A stretch of DNA of 64,000 nucleotides, from NCBI GenBank assembly GCA_949358305.1, contig OX442314.1, positions 41,734,581 through 41,798,580 on the forward strand, read 5' to 3'. The first letter of the stretch is position 1; the number at the start of each line of letters is the position of its first letter. Under the pieces are notes generated by a model, which was not told the DNA's origin, did no database searches, and was given only the letters and a program-made list of their open reading frames with translations. This DNA comes from Strigamia acuminata (lineage: Eukaryota > Arthropoda > Chilopoda > Geophilomorpha > Linotaeniidae). Position numbers and translations under genes: made by a program. Shown one piece after another: positions 1 through 64,000 of the stretch.

Positions 1-1965
1 AAAACAGCCAGTGACGCAGCTGCTGTGGCGCTTGTAACTGGAAGCGGTGGTCTTCCGGCTATTCGCGCCGTGGCCTTCGCAAAGGACCACTCGGTTCGCA
101 ACCGAACGGCGGCCTCTTCTTCGGTCTCACCGTTTGCTACGACTTGCTTTATTAGCTCGGCTAAGATCGTAGGCGGGTCGAGCCGGAGGTGGTACCACAG
201 CTCGACTTTCTTCTCCGACAGGCCCATCGGCGCGGTCCAAAGGTACGTGATGGCCGCTAACGCCTGTCCTGGCGAAGGAAGAACACCAGGGTACAACACC
301 CTAGTCATCCCCGGAATTAGCTGACGCTGGAAATCCATTAGTCGGGGATCATCAATGGTCATGATGTCTGAGAGCTCTAGCCTTTCAGCCAATCTCTGCC
401 AGTCCTTCTGCGACTCGGCGATCTGGGCGCTTTGGTATGCGTCCAGCTTCTGGAGCACTTCCTGCTGTGCTCTAATGGGTTGCTGCTCGTAGCAGGTCCA
501 TTGTGGTCCGAATGACTCACTAAAAAATGGCCGGAGTTGCAGGTTGCTAACTCCAGCCGGCAAGCGGGAAACATATCCATGTTCGGGCAAGCGGCTAGCG
601 TGTCCAGGTACTGGCACGCTACAGTCGGGAGAGATATCACCGACAACACGTCTCATGGCGTATGGAGTAGCCGGGTTGTCCACTTTGAACGTGGAGGCGG
701 TTCGGCTACTTCGGGCGGACTGGATTGTGGAGTCCGATTCGAAACTCAGCGAGGACGACGAGCCAAACGTCTCTGGTGTCCGTCCTCGTCGCGACTGCGG
801 GCGTGGTGGCGGTGCTTCAGTCGAATATGGGCGCGATCGCCTCTGTCGCTCCTCTCGATCGCGGCTCGATTCGCGGAACATCGGTCGGACCGGAACCGGC
901 GGAGGGAGTTGCCCCACCCTCAAATCCTCGTCTTGTGGCGGAGGATGGATGGCCGCTGGGGCCGGAATTTCATCTTCCCGATAAAAAGGGAGAGCGCAGC
1001 GCGCTTGCTCCTCTGCCTCGAGTGCTTGAGCCAGTTGTCGATTTTCGTCGACGCGAAGCTGCACTGCGGCAGCTCGGAGTGCTTTCGACGGGAAAAATCC
1101 CGGAAAATCATTAAAACACCCGGCGAGCGCCAACTGATGGAGCTCGGTTTGTGTGGCGGGAAATTGCGGGTTCCCGTCACGAACGGACTTGCGGTACCGT
1201 TGCACGACTTCGCGTTGTGTTGTTTTGAGGTTCTTCCTCAATTGGGTGAGAGCACCGTAATTAATTCCGGTACTCTTTAGCGCTCTTCTGCGCTCGTGAC
1301 GCTCTCGTGGCGTCACTGGCCACTGGTTGTGCAGCAACTCGGCAGCTAGTGGTCCTGGGGGGCTCTCGTCGAGCGTCCACTCGATTTCGTCGACACCGTC
1401 CACGTGAAGGCGCTCGATGAATCGACCTCTTGCTCCAAATCCTTGCAGAGCCGATCTGCTGAAGTCGTGGCGCAGCTTCCACCACGTGTTGTTCGCCGTC
1501 TTCAGACGTCTAATTTTTTCGGGCAACGCCGCTCGAAAAATCAGCGGGTGCTGAGTTGGCACATGGTCGGGAAGCGCGAACGGCGTTTCTCGATCCCTCT
1601 CGATCTATATTCGAAAAAAAAAATAAATAAATTAGTTTATTTAAAAATAAACAAATAATTTCTTATTTGAAATATTTTTTAAGCTTAGCGCTTGTGGCAG
1701 TGAACCACTAAGGGATGATGGTTGTCATGGCAACTCCCTTCGCACATGCTGGAAGCACGTGACTTTTATAGCCGCCATTTTTATTTTTGAGCGGCTTGTG
1801 TTTGAAGTCAGGAAAAGTGGAATTACTCAATTTTTCTGACTGAAACACCAAGTGAAAATTATTTTAATAATTTACCCTCTGTTGTAACGATAATTGGACA
1901 TCGTTACCGGCTCCTTCCATCGGCGTTTCCTCGTCCGCATGGAGGTTGACTTCGTCGTCTGCCAT
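1..1965 (-). CDS. ORF3 of element A, two exons, 3' end outside window
   Basis: Exon 1 is 1965-1876 (30 codons, acidic, starting MADDEVNLHADEE and ending QQR). Exon 2 starts at 1604 and stays open to base 1. Donor is AGG|GTAAAT and acceptor is TATAG|ATC, both phase 0, the same phase as in B. Exon 2 has no ATG of its own near the start and is preceded by an in-frame TAG, which is why splicing is needed. Exon 2 matches ORF3 of B and C through short blocks: ALPDHVP near its start, TELHQLALAGCF, and DPPTILAELIKQ near the left edge. The middle is rich in Pro, Arg and Ser. No signal peptide or membrane segment was seen. The function is unknown; it occupies the env position but does not look like an envelope protein. 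Confidence 0.7.
1605..1875 (-). other. intron in ORF3 of element A
   Basis: A 271-bp AT-rich intron with GT at 1875-1874 and AG at 1606-1605 (minus strand). It is phase 0. Its position matches the 351-bp intron in B and a candidate 298-bp intron in C. It has been kept although the element moves through RNA, so a fraction of transcripts must escape splicing. Confidence 0.65.
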
Positions 1966-2191
1966 TCGTTTTCTTTTTCGCGTCGAAAAAGAAATTCTTT
2001 CGGCTAGAAAGAAGTAATAAACTATATTAAATATATTTATCGAATTTTTCTTTCAGAAAAATAACTTACAGTTTGCTGAATCAATAAAAACTGTCGTGTG
2101 GTATCGGAGTCGATGCATCCACTTCAAAACTTATCGGAAAAGTGGCTAAGTTCGTTGATTGGAGAAACGAACTTGTTTCGGTGACACCGAA

Positions 2192-2255
2192 TGACGTCAC
2201 AAATTATAACGCATTGTGAACGTTGTCATTCGAGTGTGAACTACGAATGACGTCA
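2192..2255. promoter_or_regulatory. two TGACGTCA (CRE-type) palindromes between pol and ORF3
   Basis: Perfect 8-bp palindromes at 2192-2199 and 2248-2255, 227-283 bp upstream of the ORF3 start on the minus strand. Element B has the same octamer at 33463-33470, about 240 bp upstream of its ORF3. TGACGTCA is the known binding site of CREB/ATF bZIP factors. Use as an internal ORF3 promoter is inference. Apart from these sites the 1966-2307 stretch shows no ORF. Confidence 0.4.
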
Positions 2256-2307
2256 CGAGATTGCCCTCTCGGATCTTTTGGGTGAACCCAAAAGGTGAAA
2301 GTCAACG

Positions 2308-5300
2308 CTATGTCTTGACTCGCGGAACGCGAGATCTCAAGTTGTACTTTGACTTTCGCGAAGTACAATCCAACTTGTTTAGATTGTCATCAGCATCGTC
2401 TCCAATGTCAGATGAGTTATTTTCTTCATTGTTTGAAATTTTCTCTTTTTCTAAAAACATTTCCTTTTCTAGATTTTCATCAAGAGAAACATTTTCAAGT
2501 CGCTTGTTTATTTCATCGACTTCGTTATTTTTGAGTTTCGATTTTTCACTCGATTCCGTGTTTTCGACAGGAATTTTGGATAATTCAACATCATCCAAGG
2601 TATTAACAATATTTTTTGTTTTTTGACCCACTTCCTCCCCTTCCAGCCAAATTTCTTGGTTGAAAACGGGAAAGTACGGCATTAATTCAGTGCCGTGAAC
2701 AGCTGGATAAATTTTATTATCACTCAGCCGTCGAAGTTGAAAGGCGCCTCCTTGTAACCTTTTGACAATTACATAAGGCCCATTCCTTTTCGGTGAAATG
2801 CCTGCTGCTATTCCTTTAGCGGCATTTGAGAGAATATGAGACTCTCGCCAGACTAAATCATTCTGTCTGAAGTTATCGAATTTCTTATCTGATTTTTCAG
2901 CTTCGACACGGCGTCTCAAATCTAAGACGTGAGACATCATATGCTGATACGTCTCTGCAATTATTGCTTCTAATTTCTGAACATATAAATGCGGATTTTT
3001 TGGATCAATGACTAAAATTCCTTCCGGAATTCTTGGATCCCAAGGAATTCTTAATTCTCGGAAAAAATTTAAGAAAGCAGGAGAATAATCTCTGCCTCTT
3101 GTTACAGTTGTTCTCAAACTGAATGCAAATTCGCGTAGATACTCATCCCATTGGTCATGAATATCTAAATAAATCGAAACTAAATATTTAATATCTCGAT
3201 TGGTTCTCTCCACAGGATTGCTTTGTGGATGATAAATCGATGTCGGTGTTCGCGACATGTCGAATTTTTTGCAAAATTCTTTATAGACCTGTGATCGAAA
3301 TTGTGGTCCATTATCACTTAAGATTTGTCTCGGAAATCCGAAAGTCATTGATAAGTGATAAATTGTGTTGGCAACTTTTATTGCCGTTGGATTACACATT
3401 GGAAATAATTCGGGCCAATGTGTAGCGACATCTACGATGACGCAAATGTGGGTATTGTTTTTTCTGGTTCTTGGTTTGGGACCAGACAAATCCACACTGA
3501 GGCAGTCAAATGGTCCAAATGGTCCAATTTGAGCGCCTTCAATTTCGGTCTTTGATCTCGGCTTACATGCCTGACATCCTTGACAATGCTGAATAAAACG
3601 TGTAATATCACGTTTCATACCTTTCCAGGTATAAACTCTTCGAGTTCGGTACATTGTCCTCGCAATGCCTGGGTGGCCGGACAGTGGATGTCCGTGCATC
3701 AACCAAATGATTTTATAAATCAATTTTCTTGGCACAACAACTTTAAGTGCCCTACCATCCTCTCCCAATTCATCGGTAGAGGTAGGATGATAATGGAGTA
3801 ACATATCTTCTTCAATGAGATAAGTACTCGCGTGTCTTTCAAAATTTCTTCTTTGAAGACGAGTTACTATGTAACTTGGATATTGCTTATTTAATAAGTA
3901 ATTGCGAATATATTGGCAAAATTTGTCTGCTTTTTGCTCTGCAATAATGTCATCTCTCGTTGGAGGATCACATTCCAATTGTTTAGCAATTTTAGCTGCA
4001 AATGCTTTAATTAAAACATTTGTTGTTGGCAGCTCGAATTTTTTAGCCATCATAGCTCTTAATTCGACGTCAGGGGTTCCTGACGGATCATGCATATTAA
4101 TACAAAAATTAATTAATGCTTGATCATCTTCATTGACTATTATTGACTTGGGTAATTCGTTCAATTTTCCCATTTGCCAACTTCGGCAAGGAGATGGACA
4201 ATATGATAATAAATCATCATTATCGCCATCGTCTTCTGGTTCGTCAGGTGCGCTGACAGGTGCACGTGACAATGCGTCTGCTATTACATTTAGCGGACCT
4301 TTGACGTACTGTATTTCGAACGAATACGCCATCAGCTCCATTTGCCAACGAGCTAATCTGCCCGACGGGTCAGATAACGACATCAACCACTTAAGTGCTT
4401 GGTGATCCGTTTGTACAGTGAATGTAGTGTACTCTAAGTATGGGCGAAATTTGCGCAATCCCCATACTACTGCGAGACATTCCAATTCTGTCACAGTATA
4501 ATTCTTTTCAGCGGGCTGCAAGCTTCTGCTTGCATACACGCATGGCATTTCGACTTCTTGGCCATCCACATTTTTCTTTTGTGTAAGGGCTGCACCCAAC
4601 CCTTGTCTACTGGCGTCAGTATGAACAATAAATGGCATGTACAAGTCAGGCATCTTCATTGTTTCAGCATTCGTAAGTAAGTCTTTTATTGCGTCGAATG
4701 CTGCCTGATGATGCAGTTCCCAATCGAACTCCGCATCTTTCTTCAAGAGAGGCCTTAGTGGTTCTGCCACTGTGGCCAAATTCTTGATTAGGCGGTGAAA
4801 GAAATTCACCATGCCTAGAAATCTTTGTAATTCCTTAAGATTGGTAGGAGCCGGAAATTGCGTAATTGCAGCGACTTTTTTAGGGTCTACTGCAAGTCCT
4901 TCTACTCCTACTTTGTAGCCTAGAAAAATTAATTCCTTTCTACAGAGATGCGTCTTGCCAGGATGCGCATGTAAATTAGCTTCTGCCAATTTTTTAAACA
5001 CTATATCTAAATGTTTAATGTGTTCTTCGAACGATTTGGATACAACAATTATGTCATCCAAATATGCCCATGCAAATTTTCTGTAAACGTCACCCAAAAC
5101 TTTTTCCATCAATTCTTGGAAGGTAGTTGGTGCGTTTACTAATCCGAAAGGCATGACTAAAAACATTAGTCTTCCCATTGGGCTCCAGAAGGCAGTTTTT
5201 TCTCTGTCTTCAGGTCGCAATTCTATCTGCCAATATCCCTTGGTCAGATCTATAGTACTGACCCACTCGAATTCTCCGATTTCTCGCAGAATTTCCTCAA

Positions 5301-6534
5301 TTGTTGGCATTTGAGGTGGGTTGTACTTAGTATGTGTATTGATGGGGCGAAAATCAATGCACAAACGTGGGTCGTTTCCTGGTCGCATGACTAGGACTGG
5401 CCGCATTCCGTAATCGCCTTCAGCTTTGACGACTACGCCTTTGTCAATCATGTCTTGACAAAGTTGTCTGATTATTTCCCTTTTTTGAGGGTTTATGCTC
5501 TTAAAGGGGACACGGATGGGTTTCTCCGTGTCAAGCTCAATTTTGTGCTTAACCAGGTGTGTTTTACCTGGATCTTTAGAAATAATCCTTTTATGTTTGG
5601 ATAACATCTTTTCTAATAATTTGGATTGCTCCAAATTTAAGTTAGCTTCTTCGACTAACTTTTGGATGAAATTCTCTTCATCAATTTTGCCTTGAGTTAC
5701 ACTTGCAGCGTATGCTTTTGCGAAGGTCATAAATGAGGAATCGGGTTCCTCTATTTTCTCCAAATAACGTTCCAGCAACGCTTGTGGAATGTAGGGTAAA
5801 TCTGCATCCACAGGTTGCGTGAAATTCCAAGACATCGTCTGTGGATTAGGTTGGATTTTTAACTTATTCATAAAATCGCAACCCAATAGTACCATGGGAT
5901 ACTTATTTGGTATTACGATGAACGGATGACGTAACGTGCCATGTGTCCATCGAAATGAAAGATGGATGGTTCCATCTGGAGTGACTTCTTCACTTGCCGT
6001 CGTAACTCTGACACCAGGTCCGATAGGTCGTAGATATTTTTCTAGACCTAATTGGTTAATAACTGAAGTGGCTAGGAAGCTTTTATTTGCTCCTGAGTCC
6101 AACATTCCAGTTATTACACCTTTTAACGTTTCTAACTTCAACGTTGGAAGGTCATGGCTGTTTGGTATTCCAGCCACTTTGCACTCAAACTTGCGCAATT
6201 TATGAGGAACTGTAATTGGAGGCTCCAAAGGTAGTTCGTCTAATAACTCATTGGTATCAAGAGTTGTAGTTGCAAATAACTTAATGCACTCCTCAATTCC
6301 AGGTGTCTCTGGAACTGAGCTTGGTCTATCGTCTTTAACTTCGACTTTATCTTTAATATTGGAAGTGTCTTCTTCAGTCGGAGTTTCGCCGACAATCTCC
6401 TTTTTTAACTCAAGAGATTCCTTTTCTTTTAGTTCTGTTTGACGAATTAATTCATCAATAACTTCTCCAACATCTTCCATTATCTTCAGATTTTCATTTT
6501 CTGATTCCGATTTCAGAGGTGACGCAGCGTCCAC
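2308..6534 (-). CDS. pol: Pol polyprotein of element A (protease, RT, RNase H, integrase)
   Basis: The frame is intact for 1408 codons from a GTG at 6534, but no ATG start is evident. The frame is open upstream to the slippery site at 6561-6567, so it is expected as a Gag-Pol fusion. Domains in order: aspartic protease with MLDSGANKSF (about residues 144-156; DSG rather than DTG), reverse transcriptase with AYLDDIIVVS (about 488), RNase H with HTDASRQGLGAAL (about 638), and integrase with an H-H-C-C zinc domain (HGHPLSGHPG, CQGCQAC, about 945). The integrase core acidic residues lie in VDLSGPKP, LSDNGPQF and NPVERTNRD. The domain order is that of Ty3/Gypsy. The C-terminal tail is acidic and low complexity. 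No internal stop was found, so the frame may be functional. Confidence 0.93.
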   Translation of the reverse strand: MDAASPLKSESENENLKIMEDVGEVIDELIRQTELKEKESLELKKEIVGETPTEEDTSNIKDKVEVKDDRPSSVPETPGIEECIKLFATTTLDTNELLDELPLEPPITVPHKLRKFECKVAGIPNSHDLPTLKLETLKGVITGMLDSGANKSFLATSVINQLGLEKYLRPIGPGVRVTTASEEVTPDGTIHLSFRWTHGTLRHPFIVIPNKYPMVLLGCDFMNKLKIQPNPQTMSWNFTQPVDADLPYIPQALLERYLEKIEEPDSSFMTFAKAYAASVTQGKIDEENFIQKLVEEANLNLEQSKLLEKMLSKHKRIISKDPGKTHLVKHKIELDTEKPIRVPFKSINPQKREIIRQLCQDMIDKGVVVKAEGDYGMRPVLVMRPGNDPRLCIDFRPINTHTKYNPPQMPTIEEILREIGEFEWVSTIDLTKGYWQIELRPEDREKTAFWSPMGRLMFLVMPFGLVNAPTTFQELMEKVLGDVYRKFAWAYLDDIIVVSKSFEEHIKHLDIVFKKLAEANLHAHPGKTHLCRKELIFLGYKVGVEGLAVDPKKVAAITQFPAPTNLKELQRFLGMVNFFHRLIKNLATVAEPLRPLLKKDAEFDWELHHQAAFDAIKDLLTNAETMKMPDLYMPFIVHTDASRQGLGAALTQKKNVDGQEVEMPCVYASRSLQPAEKNYTVTELECLAVVWGLRKFRPYLEYTTFTVQTDHQALKWLMSLSDPSGRLARWQMELMAYSFEIQYVKGPLNVIADALSRAPVSAPDEPEDDGDNDDLLSYCPSPCRSWQMGKLNELPKSIIVNEDDQALINFCINMHDPSGTPDVELRAMMAKKFELPTTNVLIKAFAAKIAKQLECDPPTRDDIIAEQKADKFCQYIRNYLLNKQYPSYIVTRLQRRNFERHASTYLIEEDMLLHYHPTSTDELGEDGRALKVVVPRKLIYKIIWLMHGHPLSGHPGIARTMYRTRRVYTWKGMKRDITRFIQHCQGCQACKPRSKTEIEGAQIGPFGPFDCLSVDLSGPKPRTRKNNTHICVIVDVATHWPELFPMCNPTAIKVANTIYHLSMTFGFPRQILSDNGPQFRSQVYKEFCKKFDMSRTPTSIYHPQSNPVERTNRDIKYLVSIYLDIHDQWDEYLREFAFSLRTTVTRGRDYSPAFLNFFRELRIPWDPRIPEGILVIDPKNPHLYVQKLEAIIAETYQHMMSHVLDLRRRVEAEKSDKKFDNFRQNDLVWRESHILSNAAKGIAAGISPKRNGPYVIVKRLQGGAFQLRRLSDNKIYPAVHGTELMPYFPVFNQEIWLEGEEVGQKTKNIVNTLDDVELSKIPVENTESSEKSKLKNNEVDEINKRLENVSLDENLEKEMFLEKEKISNNEENNSSDIGDDADDNLNKLDCTSRKSKYNLRSRVPRVKT

Positions 6535-6567
6535 TAGACCTGATGGATCTGCGTCTACAAGTTTTTT
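6521..6567 (-). promoter_or_regulatory. -1 ribosomal frameshift signal, gag-pol junction of A
   Basis: On the minus strand the Gag frame reads CGA AAA AAC, placing the heptamer A-AAA-AAC at 6567-6561. After TTGTA a hairpin begins. GACGCAG (6555-6549) pairs with CTGCGTC (6527-6521), and an inner TCCA/TGGA pairing is also possible. The Gag stop TAG (6557-6555) overlaps the base of the stem. A shift of -1 on the heptamer leads into the open pol frame without a stop. A-AAA-AAC is a known slippery site in retroviruses such as MMTV; its use here is inferred. Confidence 0.75.
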
Positions 6568-9500
6568 CGAAACATGTCAGTTATGATCTTGACTGCTTTT
6601 TCAAACTCAGCTGTTGACACTGGTTTGTCCCTCTTAGAGGATGGGCAGTCTTTTTGCCAATGCCCTAATTTTTTGCATAAATTGCATGGATCAGTGGCAG
6701 GCGATTTCTTTTTCGTTGCTGCTGGTGAGGCAGAACGAGAACGAGCGTCAGACCGGCGCTCTGGCGACACCGCAGGTGACTTTGAATTCCTTTCGGTATT
6801 CACCTTTGATGCGTCAAATGAAACATTTTTTGGTTTCATTCTTGGCTTCCATTTGCCTGCAACGGGGTTATTTTTTGCTAACAACGCCGCTGCTTTGGCT
6901 AATAAAGCCAACGTCTCATCTCCTGCTTCCTCCTCCTCTTCAGCTTCTTCAGCTTCAGACGACGGAGTTTCAGCTCCAGTTATATTTGCATGTAACTTAG
7001 GAACTGAATGAGGATTTTTGACGTCCTATTTGGAAGATTCTTTTTTCGAACTCTTCCCTTCCACCTCGTCTAGAAAGTCTTCGTAACTAGGTGGCTGCAA
7101 CAATTTCAAACCATTGAAGGTTTCATTGTTTTGCTCAGCGAGTCTTTTCTCTCGCTTTAAGTACGCTGACCTTTCGCTATCTGTAAGGTAAGCTTTGTAC
7201 TTTTCGTCAATGCGCAATTGATTGACCTCCATGAACTCATTTAACTCGGAGAATTTCCCCGGGTCGGGAGCGTCCGACATCATCAGAATATTTTTACTAT
7301 ATTCTGTGAGGCCAGCTCTAAACTGATCATCAGCTGTTGCATCAGTAACAGCATGTGGCATTCTGCCAAGCAGATTCTCTGCTCTTAGCATGTACGAATG
7401 TAAGCTTTCGCCTTTTCGTTGCTTAAGACATCTCCAGAGCGTCTTGATGTCTTCGCTCGATTCACCAAATTTAAACATAAATTGTTTAACGAAGTCATCC
7501 CACTTCGTGAAGTCTTTCCTGCGAAACCACTCCTTGACATCGCCAACCAGTATTCTTGGTACTAGATGGGCCAATGCACCTTCACAGCCAAAACTGTGAA
7601 CCTTGCCTAGTTCGAATATTTCCAGCAAGAGGTTTGACCCTGCTTGCCAATTTCCATTATAGGCATGTGGGATAACTCGATCCCATCTAATGAACTTTTC
7701 ATCTGTTGTTTGATGAGTCCATTTATCAGAAGTGAATTCATTTATTTTTTGCAAAATAATTTTATCCCTTCTGCTTTTTCGCTGTTGTTGAGCATTTTGC
7801 CTCAACAGCTGGTCAATCTCATCTTTCGTGTAGAAGTCGGGTCTTTGAGTTCTACTACGTGTTCTGTGACGAGATCGCCCTCTCACACTGGGGTGTGAGG
7901 AATCTGTATCTGACGCAGATTCATGATTCGGATTTGGCGGCGGATCAGGGTCCGGAGGATCGTCGCCATCTGGCGGACGACGGTCTCCATTTGGTGGTCC
8001 CCTTCCACCTCGATTGCCATTCGAATTGTGGTCACGTGAGTGGCCACCTCCATGTCCATCTGAACTATCTCCACCCGGTGGGTCACCACCTGGTGGATTT
8101 CCACGGTACCTCGGCCCATCACGGATGTCGTTATGACAATCTCGTTTCGGTGAGCCTTCTCGCGGATTATCGTGTGACCGTCCACGATCGTGTGGTTTCT
8201 CACGTTCTTTATTTTTTCTCTCTAGCAATCCGATTAATCGGTCACTATTGCTAAAGAATCGATCCGAATTTTGCGGAACGTTTGGGGAATGATATTCGGT
8301 CGGGTCTGGTTGTCGCTTTCGCTTTTTGCGACTGTGATGACTATTACGGCTTCCACGACTACTGCGTGAGTCATCGCTGTCAGTCCAACTTGATTGTCGA
8401 CTGACTTTTGGTTTAGCTGATGTTAAATCAATCAACTCAGGTGATTTGGAAGCACCTTTTTGCAAAACTGGGGCTGGCTTTGCAAAATTATCTTCGCCGC
8501 AAACGTCTTGTACTTTTTGTACAACTACTGCAAAATTTTCTTGTACTGTCAGTAGATCTGCGCGAAGAATTTCGTTTTCACGAGCTTGCGCAGCTAAGTC
8601 GGCACGTAATAACTGCTCTGCAGTACTTTGACTTTTGGCGGCTTGACCAGCATCAATTACTGACTGCTGTCGAGCGAGAAATATTTCGTTTTCTCGTTGT
8701 GCTAATCTCTTAGCTCTTGCTGCTTGTTCTGCAGCATAATTCTCGTAATTTCGAGAAGTGGAGGGAATTACTTCCCTCGCTCGAACTGGGGCGGTTAGTT
8801 CGGCAGTCATTAAATTTGTGTTGGCTTCTCGCAAATTTGCGTTGGCCAATCTCAAATTTTCATTAGCAATTTCTAAATCTTTTTGTGCTTGATTTAGTTG
8901 CTCGAGCCTTTGTTGTTGCTCTTCGTCAGTAATTAGCCAGGAAGCTTTTTCCTGCTCTAAATTTAACAACTTAACGTGATCATTTGCACGTTGTTGTTTT
9001 AGTTTGGCATTTTGCTGCTGCATTTCTGCATGCATTCGCTCGAACTCTGCTTGCAAGCTTGTTCTGACGATTTCAACGTCTTTTTGGCTTTGTTTGCGAA
9101 CCATAGCTTTGTGGATTTGTTCCACAGTCATTTCGCTAGTGACTTTTACTCCCTCGAGCCTAGCTTGCTCACGGAGTGCGTCCATCATGGTAACACGCAC
9201 GGGAGAATGAGAAACTTCCATATTGGAGTTCTCAGAATCTTGCTGTGCTGCACCTTGAACCGGTGATGAATTCAGCGAGTGCTCTGCACTTGATGATTGA
9301 ATTCGTAAATTCAAATCATCGTTTTGCGTCTTGGAACGGCCACTTCCAGTTGGATTATTTAAGTCCAACTGGCCGCTGGGCGGGGATGGCTGTTGTCGCT
9401 CCAACGCTTGCGTGAATTCATTCACGATTAACTGTGCCGAGTTACAGTTAGCTGTTTGATCCATGGCTTCAAACAGTTCTTGTGACTCAGTCACTTCTTG

Positions 9501-9578
9501 ATCCACGACTGGTAGATCGATCGCCACTCGTCTCTTCGCCGGCCTTCCTCTCGGTCTCTTCTCTGAAGGAGTCGCCAT
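6555..9578 (-). CDS. gag: Gag of element A, one in-frame TAG
   Basis: Structural polyprotein of 1007 codons if the single TAG at 7028-7026 is ignored; as sequenced, translation would stop after 850 residues. The start ATG at 9578 gives MATPSEKRPRGRP, which contains an AT-hook-like RGRP core. Next comes a conserved DALREQARLEG segment, a long Gln/Glu coiled coil, a basic Ser/Arg and Pro/Gly-rich region, and a capsid-like helical region ending before the TAG. A CX2CX4HX4C zinc knuckle (CNLCKKLGHWQKDC) lies beyond the TAG. The same residues are uninterrupted in Gag of E and C, so the TAG is most simply a point mutation. It separates the nucleic-acid-binding end and the frameshift site from the rest. 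Programmed readthrough is a less likely alternative. Confidence 0.85.
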
Positions 9579-9671
9579 TTTTCAATGAGGATTTAGAAAG
9601 GATAGAGAAGAAAGATAAGCAAGATAAAAATGGCGGGTAAATTTTAAACTATCAAAATTTATACAATGACT

Positions 9672-9689
9672 ATCCCGGACGGGCCCCCA
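9672..9689 (-). other. primer binding site, tRNA-Pro, element A
   Basis: On the minus strand, two bases after the LTR end, the sequence is TGGGGGCCCGTCCGGGAT. This complements the 3' end of tRNA-Pro; it differs by one base from the well-known murine leukaemia virus primer site, which also uses tRNA-Pro. B and C carry the same 18 bases. Confidence 0.85.
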
Positions 9690-9691
9690 CG

Positions 9692-10579
9692 TGCTGCGAT
9701 CCGGGTTTTTATCCACTTAATTTCTAATAAATTAAGCAGAAACCGCAGGTGAATGCTTTAAAAGACTTACAATCGGCGGCCTTAAATTATCTAGGGGTTA
9801 AGTTTAAGGAAAAGAAATAAAAAGATAGTTTTCAGTATAAAAATCACAATATGTTTTATTCGGTTTAATTACAATGGAAATGACTAGTTAAAATTAAGAA
9901 TATCACAAGGTGCGACAAGTCGCGTATTAAAATGAGCGGGAAACAATGAAACAAAGGAAGGGCTTGCAACGACTGTTGCAAGCTACAAAGCGTCAGAAAT
10001 GGCGCTTAAACAACACAATGTTGTTAGGCGAAGGCAAATTGTCTTCGTTCTGCAAACTCACGAACGATGGTCGAAGACGATGGTTCTCGTGAGTTTCTTC
10101 TGTCCTCGTACGACGGCTCTCAGTGGCGGTGGTTCACGGGGCAGGCGTCCGGCTCTCGTACGATGGCGGTGGCTGTCGTTCGCGCAACAGCGACGGCAAT
10201 GGTTCACGATCGTCGGGAAACTTCTCTTCTCGATTGCTGGAATTAGCTACGGCTAATTCAAGCAGAATTGCTGGCTTTGTGCGTTTGTTGCACAAAGATA
10301 GCAGGTGAAACTGAAGAACACGAGTCCACTATCAATACTTTTCTTTCAGGAGCAAAAGCAGTGATGTTTGTGGTTGTGTGTTATTTTTCAGAGTCCCGAT
10401 TTGAGCCAAGGCGCGAGCCCAGCACGCTTCAATATTGCGCAGAAAACCTGCGCACTTAGCTCAAATGGGTGCAACTAGTGGTTATTACACCATATTGCAC
10501 CATAACGGCTAATAACCGTTTTCACCCCGGACAACCTGGGGTGATATGTGCCTAGAGAGGATTTCTCCCCTCGGTCACA
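9692..10579 (-). repeat. 5' LTR of element A
   Basis: About 888 bp. On the minus strand it begins TGTGACC and ends GATCGCAGCA directly before the primer site. The outer end is set by the TGTGACC match to the B/E LTR start and the change to host-like sequence, not by a second copy. A candidate AATAAA lies at 9860-9855 (minus). The LTR is packed with perfect short hairpins, for example 9962-9983, 10009-10025, 10240-10259, 10275-10297 and 10523-10543. No convincing ORF. Confidence 0.75.
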
Positions 10580-10642
10580 TGATCTGACTTGGCGTGTGCC
10601 ACAGTCAAATTAATTAGAAGACAATTAATTTTATCTTCTAAG

Positions 10643-11016
10643 TTGGTGAATATTTTGAGATCACCACAACTTTGGGCGAAGAAGGCGACGAGGTCGGTTG
10701 GCATTGCTCCTGGTGTTTGGACGCGGACGGCATCCGGTGGAAACTCGACTCGGCCCAAAACGGCGACAAACCTCGGTGGGGCGACTACGCCAGCAAGAAA
10801 AATAGCTCTTACATAAAGAACTTGATCAGAACGGGAACCTGGTTCGACGACTTGAAGAAGTTCCAAGCGCAACCACCAAAAACTGTCGCTCGCAACATTC
10901 CGCAGCACGTGCTCGAACATCCGGCCAAATTCAGGTCCCTTCTGGTCAATGTGTACGACGACAGGAAGTTATTGAGAACGTTGTACGAGTTTAGAAAATG
11001 GTTTGGAATTGCTTAA
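10643..11016 (+). CDS. terminal exon of an unrecognised host gene
   Basis: An open frame follows a good splice acceptor (pyrimidine-rich, CTTCTAAG at 10635-10642) and runs about 124 codons to TAA at 11014-11016. The reading frame is phase-shifted by two bases at the acceptor. The peptide has mixed, non-repetitive composition, with a WHCSWCLDADG block near the start and LYEFRKWFGIA at the end. An AATAAA at 11230-11235 gives a plausible poly(A) signal. Upstream exons are not in the window, or lie beyond element A. I do not recognise the family. The minus-strand ORF across the same bases is a shadow. Confidence 0.55.
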
Positions 11017-11714
11017 TATTTTTCGGAGATGGATTTCCTACACGTTTAACGAATGTGTTTACATTTCTCATTCGTTTTTCTACATATTGTTACGTGGGAT
11101 TTATGCCTTGAATGGCTACTGCTATTTTCCTTGCCAGTTTTTGTAAGGAGATTGTTTACTAATGTCATTTTAATGACCCGGCACGTGTGGAGTGCAAGCA
11201 AAATGGGTTCTATGGGTTTTTAATTTGCAAATAAAACGTTTTATATTTTGAATGAAAAACAAATAATTAAAGTCGTTTTCATTTTTTTTTTCTTTTTTTT
11301 TTTTAAATAATAAATAAGAAATTTATTAAGCGTTAATAAATTGAATTGTGTCTCCTGTTCTGGAAAAGTAAATTCCAAGGAATGCGTCACAGAACCTTGG
11401 ATTCGAATACATATAGGTCAGCAATGAAATCACATTTTCAGTCTCCAAATTGACTTTCACCACACAACATCAGCCAGATACAACAGGTAAAAAAAAACGA
11501 AAAATTATTTTAAAATATATTTAGCTAAACCTAACATACAAAACACAATTAATTCAATTAATTTCGTGTTTTACGCGCCTAAAACAGCATAAAACAAGCA
11601 TTTTAAACCAAAAATTGTACCAGTTTCAACCAAAACTCCATTTTCTAAGACTCAAAACGAATATTTATCAATTAAGTACCGGTACCCCAAATGGATGATA
11701 AACCTTGCCCGGCC
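11017..11714. other. non-coding AT-rich stretch
   Basis: 3' UTR of the preceding exon to about 11250, then AT-rich sequence with a poly(T)/poly(A) patch near 11280-11310. No ORF, RNA gene or repeat was recognised. Confidence 0.5.
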
Positions 11715-11983
11715 GCATATTGACAGAACATACCTGATTTCGGCATCAACAATGCACCAGGAGTGACTAATGACTCAATAACCTGAAAATCACCATCCAA
11801 CCTAACCTAACCTAACTTAATTGAGTAACACAAAGCAAAACACAGCAAAACAAATCAAAATAGCAAGAAAACAAACAATAAATTCAAAATTTCAAAGCAG
11901 AATTTTGATTTTGAAGGTATTGAATCATTAGTCACTTCTGGTGCATTGTTGATGCCGAAATTGGGTATGTTCTGCCAATATGC
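11715..11983. repeat. inverted repeat with about 68-bp arms at the start of a gene
   Basis: The left arm (11715-11782) is nearly the reverse complement of the right arm (11916-11983), with a few mismatches and a spacer of about 133 bp. The right arm covers the first codons of the ORF at 11952. The spacer holds telomere-like CCTAA units. An RNA across both arms would fold into a long hairpin. Confidence 0.75.
11797..11820. repeat. short CCTAA telomere-like run
   Basis: Three CCTAA units and one variant CTTAA. TTAGG is the known arthropod telomere repeat. The run is short and could be chance or a scar of a repaired break. Confidence 0.45.
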
Positions 11984-12731
11984 TTCTCGCATCGGCCACT
12001 CCAACAACTTGCATTCGTCCGTACACTCCGTACACTCCGTACACGAAGACAAACCAATCATCAAACAAAATCCAATCTTCCTCGACGAACTCGCCGAACT
12101 CGACCACCCCGGCCTCAAACTCATCACCGCGACCATCACCCACCCGAAGCGTTTGCTGCTTTCGTGGAACCCCGACTACGTGTACAGAGTGGACATCAAA
12201 GGCGTGCAAATCTCAATCAGCAGTCTCCGAGCCATCACCCTGCTCAGCGACACTGACTGCAGTCTGCCCAGCTTGCACTTCAACCAGCTCGGCACGTGCT
12301 ACGAGCCGGTCAAACAGTCCCGGTCGAGCAGCGAGATCGACGAGGACCTCTTTGACATGTCTCAGTTTCCGTCTCTGCCCGAACCAAAAATCACTTCTAA
12401 TCCTCTGAGCATTTTACCCGACAGAATGATCAAAGATCTGTCCTTGAGGCTGGCCAGCAGCAGGGAAAGGACCTTGTTGACCACCACTCTGGCCAAATCC
12501 GAGCGCTTCACCAACGCTTGTTCGGATTTCAGCTCGTTGCCGGGCTCTTCTGCGATGCCGCCTCTTCAAAACCAACAATCCACAGTTTTGCCTCAAATTT
12601 TGCATGAACTTGACCTCATGCTCGCCAATAGCAGGACATTACACACGTTGAAAATGAAGGTCCATCGAGCCAAAGAACAGTTGCAGGATTCGTCATACGA
12701 CGTGGAAAAGTCCTCGCTTTTCTCGCCCATG
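11952..12731 (+). CDS. exon of an unrecognised host gene
   Basis: An open frame from ATG at 11952 (MPKLGMFCQ) is followed by 260 codons of mixed, non-repetitive composition up to a strong splice donor ATG|GTAAGT at 12731/12732. Past the donor the frame soon degenerates, so the ORF end at 12899 is not the gene end. A 9-bp unit repeated three times gives SVHSVHSVH at about residues 24-33. The start could instead be a splice acceptor further left. The hydrophobic and charged pattern suggests a soluble protein. I cannot name the family. It is on the same strand as the terminal exon at 10643, whose poly(A) signal separates the two. Confidence 0.5.
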
Positions 12732-12895
12732 GTAAGTGCCCGTTTCTCAAACTTTTTAGCATTGCGACACACTTTTAAGAAAGGCAATTTATCGCCATTG
12801 CTATTGCGACCTACCAAACATCAGCTCGCGACCAACAGTTTGCGAAATGCTGCCTCAATAATTGATTATTTATTGATTACCTTATTTTGCTGGCC

Positions 12896-12968
12896 GTAAG
12901 ACGCACTTTTTACTTTAAAAAGTAGACCAAAAATGGGGGTGCATCTTATGGTTTGAAGTGCGTCTTAC
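12896..12968. mobile_element. 73-bp MITE-like element
   Basis: Perfect 13-bp terminal inverted repeats, GTAAGACGCACTT and AAGTGCGTCTTAC, enclose 47 bp that contain a second, smaller inverted repeat. It lies in the presumed intron after the donor at 12732. No coding capacity; superfamily unassigned. Confidence 0.5.
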
Positions 12969-12989
12969 TAGTATAGTCTGAACAACATA

Positions 12990-13015
12990 CGTTATTATTA
13001 TTATTATTATTATTT
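12990..13015. repeat. (ATT)n microsatellite
   Basis: About eight TTA/ATT units in a row. Confidence 0.85.
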
Positions 13016-13107
13016 ATTGCGCACTCCAATGGAGTAAAAATACCATTTGGCCAATAAACATCAACTCAGTAGTGTGGCAGTGTAGTTTTGTACAGAAAAT
13101 GAGTGTA

Positions 13108-13291
13108 CAGTCGAAACTCTTTACAACGAATCGCAAGGGACCCGAAAAATCAAATCGTTATAACTATAATTCGTTCTATCGAAATGTTTTAACATGGTGT
13201 TCTACAGCCAACCAACCAAACCAGCCATTTTTAAGTATTCGTTATATCGATAATTCGTTATATCGCGATTCGTTGTAAAGAGATGTTCTTA
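13108..13291. mobile_element. MITE, possibly pogo/Tigger-like
   Basis: Begins CAGTCGAAA and carries perfect 18-bp inverted repeats CTCTTTACAACGAATCGC (13117-13134) and its complement (13265-13282). The interior has further TCGTTATA-type pairing. The CAG start after TA and the GAAA..CTC..ACGAA style resemble pogo/Tigger termini. Only about 180 bp and non-coding. Confidence 0.5.
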
Positions 13292-14717
13292 TAACGTCAA
13301 CTATAAATTGGATGGAACAAATTATGCAAAAGTACATGGAAACCGAGCAGCAGATGCAGCAAAAAGACACTAGGCGCATTCAATAACTCCTAAACGGTTG
13401 TTTAAACCCGTTTAAACCCGAAAAAAGATTATTTAAAAAGGATGTTTGCTGAGTGTCAAATTCTGGGCAAATCAGCGAATGCCCAAAGTTCCAAGGAAAC
13501 ATTTTTTAAAAAAAATATGTAGAAACAAAAAAATTGGCTGACAACACGGGTGAAGGAGTTCTTTAAAGGTATAAAATTTGAATTAATTAATTTATGCATA
13601 TTATTTTTAAAAAAAGTTTTTATACAGAAAAACTATTACAAAGATGTCCTTGCTTTTTTATTTTTCATCAAGAAATGGATGCATTGCAGCAATACCATCT
13701 GAGTTATTTAAATAACTCAGGGACTGTAATTCAGCATAATGCTGCAGAAACCTCTTTTTTTAATGAAATTTTACATGAGGACACACCAAATCTTGATGCA
13801 ACTTCAAAAAATCTTAAAATCTTAAAAAATCTTAAAATCTAAAATCTTAAAAAATCTTATAAACTCTCCATTTATCAATTTAAAAAAAAATTAACTTCAA
13901 CTAATAAAACCAACACCGTGTAACATAACAACACATTCATCAAGCTCCTACAACCCATTCAAAATTATATTTAATAGAAATAAACAAAAATTACCATTAA
14001 AACATTACGATTAAAATAAAAATACTTAACATTGCAGCTATTTTATTTTACTTTATTACTGGAAGTTACCGGTTTACCGGTTTTTTTAATATTGAATATT
14101 GAAATACCGGTTTTAGCAAAAGTCCCTGGAGTGTTTTGTAGTTGAATGTTGTATTGTAGAAATGGAGAGACAGATTTTGAGCGATGCTCGTTGCTCGAGC
14201 CTTTCTCTCTGACTGCTTTATTACCTAGCTTTTCTTACAAGGAGTGCCCCCACATATGGTGACGCTCACGTAACATAAACAAACTGAGACACATGTGAAA
14301 GTTGGGGGTGAAAGACACCCCAATATCCCCTCAATTGCGAACACAGAGAGCAATTTAAGGAGAGCAATAAAAACATGAATAACAAACATTAGTAAAGTAT
14401 AATGGAAAGGAATAACACTAGGATTGAAATATAGAAAAAGAACATAGAAATTGAATCATCGTAACCTTTTCGCGGATTGGCTTCCGCGAAATCCGCATTT
14501 CGGGGGCGACTATTCTGGGGATTCCGGGTGGACCAAACTCTTCCGGAAAACATCCGGGGTGGTGTTGGGAGTGTCAATAGACTGTTTTGTGTCAAGGTTG
14601 TCAATTTTCATGTGAGTATTGGAAGGTTCATTTCTGCACATTCTCATATATTTTTTTTCACAGGAGCGACCAGGCGCGATGGATGGGGGACCAAGCGAGA
14701 GTGGGTAAAATAAACTG
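13292..14717. other. AT-rich stretch without a recognised gene
   Basis: Short ORFs here are low-complexity or AT-driven. There is a repeated AAAATCTTA run near 13810-13860 and a small hairpin near 14468-14495. Nothing else can be supported. Confidence 0.4.
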
Positions 14718-16335
14718 GTTTACGTCTTCAATGCGCGTTCAAGATGGAATACGAACTCGGAATCGACTCCAACACGCTTTCGCGTGACATACGGACGCAT
14801 TCACGACCCAGATCAAAAAATGATCTCGTATTCGACTCGCTTTCGAGTCGAGTACGAATTTTGCCCTTCTTCAACGCGAAATCGTATTCGACTCGTTTTC
14901 GAGTCGAGTACGAATTTTGCCCTTCTTCAACGCGAAATCGTATTCGACTCGTTTTCGAGTCGAGTACGAATTTTGCCCTTCTTCAACGCGAAATCGTATT
15001 CGACTCGTTTTCGAGTCGAGTACGAATTTTGTCCTTCTTCAACGCGAAATCGTATTCGACTCGTTTTCGAGTCGAGTACGAATTTTGCCCTTCTTCAACG
15101 CGAAATCGTATTCGACTCGTTTTCGAGTCGAATACGAGATAGTCGATGACCCGTTCCCGGACTTTGACTCGTACGACTCGTATTCGAGATGTATTCGAAT
15201 CGTATTCGAGTCGCATTCGAGATGGTCGATGATTTCAACTTGCTCGTATACGGGTTGTATACGAGCTCGTATTTTGACCAAACTCGTAAACGAATCGTTT
15301 ACAAGTCGTATACAAGTTGTATACGACTTGTATACAACTCGTATACGAACGAAGTTTGGAAAATCCACCAAATACTTACTACGACATGAAAACACATAGT
15401 AGTCACATACGTCTTATTTGGAAATCGTGTTTTCACAAATTCGTTCGTATACGAATCGTATACAAGTCGTATACAACTTGTATACGACCTGTAAACGATT
15501 CGTTTACGAGTTTGGTCAAAATACGAGCTCGTATACAACCCGTATACGAGCGAGTGGAAATCATCGACCATCTCGAATGCGACTCGAATACGATTCGAAT
15601 ACATCTCGAATACATCTCGAATACGAGTCAAAGTCCGGAAACGGGTCATCGACTATCTCGAATACGACTCGAATTCGATTCGTATTCGATTCGAATTCGA
15701 TTCGAATACGAATACGATCAAAATACGAACTCGTAACAACTCGAATACGAATCAAAGTCCGGGAAACAAAAATCATCGACCATCTCATATACGATTCGAA
15801 TGCGAGTCGAATTCGATTCGAATACGATCAAAATACGAACTCGTAACAACTCGAATACGAATCAAAGTCCGGGAAACAAAAATCATCGACTATCTCATAT
15901 ACGATTCGAATGCGAGTCGAATTCGATTCGAATACGATCAAAATACGAACTCGTAACAACTCGAATACGAATCAAAGTCGAGATCGCCTTGAGAAAGGGC
16001 AAAAATCGTACACGATTCGAATGCGAGTCGAATACGAGATCGCCTTGAGAAAGGGCAAAAATCGTAATCGATTCGAATGCGAGTCGAATACGATTTCGCG
16101 TTGAAGAATGGCAAAATTCGTACTCGACTCGAAAGCGAGTCGAATACGATTTCGCGTTGAAAAAGGACAAAACTCGTATTCGATTCAAAAGCGAATCGAA
16201 TACGATTTCGCGTTGAAAAAGGACAAAACTCGTATTCGATTCGAAAGCGAATCGAATACGAGTTTTGTCCTTTTTCAACGCTTGGGAAAAGGACTCGAAT
16301 GCGCCTCCACGTTGCAATGCGCATTTGTGTAAACG
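14718..16335. mobile_element. foldback-like element built of nested inverted repeats
   Basis: The whole stretch is one large imperfect palindrome centred near 15395. The left arm contains TTTTGCCCTTCTTCAACGCG units joined to TTCGACTCG, and the right arm has the complements. The ends share GTTTAC followed by AATGCGC in opposite orientation (14718-14737 and 16315-16334). The inner arms (about 15220-15355 and 15440-15575) are near-perfect complements of about 130 bp around an 85-bp spacer. Long inverted repeats made of tandem short repeats are the hallmark of Drosophila Foldback elements. ORFs on both strands across it are repeat artefacts. No transposase is present. Confidence 0.6.
14830..15140. 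repeat. 56-bp direct tandem repeat in the left arm
   Basis: The anchor GAATTTTG recurs at 14856, 14912, 14968, 15024 and 15080, exactly 56 bp apart. Each unit contains the palindrome CGACTCG-TTTT-CGAGTCG. The right arm near 16100-16270 holds complementary, more diverged units. Confidence 0.9.
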
Positions 16336-16401
16336 ATGATGGAATCCCCTGCTTAAATACTGGCTATCGCGTCACGTAACAGCAACGTGCCACGTCACGT
16401 A

Positions 16402-19400
16402 ATTGCAACGTGCCGCGCTATGCCACACAATGTGCCGCCGCGATAGGCCATCGAACCCGAATGTGTGTGATGCGAAACGCGCGAGTACGCGCGCGGAGAA
16501 CGCGCGGCAATGCTAGCAACAGGAGCGCAACTGCCCAAGAAATTGCTCAACAATAAAAGGCACGTGGAAGCACGTGCCTGAAACAATAGGCACTTCAAAT
16601 AAAGTTATTGTTAAAAAACGGGCTTGAAAACCAACAATTACACAATAATTAAGGGGCAAGAAATGAACTTTGCTGCAATGCAAAGTTCTCAAAATACAGA
16701 GAAATGAAAGTTACACTTGTATAAAGAATTGACAATGTTTGAAACCAATAAAAACTACAAAAACACACTTGTAAAAAACCCAAAACAACCCCCAGAATGA
16801 ATTATTTGACTCAAATTAACCCTAAAACGGTCTTGGAGGTCGTGCAGACGACAGAGTCGGATCGGAAGGTTGCTAAAACCTGACGCCAAAACTAGCAATG
16901 GGACAGCTGGTTAGAAAACAGCTTTTTCATCAATCATGAACGCTGAAAACCTCAACCAGGGGTAGAAAATGATGGAGAGAACGTTTTCGCCATCTAAAAC
17001 GGTCTAAAACGGGTCTAAAATGCCTAAACCGGCGCCTGGAACGTGGCGCAGTTGTTGGGTCAAATATTGTCAAAAATCAGTGGAAATTTGTCAAATACTG
17101 GCAAAAATCTGCTGAAATTTGTCAAAAATTGCCAAATTTTGGCGCAAGTTACGTGAGGTTTGCGCGCATCCAACTATGACGAAAAATCCATGCGTGTGCA
17201 CGCGCGATTTACTGGCGCGTTGGAAGCGTTAAAATAAATTTTTCCAATATCTAACACAATTTGCACCGAATTATGGCAATTTTTGACAAATTTACATGGA
17301 TTTTTGCCAGTATTTGACAAATTTCCACGGATTTTTGACAATATTTGACAAATTCCAGACAAATTTCAGACAAATTTCAATTAATTTTAGAAATTTTATG
17401 AGAAATTTCAGCAAATGTTTGAGGATTGAGGAAATCTTCTGAAATTTGTCAAATATAGGCAAAAATCTTCTGAAATTTGTCAAATACAGGCAAAAATCTG
17501 CTGAAATTTGTCAAAAATTGCCCAAATTCCGTGCAAGTTTTGCAAGTTTTGCGCGCATCAAATCGTATGCGCGCCTATACTATTGCACGAGCGCATTGAC
17601 GCGTGATGAACACCGACCACGTTTACGAAGTGAATTCGAGCTACAAAAGTATCGAGTCGCCATTCTATGATGGAAAAAAAAAATTAAGTGTAAACAAACA
17701 AAATAAAAACTTTAATATACAAGAAACGTACAATTCCACTCAACTTTGTTTCAAATTTTATTTATTGGATCATTGAAAATAAACAGTAGTGTTGTGCACT
17801 GTACGCTTAAGTGTATACCGGCGGTGCGTTGTTTTGTGGTGGGGATTTGCCTCGATAATTGATCTTTTCTCTTTGTTTGCAATATTTTTTTGGCCTTTTT
17901 TGTTGATTTTTCTGTTTGAAATTGTTTTTTTCCGGTGTAATTTAAGTGGTGGAAGGTTGTTGGCGTGTGTTGAGGGTAATTTTGGCGGTTTTTGGGTCGG
18001 GATTAGTGTTTTCTGCGATTTTTTATCGGTATTTGGGGTTTGATGCAGCGGATAGCGCATGCGAATCGCCGTCGACCGTAGCATTAGCAATTGCAACCTG
18101 CCGCGCTATGCCACACAATGTGCCGCCGCGATAGGCCATCGAATCCGAATGTGTGTGATGCGAAACGCGAGTACGCGCGCGGAGAACGCGCGGCAATGCT
18201 AGCAACAGGAGCGCAACTGCCCAAGAAATTGCTCAACAATAAAAGGCACGTGGAAGCACGTGCCTGAAACAATAGGCACTTCAAATAAAGTTATTGTTAA
18301 AAAACGGGCTTGAAAACCAACAATTACACAATAATTAAGGGGCAAGAAATGAACTTTGCTGCAATGCAAAGTTCTCAAAATACAGAGAAATGAAAGTTAC
18401 ACTTGTATAAAGAATTGACAATGTTTGAAACCAATAAAAACTACAAAAACACACTTGTAAAAAACCCAAAACAACCCCCAGAATGAATTATTTGACTCAA
18501 ATTAACCCTAAAACAGTCTTGGAGGTCGTGCAGACGACAGAGTCGGATCGGAAGGTTGCTAAAACCTGACGCCAAAACTAGCAATGGGACAGCTAGTTAG
18601 AAAACAGCTTTTTCATCAATCATGAACGCTGAAAACCTCAACCAGGGGTAGAAAATGATGGAGAGAACGTTTTCGCCATCTAAAACGGTCTAAAACGGGT
18701 CTAAAATGCCTAAACCGGCGCCTGGAACGTGGCGCAGTTGTTGGGTCAAATATTGTCAAAAATCAGTGGAAATTTGTCAAATACTGGCAAAAATCTGCTG
18801 AAATTTGTCAAAAATTGCCAAATTTTGGCGCAAGTTACGTGAGGTTTGCGCGCATCCAACTATGACGAAAAATCCATGCGTGTGCACGCGCGATTTACTG
18901 GCGCGTTGGAAGCGTTAAAATAAATTTTTCCAATATCTAACACAATTTGCACCGAATTATGGCAATTTTTGACAAATTTACATGGATTTTTGCCAGTATT
19001 TGACAAATTTCCACGGATTTTTGACAATATTTGACAAATTCCAGACAAATTTCAGACAAATTTCAATTAATTTTAGAAATTTTATGAGAAATTTCAGCAA
19101 ATGTTTGAGGATTGAGGAAATCTTCTGAAATTTGTCAAATATAGGCAAAAATCTTCTGAAATTTGTCAAATACAGGCAAAAATCTGCTGAAATTTGTCAA
19201 AAATTGCCCAAATTCCGTGCAAGTTTTGCAAGTTTTGCGCGCATCAAATCGTATGCGCGCCTATACTATTGCACGAGCGCATTGACGCGTGATGAACACC
19301 GACCACGTTTACGAAGTGAATTCGAGCTACAAAAGTATCGAGTCGCCATTCTATGATGGAAAAAAAAAATTAAGTGTAAACAAACAAAATAAAAACTTTA

Positions 19401-20204
19401 ATATACAAGAAACGTACAATTCCACTCAACTTTGTTTCAAATTTTATTTATTGGATCATTGAAAATAAACAGTAGTGTTGTGCACTGTACGCTTAAGTGT
19501 ATACCGGCGATGCGTTGTTTTGTGGTGGGGATTTGCCTCGATAATTGATCTTTTCTCTTTGTTTGCAATATTTTTTTGGCCTTTTTTGTTGATTTTTCGG
19601 TTTGAAATTGTTTTTTTCCGGTGTAATTTAAGTGGTGGAAGGTTGTTGGCGTGTGTTGAGGGTAATTTTGGCGGTTTTTGGGTCGGGATTAGTGTTTTCT
19701 GCGATTTTTTATCGGTATTTGGGGTTTGATGCAGCGGATAGCGCATGCGAATCGCCGTCGACCGTAGCATTAGCAATTGCAACCTGCCGCGCTATGCCAC
19801 ACAATGTGCCGCCGCGATAGGCCATCGAATCCGAATGTGTGTGATGCGAAACGCGAGTACGCGCGCGAAGAACGCGCGGCAATGCTAGCAACAGGAGCGC
19901 AACTGCCCAAGAAATTGCTCAACAATAAAAGGCACGTGGAAGCACGTGCCTGAAACAATAGGCACTTCAAATAAAGTTATTGTTAAAAAACGGGCTTGAA
20001 AACCAACAATTACACAATAATTAAGGGGCAAGAAATGAACTTTGCTGCAATGCAAAGTTCTCAAAATACAGAGAAATGAAAGTTACACTTGTATAAAGAA
20101 TTGACAATGTTTGAAACCAATAAAAACTACAAAAACACACTTGTAAAAAACCCAAAACAACCCCCAGAATGAATTATTTGACTCAAATTAACCCTAAAAC
20201 AGTC
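16402..20204. repeat. 1686-bp tandem array, about 2.25 copies
   Basis: Copy 1 starts at about 16402, copy 2 near 18090, and copy 3 starts near 19776 and is cut at 20204 where the LTR remnant of B begins. The copies differ by only a few single bases and one 2-bp indel, so the period is 1686-1688 bp. Each full unit includes a perfect hairpin AGGCACGTG-GAAG-CACGTGCCT, a cluster of degenerate repeats around TTTGTCAAATA with GCAAAAATC, and AT-rich tracts. The ORFs in it repeat with the unit and look like chance. Confidence 0.88.
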
Positions 20205-20361
20205 TTGAACAATTAAAGCTATCTAATTTTTCCTTTACTCTGTGTAAAATCATTCCCCTAGACAAACATTTGGCCACAGAGTAGAAGTCCTGTACGGCAT
20301 CTCTACGACGATTATTTGATAAGTCTCCTCGATTTATTAAGTAAAAACCCGGATCGCCGCA
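20205..20361 (+). repeat. remnant of the 5' LTR of B
   Basis: Matches the last 157 bp of the 3' LTR (37614-37770) from TTGAACAATTAAAG to GATCGCCGCA. It lacks the promoter region and the hairpin array, so B should not start transcription from this end. Confidence 0.9.
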
Positions 20362-20363
20362 CT

Positions 20364-20381
20364 TGGGGGCCCGTCCGGGAT
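20364..20381 (+). other. primer binding site, tRNA-Pro, element B
   Basis: TGGGGGCCCGTCCGGGAT, two bases after the LTR end; identical to those in A and C. Confidence 0.88.
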
Positions 20382-23117
20382 TGTTTTGATTGTTAAAATC
20401 CGATTTTTGCAAAAAGATCCTTCATTTCCATTGTTCTTTTTCAATTTGACAAAATGGCTACGCCAATGCAAATTGTGAAACGACAGCGAGGTCGACCAAG
20501 CACTCAGAAACGAGCAGCGACGGTTTTGCCGGCTCTCGAGCCTGAAATGCTTGTGGAGAAAATTATTTCTGAAGAAATAACCCCAGTTCCAGATCCGAAA
20601 CAACTTAAGGATGCTGAAAATGAAGTTGCTAGAGCCCTGAGCGCATCAAGTGCGAGTTCTAACGAACAGGAACTCCCGCCACTTCCACTGGAGGAAGTGG
20701 AAAATACGTTACGTGAAATGGAAAGTGAATCGTCTCACGAATCACCTCCTCGCATGACCATGTTGGATGCTTTGAGAAATCAAGCACGCCAAGATGGCGC
20801 CCAAATAACGGACGACATGACGGTGGAAGAGATTCATCGCGCCATGATACGACTTCACACTGACCGCGCCGTTTCAGATTTAAAATTTGAAATGGAACGG
20901 AAAGAAGCCGAGCTTCAACAACAAAAAGCTGAGGTTGAGCTCCAACACATGGAACTCAATCGACAAAATGAGGAATTTCTAGCCCAAAAAGCTAGAGAGT
21001 ACAGACTAAAAGGTGAAGTGGAAGATCTTTCTAAAATGAATGTCAGAAATGAACTTTCAATTCGCTCACACCAAGAGGCGCGAAAACAACTCGAACTTAC
21101 CAAAAGTAAGTTGGAGCTGAAAAACAAAGAATTGATTGATTTGGCAGACCACTACCAACGCAATCACAATCAATTAGTGAGATATGCCGCTGAATTAGAC
21201 ACCCGTGCTAAAACACAGCGTACTCGCGAAAGTCGAATAGCAAGGCGCGAAGACGAGATTTTCCGCTCGCTGGACCAACCCAGTACGAGCGGACAAGTCA
21301 AGTTTAGCAACCCTGCTGATCAATCACCACCCGTAGAAGCGGACAATCAACTAAGAGAGAATGAAATTCTTCGAGCTGATTTGTTGTGCGCTCAAGAAGA
21401 GCTTGCAGAAATGAAAGATCGTTTGCAAGCAAGAAATTATACTGACCAATTGGTGCAACCAGAAATGGCTGCGCCAACTGTTCCTATTTTGACTCCCAAA
21501 ACAATAACAATTTCTGTTGTTTCAGAGTTAAGTAGCCAATCTGGATTATCGAGTGATGACGACCAACGTTCGCGTCGCCGCCATCGCTCAAAAAGAAAAC
21601 GTCCTTCAGATTCCGAGGAACGGAGAGCTGATCGCAATCCGCTCCCAGGTAATCGAAATCCTATTTTTCACAACAGTGACCGACTGTTGGGGATGGTAGA
21701 CGATCGAAATAGACGGCATGAAACTGGTATTCATGTTACTCGAACGATACCACTGGCTCAACAGCAAGACTCGTCGAAAAGAAGTCGACGAGACACGAAT
21801 CCAGCACGCGAACCACCCGACGGACATGAAAGCCCGCCAGGTGGGGGTCAGTATAGGAGAAATCCGCCAGATGGAGGAAATCCAGATGGACATGGAGATG
21901 GACCACCTGGAGGTGGACGCCGACCGCCAGACGATGGTGACGGCGACCCACCCGACCCACCTGAAACGCCACATTTCAACACGCCTTCAAATTCACAATC
22001 TGATTCAAGGTCGGATTCTGATGTGAATGCGCAACAAGAACGCGATAATCGACATTGATCTCATCGACGTCGACATCGAGGCCATTCTTCTCGGCGTAAT
22101 ACACATTATTACACTGCTGAAGAAATTGATCGATTATTAGCTGATCGTCGATCTTCCGATCGATCTGACGCTACTGCCGATAATGCTGACATCGCATTAC
22201 GACAGAAAATTGCACAATATACTGCAATCAACTGGACTCACGATCTAGTTGATGAAAGGACTATTAGATGAGATCACATCAAACCCGCTTTATTCGATGG
22301 AGAATGGGAAGCTGGATCCACTCTTTTAGATGAAGTTTTACGAATTTCAAGGTTGAATGGCATTGCATGTCACACTGCTTTGAAAAGAGTAGTACCAAAA
22401 GCTCTTATAGACCGAGCTGAGAAATGGTTTTATTCTAAACAATTTCAAAATTGGAACCACTTTGTAGAAGAATTCATGACTGAGTATGGAGAGTCAAGTG
22501 AAGACTTATTACAAATGTGGGATAATCTTTCTCAAAATAAAGGCGAAAGTCTTCGCTCTTATTTAAGAAGGACTGAAGATTTATTGGTAACTCTCCCTTA
22601 TACGATGGGAGACGCAGCCATTGATCGTCAATTCCGACGTGGATTGACAGATTATTCAAAAAATGTTCTACTTTCAGTACGAGCGCCTTATCCGGGTGGT
22701 TTCGCTGAATTAGCCAAATTTATGCGAGCCAATCAGATAAGGATTGACGAAAATTACAAAGCTTACTTACCAGCTGATGAAAAAGTTGCGTATGCTAAGC
22801 GACAGCAACGGAGAAAGGAATTAGCTAAAGATACGCGTTTTGCTAATACCCCTCTTTTGCAACCCCCAAAACGAGGAGATTTTTTGGCAGAGACTGCTAA
22901 GGAATCTAAAAAGGGATCGGATGGGAAAAATCCACATCCAACCCCTAAAGCTCACTTAGCCGAAGTGACAGAAATGGAAACTGCTTCTGAACCAGAGAAA
23001 TCTGACTCGGAACCAGAAAGTGAGGCTGCAGCTGCTTTATTAACCCGTAATAACGCAGTAGCTCGAAAATTTGGACCAAAAATGGCGCCTAAAAACGTTA
23101 CTTTTGGTTCACCAAAG

Positions 23118-23122
23118 ACAGA
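23118..23122. repeat. target-site duplication of D, left copy
   Basis: ACAGA, repeated at 28800-28804. The uninterrupted gag of E at 61583 onward has a single ACAGA followed by CGCGCTC, confirming the empty site. Confidence 0.95.
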
Positions 23123-23325
23123 TGTTAGATTCTGATGATAAATTAGTTGTTAACGTAATATGATGGTTGTAACAATATGCCATGGCTGGTAATTGTTTGT
23201 AAACTAGCCATGGCAACACAGGCATTCTGGAATTCAGTCGTGAGCGACAGTCTAATAAATGAAGAAGTTGAGCTTATTCTTCCTATCTAAATTGAGAGTT
23301 GTGCTTTATTTATAAGGATTTATCA
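23123..23325 (+). repeat. 5' LTR of D
   Basis: 203 bp, TGTTAGATT to GGATTTATCA, identical to 28597-28799. It contains a perfect 9-bp hairpin GCCATGGCT / AGCCATGGC (23179-23214) and AATAAA near 23254. The following TGGTATCCACGA (from 23327) is where a primer site is expected, but I cannot assign its tRNA. Confidence 0.95.
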
Positions 23326-23444
23326 GTGGTATCCACGATAATAAGACAAATTTAAACCATGCTTTGGTTTAGTGGACAGTTGGATGCTGTTTGTGTGTGA
23401 GAAATCAACAAAAAGTGAGTTTTTGCCTACCTTTTCTGCAATTG

Positions 23445-26400
23445 ATGAAGTCCGCGTCGGTGAGTCGACGTTCGGGCGGAGTTTTGAACGGTTTTTTGTG
23501 GCGTGCGGCGTGTGAGCCGTCGGTGACGTTGTGTGGACGTCGGCTGGAGGAATTTCGACGACAAGACGAACGTCAGGCCTACGTGATCGAACACGGGTCG
23601 TCGAACGCGAAGTTGACCGTTTTGTGTGGGTTTGTGCTGTTGTTGGGCATGGCGCAATTGATGCTGGGCGGCATTCCGCCGTTTTCTGGATCCACGTTGC
23701 ACGAGTGGACAAGCTGGAAGCAGACTTACCAGCAGTTTGTACTTCTAAACAAGGTAGAAGCGGAAAGACAAGTGCCGTTGCTTTTGACAGTGATTGGCAT
23801 TCCAATGTTTGACAAAATCAAACGATGGGTGCATCCAAAGGACGTCGTGACCATGGGTTTGGACGTCATTTTAGAGGTGGTGGACGACCATTACACGTCG
23901 GTCGACACCCCGTACATGGCTCGACAGCGTTTTGGAGCGCGGAGGCGACACGAGGGCGAGTCGATCGAAACTTATATTTCACAGTTGAGGGTTTTGTCGC
24001 AACGTTGCGGATTCGCAACCAAAGAAGAGACAGATGGCGCGATCGTTCATCAGGTCGTGCGCGGGTCGCGCAACGAGGTGTTAGTGAGGGAAATTCTCCT
24101 AAACATGCCCTTAACAGCAGCAGAGATGACCAAGAGAGCGGTGGCCCACGAGATGGCGCACATCGCGGCGACGGGACGAGAGGAGCCGTTGCCTTTCACG
24201 GATGAGGAGCCGGCCAAAGCGTCTTCTTCGGCGGCGGTGATGCAGGTGTCAACAGGTGGACGGCGTGGTGTGCAGAAAGGCCGTGGAAGAGCCAATCAAT
24301 TTGGTTCACCCGGTACTCCAGGCCCAGGAACCAGTATGCAACGCGGATCGTTTCAGCGACCTTGGCGCGGGCGTCAGGGGCAGAGCAGTGGGCGAGGCGG
24401 CCAACCTGTAAAAAGGGACGGCACGCCCGTCGACTGTTTTCGTTGCGGCGGACCGCACTTTGTAAGGGATTGCCCTTTCGAACCTGCGCTGGGACCAAGG
24501 GCCGGTCAAAATCAAGGAGCGGGCGGACGTTTGATTGGCGAGTGGCGGAAGAAGGCGAGTGACCAGGAGGGAGCTTGCCCACCAGCGGCGTTTCCACCTG
24601 AGGTTGATGGCAGTTTTGGTGGAGCAGGTGCATCCGAGGAAAAGTGGAGGCAACGGAACGTCCCGATCAATGTCATCCAAGAGCAGGACGAGGACTTCGC
24701 CCTGTTTCACGTGGTTGGAGCAAGAGTGAGGTCGCCACCCCTTATTGTGCAGGTGGTTTTGAATACTTTCAGATTTAACTTGTTGCTGGACACCGGCAGC
24801 GAGTTGTCGGTGCTGAATGCGACTGATTGCAATGCCTTGCTGACCAAGCGATTGATTTCAAGGAGGGCGATCACCCCCACTTCCGTCAAGCTGTTTGCAT
24901 ACCAGCACCAGCCCATTGAGGTGCTAGGACAGGTGTGGCTAAATATGCATATGGGTGAGGTAACAGCAAGGGTGAATTTTGTAGTGGTGGGGCGTCAGGG
25001 CCCCAGTCTTATTGGTCGGGACGCAGTGCGTAAATTTGGATGGCATAATATTTCTGCCGCTTTAATTTCAGGAGACGGACGTGGCCCGGCGGCACCAGCG
25101 GAGGGTGATGGAGCGGCGGGTAATGGTCAACACCCGTCGGCGAGCCCGGTGGATCACGTTGAAATGGCGAGTGGAAGCGCGCAGAGAGCTGGTTCCTTGA
25201 GTGAACTATTATTGCGATACGCACATGTGTTCAGTGAGTGCCTTGGAACATATAAAGGTGAACCGGTGGATCTTATTTTAAGACCAGATGCGGTCCCCAG
25301 ATTTTATAGGCCTAGGCCTATCCCATTACCACTTAGAGATGCGGTCAGTTTGGAGATTGATGACTTGATCGGCAAGGGGGTATTCAAGCCAATTCCGTTC
25401 TCCGTGTGGGGGACTCCCCTGGTCACGGTGCAGAAGAAGGACGGGGGGGTTCGCTTGTGCGGGGACTATAGGTCCACCGTGAACGCTAATCTACAGCCGG
25501 ACCCGTATCCCCTGCCTCGCATTGCCGAGTTGCTAGCTTCCATCGGGAGAGCGCGGGTGTTCAGTACGCTTGACCTTAGGCAAGCGTACTTGCAAATCCC
25601 GCTGTCCGAACGGTCGGCTGTTATTGCGGCCGTGAACACCCCGAAAGGCCTAATGGCCGTTACCAGGCTCCCGTTCGGGACCATGCCATCCGCAGGTATT
25701 TTCCAGCGGATTATTATCTCGGTCCTGGACGGGGTGCCACGTATTTTCGTCTATTTGGACGATATTCTCGTAGCGACGTGGGATTTACCAGAGCATTTGT
25801 GGGTTTTAGAGCAGATTTTTCGCAGATTGGCGGATAGGGGTTTACACCTGGCTAGGGAGAAGTGTTTATTTTGCGAAAGTGGATTGAATTTTCTGGGTTT
25901 TTCGATCAGTCAGAAGGGAGTGAGACCGATCTCGTCAAAAGTGGAGGCAGTTTTGGCGATCCCACCTCCTGTTGATGTGAAGGGGCTTCGAACTTTCCTT
26001 GGGATGGTGGCGTTTTACGCCGTGTTCATTGAGCATTTAGCTGACAAGGCGACTCCGCTATATGAACTGCTGTGCGCGGATGCAAATTGGGTTTGGAACC
26101 AGCGCAGGCAGCGAGCATTTGACGAGATTAAACGGGCTTTGACCTCTGCTCCCATTTTAACATATTACGATTTGCACCGTCCGTTGGTGATCGCTGCGGA
26201 CGCGTCCCCTTACGGGGTTGGGGCGGTCCTGGCCCACGTTGACAAGCTGGAAAGAGAGCATCCGGTGGCTTTTGCCTCGAGATCTCTCAGCCGCGCCGAG
26301 AGTAACTATGCGCACATAGACAAGGAGGCGCTGTTGGTAGTGTTCGCGGTGAAGAAATTCCACATATACCTTATGGGCAGGGAATTTACCATCTACACCG

Positions 26401-28370
26401 ACCACAAGCCCTTGTTGGGCATTTTGGGGTCTGACCGACCGATTCCGTTGGTGGTCAGCCCCAGAATGCTCCGTTGGGCCCTCCTTTTGTCAGCTTACTC
26501 TTATGTGTTGCGGTATCGCAGGGGAGCCGACAATTCCAACGCTGATGTCCTGAGCAGATTCCCTTGCGATCCGGCGCCAGCTGAGGTGGATGACCGACCG
26601 GTATTTCTGGTCGAGATGGAGGGGGAGAACTTGCTGACGGCGGTGGAAGTTGCAGGGGCGACGGCGGTCGATACAGAGTTAATTGTGGTGGTCGCTGCGG
26701 TCCGTGAAGGAGATTTTGCCTCGCTTTCAGGTCGCCCTGAGTTGGCTGTTTATGCCAACCGTTTTGAGGAACTCTCACTTATGGCGGGAGTCCTCTTGTG
26801 GGGGGCTAGAGTGGTGATACCAGGGGCCTTGCAGACTAGGATGCTGCGGCTCCTTCATGAAGGTCATCCTGGCATTGTGGCCATGAAAAAGAGGGCCCGC
26901 AGTGCAGTGTGGTGGGCGGGAATTACCCCGCAAATCATTAACTTCGTGCAGAAGTGCGTCATCTGCGCGCAAAGCAGACCTTTGCCGCCACACGCACTGC
27001 CTATTTCATGGCCGCGTGCCGAGGAGCCATGGGCCCGTGTGCACATCGACTACGCCGGTCCCATTCAGTCCCAGATGGTTTTGGTGTTGGTTGACGCCTA
27101 CTCTGGGTGGATCGAGGCGAGGGCGACGCGAACGGCCACTTCAGCGACCACAATCTCGATTCTCAGGCGTGTGTTTAGCACTTTTGGGCTCCCCCACCTC
27201 TTAGTAAGTGATAACGGGGCCCAGTTCACGTCTGCAGAGTTTGCCAGTTTTTTGAGGAGAAATGGGGTCGAGCATATGTTCTCCCCCCCATACCACGCCC
27301 AGTCTAACGGGCAGGCAGAACGCGCGGTGCGTTGGGTCAAGGACCGTTTGGCAAAGTTCACTAAGGGAGATTTGGAGCTGCGCTTGTTGAGGCTCATGCT
27401 GTATCAGCATACAAGTTTCCGCGGGCGTGACAATCAGTCGCCGGCAATGCTATTTATTGGGCGGCAGCCTTTCACCTTTTTGGACTTGGTCAAACCCAGA
27501 TGCACGGTTGGCGGGGCGGCGACTAACTCTCGTTTCAGGAACTTCACCGTTGGCGACAAGTTGTGGTACAAGTCGTTTCCGGCAAGTACTCCACCGTGGC
27601 GACCGGGGGTTGTCCTAGAGAGGAGTGGCGAGGTCGTTTACCGATTGAATCACGTCCGGAGGCGGGATGTGACGGACGCGAGCGAGGTGGTTGTCCCAGC
27701 GCCGGTTGAGGTGTCAGTGACTCCTGAAGTTGGGGAGGGACTGCGAGCTTACACGTATGCACCCTTGCTGGCGACGCCACCTGTGATGCCGCCACCGACA
27801 CCACCGACGCCACCACAGCTTTTTCTCACCCCACCGCAAACCACGAGACCCCCAATACCCGCGCAGACACCTGGAGGAGCTCAAGTTTCACCAGGTGGTG
27901 TACAGGTCCCAGTGCTCGTCCCGGAGGTGCCACAAGCGCCGATGCTGGTCGAGGAGGCAGGGAACGAGCAGCAGTTGGATGAACCCCAGCGTGACGCCAT
28001 CAATTTGGAGCAGAGACCTAGAACGCGCGCGGCCAGGAACATCGAAATTAACTACAAAGACCTATCCTCGAGGGAGGAGGACGATGACGAGGAAACGGTT
28101 TTGGCGAGTTATCGTAATTTGCCAGTGGCGAGACTACCCAAACACGGGCTAAAAGTCGCTGAGATGGTGCGCATGGAGCCCATAGGAGATCCGGATCAGC
28201 CTGGTCCAAGCACGACGACAGATCCTATGGAGAGAGGGGCACCTCGCGCCACCTTACCGACAAAAAAGACTGGTAAAGGGCCGTCAGATAAAACGCAGAT
28301 CTACAGTAAGGAGGACGCAGAACGGACCCGCCTGCTGTTGAAACGCATGGCAGATAAGGGAAAACAATAA
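23445..28370 (+). CDS. gag-pol: Gag-Pol polyprotein of D
   Basis: One uninterrupted frame of 1641 residues from the first ATG (MKSASVSRR); the frame is open a little further upstream without an ATG. Approximate positions from that ATG: capsid-like region with IPPFSGSTLHEWTSWK (about 85-100), CX2CX4HX4C knuckle CFRCGGPHFVRDC (about 333), aspartic protease LLLDTGSELSVL (about 446), reverse transcriptase with YLDDILVAT (about 770), RNase H with AADASPYGVGAVL (about 914), and integrase with HPGIVAMKK and CVICAQ (about 1140). Integrase core motifs are DYAGPI, VSDNGAQF and QSNGQAERA. The tail after the integrase is proline-rich. All catalytic motifs look intact, so D may be autonomous. Confidence 0.95.
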   Translation: MKSASVSRRSGGVLNGFLWRAACEPSVTLCGRRLEEFRRQDERQAYVIEHGSSNAKLTVLCGFVLLLGMAQLMLGGIPPFSGSTLHEWTSWKQTYQQFVLLNKVEAERQVPLLLTVIGIPMFDKIKRWVHPKDVVTMGLDVILEVVDDHYTSVDTPYMARQRFGARRRHEGESIETYISQLRVLSQRCGFATKEETDGAIVHQVVRGSRNEVLVREILLNMPLTAAEMTKRAVAHEMAHIAATGREEPLPFTDEEPAKASSSAAVMQVSTGGRRGVQKGRGRANQFGSPGTPGPGTSMQRGSFQRPWRGRQGQSSGRGGQPVKRDGTPVDCFRCGGPHFVRDCPFEPALGPRAGQNQGAGGRLIGEWRKKASDQEGACPPAAFPPEVDGSFGGAGASEEKWRQRNVPINVIQEQDEDFALFHVVGARVRSPPLIVQVVLNTFRFNLLLDTGSELSVLNATDCNALLTKRLISRRAITPTSVKLFAYQHQPIEVLGQVWLNMHMGEVTARVNFVVVGRQGPSLIGRDAVRKFGWHNISAALISGDGRGPAAPAEGDGAAGNGQHPSASPVDHVEMASGSAQRAGSLSELLLRYAHVFSECLGTYKGEPVDLILRPDAVPRFYRPRPIPLPLRDAVSLEIDDLIGKGVFKPIPFSVWGTPLVTVQKKDGGVRLCGDYRSTVNANLQPDPYPLPRIAELLASIGRARVFSTLDLRQAYLQIPLSERSAVIAAVNTPKGLMAVTRLPFGTMPSAGIFQRIIISVLDGVPRIFVYLDDILVATWDLPEHLWVLEQIFRRLADRGLHLAREKCLFCESGLNFLGFSISQKGVRPISSKVEAVLAIPPPVDVKGLRTFLGMVAFYAVFIEHLADKATPLYELLCADANWVWNQRRQRAFDEIKRALTSAPILTYYDLHRPLVIAADASPYGVGAVLAHVDKLEREHPVAFASRSLSRAESNYAHIDKEALLVVFAVKKFHIYLMGREFTIYTDHKPLLGILGSDRPIPLVVSPRMLRWALLLSAYSYVLRYRRGADNSNADVLSRFPCDPAPAEVDDRPVFLVEMEGENLLTAVEVAGATAVDTELIVVVAAVREGDFASLSGRPELAVYANRFEELSLMAGVLLWGARVVIPGALQTRMLRLLHEGHPGIVAMKKRARSAVWWAGITPQIINFVQKCVICAQSRPLPPHALPISWPRAEEPWARVHIDYAGPIQSQMVLVLVDAYSGWIEARATRTATSATTISILRRVFSTFGLPHLLVSDNGAQFTSAEFASFLRRNGVEHMFSPPYHAQSNGQAERAVRWVKDRLAKFTKGDLELRLLRLMLYQHTSFRGRDNQSPAMLFIGRQPFTFLDLVKPRCTVGGAATNSRFRNFTVGDKLWYKSFPASTPPWRPGVVLERSGEVVYRLNHVRRRDVTDASEVVVPAPVEVSVTPEVGEGLRAYTYAPLLATPPVMPPPTPPTPPQLFLTPPQTTRPPIPAQTPGGAQVSPGGVQVPVLVPEVPQAPMLVEEAGNEQQLDEPQRDAINLEQRPRTRAARNIEINYKDLSSREEDDDEETVLASYRNLPVARLPKHGLKVAEMVRMEPIGDPDQPGPSTTTDPMERGAPRATLPTKKTGKGPSDKTQIYSKEDAERTRLLLKRMADKGKQ

Positions 28371-28596
28371 GAGTCAAGTGCCCGTATTGTGTAATTTAAA
28401 AGAAAAAAAAGTGTTTGAAATTATTTAATGGAGTTGTTGTAAAAAGCAAAAGTAGGAGTTGTGTTTAGTAGTCCTGGGTTAAAAGTAGTAAATTGTAAAG
28501 TGTATGGTGAAGAAGCCTTAATTAACAAATGTGGTGATTTTGATTAATTTAAAAAGTGTGAAATTACAAGTGATAATCATTGTAACTGGGGAGGAA
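28371..28596 (+). other. 3' untranslated region and polypurine tract of D
   Basis: 226 non-coding bases between the stop and the 3' LTR. The purine run ending GGGGAGGAA (28584-28596) directly precedes the LTR TG and is the expected plus-strand primer. Confidence 0.75.
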
Positions 28597-28799
28597 TGTT
28601 AGATTCTGATGATAAATTAGTTGTTAACGTAATATGATGGTTGTAACAATATGCCATGGCTGGTAATTGTTTGTAAACTAGCCATGGCAACACAGGCATT
28701 CTGGAATTCAGTCGTGAGCGACAGTCTAATAAATGAAGAAGTTGAGCTTATTCTTCCTATCTAAATTGAGAGTTGTGCTTTATTTATAAGGATTTATCA
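28597..28799 (+). repeat. 3' LTR of D
   Basis: Identical to the 5' copy and followed by ACAGA (28800-28804), the right target duplication. Confidence 0.95.
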
Positions 28800-29020
28800 A
28801 CAGACGCGCTCAGTAGATCGAAGTCGCCGACCCCTAAAAAGGACGAAGCCCAACGTTCAAGTTCGCCTTCGCCAAAAGTCGCTAAATCGCCTGCTACTGA
28901 TCCATGTAACATCTGCAAAAAATTGGGACATTGGGCTAAAGAATGTCCTGATAGGAAAACGAGCAAAGACAAGATTTTGGAAGAGTTCGAAAAATCGATG
29001 AAATCAATCGGCGAACTTCT

Positions 29021-29066
29021 AAAAAACTTGTAAGCGCGCATCCAGACGGTCTAGTGGATGCGACGC
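29021..29066 (+). promoter_or_regulatory. -1 ribosomal frameshift signal, gag-pol junction of B
   Basis: The Gag frame reads CTA AAA AAC, placing heptamer A-AAA-AAC at 29021-29027. The Gag stop TAA is at 29031. After six bases a hairpin follows: GCG+CGCATCCA (29034-29044) pairs with TGGATGCG+CGC (29055-29066) with one bulged A. The -1 frame passes straight into pol with no stop. Confidence 0.8.
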
Positions 29067-32000
29067 CTAACGCCTCGGAAAACGAACTAACACCATCTCA
29101 GATTTTAGATGAATTTTTAAATACTCAGATTAAACTAGAATTTGAAAATAATTTAGTATTTCCAAAAATTGATGTTTCCAGTTTAAGGCTTGTGCTGCAA
29201 AATGAAAACATCACTGAGAAATTTTTTAAAGAAAAAGTTCAACAAATAAAAGTTGATTGGGAATCTAAAATAAAAGATGCTGTTACTTTACTAGATGGAA
29301 AAGCTAGGCCTACACCTGAAATTGTTGAAAGGTCAGATAAAATTGATTTACCTGGTCTTGACGATTGTATTGAAAAATTAACGGCTACAACATTAGTCAC
29401 TAATGATTTATTGGACGAATTACCATTGGATCCGCCGATAGAAATTAAGCCACCGCGACATTTTAAATGCAAATACGCGGACATACCAAACAGCAATGAT
29501 TTGCCGACGATTCGATTGCAGACGGCAAACGGTATGATAACAGGGATGTTAGACTCTGGAGCTAATCGAAGCTTCATGGCCTACTCCGTAGTAATTTCGC
29601 TGAAACTGGAAGATGAAATTCGACCAATTGGATCGGATGTGAGAGTTACGACTGCTTCAGAAGATGTAGTCCCTGAAGGAACTCTCCTACTTTCTTTTGC
29701 GTGGACACACGGGATGTTAAGTCATCCATTCATAATTTTAAGAAATAAATATCCTATTATTTTATTAGGATGTGATTTCATGAATCGACTCAATATTCAA
29801 CCAAATCCTAAGACCATGTCTTGGAATTTTGTCAAGTCTTTGAAAGAAGATTTACCTTTTGTTCCTCAAGCGATTCTTGATCGTTATCAAGAGTTCCTTG
29901 ATCCACCCGAAGAAATCATGAAACGCGACTTTATTAAAGCAAATCACATGAAAGCTGGTTCCGCCACTGCATGTCAAGCTAAAGTTGCCGATGAAGAAAA
30001 TGTAGTACAAAGACTTGTTAGCGACGCTAATTTGTCAATGGAAAATAATTTAATGCTTGAAAGAGTATTAAAGAAACATGAAAAGATTTTATCACGCCGA
30101 CCAGGTAGAACACACCTCGTTAGGCATGAAATTAAACTGGACACTAAAGTTCCAATTAGAGTTCCGTTTAAAAGCGTAAATCCACAGAAACGTGAAATTA
30201 TCCGTCAAATCTGTCAAGATATGTTGGATAATGGGTACGTCGAACAAGCCACTGGAGACTATGGAATGCGAATAGTGCTAGTGATGCGTCCGGATTGTGA
30301 TCCGAGACTCTGCATTGATTTTAGACCACTCAATGCACATACATTATACGACCCTCCTCAAATGCCGAGCATTGAGGAAATCTTTCGAGAACTCGGAAGG
30401 TTTGAATGGGTCACAACAATAGATTTGTCAAAAGGCTATTGGCAAATAGAGGTTCATCCGAACGACCGTGCGAAAACTGCGTTTTGGAGCCCTTTGGGTC
30501 GACTACAATTTCGAGTCATGCCCTTTGGCCTCGTAAATGCGCCGTCAACTTTTCAAAAGTTGATAGAAAAAATTTTGGGGGACGCCTATCGAAAATTCGC
30601 ATGGGCATACCTCGATGATATAATTATTATATCTAAAAATTTTGAAGAACACATGATTCATCTGGAAGAAATTCTGAGTAAACTTGAAAATGCAAATCTT
30701 CATGTTCATCCAGAAAAATCAAAATTTGGCAGAAAAGAATTAACTTTTCTTGGCTACAAGTTAAGTGTTCACGGAGTTAGTGTCGACCCTAAAAAAGTCG
30801 CCGCCATTAAAGAAATGCCAGCTCCTTCAAATTTGAAAGAGTTACAAAGATTTTTGGGAATGGTGAACTTTTTTCACCGATTACTCAAGAATCTGGCAGT
30901 CATGACAGAACCTCTACGTCCTTTACTCAAAAAGGATGTGGAATTTATTTGGTCAGAAATTCATCAAGAAGCTTTTGATCAAATAAAAGATGCTTTAACG
31001 AATGCAGAAACAATGGCCATGCCTGATTTGACAGAACCATTTATTGTGCATACCGACGCTAGCAGGAAAGGACTAGGCGCCGCGCTTATGCAAATGAGGG
31101 AAATCGATGATCAAAATATCGAAGTGCCTTGTGTTTATGCCAGCAGAAGTTTGCAACCTGCTGAGATAAATTACAGCGCCACAGAATTAGAATGCCTTGC
31201 GGTAATCTGGGCATTACGTAAATTTCGACATTATTTGGAATTTACCACATTCGTAGTTAGGACTGACCATCAAGCACTAAAATGGTTGATGCAGTTAGAC
31301 GAACCTGCCGGAAGGTTGGCACGTTGGCAAATGGAGCTGATGTGCTATTCTTTCGAAATACAATACATTAAAGGTCCACTAAATGTTTTAGCGGATGCTT
31401 TATCGAGATCACCGATTGATAAACCGGAAAATCCTGAAGATGATGGAGATAATGACGAATTATTATCTTACTGTCCATCACCTCAACGAAATTGGAAAAT
31501 GGGAAAATTTCATGAACTTCCTGTCTCCACACTGGAGGAAAAGGAAGATCACGAATTCGTCAATTATTGGACTAAAATTTATGACCCCTCTGAGGAATCA
31601 GATGACGTCATAAGAGCGCAAATTTCAAAGAAATTTCAAATTCCTTCGTCAAATGTTTTAATAAAAGCATTTGTTGCCAAAATTGTAGAGCGTCTTGATT
31701 GTGAACCCCCTACAAGGGAAGACATAATCAAGGCCCAAAAAGAAGATAAAGTTTGCCAATTAATGCGTAATTTTTTAAACTGTAATCAATTTCCGCCTGA
31801 CGTCACAACGCGACTCCAGAGGAAACAATATAGAAAACACGCAACCACCTTCTTAATTGAAGATGACTTATTAATGCAATTTCATCCCACAATGTCTGAT
31901 GAATTGGGGGAGGATGGGAGAGCACTCAAAGTTTTTGTACCTCAGACATTGAAGTATAAAATTATTTGGCTAATGCATGGCCACCCACTTTCTGGCCACC

Positions 32001-33496
32001 CAGGAATTGCAAGGACTCTTTATCGAGCACGCCGAATTTATACCTGGAAAGGCATGAAATCGGACATTACGAGATTCATTCGACATTGCGAGCGTTGTCA
32101 AGCTTGCAAACCTCGAACGAAAGGACAAATTGAAGCAGCGCAAATGGGTCCTTACAGCCCATTTGACTGTCTAAGTGTTGATTTGACCGGCCCGAAACCT
32201 CGGACGCGCAAAAACAACACACATATTTTAGTCATACTTGACGTGGCAACTCATTGGCCAGAATTATATCCAATGTGTAACCCCACTGCCGGAAAAGTAG
32301 CAAATTGCATTTATCACCTTTCCATGAGCATGGGATTCCCTCGTAAAATTATTTCTGACAACGGCCCGCAATTTCGTGCCCAAGTCTTTAAAAAATTTTG
32401 TGAAAAGTTCAAGATGGTTCCAACTTCAACGTATCACCCACAAGCTAACCCGGTTGAAAGGGTTAACCGTGACATCAAATATTTGGTTGCAATTTATTCA
32501 TCTGTTCATTCCAAATGGGACGAATATTTGCGTGAATTTGCATTTAGTTTGAGAACTACGGTGACGAGAGGAAGAGACTTCTCTCCCGCATTTCTTAACT
32601 TTTTTCGCGAACTCAGAGTACCTTGGGATCCAAGAATACCTGAAGGAATTTTGGTCGTAGATCCAAAAAACCCACATTTATACGTGCAAAAATTAGAAGC
32701 CGTTATCGCCGAAACATATCAGCACATGATGTCACACGTGTTAGATTTGCGTAGACGAGTTAATCTTAAAAAAGAAGGTGAGAAGTTCTCCAATTTTAAA
32801 TTAAACGATTTAGTTTGGAGAGATTCTCATGTTTTGTCGAGCGCTGCCCGCGGCATTGCAGCTGGCATCGCTGATAAAAGAACAGGACCTTATGTAATAA
32901 CCAAAGTATTACAGGGAGGTTCGGTGGAATTGAGAAAGCTGGAAAACAACGAAATATTTCCAGCTGTCCATTCGTCGGAATTAACTCCGTATTTCCCGAG
33001 TTTCGATCAGGAAGTATGGTTAGAAGGCGAAGAAGTCGGTCAAAAGACTGAAAATATAATAAATACGTTAGATGACGATGAATTAAAGAAAATACCTGTC
33101 GATAATTCATCCAAACCACAAATGGAGTCAGACCTCGTGAATAACGACGTTGAACTTCGTGACAGTTTCAAAAAGCTTGAAATTGCTAAAAAATTAAATA
33201 AAAAGGTGTTTTTAGAAAAGAAACAAAAAACATCTGAAATAAAAGACTCATCTGACTCAGTCTCCGATGACAATGAAGATGGCGATTTAAATACAATAAA
33301 TCCCTCGCCGACAAAGAGATATAATCTTCGGACTCGTAAACCGAGAGGAAAAAACCACATGTGTCTTCTCCCCTCGATAACCTCGAGATCCAGGGATCAG
33401 CCGTATGACGTAAGGAGCAATTCCCCAAGCCATACGCAAACCAATCAAACAATAAGATTGGATGACGTCACTAACCGCGACGTTACCCAAACGTAA
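29054..33496 (+). CDS. pol: Pol polyprotein of element B
   Basis: 1480 codons, intact, from a GTG; the frame is open upstream to the slip site at 29027, so expression as Gag-Pol is expected. Protease MLDSGANRSF (about residue 165), reverse transcriptase with AYLDDIIIIS (about 519), RNase H with HTDASRKGLGAAL (about 666) and integrase HGHPLSGHPG with CERCQAC (about 974). Integrase core motifs are VDLTGPKP, ISDNGPQF and NPVERVNRD. The C-terminal tail is acidic, then basic (KRYNLRTRKPRGK). It is close to Pol of E and clearly related to A and C. It is open although the upstream gag is dead, so it is probably not translated from this copy. Confidence 0.93.
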   Translation: MDATPNASENELTPSQILDEFLNTQIKLEFENNLVFPKIDVSSLRLVLQNENITEKFFKEKVQQIKVDWESKIKDAVTLLDGKARPTPEIVERSDKIDLPGLDDCIEKLTATTLVTNDLLDELPLDPPIEIKPPRHFKCKYADIPNSNDLPTIRLQTANGMITGMLDSGANRSFMAYSVVISLKLEDEIRPIGSDVRVTTASEDVVPEGTLLLSFAWTHGMLSHPFIILRNKYPIILLGCDFMNRLNIQPNPKTMSWNFVKSLKEDLPFVPQAILDRYQEFLDPPEEIMKRDFIKANHMKAGSATACQAKVADEENVVQRLVSDANLSMENNLMLERVLKKHEKILSRRPGRTHLVRHEIKLDTKVPIRVPFKSVNPQKREIIRQICQDMLDNGYVEQATGDYGMRIVLVMRPDCDPRLCIDFRPLNAHTLYDPPQMPSIEEIFRELGRFEWVTTIDLSKGYWQIEVHPNDRAKTAFWSPLGRLQFRVMPFGLVNAPSTFQKLIEKILGDAYRKFAWAYLDDIIIISKNFEEHMIHLEEILSKLENANLHVHPEKSKFGRKELTFLGYKLSVHGVSVDPKKVAAIKEMPAPSNLKELQRFLGMVNFFHRLLKNLAVMTEPLRPLLKKDVEFIWSEIHQEAFDQIKDALTNAETMAMPDLTEPFIVHTDASRKGLGAALMQMREIDDQNIEVPCVYASRSLQPAEINYSATELECLAVIWALRKFRHYLEFTTFVVRTDHQALKWLMQLDEPAGRLARWQMELMCYSFEIQYIKGPLNVLADALSRSPIDKPENPEDDGDNDELLSYCPSPQRNWKMGKFHELPVSTLEEKEDHEFVNYWTKIYDPSEESDDVIRAQISKKFQIPSSNVLIKAFVAKIVERLDCEPPTREDIIKAQKEDKVCQLMRNFLNCNQFPPDVTTRLQRKQYRKHATTFLIEDDLLMQFHPTMSDELGEDGRALKVFVPQTLKYKIIWLMHGHPLSGHPGIARTLYRARRIYTWKGMKSDITRFIRHCERCQACKPRTKGQIEAAQMGPYSPFDCLSVDLTGPKPRTRKNNTHILVILDVATHWPELYPMCNPTAGKVANCIYHLSMSMGFPRKIISDNGPQFRAQVFKKFCEKFKMVPTSTYHPQANPVERVNRDIKYLVAIYSSVHSKWDEYLREFAFSLRTTVTRGRDFSPAFLNFFRELRVPWDPRIPEGILVVDPKNPHLYVQKLEAVIAETYQHMMSHVLDLRRRVNLKKEGEKFSNFKLNDLVWRDSHVLSSAARGIAAGIADKRTGPYVITKVLQGGSVELRKLENNEIFPAVHSSELTPYFPSFDQEVWLEGEEVGQKTENIINTLDDDELKKIPVDNSSKPQMESDLVNNDVELRDSFKKLEIAKKLNKKVFLEKKQKTSEIKDSSDSVSDDNEDGDLNTINPSPTKRYNLRTRKPRGKNHMCLLPSITSRSRDQPYDVRSNSPSHTQTNQTIRLDDVTNRDVTQT
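33463..33470. promoter_or_regulatory. TGACGTCA (CRE-type) site before ORF3 of B
   Basis: A perfect octamer inside the last codons of pol, about 240 bp upstream of the ORF3 ATG. The placement resembles the two sites in A. A related TGACGTAA lies near 33406. Confidence 0.35.
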
Positions 33497-33703
33497 CTTC
33501 CGGTATTTGAACTGATCACTTCGCGTCTGAGTTCACTTCGATCTCACACGTGTGTTAAGTGCTCATCCCAAACCAAAAGCGAAACGACAGGATTAATTCT
33601 CCCAGAATCTCCGATTGTAAGTAGTTTTTTCTTTGGAATTTTCCAAGGAAAAACTAATAAATTAATTTTCGTTTTTTCTTTTCCATTTGGATTAGTCGTT
33701 CAA

Positions 33704-36538
33704 ATGGAAGAAGAGGAACCGAAAGAAGGAAGCGAAGCCGGCGCCAACAGCCTCGAATTAGAAACAAATTCGACGTTGCTTGGTTCCGCAAACACCTCGA
33801 ATGCATCCGTGGATGTCACCGAGGCATCCGCCGAAGCTCAAGCCGAAGCTCAAGCCGCTCTAGCCGACGCTGCAGCCCGTTTGCCAGTCACGCCGCCCCG
33901 ACCACAACTACGAGGAGGCCTATTCGCCGATCCAAACGGCGAAACTCGTGCACAGAGACACGAACGGGTAAATAATTTAAAATAAAATTACCTTTCAGTC
34001 ATGAAAAGAAATTAAAAGTGCATTTTCACTCGGAAAAAGCAAAAAGTTCGTTGGTAACGTCTTCGCAAGAAGACGCCACCATTTTTATCATCAGATGGCG
34101 CTGTGTCTCATTTTTGAGGCGTTGCTACGATAACGCTCCAACATTGAAACATAGCCGTCGGAAACAACGTTTTTCACGATTTTTCAAATATTTTGAAAAA
34201 TTTAATGAATCTAAACTGTCGAATGAAATCTCACCCGTGATTTTATTCACTGAAAATTCGGAAATAATTATTTTACACGAAAAAATGGATTTTAATTATT
34301 TCTTCGAATATTTTACAGATCATCCAGCTTCGGGAGACGCATCTCAAACTGCACCCCGATGTTCCAACAGCTCCTGGAGTCTGGCGACATGCATTGCCGC
34401 CGGAAATCATCAAGTCCAAGGGGAGACTGACGTTTTGGGCGGCCCGACACAAATTCTCCAAAGCCTTAAACAAGCGATGGGGAACAAAGTTTCGGATCGC
34501 CTATTTAATCGATGGATTCGGTCATCGCGACGCCCTCGAGTGGGCAATGAAGCGCGACACCTTCGGACCACTACAAAACGTGTTGCTCAACTTCGCCTTC
34601 GTAGTGATCGCTCAAGAAACGCGAGACCATCGCCGTTACTTCAACGCTCCTGCGTGGGAGCGTCGACAGATTCTAGAGGACATTTTCCAACGCTTGGACC
34701 AAACCAAAGCCGAGGTTGTGCGCCTCTACCACGAATCTTTCCGTGTAACCACGGACGGAAAGAAACGTTGGGTGCCGACATGCCAGTCGGAAATGCATCA
34801 ATTAGCCATGGGCGGATGTTTCCATGCTGATTTCGTGCCAAACACGTATCCAGAGCCTGAGCCCCGGGTACAGGTCGCTTCCACCATCCACGTGGTGCCA
34901 CCGCGCTCCACGTCGAGGTCACGATCATCGAGGTCGCCCTACAGTGGCCGTCGCTCCTCCCCAACACAGTCGTCGGGGGAAGGCGCCATTGGAGGGTTAC
35001 CTCCACTCCAGAAGGCTCGTCATCGCTCACATCACCGACGCGAGTCGACGCCGCCAAAAAGACATTCGAAGTCCGTGTCGAGACCCACATCCCGAAGCCG
35101 ACCTCGAGTGCAATCGCGCCAATCTTCCACGAGGAGTTCACTCTCGTCGCGTGAAGAAAGGTCCAACGCTTCACAGCTTAGCGCTTCCTCTTCCGGCCGG
35201 ATTGACTGGTCGGACGAGATAGCGAAAGAAGATCAACGCATCGCCGCATTGCAAGCCGGTCAAGGAGACGTCAACACCTCTTTGCCGTTCGCTTGCCGTC
35301 CAGTCACCAGCGACATGCGACCCGATACGTCTGTGCCCGTGCCACAAGTGACAACTGTCATCCGTTTCGAGGGATACGTTTCTCCGGAACCATTTCCAGC
35401 ACAGGAGTGCGCTGATCTCTGGAGGCGATTCTCATCGTTTCCCGAGACAGCCCAAGCGATGTACCTCGCGCATCTGGACGAATACCAACTCGCTCAGATC
35501 CGCGAAGGTGAGAAGGAATGGCAATGGCTTGCGCGAGAGCTTGCGTCGTGCAAGTCCGACAAGCAACTGCAACGGACGCTGCAGAAGATGAACAGGAAGT
35601 TGTCGGAGGGACTTCTTCGGATCCTGTTCCAAGGAGTCTTTCCCGACCCACAGATTGCTCTGGCGGCCGCCACTCGATTGTGGACCGTGCCGTTAGGGCT
35701 TCCACGAGCCTTGCTGGGCGATTGGGAGTCAGTTCGCCCCGATCCTCCAACGATGCTCGCCGAATTGACGCAACAAGCCGAGGCGACTGGCGAAACTCCG
35801 GCTGGATCCGCCATTCGACTACGGCAGGAATGGGCTACACTGAAGCAGCAGCGCGCAACGGAACGAGCTACCGCCCGTCCCGCTGGCGCACCACCGTCAT
35901 CCGCAGTTCCACTCCACGCTGCCATCACGGCAACGTCGAGTGTTTCCCGTGCAACCGAGGCACCGAGTTGCAACATCTCGTCTCCAATGGAGTGGCTCGA
36001 CAGCGACGATCGCGAGTTCGTCGTGCCTGTGGCCAGCGGTGCCAGACCAAAGACGCGCGCCCCGGCTTCGCGCAGATCCAGATCCCTCTCGATCTGCAAG
36101 AAGTCGCCGCCACCGCCGCCTCCTCCAAAGGATTCGCCGCCGAGAGATAGGGGATCAAATATGGCCACCCACCTCACCGCCTATCAACGTTTGCGCTCAT
36201 TATACGCCTTTTGCTACATAACGAGCGCGACGAAAACGATTCTCCAGAACAGCGAGGATTTATGCAACCGAGTCCTCGCGTGGCTGGAAAACCACATCAA
36301 GGAACAACAGCCGTGGATCCTGCATCAACGCCTGGTGTTCGCCCGAATTACGCCTCAAGACCCGCAGGAGTATTTCGAGATGGGTTTTGGACGAAGGGAT
36401 GGTGTAGACCGCATAAAGCAAGTGTGGCTCCACATCAACCCTGGCTTCCGGTCAGGACCAAACGCCGGCCGACCTTTGTGCACCGTCACAGAGCACAAAG
36501 ATCCAAACGATCATTCAACGGACATGCTGCCTAAATAA
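33704..36538 (+). CDS. ORF3 of element B, two exons
   Basis: Exon 1 is 33704-33967 (88 codons, acidic, MEEEEPKEGSEAG, with an AEAQAEAQA repeat, ending RHER). Exon 2 is 34319-36538. Junctions are CGG|GTAAAT and TTTTACAG|ATC, phase 0, giving about 827 residues. Exon 2 has an N-terminal block (ALPPEIIKSKG, TFWAARHKFSKAL), SEMHQLAMGGCF, and an Arg/Ser/Pro-rich linker. It then has PPTMLAELTQQ with AGSAIRLRQEW, and a C-terminal block with PWILHQRL, EYFEMGFG and HINPGFRSGPNAG. These blocks recur in ORF3 of C and, as far as visible, A. No signal peptide, membrane span or enzyme motif was seen. The position is that of env, but the protein looks nuclear or nucleic-acid-associated. Function unknown. Confidence 0.75.
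33968..34318 (+). other. intron in ORF3 of element B
   Basis: 351 bp, GT at 33968 and AG at 34317-34318, with a T-rich stretch before the acceptor. Same phase and relative place as the intron in A. Several in-frame stops make readthrough translation impossible. Confidence 0.7.
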
Positions 36539-36711
36539 TTAGGGAACATGCCCATTCATTAAAAATAATTCCTTTTTTATTTTTTTTTTACTGTAATAAA
36601 AAAGAATAAATATCCTGTTCCATTTTTACTTTGAAACCTTGTGTATTTATTCCTATACTTACCTGTCTCTTTTTGGAAAAGAATAAGATTCTTTCTTAAA
36701 AGGGGGGGAAG
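36539..36711 (+). other. 3' untranslated region and polypurine tract of B
   Basis: AT-rich sequence ending in AAAAGGGGGGGAAG (36698-36711) directly before the LTR TG. C ends in the same GGGGGGAAG on its own strand. Confidence 0.8.
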
Positions 36712-37770
36712 TGTGGTGACCTCAAATATTCCTATTTGAGTGCGCACCATATTTCCAAATTGTCTTATAAACATATTCAACAAGCTTATATGTTTTGTTT
36801 CAATGTAAATTGAAATAAAACATACATTAATAAAATATAAAACAAGACACAATATTGCCCAAATAATATTGTGTTTTGCAGCAAGTTTTGGCCCAGCAAC
36901 AGCGTCAACCAATCACGCTGCAGCGTGCATTGCTTTGATGATGCTGCTAGGCGTGTGCCTGGGCGGAGCATCCCTTCCCCTCGCGCGTGCCCGGCTCAAT
37001 TGTTGCACACGACCCGAAGGCGGCCGTGTGTGATCTTTGTGCAACTCGTCATCTGCGCAGCTTTTCTGAGCAGATTTAGAAGTGAGCCAAACGGTTTTGG
37101 CCCACTCTTCCCGCATTCTTGATTCTGCTTCCAAACCATTCACATCTGTGTCAAACTTATGCCAAACCCTGCTAAGTGTGATCTGTGATATCTGGAAGAG
37201 TTGAGATTCATTGCTGGTCTGTACCAACTGTACAGAATAGCGCCTTTCTGCTTGAATTACTACACGTAATTTAAGCCATTTCTGTGTGGAATTGACATTG
37301 AGCTTGCTCTGTCAATTTGAAGGCTTTGTGTCGAGTTTAACTCCACAAAGCGATTTGTGTAAAGACCGATTGTTACGTCGAGCTTGCTCCGTAATAATCG
37401 AACCGCTGTGTGCAAGACGTATTCTCGTGTCGAGCGTGCTCCACGAGGATTTTTAGTATATTCAGCAACGTATTTTAGCGTCTACTCCGCTAAAATCCCG
37501 CGCTTACACGACGCCATCGACGCCATCTTGGAGCCAACGGTCAACTGTGAGTGTATATTTGAAGAAGAAGCCAGATCGACCCCCAACATTTTGAATAATA
37601 CCTCCTTTGTATTTTGAACAATTAAAGCTATCTAATTTTTCCTTTACTCTGTGTAAAATCATTCCCCTAGACAAACATTTGGCCACAGAGTAGAAGTCCT
37701 GTACGGCATCTCTAAGACGATTATTTGATAAGTCTCCTCGATTTATTAAGTAAAAACCCGGATCGCCGCA
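36712..37770 (+). repeat. 3' LTR of element B
   Basis: 1059 bp, TGTGGTGACC to GATCGCCGCA. It is homologous over its length to the 5' LTR of E (57755-58830). It contains an AT-rich palindrome (ACACAATATT..AATATTGTGT near 36849-36874) and the hairpin array at 37250-37496. ORFs on either strand are not supported. Confidence 0.92.
37250..37497 (+). promoter_or_regulatory. hairpin array in the LTR of B
   Basis: One leading hairpin, GCTTGAATTAC/GTAATTTAAGC (from 37250), then five hairpins. The first four have an outer stem, a 2-nt bulge, an inner GAG/CTC stem and a 4-5 nt loop. Outer stems include AATTGACA/TGTCAATT (37290-37317) and CTTTGTG/CACAAAG. The fifth (37472-37496) keeps its 9-bp outer stem but has lost five bases of the core. 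Compare the array in E at 58294-58545. Confidence 0.8.
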
Positions 37771-38919
37771 AGTAGTGCATTGTTTCTTCCATTTCTGTGA
37801 GATGCGATCCGCAGATATGTAGATTCTAAGGCGTTGCGCCCGATATTTCAAGCCAATGAGAATGTCTGGCTTATAATCCACATGGTGATGGCGTTGCCAC
37901 TACTGAAGGCTGAATTGATTCCGGAGGGTTTTGCCATCGTCGCAGCGGAGTGGGCTTCAGTGAAAGACCGTTTTCCAGAAGCCAGTGTGATTGACAAGTT
38001 CCTCAATTATGTAGACAGTTATTGGTTGCAGACGGTCGGTAAGGAGAGAATAACTGTTTATCGTTTGCCACATCAAACTAACAATGCTCTGGAGTTGTGG
38101 CATGCCCAGGTACCAAAATATCTCAATCGACGTGTAGTGGCGCTACAGTTCGCTCGTAACTTGGAGGGATTGCATATCAGATCGGTTGACTGTATGAATC
38201 AGCTGCAAACGGGTACAAGGTTACACATCCATAAACTGCAGGGCATTGGCTCTGACAAATGCATCGTGGAGCTGACAACGGACTTAGATATTGGCGTTTG
38301 CAGAGTAACCGAGTTCCTGAAGGAGGCGGCGTCTCGTCTCACCAACATGAAGGGTGGTGTCTGCCTTGAAGTGGATTCGTGTTCCACTGCTCCCGATAGC
38401 CTGCTGAGCACTGTCGCTATTCCGCGGATTGACGAAAGGGTTGTGAAAAATGTTGACCCACGCGCTGAAGGTGAAATCGAACTCACTTTGCATGTGGTTA
38501 CCCAAGAACCCCCGCAACCTCTCGTGGCTGCACGCAGACGAGGTTGGCCTCCAGGCAGCAGAAATAGCATCAGGCCAGACCTGCCTAGACCAGCACGGAC
38601 GCCTCATACTCGAAGAACACGCACTGACGTTGTTGAGGATGTAGAGTTACAGCCATTTCCACGAACAGAGCCAGCTGTTCGCCATTACATGCGTTACCCT
38701 GATGATTCAGCCGTCTTCGCAATACTAAAAGCTGATTTGGTTGCAAAGAGCTGCATTGGAAGGGCTGAAAGTTTAAGGGCTGGCACATTAAAATTAATTA
38801 TTTCACTTAATGCTATCATGGGAAAAAGGGCTGAATATTTAAGGGCTGGCAAATTTAAATTAATTATTTCATTAAATGACAGCTTATTACAATTGATTAA
38901 AATTTTATTTACTTTTTAA
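37771..38919 (+). pseudogene. MULE-transposase-like C-terminal fragment
   Basis: Open from left of 37834 to 38919. The block RFPEASVIDKFLNYVDSYWLQTVG followed by VYRLPHQTNNALELWH has the pattern found after the MULE transposase core in many animal proteins (WL..VG, then TNN..E..H). That assignment is from memory and moderate. The catalytic part would lie further left and is replaced by the end of element B. The C-terminus is basic and Pro/Arg-rich, then runs into two AT-rich repeats (38757-38882), so the last roughly 50 codons are not real protein. It is a truncated copy or a host gene broken by B. Confidence 0.45.
38757..38882 (+). repeat. two-copy direct repeat of about 63 bp
   Basis: Both copies contain AAGGGCTG, TTTAAGGGCTGGCA and TTAATTATTTCA. 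More degenerate GGCTGGCA motifs continue to about 39050. Confidence 0.75.
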
Positions 38920-40383
38920 AAAAAATTATAATATTAAAAAAGGCTGAAACAGAAGAGGCTGGCACTGCCCAAGACTGGCACAATAAAAACCAAAGAAAAA
39001 CAAAAAAATGAGGCTAAAATCGAAAAGGCTCGCACATTAAAAGGTTGGCAAAACCACAATTACAAGTAATTTATTTTAGTTTTATTATTTTATTAAAAAT
39101 ACATGTATGCTAATGAATTCAATTATTTAAGGAGAAAAACTGTTTCTCCATTCTGATCCGTGTGTTTCTCCATGCTAACTTTAAGAGTAGGTGGATCATT
39201 GAAATCCAGCTCCAGGAGAAATGAAAATTTATCAATTTTATCATCATCCCCATTTGCTGCATTTTACAGATTTTTCCGTACACTGAGGCTGTTAATCTTG
39301 GTTGTCGTTCCTGCAGCCAAACAGGTGACTTGGCTATGTCGTTCTGCTGCTCTAAAGAGACTTGTAAACTCCTCAGTTTATTCTTTTTCTCTTCATAGAT
39401 TATGGTGCCCATGTCAGGTTGTTGGGCATTCTACCCATAATCTGCATCTCCCATTGGTAAAATGTTTGAAGTGTTCTTTCGTGGTTTCAGAGCAGCAACT
39501 ATTCGTGTTTCAATGTTATATTTTTTTTTTATTTTGATGTCTGCTAATAAATGAAACAGTGAATTTTCTAGGACTATGGTTAAACATCACTTCATGAACT
39601 CTGCCATATAGGGTTCTTCATATTGGGTCCTTAAATTCGTATAAACTATTCATGAGAGATTTTGAAATTGTAAACTAGGAGCAATTCTAATTGTTATTGA
39701 TTAAAGCACTGTTACAAGTTTTTTTTCCTCTCTTGATTTACATTGCAAATAGACTGAACGGATATGCATGCAATATTCGATCTAAAAAGTATAAATATAT
39801 AGGCTTTTACTTTATTTTTAGCAAAGCAGTTCAAATGTTAGTTTTCCAATTTTTTTTGTATAAAACATAGAGAAAAAATGAAGAGGAAATAAAGTTAAAC
39901 AATTTTTATGAACTCACCAACGCCATCTCGTCCTCTGTACATTCCGATATCACTAGCGGACCTTCGACATCTTGTGCACTTAAATTTGCGAAATCTGTAA
40001 GAACTTCCGCGACTGTGACCGGAAGTCTTACCTTTTCCGGTGATGGCAGCAAATGCAAACTGTTACACGACTTGTGTTACACTTTGTAACACACTTGAAA
40101 TAAAATTGTACGCTTGTATGGAATCACACATTGTAACAACAGTGCAAAATATTGCATGAATTGTAATTGTAAAAGTGGTGCAAAAGATTGCACAAATTGT
40201 AACACATTTTGTAAATTGAAGTAAAACAAATAATATTGAACACTGAAACAAGAATTGAAATGAACACTGAATGGAATGTAATACAAAACGAATGAATAGA
40301 ATTGAAATGAATAGAATTGAAAGAACAGAATGGAAATGAAAGTATACACAAGCATAAAATTGAAAACGTTGCAAACTAGAGTT
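38920..40383. other. AT-rich stretch without a supported gene
   Basis: Short ORFs only. Between about 40080 and 40350 it is made of repeated TTGTAA/TTGCA and GAATAGAATTGAAAT-like motifs. A possible minus-strand mini-exon at about 39918-40030 is noted under rejected items. Confidence 0.4.
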
Positions 40384-40449
40384 GAAACAACTCTCCCCTC
40401 TCCCAAAAGAAGCTGGAAACAGCTAGTAGGACACGAGTTTCAGGGACCA

Positions 40450-40700
40450 TGGCGTTAACGGCGGCCGACATAGTCACGGGCGGCGTGGCAGCAGACCAGC
40501 AGATTGAATGTGGTCTATTTTGTCGCACGCATGGCACCTGGCCTGCTGAAACATACAGTCTTGTCGGCGATGGTCTGTGGCGCTGCACGAGAAGCACTTC
40601 GCCCGACCATCATGTGGTTGCTGTTGGAGACTTGCTGGGTCTGTTGGGCGCGTCTGACCTTGGGATGATTTTCCAGGGCCACGGTGACCACTACTTCGCT
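40450..40700 (-). pseudogene. gag: gag zinc-knuckle fragment, other Gypsy lineage
   Basis: One minus-strand frame gives KCFSCSATDHRRQDC, a CX2CX4HX4C knuckle (C at about 40596). A second, damaged knuckle CHACDKIDH follows. Two tandem knuckles of this type are usual in Gag of some Gypsy lineages. The frame then passes abruptly into the 3' terminal sequence, so the pol part is deleted. Confidence 0.5.
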
Positions 40701-40829
40701 GTTTTCCATCGTTTTAAAGTTTAAAAATATCGGCCGCTTTCAAGGCCGGAGCCGACGCAAAAACCGTGACCGCTTTTGCAGAAACTTGGGCGGCAGAAGC
40801 AAAAGGCATCGCTTTTTTGAAGGAGAAAT

Positions 40830-41515
40830 CGCACTGGAGCGTCAGCCCATGTTGAATGCGTTCATTCTTCAATCCGCATACGAATTGGTTCCGGAATTCA
40901 TTGTCCAAATTATCTCCAAAGTGGAAGCAATCGTGGCATACCCACCACCTACCAGTGTGAAGCAACTCCAACGCTTCATAGGTATGGTTAGGTTTTATGG
41001 ACCACTGATTGTGGATTTAAATAAAACGGCCAAAGCATTTTTTGCACTCTTGAAAAAGAATGCCAAGCTGCGTTCTTAAACCTCCAAAATCAACTTGCAG
41101 AAGGAATCGTGCTGCCCTCTGCCTGATTTCGCTCGCCCATGTATTATTTTAACAAATGCGAGCGGAGGAGGCCTCGGTGCAGTCCTTATGCAGGACGACG
41201 ACGAGGGTGTTGCTTGACCAGTTACTTATGCCAACAGAACTCTGCAAGGCGCAGAAAACAACTATAATGCAACAGAATTGGAGTGTTTAGGGCTAATTTG
41301 AGCAGTCCAAAAGTTTAAACTCTATGTAGAATACTCCAAATTCGAGGTGCAGACTGATCATGCAACCCTACAACGGCTCGTGACTCGTGAAAACCCAACT
41401 GGACAATTGGCGCGATGGACGATGAAATTGCATGAAGAGGATTTCACCATCCGCTACAGAAGGGGCTTCGACAATGCTGTGGCTGTCGTGGAACTTGTGT
41501 CCTACTAGCTGTTTC
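40830..41515 (+). pseudogene. pol: degenerate Gypsy RT/RNase H fragment
   Basis: The end of a reverse transcriptase (PPPTSVKQLQRFIGMVRFYG, frame closing at 41079) is followed, after a frame change, by RNase H. The RNase H shows GGGLGAVLMQ, TYANRTLQGAENNYNATE, then FEVQTDHATLQ. Two in-frame TGA codons (about 41215 and 41298) and a frame change show it is dead. It is only distantly related to A, B, C, D and E. Confidence 0.75.
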
Positions 41516-41541
41516 CATCTTCTTTTGGGGGAGGGGAGAGT

Positions 41542-42170
41542 AGCACTTGATAATGGCACTTGATAATGTTTTATCAAAATTTTTCAAACTGATTGAAATT
41601 AAAATGATTCTGCCAAAAAACCGACAGCAACTTATTCACTGCAACAACCGACAGCAACTTATTCACTGCAACAACTGACATTGTAAAATCTGGACTGATT
41701 TAGTTTGTTTTTAGTGTTTTTTCATGTATTTGATTTTAGTAATTGTGTCTTAGTTTAATTATCGATTGAATTTAGTGATTGATTTGTGTTTATTACAATT
41801 AAGTGTTTTGTCTGTTCTTTTTCATTCATTGTGTTTTATTGTGTTTTATCGTGTTGAATTGTGTTTTTATTGACTTTTCAAATGTGTTATTGTGTTGATT
41901 CGTCTGTGTTTTTTGGTGTTGTGTAAATCGCTCGAGGGTCTGTTTGAAAGCCCTCTTTTATGCAAATTGTGTACTATCATGGTCCTTGTTGACCGGAAGT
42001 AGAACCCCGTTTTTTATAACTATATTCAACCCTCAACTCGTTGACCACGCGTCATGTAAAAGTTATTCAACTCAAGTAAAATACATCAATATTGTTAAAT
42101 TTGTAACAATCGTCGCTTTTGCTCTTTTTAATCAACATTTTATCGTGAAGTTAATTTACATTTCGTAAAT
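41542..42170 (+). repeat. probable LTR remnant upstream of a tRNA-Phe primer site
   Basis: T-rich, non-coding, preceded by a purine tract and followed by a primer site, so much of it is probably LTR. No second copy is present to fix the ends. It contains a perfect 27-bp tandem duplication (41621-41647 and 41648-41674). Confidence 0.35.
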
Positions 42171-42189
42171 TGGTGCCGAAACCCGGGAT
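42171..42189 (+). other. primer binding site, tRNA-Phe
   Basis: TGGTGCCGAAACCCGGGAT complements the 3' end of tRNA-Phe (CCCGGGTTTCGGCACCA). It marks the start of an LTR element on the plus strand; such sites are common in BEL/Pao elements. The presumed leader continues to 42472, where element C is inserted. Confidence 0.7.
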
Positions 42190-42472
42190 AAAGATGACAT
42201 TGTAGCGAGATGGGTCGAGTGAGTGAGCCAAAGTGGGCGAGTGATCGTCGCTCGCACGATCTCTCGGCGACATCTGGCGACGAAATGTCACATTAATTTC
42301 CGAAATAAACTCAAAACGGGCACGGTGCAATTGCCAGCAACACGGCGTAGGTAATTAATGCTGTAAAAAAACAATTGACTTAAGCAAAGTTTGAAAAATC
42401 AACGAGATCATCCGTCCAAATTAATGCACCGATAGATCGAGTCAATCGAGTTGTCGTTTAAATTTTGAATTT

Positions 42473-43650
42473 TGTTGCGTTCCTGATGGTTCCAATTGAA
42501 TTTTCACAACAACACTAAATTTATATTTAGTCACTATGGGATTTTTCCAATTGCAAGAGATCCCGGCGTTCACCTGTGGAAGCAGTTGAATGCCGTTTAT
42601 AGGTCTTCTATCGGGTGGGTTAGCCGTTAAGTCGGTGTCTAGGGATTTGATCTCGAATAAAGGCTAGTTTAGTTATTTTAAATCAAACAGTTAATCAATT
42701 TATTGAGCGTTAATTACAGGTTCAATTGAAGAGAATGTTAATAAAATGGGTTCTATGAGAATGATGTCGTCGGCGTGGAAGGCGACGTGCTCGAAGCAGC
42801 GCGGGACTCCTTCGGGCGGGAAAAAGCAGTGCAGAAATGGCGACACGTCGCCGCGCAAATTCTGCGAAGTGAGAAAGGAAGTGTGAAGCCGAAAGACTTC
42901 ACAAAGGGTGTCGGTTGTTAAGCCTGACAAGACGGGAAATCTTAGGTTAAACCCTAGATTGCAACGGGAGATTTCCGTTGGAGACAAGTAGTCAAACGGC
43001 GGGTACCGCCGATCGTTAAAACCTGACTGGAGATCCGCTACAATCTGAATCGGAATCGTCGTCAACAGGTCGAGGAGCGGCGACGATGGCTCTGCAATCC
43101 TCGGCGGCTGGCTGGCGTCGATCTTCAACGGCGTGGGCGCGTTGGTCTTCGGGCGGCGGCGGGAACGACGGTGGTTTGGGCCGTCGTGCGTCGTCTTCGC
43201 GGCTCGGAAAGTGATTCGTTTGAACGTTGGTTCAAACAAATCGGGTTGAAACTTGGCAAACTCACGAGTCACGGACAAAACAGTGTTTTTGGTTAGTGAA
43301 CAAAGCTGTGTCGGTGTGAACGGTATGAGTGTGATGCAAAGAGTGAGTAATAATTCGAATCACTACTCGGAATATGGCCGGAAAACGGCCAGTGCGCAGG
43401 CGTGGCGTGTGCCAAGGCACGCTTCAGCCCTAGCAACGGTGCAAAATTTGGGGATTGACTTAGCAACGCCCCAATCCAGGGCTCAAAATGCCAGGGCAGC
43501 CGTTACAGCTTCTGGGCCAATTGCCCAAAAGCGCAACAGGTGCACGGCAAAAACACAATTCTAATGATTATGGTTAAAATATAAATAATATCTTAAAAAC
43601 GTGGTAGAAAAACTTCTCCACAAATGAAGTGAACATTTGAGATCGCAACA
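42473..43650 (-). repeat. 3' LTR of element C
   Basis: 1178 bp. It carries perfect hairpins such as CGGCGG-GTA-CCGCCG (42997-43011), GTTTGAAC-GTTG-GTTCAAAC (43218-43237) and TGTGAAG/CTTCACA (42882-42903). A 192-codon frame without any ATG runs along it and is not called. Confidence 0.95.
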
Positions 43651-43662
43651 CTTCCCCCCAAT
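43651..43662 (-). other. polypurine tract of element C
   Basis: On the minus strand TTGGGGGGAAG directly precedes the TG of the 3' LTR, as in B. Confidence 0.8.
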
Positions 43663-43809
43663 TAACTTTTACAATTTTTTGTTTGTTTCTTAGTTAATTA
43701 CAACAAGACCAGGCAATTTTCTTTTTTCAGATTTGACATAGATATTTTTTAATATTCGTTATATAATAATAGATACATGCATTAAAAGAAAACATTGGTG
43801 ATTAAATAA

Positions 43810-46800
43810 TTAAATGAAAGGGATATTCATGAAAATAAACGTTTCCCGAAAAGACTTATTTTTGGAAACAACCATATTTGTTTCTGTTCTCTGGCCGCAA
43901 TCGGCCCACTCGGGTGTTTTAGGTGAAGGTAAGTCTACTGACATCATGTCCGTCTCGTCGGACAACGGACTTCCGCTCTCGTTGACATTGATAAACGGTT
44001 GTCCCGTATTCGGCCCTGACGAAAGGCCGGGGTTGACGTGTATCCACACACCTCGGATGAGTCTGGATAAGGCGTCATCTCCAAACGCCATTTCGTAAAA
44101 TTCTTGCGGGTTGGACGGGCGTCGGCGAGCTCGGATCAGCCGTTGATGCAACATCCACGGCCTCCTCCTTCGTATCTTCCGCTCAAGCCAGTTGAAAACG
44201 TGGTGGCACAGCTCCACATTGTGTTTGAGCAAAATTCGAGTATGCGGGTGCATCTCGAGTCTTGGGTAAGTTCTTCGCAGCATAATGTAGATCGAGCTGC
44301 TCTCTTGCTTCTTGGTTTCGGCAGCTCCAGCCGCCGGTTGAATTGATTTCGGTGGATCGTCCTTCTTGGGCGATGGAGTGGGCGCTCGAATAGGCGAATG
44401 AACGCTCCCTGGTGGCGTCGGTGGGTTGGGCGCTGCAGCCGACTCGTCTGGACGCTCTATGTAACAAGATCGGCCCCCTGGCCGGAGGATCAAAGCTCCG
44501 CGTGGCTTCGGTCGAGCTCCGGGTCGCGCCCCCGAATCGGTGCCTTCGACGTGCGTGAAAAACGTGGTTGAACTTGAGGTCGCAGCTCGACCTCGACTCG
44601 GTCCAGGTCTCGGATCGTCAAAATTTTCTATCTCCATAGGGACATGACCATTGGACGGTTCAGTCGTAGTTTGGGCAACAGCTTGGCTTTCGATTGCGGC
44701 AGCAGTTGGCGTGTAAGTGGCTTCTGGCGTCTTTCTTCTAGGCGTCTGATCCCTCGGCGGCATTCCTGCCGGTCGAATTGTTTTCAGTTCTTGCTGAAAA
44801 GTGATTTTGCGCATGTCCCACTCGCGTCGGAGACGAATGGCCGATGCGGCCGGGCTTTCTCCAATGACGGCAACTTGGCGCATCAATTCGCTGCACATGG
44901 TGGGCGGATCCAATTGGATGGACCGCCAACAATCTAGAAACTCCGGTTTAACGGCCATGGCGGCCGTTCTTAGGCATGTTGTAGCAGCGAAGCCCGGTCT
45001 CGGGCTGTCAAACACCCCGGGAAACAAAATTCTCCGACAACTCGGCACAAGCTGTCGCTGCAACTCGTTCAAACGTGGGTCGTCGGGTCCCGTCGGCTCC
45101 ATTCGGTTTAGCAAGCCGGCGACACGACGACTACCCCTCAAACTCTCGGCGACTTGAGCCATTTGGTATAAGTCCATGTCAGACAACTCAATCTCCTGAG
45201 TCTCTAACGGCGCTTCACAGAACCCCTGCCACATGGCGTCATAATGCTGGTCGAATCCCTTTTTCAAAACTTGGGAAACCATCCCGAATTTTCTCGTGGG
45301 CAGTCGAGGCTCTGGAAGACTCGGGTCTGGGTTTATCGAATCCATGCACTCTCTACACTCCACAGGAGTCGGCCCATCGACTGGCCGGTGACTCGCCTGG
45401 TCATTCGATTCTTGTGCGCTTGGAAGGCTCTTCCATTCACAGGCCGTGTTGTCGGCCATTGTTGGAGGCGAAATTCTGTAGCTTCGGTCTACGATGTGGA
45501 CTTCCGCGGAACTTCCTCCCTCCAAGGCGGACACTGACGTCGGTGTATTTAACATCAAAGTCTCGTTGGATCCTATCGTTGGTTCTTCTGCATCGGGCGA
45601 TTGGAAGCAGGCATCCCAATCGGCTTGCTGCTGCTCCAACGCTGCTTTTCTGCGAAGGGTGACTTGCATGGAATGCTCTTCTACTTCGCGATCCCATCGG
45701 CCAGGCAATTCGTCGTCCTTGGGCGGTGGTGGCATCAGGGCCAAGCGTTCGCGCTCTAACTTTTCGCGGTTTTTTCGGCCTGCACGATGCTTGAGTCGGC
45801 CGTTGGCACGAAGCAAATCTGGTCTGGTTCCTGGGTGAGCAACGTACGGATCCACTCCTCCAGGGTATCGGCAAGCCGCGTCCCATCGTGAAACTCTGGC
45901 TTCCAAAACATTATCAACGGCTCTTAAAGCCGTATTGTGGTGATTGCCACAGGTCATCTTGGCACGTGGTTCGCTTGATGCGACTGAATTCGACCGCTCT
46001 CGTTTATCATTGCGTTCCTGGTCGTGATATGCGTCTCTTTGACGTTCCCAGTCACGAAATCGGGCACGAGCGTAGCCGAAATGTCCGGCCATTCCCAAAA
46101 TGTGCATCTCGTATTGTGAACTGGCGAGGTCTGCCAAATCATAATGTTTACGTCGATCGGCCCACCAGGCCTGCTCTTCTTGTAGCTTTCGCATAACTTC
46201 ATCCTTCCGGGCCTTGAGTTTCTCCCAGATGGCATCCAAATAGTCGTTCCTTTTGGCATGTGCAATTCGGAAAAACCCGTAGAAGTCCGTGTCTTCCTCC
46301 TCCGTGGGAAAGAGCCAGCCAAAAAGCAATCTGGATCCCAACGGTGATGGCGGATCGATTCCCAGGTTCCAGGAAACGGGGTCGGCCACCACCAGCCGTC
46401 CACAAATTCGGCATCCACAGCCCCAACGTGCGGCGATGGCACCTGAGAACTCCCGTCTCACATCCTCCCACGTCTGACCAAGCTGTCGCAAACGTCGGAC
46501 TTCGGCGGACAATTCGCCTCTAAAAATTCCTGTTACCATGGGTACGTAATCTGGTAACGCGTACGGCTGATTGATTGCCATTAATATCTACAGAAACGTT
46601 TGAAAGTTTTAATTATTAACTGGTAAATAATATTTTGTCTAAATATTTTTTAGCAAAAGGTAATTGAGCGCTGTCGTCATGGCAACTCCCTCACAACGCT
46701 TACTAGCCGTCGGGCGAAGTCACATGATCATAAAAAATGGCGCCATTTGAAATTTGTTAAATAATTTTTTGAACTGACAAAGTTTTTCTTGAATTTTTTC

Positions 46801-47131
46801 GGCCTTTTTAGCCAACTTTCGTGATAGAAAAGTGGAACGTAACTACGTGAAATTCAACGAGCTATTCGTTTAACAAACTTTCAACACGATCTGACTCAGT
46901 TTTTACGAACTTTCGGTATTTGTCGAGCGTCCGTCGGGCTTGGTTATAAATTCGTTTGTCAGCCGATTTCAACATTTCAACGGCTTTTTTAAGTTTTTCA
47001 ATGGCGATATTCACCTGATTTTGCAGATCAAAATCTTCGTTTAACATTTCGTCGGGCGGATTCATCACGAGATTTCTTTCGGGCTCCGAGTCCGAATCAA
47101 TGTTGGGCGGTCCTTCGCCACCTTCGGCCAT
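43810..47131 (-). CDS. ORF3 of element C, probably two exons
   Basis: The main exon is open from an acceptor GTTTCTGTAG|ATA at 46588/46587, or from ATG at 46581, to the stop at 43810, about 923 residues. It starts MAINQPYALPDYVP. It matches B and A in YEMHILGMAGHFG, DPPTMCSELMRQ, AASAIRLRREW, PWMLHQRL, EFYEMAFG and HVNPGLSSGPNTG. A candidate exon 1 is 47131-46886 (82 codons, MAEGGEGPPNIDSDSEPE, ending SDR). The phase fits, but the donor CGT|GTTGAA is weak. Arg/Glu-rich and Pro/Thr-rich stretches lie in between. No signal peptide or membrane span. Function unknown. Confidence 0.7.
46588..46885 (-). other. candidate intron in ORF3 of C
   Basis: 298 bp. The acceptor matches A and B in position and phase; the donor is inferred mainly from the conserved last Arg of exon 1. 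Internal initiation at 46581 is the alternative. Confidence 0.35.
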
Positions 47132-47344
47132 GATTCTGTGAATGGGCCGTTTGTTTTTCATGACAAATCTAATCATTTCAAACTAACTGTTTCACTTACG
47201 AAGTTGAATCTATTCTTTTCTTTCGTTAATCGGCGGATCGTCCCAATCAGTGTGTTGTCGGAGTGGTTTCACTTTGGAAAGTAACAAATTTTTGCAAAGT
47301 CCCCCAACTTGATGCTGATTGGTCGCCGTATGAACTACGTCATT

Positions 47345-50300
47345 TTAATTACTATTTTTAGAATGATGTGACATCATTATGTCTCCATCACTCACTAGAG
47401 TACTGTCTTGTCGTTCGCGTTCTGCGCAGAATCGACTAGTTACTCTCTGTTTTGGTGATTTCCGGCTTCTCATGTTATATTTTTTAGCCGATTTTTCGTC
47501 ATTTTTGTCTAAATCTGTATTTTGAGATACCACTGGGTGTAGCATGGATCTTCGCTTTGCTTTTTTCGGCTTTGTGGCCGGTTCCAACGTGGTTTGTAGA
47601 TCATCCTGGGCTATTTGAATGTTTTCAAAACTAATCGCCACGTGTTCAACTTCGTCGTCGGAATTTGGCAGCGACGGTAAAGTTTTTACTTCGTCTTCAA
47701 ATAATGTATTAATTTTATTTTCAGTGGGTTGTCCCACCACCTCTCCCCTCCGCCAAATTTCCTGAGTAAATTGAGGGAAATATGGTGTAAGTTCGGATGC
47801 GTGGATAGACGGGAATTTTGCATTATCTTCCAAGCGCTTTAATTCGAAGGCATTGCCTTGATGTGCACGAATAATTGCAAAAGGTCCAGTTCGGCGATCA
47901 GCGATTCCTGCTGAAATTCCTTTAACAGCGCTGGATAATACGTGAGAATTTTTCCAGACTAAGTCGTTCACTTTAAAATTATCGAACTTCTTTTCTGATT
48001 GGTGATCTTGTACTCTTTTTTGTAGATCAAATACATGTGACATCATGTGCTGATATGTGCTTGCGAGCACTTTCTCCAGTTGATGAATGTAAACATGAGG
48101 ATTTTTTGGGTCCACGACAAGAACTTCATCTGGCAAGCGCGGATCCCACGGCACTCTCAATTCTCTGCCGAAATTTAAATAAGCCGGTGAGAATTCTCTT
48201 CCGGCTGCAACCGTAGTTCGCAGACTAAAGGCGAATTCTCGTAGATATTCATCCCAACGGGTGTGAACATCAGTGTATAAAGCAATCAAATATTTAATAT
48301 CTCTGTTGGTTCTTTCAACAGGATTCGCCTGAGGATGGTACGGCGAAGTATAAGCCGGTAACATTTTGAATTTCTCGCAAAACTTCTGGTATACTTGCGA
48401 TCTAAATTGCGAGCCATTATCAGACAGTATTTTGCGTGGAAAGCCAAATTGCAGTGATAAATTATAAATGCAATCAGCTATTTTAGCCGAAGTTGGTTTC
48501 GACATTGGCCGCATCTCCGGCCATTTTGTAGCGACATCGATTATAACGAGTATGTGAGTGTTACCTCGTGGAGTTTTTGGTTTTGGTCCCATGAGATCAG
48601 CACTCAAGCAATCAAAGGGAGCATACGGACCCATTTGAGCTGCTTCAATTTCTAATTTTTGCCTTGGCTTGCAAGCCTGGCAGCGTTGACAATGTTTGAT
48701 AAAGCGAGTAATATCTCGTTTCATCGTCGGCCATGCGTAGATTCTTCTCGCTCGATACATCGTTCGAGTAATACCACTGTGTCCAGACAACGGGTGTCCG
48801 TGAGCTGTCCAGATGACTCTGTAAACGAGACTTTCTGGTACAACTACTTTTAACGCTCTTCCGTTTTCTCCTAACTCATCAGTTAGAGTTGGATGGAATT
48901 TTAGAAGTAAATCTTCTTCAATTAGATAAGCAGACGCTTTTCTTTTAAAACGTCTCTTGCTCATCGCGTGCTTAAGTTCAGGAGGGTAACAGCCATTGAG
49001 CAGGAAATTTCGAATTTTTTGGCATTCTTTATCTTGTTTTTGCCCAACAATAATTTCTTCTCTTGTAGGCGGCTCACATTCTAATTTCTTCACAACGTTG
49101 GCTGCAAAAGTGTGGACGAGGACATTTGATGACGGGAATTCAAACTCTTGAGTCATCACGAGATGAATTTTTTCATTGGATTCAATATCAGGAGGATCAT
49201 AAGCATGTGACCAAAAATTGATTATTCTCTCGTCTTCAACAACTTCTGATGTGGGAAGCTGATTTGGTCCCCCCAGCTTCCAGTGTCGATATGGCGATGG
49301 ACAATACGCCAGTAAATCGTCATCTTCACCGTCTACGTTATCTTCTTCGGGCGTGCAGACAGGAGCTCGAGACAAAGCATCGGCCCTTTAATATACTGGA
49401 TTTCAAATGTATACGCCATTAATTCGAGTTGCCATCGCGCCAGACGTCCTGCCGGTTCTTCCAGAGACATTAGCCACTTCAAGGCCTGATGATCCGTTTG
49501 AACGGTGAATTTGGTAAATTCGATGTAAGGGCGGTATTTTCTCAGCGCCCAAACAACGGCCAAACACTCTAACTCAGTAGCCGTGTAATTTACTTCAGCC
49601 GGCTGCAAGCTACGGCTTGAATAAACGCAAGGTAGTTCTTCTTGTCCACCTTTTTCAGGCTGGATTTGCATTAATGCGGCGCCCAATCCTTGACGACTGG
49701 CGTCCGTATGAATTATGAAAGGTTGATACAGATCTGGCATGGCCATTGTTCCTGAATCAGTGAGGGCTTTTTTAATTTTTTCAAAAGCCTCTTGATGACT
49801 GGGTTGCCAATTGAAATCCATATCCTTTTTCAGTAAAGGCCTCAATGGTTCTGCCATAACTGATAAATTTTTTAGAAGTCGATGGAAAAAGTTAACCATC
49901 CCCAAAAAACGCTGAAGTTCTTTTAGATTGGTTGGGGTTGGAAACTTCGTAATTGCATCCAACTTCTTGGGGTCAACGGCGAGTCCGCCGGTTCCCAATT
50001 TGTACCCAAGAAAAATCAATTCTTTTCTACAGAATTTCGACTTATCCGGGTTGACACACAAATTAGCTTGTTCTAATTTTCCTAAAATTTTATCGACATT
50101 GATTAAATGTTCTTCATATGTCTTTGAAACGGTTATGATATCGTCTAGGTACGCCCAAGCTTGTCGCCTATACATTTCGTCGAGGACTTTCTCAATTAAA
50201 CGTTGGAAACTAGTCGGCGCATTTTTCAGTCCAAATGCCATAACTAAAAACATTAATCGGCCTATAGGGCTCCAAAAAGCCGTTTTCGGCTGTGCAGACG

Positions 50301-51756
50301 GGGTTAAACCTATCTGCCAGTAGCCTTTTGTCAAGTCGATTGTGGTGACCCACTCAAATGAACCAATTTCTCTTAAAATTTCTTCGATTGTCGGCATCTG
50401 AGGAGGATCATATTCTGTATGTTCGTTTAATGGCCGGTAATCTACACAGAGGCGTGGTTCAGCCCCCGGTTTGACCACTAAAACAATTCGCATGGCATAA
50501 TCTCCAGTGGCAGGCACAGCGATTCCCTTGTCCACCATATCCTGGCAGATTTGCCAAATTATTTCCCTTTTCTGAGGGTTATAACTTTTAAATGGTACCC
50601 TTATAGGTTTATCAGTTGTCAGCTTGATATCGTGCTGCACTATGTGTGTACGTCCAGGAACTCTTGATAGAATTCTCTGTCGTCTCTTTAATACTTCCGC
50701 CAATGAGAGTCCTTGCTCCAATGTTAGATTGGCATCATTCACCATTTTGGTGATATCATCTCCCATTTTCAGAGTAGCTGCGCCAGCCAAAATTCCTTCA
50801 TGACATACAAATGTAGCATTGTCTGGCGGTAATTCTTCAATTTTGGTTTTATATCTGTCCAAAACTGACTGCGGTATATATGGTAGAGTTTCGGTCAATG
50901 GAGTAATAAAATTCCATGACATCGTTTTCGGATTCGGCTGTATACTTAGCCGCTTCATGAAATCATTTCCCAATAAAATCATCGGGAAGCGGTGTTCAAT
51001 AACTATGAAAGGATGCACAAGGACTCCATGTGTCCATCGAAATGACAGCAACAGGGTTCCGACTGGTTGAATATCTTTGCCAGCCGTTCCAATACAGAGA
51101 CTTGGCGAGATGTATTGTAATTCTTTTTCTAATTTCAGATTTTCCATTACTGAAGCCGCCATAAAGCTTCTATTGGCTCCAGAATCTAACAATCCAGTAA
51201 TCGGTCCTTTCATGGTTTGTAGTTGTATCTTCGGAATTCCCGTAAAATCTTCCATGTTCAAATTGCAGGTGACTCTACGTATCCGATGTTCTAATGCAGG
51301 ATAATCAATAGGTAGTTCGTCCATTTCATCGTTATATGATAGAACGACTTTTTCCATAGCTCTAGTTATTTCTTCAATTTCATCGACCTCTTTCGACCTG
51401 GGACGGAATTTTTCCCAAAGTTTGTCCATCCAATTTTTACTTGGTTTGGGATAGCACTGTAGCGCCTTCCTAACGTGATATTGAAAGTAGCGTTTGTCGG
51501 CCGTTTTTTCGGCCAAGACTTCGTTAAGTTTTGCAATGTCAACTTTAGGAAATCTCAGGTCACATGGTTTAAACTGAGCTACCATCAAATGTTTTTTATC
51601 TACTGAATCCCAGTAGTCTAAATAGTTTTTATCCAATGGTTCACGGTAATCATGGGTTACTTCAATCTTGGGACAAACGTCGACGTCCATTTCCTTAATT
51701 GTTTCCGAGGCAACGGGCGCGAGTTTCAGCGTATTCGCTGCCAAACCCGCGCTCAC
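47345..51756 (-). pseudogene. pol: Pol of element C, broken by a 16-bp deletion
   Basis: Frame 1 (51756-49333) holds protease LLDSGANRSFM, reverse transcriptase AYLDDIITVS and RNase H HTDASRQGLGAAL. Frame 2 (49375-47345) holds integrase: HGHPLSGHSG, CQRCQAC, ADLMGPKP, LSDNGSQF and NPVERTNRD. At about 49384-49385 the codons after YIKGP are missing. Comparison with B shows 16 bases lost between GGTCC-like and GATGCT, which shifts the frame. The upstream frame then ends within about 20 codons. Everything else is intact. As sequenced, this copy should make protease-RT-RNase H but no integrase. An assembly error is possible. Confidence 0.88.
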
Positions 51757-51765
51757 AAGTTTTTT
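51717..51765 (-). promoter_or_regulatory. -1 ribosomal frameshift signal, gag-pol junction of C
   Basis: On the minus strand CGA AAA AAC gives heptamer A-AAA-AAC (51765-51759). TTGTGA follows, with the Gag stop TGA at 51755-51753. A strong hairpin comes next: GCGCGGGTTT (51752-51743) pairs with AAACTCGCGC (51726-51717) with one G-U pair. An inner CAGCG/CGCTG stem caps it with an AATA loop. Quite different in sequence from the B/E hairpin but in the same place. Confidence 0.8.
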
Positions 51766-54365
51766 CGGAGCAGTTCCCCCAACTTGCTGACAAGACCTTC
51801 TATCTCGGCAGCTGCTGGACTTCTATCAGGACACTGATTCGACCAATGCCCCAACTTTCCACATCTATGGCACGGATCAGTTTCTGGTGACTTGCGCCTA
51901 GGACCGTTTCCTGAAGTGGGCGACTTTGAACGAGGTTCTACGGCTTTTTTATCTGTAGCCGATTCCTTTTCAGTATCCGGAATCACTTCGGGCTTGATGG
52001 GTAGCGGCAAAGGTGATTTTGATCGAGCATCTGTATTAAGGTTTGCTGTATTAAAAGTAACGTTTTTACCAACCATTTTTGGTCTGAATTTATTCTCAGT
52101 AACATGCTTCGCGAGTAATACAATAGCATTCTCAACTAAAGGGTCTAGCCCTGGGTCGTCTTCTTCGACTACATCAGTGCTGTCCTCTGACAAGGCAAGA
52201 TTCGCGTAAGCTCGAGAATTTTTGAGTAGTTTGTGGGGTTTCGGAGGTCCGGCACTTGTAGTTTTATCCGTCTTCTCCGCAAAGTAATCCCCTCGATCTC
52301 GGGGTTGCATTAAAGGAGCTTGTCCAAGCCTAGCTTCTTTCACATATTCTTTAATGCGTAACTGCCGTTTTTTAATAGCTGCAGTTTCCTCCGGAGTCAA
52401 ATATTCATTATACTTTTCTTCAATTCTCAGGTCATTATCCCTTAAAAATTGTGAGAGTTCTTTGAATGATCCGACCGGCGGTGCATCAACATTTTGCAGA
52501 ATACTTCGGGAATATGGTGTCATTGCCTTTCGAAATTTTCTGTCCACATCATGGTCAGTAGATGGCGTTGGTAATGATGACAACAAATCTTCGGTTCGGC
52601 GAAGATATGAACGAATGTCTTCTCCCGCTGATTGAGCTAGATTGTCCCATAACTGATAAATATCTTCAGTAGGTTCAGCGTACTCTCGCATGAATGCTTC
52701 TACAAATTGATTCCAATGCACGAATTCTCGTTCAACGAACCAATTTTCGGCGCGTGCCACCAATGATTTTGGGACTAACTTCTCCAAAGTATCTTGAGGT
52801 GTTATACCATTTAGTCGAGCCATTCTGGTAATTTCTTCCAAAAAGGTTGATCCCATTTGGAATTCTCCATTAAAACGATCAGGGACTAATCGATCCCATC
52901 GAATTGTTTTCACATCGGCAATTTTATGCCGCCACTTATCAGTGGTGTATTTCGCAATTTTGCGCTTCAAGTCGAATTTACGTAACTCTGCTAGCCGTGT
53001 GTTTCGACTTGCTGACTGCGCTTGTTTTTGAAACATCGCGTCGATCTGTTCAGCGGTGTAATAACGTTCGTCGCTTGACTGAGATCTTCTTGATTTCGTC
53101 CTTGAACGACTCTTTCGCTCTTTCCGCGTCTCAGATCGAGTAGATTTTTCGCCTTCCGAAAGGGATTCGTCCTTCGACCCTCGTGGCGGAGGTACATTGT
53201 CGTATTTCTGACGCTCATCCCCCTTATCACGATCTTCGGGGTCTGGAGATGCCCTTCGACTTCCAGGTTGGTCGTAATTATCGTAATTATCGTTGGACCG
53301 GTGCGAATCGTTTTGTATTTTCATACGATTTCTTTCATCCATCATGGTCATGAGTTTGTCGCTATTAGTGAAAATTTCGGCATCTGAAGCGCCGTTCTTT
53401 TTGGATGTAGGCCCCTCAGCATTGGAACATCTTCTTTTGCGCGACTGTCGCTCATCTTCACTTGATGTTTGAGACGATTCGTCGGTTGCAGAATCTTCCA
53501 GCCGCACGACTTTCTTTTTCACCTTGGCGGCAGGACCTTTCTGTTGTGAGGCGAATTCAGCAACACGTATTCTTTCTTGTTCCTCCTCAAATTCCTCTTG
53601 TTCTCTCAGCAGTTTGGCTCGCCGTAGCTCATCTTCAGTTTCTTGAGCTTTTTTGTCGGCGGCTGCCATTTGTCTACGGAGTTCTTCATTAGATGATTCC
53701 TGTTGCTTTATGGAATCCCAAGCAATCTTCTGCTCTCTATTAAAGACTTCATTCTCTTTTTTAGACAAATGTTTCTTTCGAGCATCGAATTCCATGCGTT
53801 GGCGCTCCAGTTCGTCCGACTGTTTTTTCAACTTTTCTTCACTGTGACGGTACTGAGCGTTTATTTCTCGCAGAGCTTGATTCGATTTTTCAGCAGCTTC
53901 CTTGGCTTGAGACGCTGAGTTCATTTTTCGAGTAACAGCAGCCATCTGCTCGTTCATATGATCGACTAGGCGTTTTCTTTCATGATTAGACATGGCTTCG
54001 TAAATCTCCATAATAGTCATCTGATCAGTTACTTGTACCCCCTGGAGAATTGCTCGATCCAGAAGTTCCTTGTAACCCACCGGTTGCGTATCAGGAATCT
54101 CGATGTTGTCCAAATCCATGGAAGAATCACCCCAGTTCGTTGGTCCAGCGGAAATCGCTTCTTCGCGTTCTTCACCGCCTGTTCCAACTTCCTTAGTAAT
54201 GACACTCTCGGCGGCAACAGCGTCAATAGCTTCGGCTACATGTTGAGCCGTTAGACTATTACGTGCCGTTCTAGGACGACCCGATCTACGGCGCTTAGCG
54301 CCCGTTTTCGTACGAGTCTGTACTCCTTCATCATCAATGGGGTTTTCTCCTTCTGAGTTAGACAT
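51753..54365 (-). CDS. gag: Gag of element C
   Basis: Intact, 870 residues, ATG at 54365 (MSNSEGENPIDDEG). An AT-hook-like RSGRPRTAR lies at about residues 28-36. It is followed by YKELLDRAILQGVQVTDQMT, the counterpart of the DALRNQARQDG segment of E, a long coiled coil (about 130-280), a basic Ser/Arg-rich region, and the capsid-like helical region. The C-terminal CX2CX4HX4C knuckle CHRCGKLGHWSNQC is at about residue 840. The reading frame ends 6 bases after the slippery heptamer. Function: virion-like particle assembly and genomic RNA packaging, by homology to Ty3/Gypsy Gag. Confidence 0.92.
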   Translation of the reverse strand: MSNSEGENPIDDEGVQTRTKTGAKRRRSGRPRTARNSLTAQHVAEAIDAVAAESVITKEVGTGGEEREEAISAGPTNWGDSSMDLDNIEIPDTQPVGYKELLDRAILQGVQVTDQMTIMEIYEAMSNHERKRLVDHMNEQMAAVTRKMNSASQAKEAAEKSNQALREINAQYRHSEEKLKKQSDELERQRMEFDARKKHLSKKENEVFNREQKIAWDSIKQQESSNEELRRQMAAADKKAQETEDELRRAKLLREQEEFEEEQERIRVAEFASQQKGPAAKVKKKVVRLEDSATDESSQTSSEDERQSRKRRCSNAEGPTSKKNGASDAEIFTNSDKLMTMMDERNRMKIQNDSHRSNDNYDNYDQPGSRRASPDPEDRDKGDERQKYDNVPPPRGSKDESLSEGEKSTRSETRKERKSRSRTKSRRSQSSDERYYTAEQIDAMFQKQAQSASRNTRLAELRKFDLKRKIAKYTTDKWRHKIADVKTIRWDRLVPDRFNGEFQMGSTFLEEITRMARLNGITPQDTLEKLVPKSLVARAENWFVEREFVHWNQFVEAFMREYAEPTEDIYQLWDNLAQSAGEDIRSYLRRTEDLLSSLPTPSTDHDVDRKFRKAMTPYSRSILQNVDAPPVGSFKELSQFLRDNDLRIEEKYNEYLTPEETAAIKKRQLRIKEYVKEARLGQAPLMQPRDRGDYFAEKTDKTTSAGPPKPHKLLKNSRAYANLALSEDSTDVVEEDDPGLDPLVENAIVLLAKHVTENKFRPKMVGKNVTFNTANLNTDARSKSPLPLPIKPEVIPDTEKESATDKKAVEPRSKSPTSGNGPRRKSPETDPCHRCGKLGHWSNQCPDRSPAAAEIEGLVSKLGELLRKNL

Positions 54366-54436
54366 ACTGGGTTAGACAGATAAGAGAGAAAGATGATAGG
54401 AAAGTAGGAATAAATTCTAAATTTAAACAATTGGTA

Positions 54437-54454
54437 ATCCCGGACGGGCCCCCA
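54437..54454 (-). other. primer binding site, tRNA-Pro, element C
   Basis: TGGGGGCCCGTCCGGGAT two bases inside the 5' LTR; same as in A and B. Confidence 0.9.
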
Positions 54455-54456
54455 AG

Positions 54457-55634
54457 TGTTGCGTTCCTGATGGTTCCAATTGAATTTTCACAACAACACT
54501 AAATTTATATTTAGTCACTATGGGATTTTTCCAATTGCAAGAGATCCCGGCGTTCACCTGTGGAAGCAGTTGAATGCCGTTTATAGGTCTTCTATCGGGT
54601 GGGTTAGCCGTTAAGTCGGTGTCTAGGGATTTGATCTCGAATAAAGGCTAGTTTAGTTATTTTAAATCAAACAGTTAATCAATTTATTGAGCGTTAATTA
54701 CAGGTTCAATTGAAGAGAATGTTAATAAAATGGGTTCTATGAGAATGATGTCGTCGGCGTGGAAGGCGACGTGCTCGAAGCAGCGCGGGACTCCTTCGGG
54801 CGGGAAAAAGCAGTGCAGAAATGGCGACACGTCGCCGCGCAAATTCTGCGAAGTGAGAAAGGAAGTGTGAAGCCGAAAGACTTCACAAAGGGTGTCGGTT
54901 GTTAAGCCTGACAAGACGGGAAATCTTAGGTTAAACCCTAGATTGCAACGGGAGATTTCCGTTGGAGACAAGTAGTCAAACGGCGGGTACCGCCGATCGT
55001 TAAAACCTGACTGGAGATCCGCTACAATCTGAATCGGAATCGTCGTCAACAGGTCGAGGAGCGGCGACGATGGCTCTGCAATCCTCGGCGGCTGGCTGGC
55101 GTCGATCTTCAACGGCGTGGGCGCGTTGGTCTTCGGGCGGCGGCGGGAACGACGGTGGTTTGGGCCGTCGTGCGTCGTCTTCGCGGCTCGGAAAGTGATT
55201 CGTTTGAACGTTGGTTCAAACAAATCGGGTTGAAACTTGGCAAACTCACGAGTCACGGACAAAACAGTGTTTTTGGTTAGTGAACAAAGCTGTGTCGGTG
55301 TGAACGGTATGAGTGTGATGCAAAGAGTGAGTAATAATTCGAATCACTACTCGGAATATGGCCGGAAAACGGCCAGTGCGCAGGCGTGGCGTGTGCCAAG
55401 GCACGCTTCAGCCCTAGCAACGGTGCAAAATTTGGGGATTGACTTAGCAACGCCCCAATCCAGGGCTCAAAATGCCAGGGCAGCCGTTACAGCTTCTGGG
55501 CCAATTGCCCAAAAGCGCAACAGGTGCACGGCAAAAACACAATTCTAATGATTATGGTTAAAATATAAATAATATCTTAAAAACGTGGTAGAAAAACTTC
55601 TCCACAAATGAAGTGAACATTTGAGATCGCAACA
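54457..55634 (-). repeat. 5' LTR of element C
   Basis: 1178 bp, the same as 42473-43650 at every place compared. Ends CGCAACA|ATTT at the right target duplication. A candidate AATAAA lies at 54688-54683 (minus). Confidence 0.95.
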
Positions 55635-55642
55635 ATTTTGAA

Positions 55643-55895
55643 TGTTGGTGATTGTGAGTCAGGACGAAGCGTGTGGTTTGGCGAAACCAGAATGACTGAC
55701 TTTATTTCAAACTAACAAGCATACATATACACAAAGAACAAATGCACTTCTAACGTTGTGATTGGTCGGGGGAAGAACGGGATGCGAACGTGTCATCGGG
55801 TCAACGGTCAGCAAGTGTGCCACCCGGATGGCGATGCGCCAGAGTGGCGACGTTAAGGTGACGTGACCCGACGGAAAGGGTGACCGGAGGTCACA
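55643..55895 (-). repeat. LTR of another element (F), probably its 3' LTR
   Basis: 253 bp. On the minus strand it starts TGTGACC and ends CACCAACA, with AATAAA at 55706-55701. A purine tract lies immediately upstream on the minus strand (55896-55920) and no primer site follows, so this is a 3' LTR. TGTGACC also starts the LTR of A. Confidence 0.55.
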
Positions 55896-55920
55896 CGCCC
55901 CCCCCCCCCCCCAAAAGGGA
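55896..55920 (-). other. polypurine tract of F with a 15-G run
   Basis: CCCTTTT followed by 15 G and CG, directly before the LTR start. The long homopolymer may be miscounted in the assembly. Confidence 0.55.
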
Positions 55921-55961
55921 CCCAATCGTCCCCTGATTGGCCGTGCCCCTGAAGTTTCCTC

Positions 55962-56430
55962 TTAATTTGGAGGCGCGAAGTCTCGTCGTCGCCATACGAC
56001 TGTCCACTGCCGTCGATGTACGGCGCCGTGCTGTTGACGACTGCACACGGCTTGCATCACGGTCGGGGAGTTCGCCAGTCCTGTCGGCACATGTGACGGT
56101 GTCCGGAGTGCGGCTCCGGAGTGGCGCTCCTCACGTGCTTCCGCGTTGAAAAATGCCTGCGCTGCATCGATTGTGCCGGACAATATGGGGCACGCCGCCG
56201 CCAGTGTCCCCAAAATTTTGCCGATGCGAATTTCCAAACTCGGTCCTGCGCTCAATGGCAAGACCTGCGCGTCGACGTTCCCAATTACCTCGTCCGCGAC
56301 CCCGAGAGGTTGTTCAGTGGACGTGGCGTCTTGGGCGGGAACGTCCGTCGTGTCGGCCTGCTGACGTACGTGCTTCGTGACGTGGTATACGAACGTGACG
56401 GCCTCCGGTGCGTCCCGAGCACTGCTTGAA
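55962..56430 (-). CDS. C-terminal part of an ORF of element F
   Basis: A minus-strand frame is open for about 155 codons and ends 40 bp before the purine tract, where the last ORF of an LTR element is expected. It is rich in Ala, Val and Arg (contains GPSLEIRIGKILGTLAAACP). No family recognised. It starts abruptly near 56430, where the sequence becomes AT-rich, so the element is truncated. Confidence 0.3.
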
Positions 56431-57018
56431 AATTAATATTTACAAATTGTAAAATTCTTGTAAACATATTGTAAACATCAACTTTACATACGTTTAACTG
56501 CGTTTACAATGATTGTTAAATACGGAATTTAACAAGGATTTATCATCTTGTAAACAGACACTTTACAAACAGATTTTACTGCATATTTACAACAAGTTTA
56601 ATTAAGTTTGTCATGATATTTACAGTAAATTTAAATTGGATTTACAGTACATTTGCTAATGAATTCCAGAAAATTTCTGTAAATTTACACAAACATTCCA
56701 AGAAATTTAAGTGAACTTTTTAACCTTTTCTGCATATTTACAACATTAAATGTGAAAAAAAAGATTTTAATTTTGATTCAGGCTTGAAAATGTTTTTAAA
56801 AAATGTGAAATAAATAACCACCATCAGTCATAAATAATTGAAAATATTCTTTTAATTGAAAAATTTTTTTACATTTTTTTTAAAACATAGTTGGGAGAAT
56901 GAAAATATATTAATGTGGCCAACTGTTTTTAATCATTTAGGAAAACCACATCAAAACCTAACTTATATGATTTAATTCAACTGTCCACGCAGGTGCATTT
57001 TTAGGAGGACATGAATTG
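56431..57018. other. AT-rich stretch with TTTACA motifs
   Basis: From 56440 to about 56760 TTTACA/TGTAAA occurs more than fifteen times in irregular spacing. No ORF or other feature is supported. Confidence 0.5.
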
Positions 57019-57624
57019 CTATAAATGAATTGCTCCATCCGTTCGTTTTGCCGACATGCTTTTTCCTTCTGGGATAAATAAGAACACTTCATTGCCACTA
57101 GGATTAAAATTATATGTTATTACACAAACAAAATCAAAAAGACTATTATGCTTACAGTCAATTTCTAATTCTGTGACATTTGGTTTATCCGCTTAGACGT
57201 AATCCTTAATGTACTTCGTCAATGCTTGATTTTCAAGTTTAAAAATACTGAAAAAAATTATAAATATTTAATTATTTCTTTAAAAATATTACTATGGTAT
57301 AATAACTTTGACTGTAGACTAACTTAAATTGTGAACCAATATTCCAATCTTTTCCTGATCACTTGTACTCTGTATGCCATTCTCACACATTCCTAAAAAA
57401 TAAAAGCAAAAAAAATATATATATTAGATTTATGCTTTAAAGTATATTAAATTAATGACAAGTTGATTTACACTAATTTCTGGTGCAACTGTTTTATTTG
57501 GTGGCCTACTAATTATTTCCTGCTGCTGTCTGCTTTCCTTAGGTTGCTTCTTTTTTAAGCTACGTATTTTTTTTGGAGGATCTTCATTGCTGATTTGTTC
57601 TCTTGAACAAAAGCAATGATAAGC
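57019..57624 (-). pseudogene. possible minus-strand exons of an unrecognised gene
   Basis: Three stretches have plausible splice borders on the minus strand. 57624-57475 follows TTGTTTCAG, is Lys/Gln-rich and ends before GTAAAT. 57393-57326 follows TTTTTTAG. 57247-57019 follows a T-rich CAG and reads IFKLENQALTKYIKDYV, a TAA at 57195-57193, then DKPNVTELEIDCKHN to a final TAG. The in-frame TAA suggests a decayed gene. Composition after the TAA looks like real protein. Family unknown. Confidence 0.3.
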
Positions 57625-57754
57625 TGAAACAATATTGAATTTAAGAATGTTTAAATGATGTTTTTTATTATTGAACTGAAGGCATACATACTGAAGGCAT
57701 ACTGGTTCCTTGTTCTTCTGCATTATTAAATTCCAAGTGTTTTCTTGCAAATGG

Positions 57755-58830
57755 TGTGGTGACCTCAAATATTCCTATTTGAGTGTGCACCATATTTCCA
57801 AATTGTCTTATAAACATATTCAACAAGCTTATATGTTTTGTTTCAATGTAAATTGAAATAAAACATACATTAATAAAATATAAAACAAGACACAATATTA
57901 CCCAAATAATATTGTGTTTTGCAGCAAGTTTTGGCCCAGCAACAGCGTCAACCAATCGCGCTGCAGCGTGCATTGCTTTGATGATGCTGCTAGGCGTGTG
58001 CCTGGGCGGAGCATCCCTTCCCCTCGCGCGTGCCTGGCTCAATTGTTGCACACGACCCGAAGGCGGCCGTGTGTGATCTTTGTGCAACTCGTCATCTGCG
58101 CAGCTTTTCTGAGCAGATTTAGGAGTGAGCCAAACGGTTTTGGCCCACTCTTCCCGCATTCTTGATCTTGCTTCCAAACCATTCACATCTGTGTCAAACT
58201 TATGCCCAAACTCGCTAAGTGTGATCTGTGATATCTGGAAGAATCGAGTTTCATCGCTGGTCTGTACCCACTGTACGGAATAGCAACTTTCTAGCTTGAA
58301 TTACTACACGTAATTTAAGCCATTTCTGTGTGAAACTAACATCGAGTTTACTCTGTTAGTTTGAAGGCTTTGTGTCGAGTTTAACTCCACAAAGCGAGTT
58401 GTGTAAAGACCGATTGTTACGTCGAGCTTGCTCCGTAATAATCGAACCGCTGTGTGCAAGACGTGTTCTCGTGTCGAGCGTGCTCCACGAGGATTTTAGT
58501 ACATTTTAGCAAAGTATTTTAGCGTCGAGTTTACTCCGCTAAAATCCCGCGCTCACACGACGCCATCGACGCCATCTTGGAGCCAACGGTCAACTGTGAG
58601 TGTAGATATTGAAGAAGAAGCCAGATCGACCCCAAACATTATTATTTCATTTCAAATATACCTCCTTTGTATTTTGAACAATTAAAACTATCTAATTTTT
58701 CCTTTACTCTGTGTAAAATCATTCCCCTAGACAAACATTTGGCCACAGAGTAGAAGTCCTGTACGGCATCTCACCGACGATTGCCTATTGAATTTATATA
58801 ATTTAATAAGTAAAAACCCGGATCGCCGCA
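57755..58830 (+). repeat. 5' LTR of element E
   Basis: 1076 bp, TGTGGTGACC to GATCGCCGCA, homologous to 36712-37770 with scattered substitutions and a few indels. The AT-rich palindrome near 57889-57914 and the hairpin array are both kept. Confidence 0.93.
58294..58545 (+). promoter_or_regulatory. hairpin array in the LTR of E
   Basis: A leading hairpin (58294-58320) is followed by five at 58333-58362, 58367-58395, 58411-58444, 58466-58493 and 58516-58545. Each of the five has an outer stem of 8-11 bp, then TC on the 5' side, GAG, a loop of 4-5 nt, and CTC. The outer stems are unrelated to one another (AAACTAACA, GCTTTGTG, CGATTGTTACG, TTCTCGTG, ATTTTAGCG), and mismatches are mostly G-U. Role unknown; candidates are RNA packaging, translation control or a protein-binding cassette. 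Confidence 0.85.
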
Positions 58831-58832
58831 CT

Positions 58833-58850
58833 TGGGGGCCCAGCCGGGAT
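58833..58850 (+). other. primer binding site, tRNA-Pro, variant
   Basis: TGGGGGCCCAGCCGGGAT; two adjacent bases differ from A, B and C in the middle, which should weaken primer pairing. Confidence 0.8.
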
Positions 58851-58922
58851 AGTTTTGATTGTTAAAATCCGATTTTTGCAAAAAGATCCTTTATTTCCAT
58901 TGTTCTTTTTCAATTTGACAAA

Positions 58923-61817
58923 ATGGCGACGCCAATGCAAATTGTAAAACGACAGCGAGGTCGACCAAGCACTCAGAAACGAGCAGCGACGGTTTTGCCG
59001 GCTCTCGAGCCTGAAATGCTTATGGAGAAAATTATTTCCGAGGAAATAACACCAATTCCAGATCCGAAACAACTTAAGGATGCTGAAAATGAAGTTGTTC
59101 GAGCCCTGAGCGCATCAAGTGCGAGTTCTAACGAACAAGAACTCCCGCCACTTCCACTGGAGGAAGTGGAAAATACGTTACGTGAAATGGAAAGTGAATC
59201 GTCTCACGAATCACCTCCTCGCATGACCATGTTGGATGCTTTGAGAAATCAAGCACGCCAAGATGGCGCCCAAATAACGGACGACATGACGGTGGAAGAG
59301 ATTCATCGCGCCATGATACGACTTCACACTGATCGTGCCGTTTCAAATTTACAGTTTGAAATGGAACGAAAAGAAGCTGAGCTTCAACAACAAAAAGCGG
59401 AGGTTGAGCTTCAACACATGGAACTCAATCGACAAAATGAGGAATTTCTGGCCCAAAAAGCTAGAGAATACAGATTGAAAGGTGAAGTGGAAGATCTTTC
59501 TAAAATGAATACTAGGACTGAACTTTCAATTCGCTCACACCAAGAGGCGCGAAGACAGCTCGAGCTTACCAAAAGTAAGCTGGAGCAGAAAAATAAAGAA
59601 CTGATTGATTTGGCAGACCACTACCAACGCAATCATAATCAACTAGTGAGATATGCTGCTGAATTAGACACACGTGCTAAAACACAGCGTACTCGCGAAA
59701 GCAAAATAGCTAAGCGTGAAGACGAGATTTTCCACTCGCTGGGCCAACCCAGTACGAGCAAACAAGTCAAGTCTAGCGGCCCTGCTAAGCGATTACAACC
59801 AGCAGAATCGCAAAATCAAATAAATGAGAATGAAATTCTCCGAGCTGATTTGTTGCGCGCTCAAGAAGAGCTTGCAGAAATGAAAGATCGTTTGCAAGCA
59901 AGAAATTATACTGACCAATTGGTACAACCAGAAATGGCTGCGCCAACTGATCCTATTTTAACTCCCGAAACAATAACAATTTCCGTTGTTTCAGAGTTAA
60001 GTAGCCAATCTGGATTATCGAGTGATGACGACCAACGTTCGCGTCGCCGCCATCGCTCAAAAAGAAAACGTCCTTCAGATTCTGAGGAACGGAGAGCTGA
60101 TCGCAATCCGCTCCCAGGTAATCGAAACCCTATTTTTCACAATAGTGACCGACTGTTGGGGATGGTAGACGATCGAAATAGACGGCATGAAACTGGTATT
60201 CATGTTACACGAACGATACCACTGGCTCAACAGCAAGACTCGTCGAAAAGAAGTCGACGAGACACAAATCCAGCACGCGAACCACCCGACGGACATGAAA
60301 GCCCGCCAGGTGGGGGTCAGTATAGAAGAAATCCACCAGATGGAGGAAATCCAGATGGACACGGAGATGGACCACCTGGAGGTGGACGTCGACCGCCAGA
60401 TGATGACGGCGACCCACCCGACCCACCTGAAACGCCACATTTCAACACACCTTCAAATTCACAATCTGATTCAAGGTCGGATTCTGATGCGAATGCGCAA
60501 CAAGAACGCGATAATCGACATCGATCTCGTCGACGTCGACATCGAGGCCATTCTTCTCGGCGTAATACACATTATTACACTGCTGAAGAAATTGATCGAT
60601 TATTAGCTGATCGTCGATCTTCCGATCGATCTGACGCTACTGCCGATAATGCTGACATTGCATTACGACAAAAAATTGCACAATACACTGCCAACAACTG
60701 GACTCACGATCTAGTTGATGAAAGAACTATTAGATGGGATCACATCAAACCCGCTTTATTCGATGGAGAATGGGAAGCAGGATCCACTCTTTTAGATGAA
60801 GTTTTACGAATTTCAAGGTTGAATGGCATTGCATGTCACACTGCTTTGAAAAGAGTAGTACCAAAAGCTCTTATAGATCGAGCTGAGAAATGGTTTTATT
60901 CTAAACAATTTCAAAATTGGAACCACTTTGTAGAAGAATTCATGACTGAGTATGGAGAGTCAAGTGAAGACTTATTACAAATGTGGGATAATCTTTCTCA
61001 AAATAAAGGCGAAAGTCTTCGCTCTTATTTAAGAAGGACTGAAGATTTATTGGTCACTCTCCCTTATACGATGGGAGACGCAGCCATTGATCGTCAATTC
61101 CGTCGTGGATTGACAGATTATTCAAAAAATGTTCTACTTTCTGTACGAGCACCTTATCCGGGTGGTTTCGCTGAATTAGCCAAATTTATGCGAGCCAATC
61201 AGATAAGAATTGATGAAAATTATAAAGCTTATCTACCAGCTGATGAAAAAGTTGCGTACGCTAAGCGACAGCAAAGGAGAAAGGAATTGGCAAAAGACAC
61301 ACGTTTTGCTAACACCCCTCTTTTGCAACCCCCAAAACGAGGAGATTTTTTGGCAGAGACTGCCAAGGAATCGAAAAAGGGAGCGGATGGAAAAAACCCT
61401 CATCCAACCCCAAAAGCTCACTTAGCCGAAGTGACAGAAATGGAAGCTGCTTCTGAACCAGAGAAATCTGACTCGGAACCAGAAAGCGAGGCTGCAGCTG
61501 CTTTATTAGCCCGTAATAACGCAGTAGCTCGAAAATTTGGACCAAAGATGGCGCCTAAAAACGTTACTTTTGGTTCACCAAAGACAGACGCGCTCAGTAG
61601 ATCGAAGTCGCCGACCCCTAAAAAGGACGAAGCCAAACGTTCAAGTTCGCCTTCGCCAAAAGTCGCTAAATCGCCTGCTACTGACCCGTGTAACATTTGT
61701 AAAAAATTAGGACATTGGGCTAAAGAGTGTCCTGATAGGAAATCGAGCAAAGACAAGATTATTGAGGAGTTCGAAAAATCGATGAAATCAATCGGCGAAC
61801 TTCTAAAAAACTTGTAA
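58923..61817 (+). CDS. gag: Gag of element E, intact
   Basis: 964 residues from ATG (MATPMQIVKRQRGRP, AT-hook-like). Segments: DALRNQARQDGAQITDDMT (about 105-123), a long coiled coil (about 145-275), a basic region with RSRRRHRSKRKRPSD (about 380) and a Pro/Gly-rich stretch. The capsid-like region runs about 600-790 (TIRWDHIKPALFDGEWEAG, ESLRSYLRRTEDLL), and the zinc knuckle CNICKKLGHWAKEC is near 925. The frame ends at TAA 61815-61817, four bases after the slippery heptamer. It is the best reference copy for the broken Gag of B. Confidence 0.95.
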   Translation: MATPMQIVKRQRGRPSTQKRAATVLPALEPEMLMEKIISEEITPIPDPKQLKDAENEVVRALSASSASSNEQELPPLPLEEVENTLREMESESSHESPPRMTMLDALRNQARQDGAQITDDMTVEEIHRAMIRLHTDRAVSNLQFEMERKEAELQQQKAEVELQHMELNRQNEEFLAQKAREYRLKGEVEDLSKMNTRTELSIRSHQEARRQLELTKSKLEQKNKELIDLADHYQRNHNQLVRYAAELDTRAKTQRTRESKIAKREDEIFHSLGQPSTSKQVKSSGPAKRLQPAESQNQINENEILRADLLRAQEELAEMKDRLQARNYTDQLVQPEMAAPTDPILTPETITISVVSELSSQSGLSSDDDQRSRRRHRSKRKRPSDSEERRADRNPLPGNRNPIFHNSDRLLGMVDDRNRRHETGIHVTRTIPLAQQQDSSKRSRRDTNPAREPPDGHESPPGGGQYRRNPPDGGNPDGHGDGPPGGGRRPPDDDGDPPDPPETPHFNTPSNSQSDSRSDSDANAQQERDNRHRSRRRRHRGHSSRRNTHYYTAEEIDRLLADRRSSDRSDATADNADIALRQKIAQYTANNWTHDLVDERTIRWDHIKPALFDGEWEAGSTLLDEVLRISRLNGIACHTALKRVVPKALIDRAEKWFYSKQFQNWNHFVEEFMTEYGESSEDLLQMWDNLSQNKGESLRSYLRRTEDLLVTLPYTMGDAAIDRQFRRGLTDYSKNVLLSVRAPYPGGFAELAKFMRANQIRIDENYKAYLPADEKVAYAKRQQRRKELAKDTRFANTPLLQPPKRGDFLAETAKESKKGADGKNPHPTPKAHLAEVTEMEAASEPEKSDSEPESEAAAALLARNNAVARKFGPKMAPKNVTFGSPKTDALSRSKSPTPKKDEAKRSSSPSPKVAKSPATDPCNICKKLGHWAKECPDRKSSKDKIIEEFEKSMKSIGELLKNL

Positions 61818-61850
61818 GCGCGCATCCAGACGGTCTAGTGGATGCGACGC
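61805..61850 (+). promoter_or_regulatory. -1 ribosomal frameshift signal, gag-pol junction of E
   Basis: Heptamer A-AAA-AAC at 61805-61811, spacer TTGTAA, then the same hairpin as in B (61818-61828 with 61839-61850, one bulged A). Confidence 0.8.
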
Positions 61851-64000
61851 CTACCGCCTCGGAAAATGAACTAACACCATCTCAAATTTTAGATGAATTT
61901 TTAAATACACAGATTAAATTAGAATTAGAAAATAATTTAATGTTTCCAAAAATTGATGTTTCCAGTTTAAAGCTTGTGCTGCAAAATGAAAACATCACTG
62001 AAGAATTTTTTAAAGAGAAAGTTCAACAATTAAAAGTTGATTGGGAATCTAAAATAAAAGATGCTGTTACTTTACTAGATGGAAAAGCTAGGCCAACACC
62101 TGAAATTGTTGAAAGGTCAGATAAAATTGATTTACCTGGTCTTGACGATTGTATTAAAAAATTAATGGCTACAACATTAGTCACTAATGATTTATTGGAC
62201 GAATTACCATTGGATCCGCCGATAGAAATTAAGCCACCGCGACGTTTTAAATGCAAATACGCGGACATACCAAACAGCAATGATTTGCCAACGATTCGAT
62301 TGCAGACGGCAAACGGTATGATAACAGGGATGTTAGACTCTGGAGCTAATCGAAGCTTCATGGCCTACTCCGTAGTAATTTCGCTGAAACTGGAAGATGA
62401 AATTCGACCAATTGGACCGGATGTGAGAGTTACGACTGCTTCAGAAGATGTAGTCCCTGAAGGAACTCTCCTACTTTCTTTTGCGTGGACACACGGGATG
62501 TTAAGTCATCCATTCATAATTTTAAGAAATAAATATCCTATTGTTTTATTAGGATGTGATTTTATGAATCGACTCAACATACAACCAAATCCTAAGACAA
62601 TGTCTTGGAATTTTGTCAAGTCTTTGAAAGAAGATTTACCTTTTGTTCCTCAAGCGATTCTTGATCGTTATCAAGAGTTCCTTGATCCACCCGAAGAAAT
62701 CATGAGACGCGACTTTATTAAAGCAAATCACATGAAAGCTGGCTCTGCCACTGCGTGTCAAGCTAAAGTTGCAAATGAAGAAAATATAGTACAAAGACTT
62801 GTTAGCGACGCTAATTTGTCAATGGAAAATAATTTAATGCTTGAAAAAGTATTAAAGAAACATGAAAAGATTTTATCACGCCAACCAGGTAGAACACACC
62901 TCGTTAGGCATGAAATTAAACTGGACACTAAAGTTCCAATTAGAGTTCCGTTTAAAAGCGTAAATCCACAGAAACGTGAAATTATCCGTCAAATCTGTCA
63001 AGATATGTTGGATAATGGATACGTTGAACAAGCCACTGGAGACTATGGGATGCGAATAGTTCTAGTGATGCGTCCGGATTGTGATCCGAGACTCTGCATT
63101 GATTTTAGACCACTCAATGCACATACATTATACGATCCTCCTCAAATGCCGAGCATTGAGGAAATCTTGCGAGAACTCGGAAGATTTGAATGGGTCACAA
63201 CGATAGATTTGTCAAAAGGCTATTGGCAGATAGAGGTTCATCCGAACGACCGTGCGAAAACTGCGTTTTGGAGCCCTTTGGGTCGACTACAATTTCGAGT
63301 CATGCCCTTTGGCCTCGTAAATGCGCCGTCAACTTTCCAAAAGTTGATAGAAAAAATTTTGGGGGACGCCTATCGAAAATTCGCATGGGCATACCTCGAT
63401 GATATAATTATTATATCTAAAAATTTTGAAGAACACATGATTCATCTGGAAGAAATTCTGAGTAAACTTGAAAATGCAAATCTTCATGTTCATCCAGAAA
63501 AATCAAAATTTGGCAGAAAGGAATTAACTTTTCTTGGTTACAAGTTAAGTGTTCAAGGAGTCAGTGTCGACCCTAAAAAAGTTGCCGCTATAAAGGAAAT
63601 GCCAGCTCCTTCAAACTTGAAAGAGTTGCAAAGATTTTTGGGAATGGTGAACTTTTTTCACCGATTACTCAAGAATCTAGCAGTCATGACGGAACCTCTA
63701 CGTCCTTTACTCAAAAAGGATGTGGAATTTATTTGGTCAGAAATTCATCAAGAAGCTTTTGATCAAATAAAAGATGCTTTAACGAATGCAGAAACAATGG
63801 CCATGCCTGATTTGACAGAACCATTTATTGTGCATACCGACGCTAGCAGGAAAGGACTAGGCGCCGCGCTTATGCAAATGAGGGAAATCGATGATCAAAA
63901 TATCGAAGTGCCTTGTGTTTATGCCAGCAGAAGTTTGCAACCTGCTGAGATAAATTACAGCGCCACAGAATTAGAATGCCTTGCGGTAATCTGGGCATTA
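61838..64000 (+). CDS. pol: Pol polyprotein of element E, partial
   Basis: The frame is open from the slip site (61811; GTG at 61838) to the window end, 721 codons seen. Protease MLDSGANRSF, reverse transcriptase AYLDDIIIIS and the start of RNase H (HTDASRKGLGAAL) are present and nearly identical to B. The integrase lies outside. No lesion was seen. Confidence 0.93.
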   Translation, partial: MDATPTASENELTPSQILDEFLNTQIKLELENNLMFPKIDVSSLKLVLQNENITEEFFKEKVQQLKVDWESKIKDAVTLLDGKARPTPEIVERSDKIDLPGLDDCIKKLMATTLVTNDLLDELPLDPPIEIKPPRRFKCKYADIPNSNDLPTIRLQTANGMITGMLDSGANRSFMAYSVVISLKLEDEIRPIGPDVRVTTASEDVVPEGTLLLSFAWTHGMLSHPFIILRNKYPIVLLGCDFMNRLNIQPNPKTMSWNFVKSLKEDLPFVPQAILDRYQEFLDPPEEIMRRDFIKANHMKAGSATACQAKVANEENIVQRLVSDANLSMENNLMLEKVLKKHEKILSRQPGRTHLVRHEIKLDTKVPIRVPFKSVNPQKREIIRQICQDMLDNGYVEQATGDYGMRIVLVMRPDCDPRLCIDFRPLNAHTLYDPPQMPSIEEILRELGRFEWVTTIDLSKGYWQIEVHPNDRAKTAFWSPLGRLQFRVMPFGLVNAPSTFQKLIEKILGDAYRKFAWAYLDDIIIISKNFEEHMIHLEEILSKLENANLHVHPEKSKFGRKELTFLGYKLSVQGVSVDPKKVAAIKEMPAPSNLKELQRFLGMVNFFHRLLKNLAVMTEPLRPLLKKDVEFIWSEIHQEAFDQIKDALTNAETMAMPDLTEPFIVHTDASRKGLGAALMQMREIDDQNIEVPCVYASRSLQPAEINYSATELECLAVIWAL

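Follow-up and report, generated by a model that had tools for sequence, protein, structure and literature searches.

Element E and its relatives in the window

The window, by which we mean the whole 64-kb stretch of DNA analysed in this work, corresponds to C1:41734581-41798580 of an arthropod genome of 237.5 Mb and contains an LTR retrotransposon of the Ty3/gypsy type, here named E (Table 1). The class was assigned from the LTR pair, the target duplication and the gag zinc knuckle of E together with the RT-RNase H-integrase order of pol in a related element, B; pol of E lies largely outside the window and the pol domains were taken from B. The two LTR loci of E were 99.8% identical when compared and are flanked by the target duplication ATGG, and the near identity of the pair indicates that the insertion is probably young. 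The LTR is followed by a probable primer binding site, which may resemble a tRNA-Pro site. Gag of E carries two arginine-rich stretches, RSRRRHRSKRKR and RHRSRRRRHRGHSSRR, and gave no match at E 0.001 when used as query against the PDB.

The surroundings of E are rich in related and nested sequences. The match of B's 5' LTR to other LTRs is confined to its final part (20205-20361), which would account for its missing 5' array, with tandem repeats directly upstream. Large tandem repeats are found beside B (three copies about 1686 nt apart, 16401-20151), and the segment 14770-16264 holds 56-nt and 110-nt repeats with inverted copies. A GC-rich, nested Ty3-type element with 204-nt terminal repeats (23122-28799) sits inside B, between its gag ORF and pol. 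Both B and a further element, D, have an ORF 3' of pol in surroundings of about 54-55% GC, that of B encoding 714 aa with an RS-rich stretch (34394-36538, plus strand) and that of D 923 aa (43810-46581, minus strand); neither had a Pfam match at E 0.001.

Table 1 Positions of the features of element E and of related element B in the window.
Feature	Position	Strand	Description
LTR of E	57755..58830	+	1076 nt, TGTGGTGACC...GATCGCCGCA; boundaries set by eye from loci L002/L004
ATG-free stretch of E	58204..58922	+	719 nt, between the LTR's final ATG and the beginning of gag
Hairpin 0	58294..58320	+	11-bp stem, 5-nt loop, without GAG/CTC core
Hairpin 1	58333..58362	+	core start 58342; 9-bp outer stem, UC bulge, GAGU..ACUC
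Hairpin 2	58367..58395	+	core start 58375; 8-bp outer stem, UC bulge, GAGU-UUA-ACUC
Hairpin 3	58411..58444	+	core start 58422; 11-bp outer stem, GAGC..GCUC
Hairpin 4	58468..58491	+	core start 58474; outer stem 6 bp, or 9 bp with G-U; GAGC..GCUC
Hairpin 5	58516..58545	+	core start 58525; 9-bp outer stem, GAGU..ACUC
ATTAAA, candidate polyadenylation signal	58681..58686	+	downstream of the array in E
Probable primer binding site	58833..58850	+	adjoins the LTR of E; seen in the sequence
gag ORF of E	58923..61817	+	964 aa; Retrotrans_gag, one CCHC knuckle (Pfam)
pol ORF of B	29054-33496		RT, RNase H, integrase (Pfam)
Array in LTR of B	37289..37495	+	four core hairpins, 37298, 37331, 37378 and 37430

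A tandem array of bulged hairpins in the LTR

When both strands of the window were scanned for the pattern T[C/T]GAG-N3-6-CTC within an outer stem of 4 bp or more, nine hairpins were obtained, five in the LTR of E, four in that of B and none elsewhere. The five hairpins with a GAG/CTC core that the first-pass annotation had described in the LTR of E were thus located at the positions it claimed, and their outer stem sequences do differ from hairpin to hairpin; the interval that it gave for the array (58294..58545) holds these five and also a sixth, coreless hairpin at its 5' end, which we numbered 0. Each of the five consists of an outer stem of 8-11 bp (G-U allowed), a U-Y bulge and a GAGY...RCUC core. 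In B, the GAG of the fifth hairpin has been lost through a 5-nt deletion.

When folded in context with RNAfold, E forms hairpins 1, 2, 3 and 5, the outer stem of hairpin 4 pairing elsewhere, and B forms hairpins 1, 3 and 4 but not hairpin 2, whose outer arms are engaged elsewhere. In the RNAalifold structure, a linker is the partner of the 3' arm of hairpin 4. The linkers at 58326, 58399 and 58450 share a CUGUGUG-like motif, followed by AAGAC in two of the three, and this motif is possibly part of an ancestral repeat unit.

Copies in the genome

All copies come from one genome, in which 467 instances of two cores at a spacing of 16-46 nt were counted, as opposed to one for the pattern read backwards. 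We used 140 of 141 array records, drawn from 139 loci and from the two LTRs in the window with some places repeated, and these correspond to 98 distinct arrays. The record left out, L082 (C1:50046500-50047300), matched the pattern without matching the array and contains three or more TCGAGTNGACTC-like cores at intervals of 36 nt. When only strict cores with outer stems of 5 bp or more were counted, five hairpins were present in 66 of the 98 distinct arrays, four in 19, seven in five, three in five and two in three; the same 98 arrays read backwards have none. Over the aligned part, 57 of 76 distinct arrays are at least 90% identical to E or B. Three overlapping loci (L015, L042 and L043) comprise two arrays with ten hairpins inside 3.4 kb, pointing to two LTRs close together.

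Arrays with seven hairpins, detected at 15 loci in 11 places, indicate that hairpin number can vary. In four of the five distinct arrays of this subfamily, hairpins 1-2 of the B type are followed by hairpins 1-2 of the E type. Simple duplication in the absence of structural constraint had been named beforehand as an origin that would speak against selection; duplication is evident in the seven-hairpin form, where hairpins 1-2 occur twice, but the lack of constraint is not, since the stems were kept.

Compensatory changes in the stems

Covariation was analysed in a non-redundant set obtained by dropping 11 of the 98 arrays and retaining, from the other 87, the 56 that fell below 97.5% identity; a subset of 25 was also drawn. 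Of the 4009 pair cells in the 56 arrays, 98.9% hold standard pairs, and two-sided changes affect ten of the 72 pairs, in 130 cells, with stems intact down to 68% pairwise identity. When the 3' partners were slid by 1-3 columns, only 36-43% of cells remained paired and 3-12 were two-sided, and the covariation score was 0.137 for the true pairs versus at most 0.047 for the slid ones. Of 500 shuffles, none attained 130 two-sided cells, whereas 29 attained ten two-sided pairs and all equalled or surpassed the observed count of pair types. In a tree-based null of our own design (94 of the 98 arrays, L063, L105, L108 and L123 being dropped; 324 columns; 200 simulations), hairpin pairs ranked 1, 2, 3, 8, 9, 12 and 41 among 51,360 column pairs, with only two column pairs at E<0.05.

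The signal is unevenly spread. Two-sided changes are clear in hairpins 0, 1, 2 and 5 and weak in hairpin 3, and hairpin 4 had none among the 56 arrays. In hairpin 0, C-G replaces U-A at one stem pair in 8 of the 56 copies; in hairpin 1 the changes fall on two outer pairs and the loop-closing pair, in hairpin 2 on the basal pair and the loop-closing pair, and in hairpin 5 on two outer pairs, each of which has a different pair type, with both sides changed, in 26 of the 56 copies. The nearly invariant hairpin 3 has C-G for U-A in three copies and U-G for G-U in one. The two pairs of hairpin 1 reported to differ on both sides between B and E do so, and the covariation across family copies that had been proposed as a check was found above both the tree-based and the slid controls. 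Compensatory change in excess of phylogenetic and slid-pair expectations thus marks a conserved structure, with no such change from hairpin 4. The copies share a history, possibly with gene conversion among them.

Polarity of the intermediates

A single transition turns a Watson-Crick pair into either G-U or A-C. Over the whole tree, changes from Watson-Crick pairs to G-U outnumbered those to A-C (69.7 vs 26.0). On internal branches there were 19 of the former and 3 of the latter, 16 two-sided changes between Watson-Crick pairs and 0.4 other breaks, a polarity with p=3e-5 against the rate ratio of 0.75 in unpaired columns when mean parsimony counts are treated as independent events. Terminal branches carried 50.5 changes to G-U, 23 to A-C, 8 two-sided changes, 18 from Watson-Crick to other combinations and 4 from G-U to other combinations; treated likewise as independent events, these mean parsimony counts gave p=0.017 for an expected ratio of 1.25. 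We infer that the weaker terminal signal stems from dead copies that are decaying. The excess of G-U over A-C intermediates points to selection on the plus-strand (sense) RNA, and a function of the DNA or of antisense RNA is disfavoured by the same polarity.

Together with the covariation among copies and the few broken pairs on internal branches, this polarity supports the earlier proposal that the structure is under selection. The case that would have contradicted it, with pairs broken as often as kept, was not seen, although breaks are commoner on terminal branches.

Probable position of the array in the transcript

The 719 nt between the last ATG of the LTR and the start of gag contain no ATG, where 10.4 are expected, and 12 CAT; ATG is the most depleted trinucleotide of the stretch, and its absence was matched by none of 20,000 Markov simulations. 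From 88 nt upstream of hairpin 0 to the end of the LTR, 35.2 kb of sequence from 56 of the 60 long loci, duplicates included (L013, L014, L031 and L056 omitted), hold 579 CAT and no ATG. In 40 distinct loci, no ATG occurs from -50 to +499 nt of the start of hairpin 0 and 19 occur at 51-100 nt before it, and ATTAAA is found 360-420 nt past this start in 38 of the 40.

The ATG-free stretch and the downstream ATTAAA suggest that the array lies in a scanned 5' leader, most likely in R. The assignment to the 5' leader is an indirect one, drawn from the ATG-free stretch, and the location within R is probable. An earlier TATA and AATAAA (about 57.80-57.89 kb) were considered as promoter and polyadenylation signal of a leader of about 1.1 kb, an arrangement disfavoured by the ATGs in that stretch. 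A splice-donor-like GTGAGT lies 3' of the array (58596-58601) and is kept in 26 distinct aligned rows.

Two related elements, whose gag genes lie at 7026-9578 and 51753-54365 on the minus strand of the window, were examined as a sister family carrying the same array and rejected, since they have long ATG-free leaders and no GAG/CTC array. These leaders measure about 0.9 kb (9579-10490, minus strand) and 1.25 kb (54366-55617, minus strand); the former includes a CTTTGTG/CACAAAG stem like that of hairpin 2 and a hairpin like hairpin 0.

A nearly invariant core

Core composition was determined for 471 of 475 hairpins, after removal of L063, L105 and L108 and of any hairpin with three or more gaps, the two extra hairpins of the seven-hairpin arrays lying outside the count. 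From its base upward, the core reads as a purine-pyrimidine pair, a bulge of U plus one free nucleotide, G-C, A-U and G-C pairs and a pyrimidine-purine pair. The nucleotide before the bulge is G in 349 hairpins, A in 121 and U in one; the first bulge position is U in 470 and C in one, the second C in 310, U in 151, A in nine and G in one. In the second upper pair, A is present in all 471 and its partner U in 470, and the two G positions flanking it and the two C positions opposite them hold G and C, respectively, in 934 of 942 instances each. The fourth pair, at the ends of the loop, is nearly always U-A or C-G and covaries as a pyrimidine-purine pair. Bulge and loop had been described as free to change, which applies to the second bulge position but neither to the bulge U nor to the loop ends, both of which are constrained.

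The positions that hardly vary coincide with those of the arginine sandwich of TAR and 7SK as given in the accessible part of one study (PMC6189040), a mapping made post hoc. There, U23 of TAR forms the sandwich, capped by A27-U38 and resting on A22, and the arginine contacts G26 and G28; in 7SK the corresponding parts are U40, A43-U66 and A39, and G42 is contacted. When the 7SK pair A39-U68 was made G-C (A39G, U68C), HEXIM no longer bound and Tat bound about five-fold less well (PMC6189040). We roughly estimate that about 1 in 50 bulged hairpins would show the three sandwich features by chance. From the match to TAR and 7SK we infer that each core may bind arginine in the manner of their arginine sandwich.

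Comparison with known systems

By their leader position, the array hairpins, like the TAR of HIV-1, HIV-2 and SIV as far as the sources at hand describe it, would be bulged hairpins early in a transcript. In TAR, the bulge U, the G-C, A-U and G-C pairs above it and the purine below it are the sandwich or contact positions in the text available (PMC6189040), and the array core has all of them. HIV-1 TAR differs in its 3-nt bulge and hexaloop, the array hairpins having a 2-nt bulge and 2-3-nt loops above the loop-closing pair. The array is also set apart by its host, a Ty3/gypsy-type arthropod element, and by its five to seven hairpins; for HIV-2 TAR, three stem-loops are possible, depending on the model, in the accessible text of one report (PMC10970485). 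Stem-loop 1 of 7SK has a two-nt U-U bulge followed by G-C and A-U, again as described in the part available (PMC6189040), and is similar to the array in this respect; in contrast, the 7SK described there has four bulges inside a single helical turn, and 7SK carries GAUC on both strands, whereas the array has GAGY/RCUC and one bulge per hairpin. The host genome contains one Arthropod_7SK gene above the gathering score and two HEXIM matches above the cut-off (L140, L141 and L142), and ACAUUGA is present at the bulge in both the host 7SK and hairpin 1 of B; an arthropod host is deduced from the 7SK match. Rfam gave no match for the whole window at gathering scores; for the leader at E up to 10, RAGATH-27, CRISPR-DR49 and mir-57 appeared below gathering, and neither TAR nor 7SK.

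Several small RNA sites serving one capsid or Gag are also a trait of RNA-virus packaging signals and retroviral psi hairpins, according to the accessible parts of two sources (PMC7499256, PMC6281560), from which the array differs by lying upstream of the probable primer binding site. For yeast Ty3, the available text states that Gag has one zinc finger and a basic region that are required for RNA association and packaging (PMC4974528); it describes no hairpin array and uses 'stem-loop' once and 'hairpin' not at all. Among the literature matches listed, in which subscription journals are scarcely covered, no title concerned such an array in an LTR element.

Proposed function and alternatives

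TAR and 7SK exemplify a small bulged hairpin used as a switch for RNA polymerase or as a handle for arginine-rich proteins. We propose that the tandem, sense-selected hairpins of the leader, probably in R, act as a docking platform for an arginine-rich protein, most likely Gag, and, on the sequence evidence at hand, we give this reading a probability of about 55%. The array would offer multivalent docking, and the most likely partner would be E's own Gag, with its two arginine-rich stretches and zinc knuckle. Its docking could mark the full-length RNA for packaging or assembly. Scanning ribosomes would traverse the array on their way to gag, which would explain the absence of ATG. An arginine-rich Gag was also considered as a trait unique to the array carrier and rejected; two sister Gags without an array have basic stretches as well, so Gag and array are not tied together and the evidence from Gag is permissive.

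The likeness to TAR and 7SK allows another, clearly less probable reading, in which a mimic of these RNAs near the promoter binds HEXIM, a different elongation regulator bearing an arginine-rich motif or a protein of the element, P-TEFb is released or recruited and the polymerase elongates. The core is laid out like TAR and stem 1 of 7SK in the text available (PMC6189040), the array would be placed like TAR, early in the transcript and probably in R, and the host has the 7SK gene and HEXIM matches that such a mimic would engage, including the ACAUUGA common to 7SK and B hairpin 1. One published study is titled 'Cellular mRNA Activates Transcription Elongation by Displacing 7SK RNA' (PMC1995758). 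However, hairpins 2-4 carry G-C below the bulge, the change that abolished HEXIM binding according to the accessible text (PMC6189040), which argues against HEXIM at these hairpins and is more in keeping with an arginine peptide of the Tat-like or Gag-like kind. The 7SK site, as far as it is described there, has extra bulges, one of them on the opposite strand, that the array hairpins lack, no Tat-like gene was noticed in an unsystematic search, and five to seven copies seem more than elongation control needs. That the element has independently evolved the TAR trick, with five to seven 7SK-mimicking hairpins in R that hijack HEXIM/P-TEFb or an arginine-rich element protein for transcription, is a tentative and rather unlikely idea. 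We also regard as doubtful that an unrelated protein of the host or the element binds the array for RNA export, RNA stability or control of gag translation, the TAR likeness being coincidental. The strong structural constraint is compatible with it, the ATG-free gag leader would suit a translation control element too and B encodes an RS-rich stretch in its third ORF, but the positions that are nearly invariant are those of the arginine sandwich and not those of just any stem.

Explanations that do without an RNA function fared worse. Palindromes are features of DNA too and the array sits in an LTR, where they could be binding sites or cruciforms of a promoter or insulator with no role in RNA; we consider this very improbable, since neither DNA nor antisense RNA would favour the plus-strand excess of G-T over A-C (69.7 vs 26.0, and 19 vs 3 internally) and the outer stems are unlike one another. 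Hardly credible is the view of the hairpins as unconstrained tandem duplicates that still pair merely because the copies are young: the high identity of many arrays to E or B and the duplicated hairpins 1-2 of the seven-hairpin form would agree with it, but the two-sided changes and few breaks on internal branches, the slid-pair control and the stems that stay intact among the most divergent arrays do not.

If the array is an independent, multi-copy system of the TAR/7SK kind in a young arthropod retrotransposon, its 98 distinct natural variants from one genome would amount to a natural experiment on which hairpin positions matter, and the array would point to a new place in which to seek the control of transcription or packaging in LTR elements.
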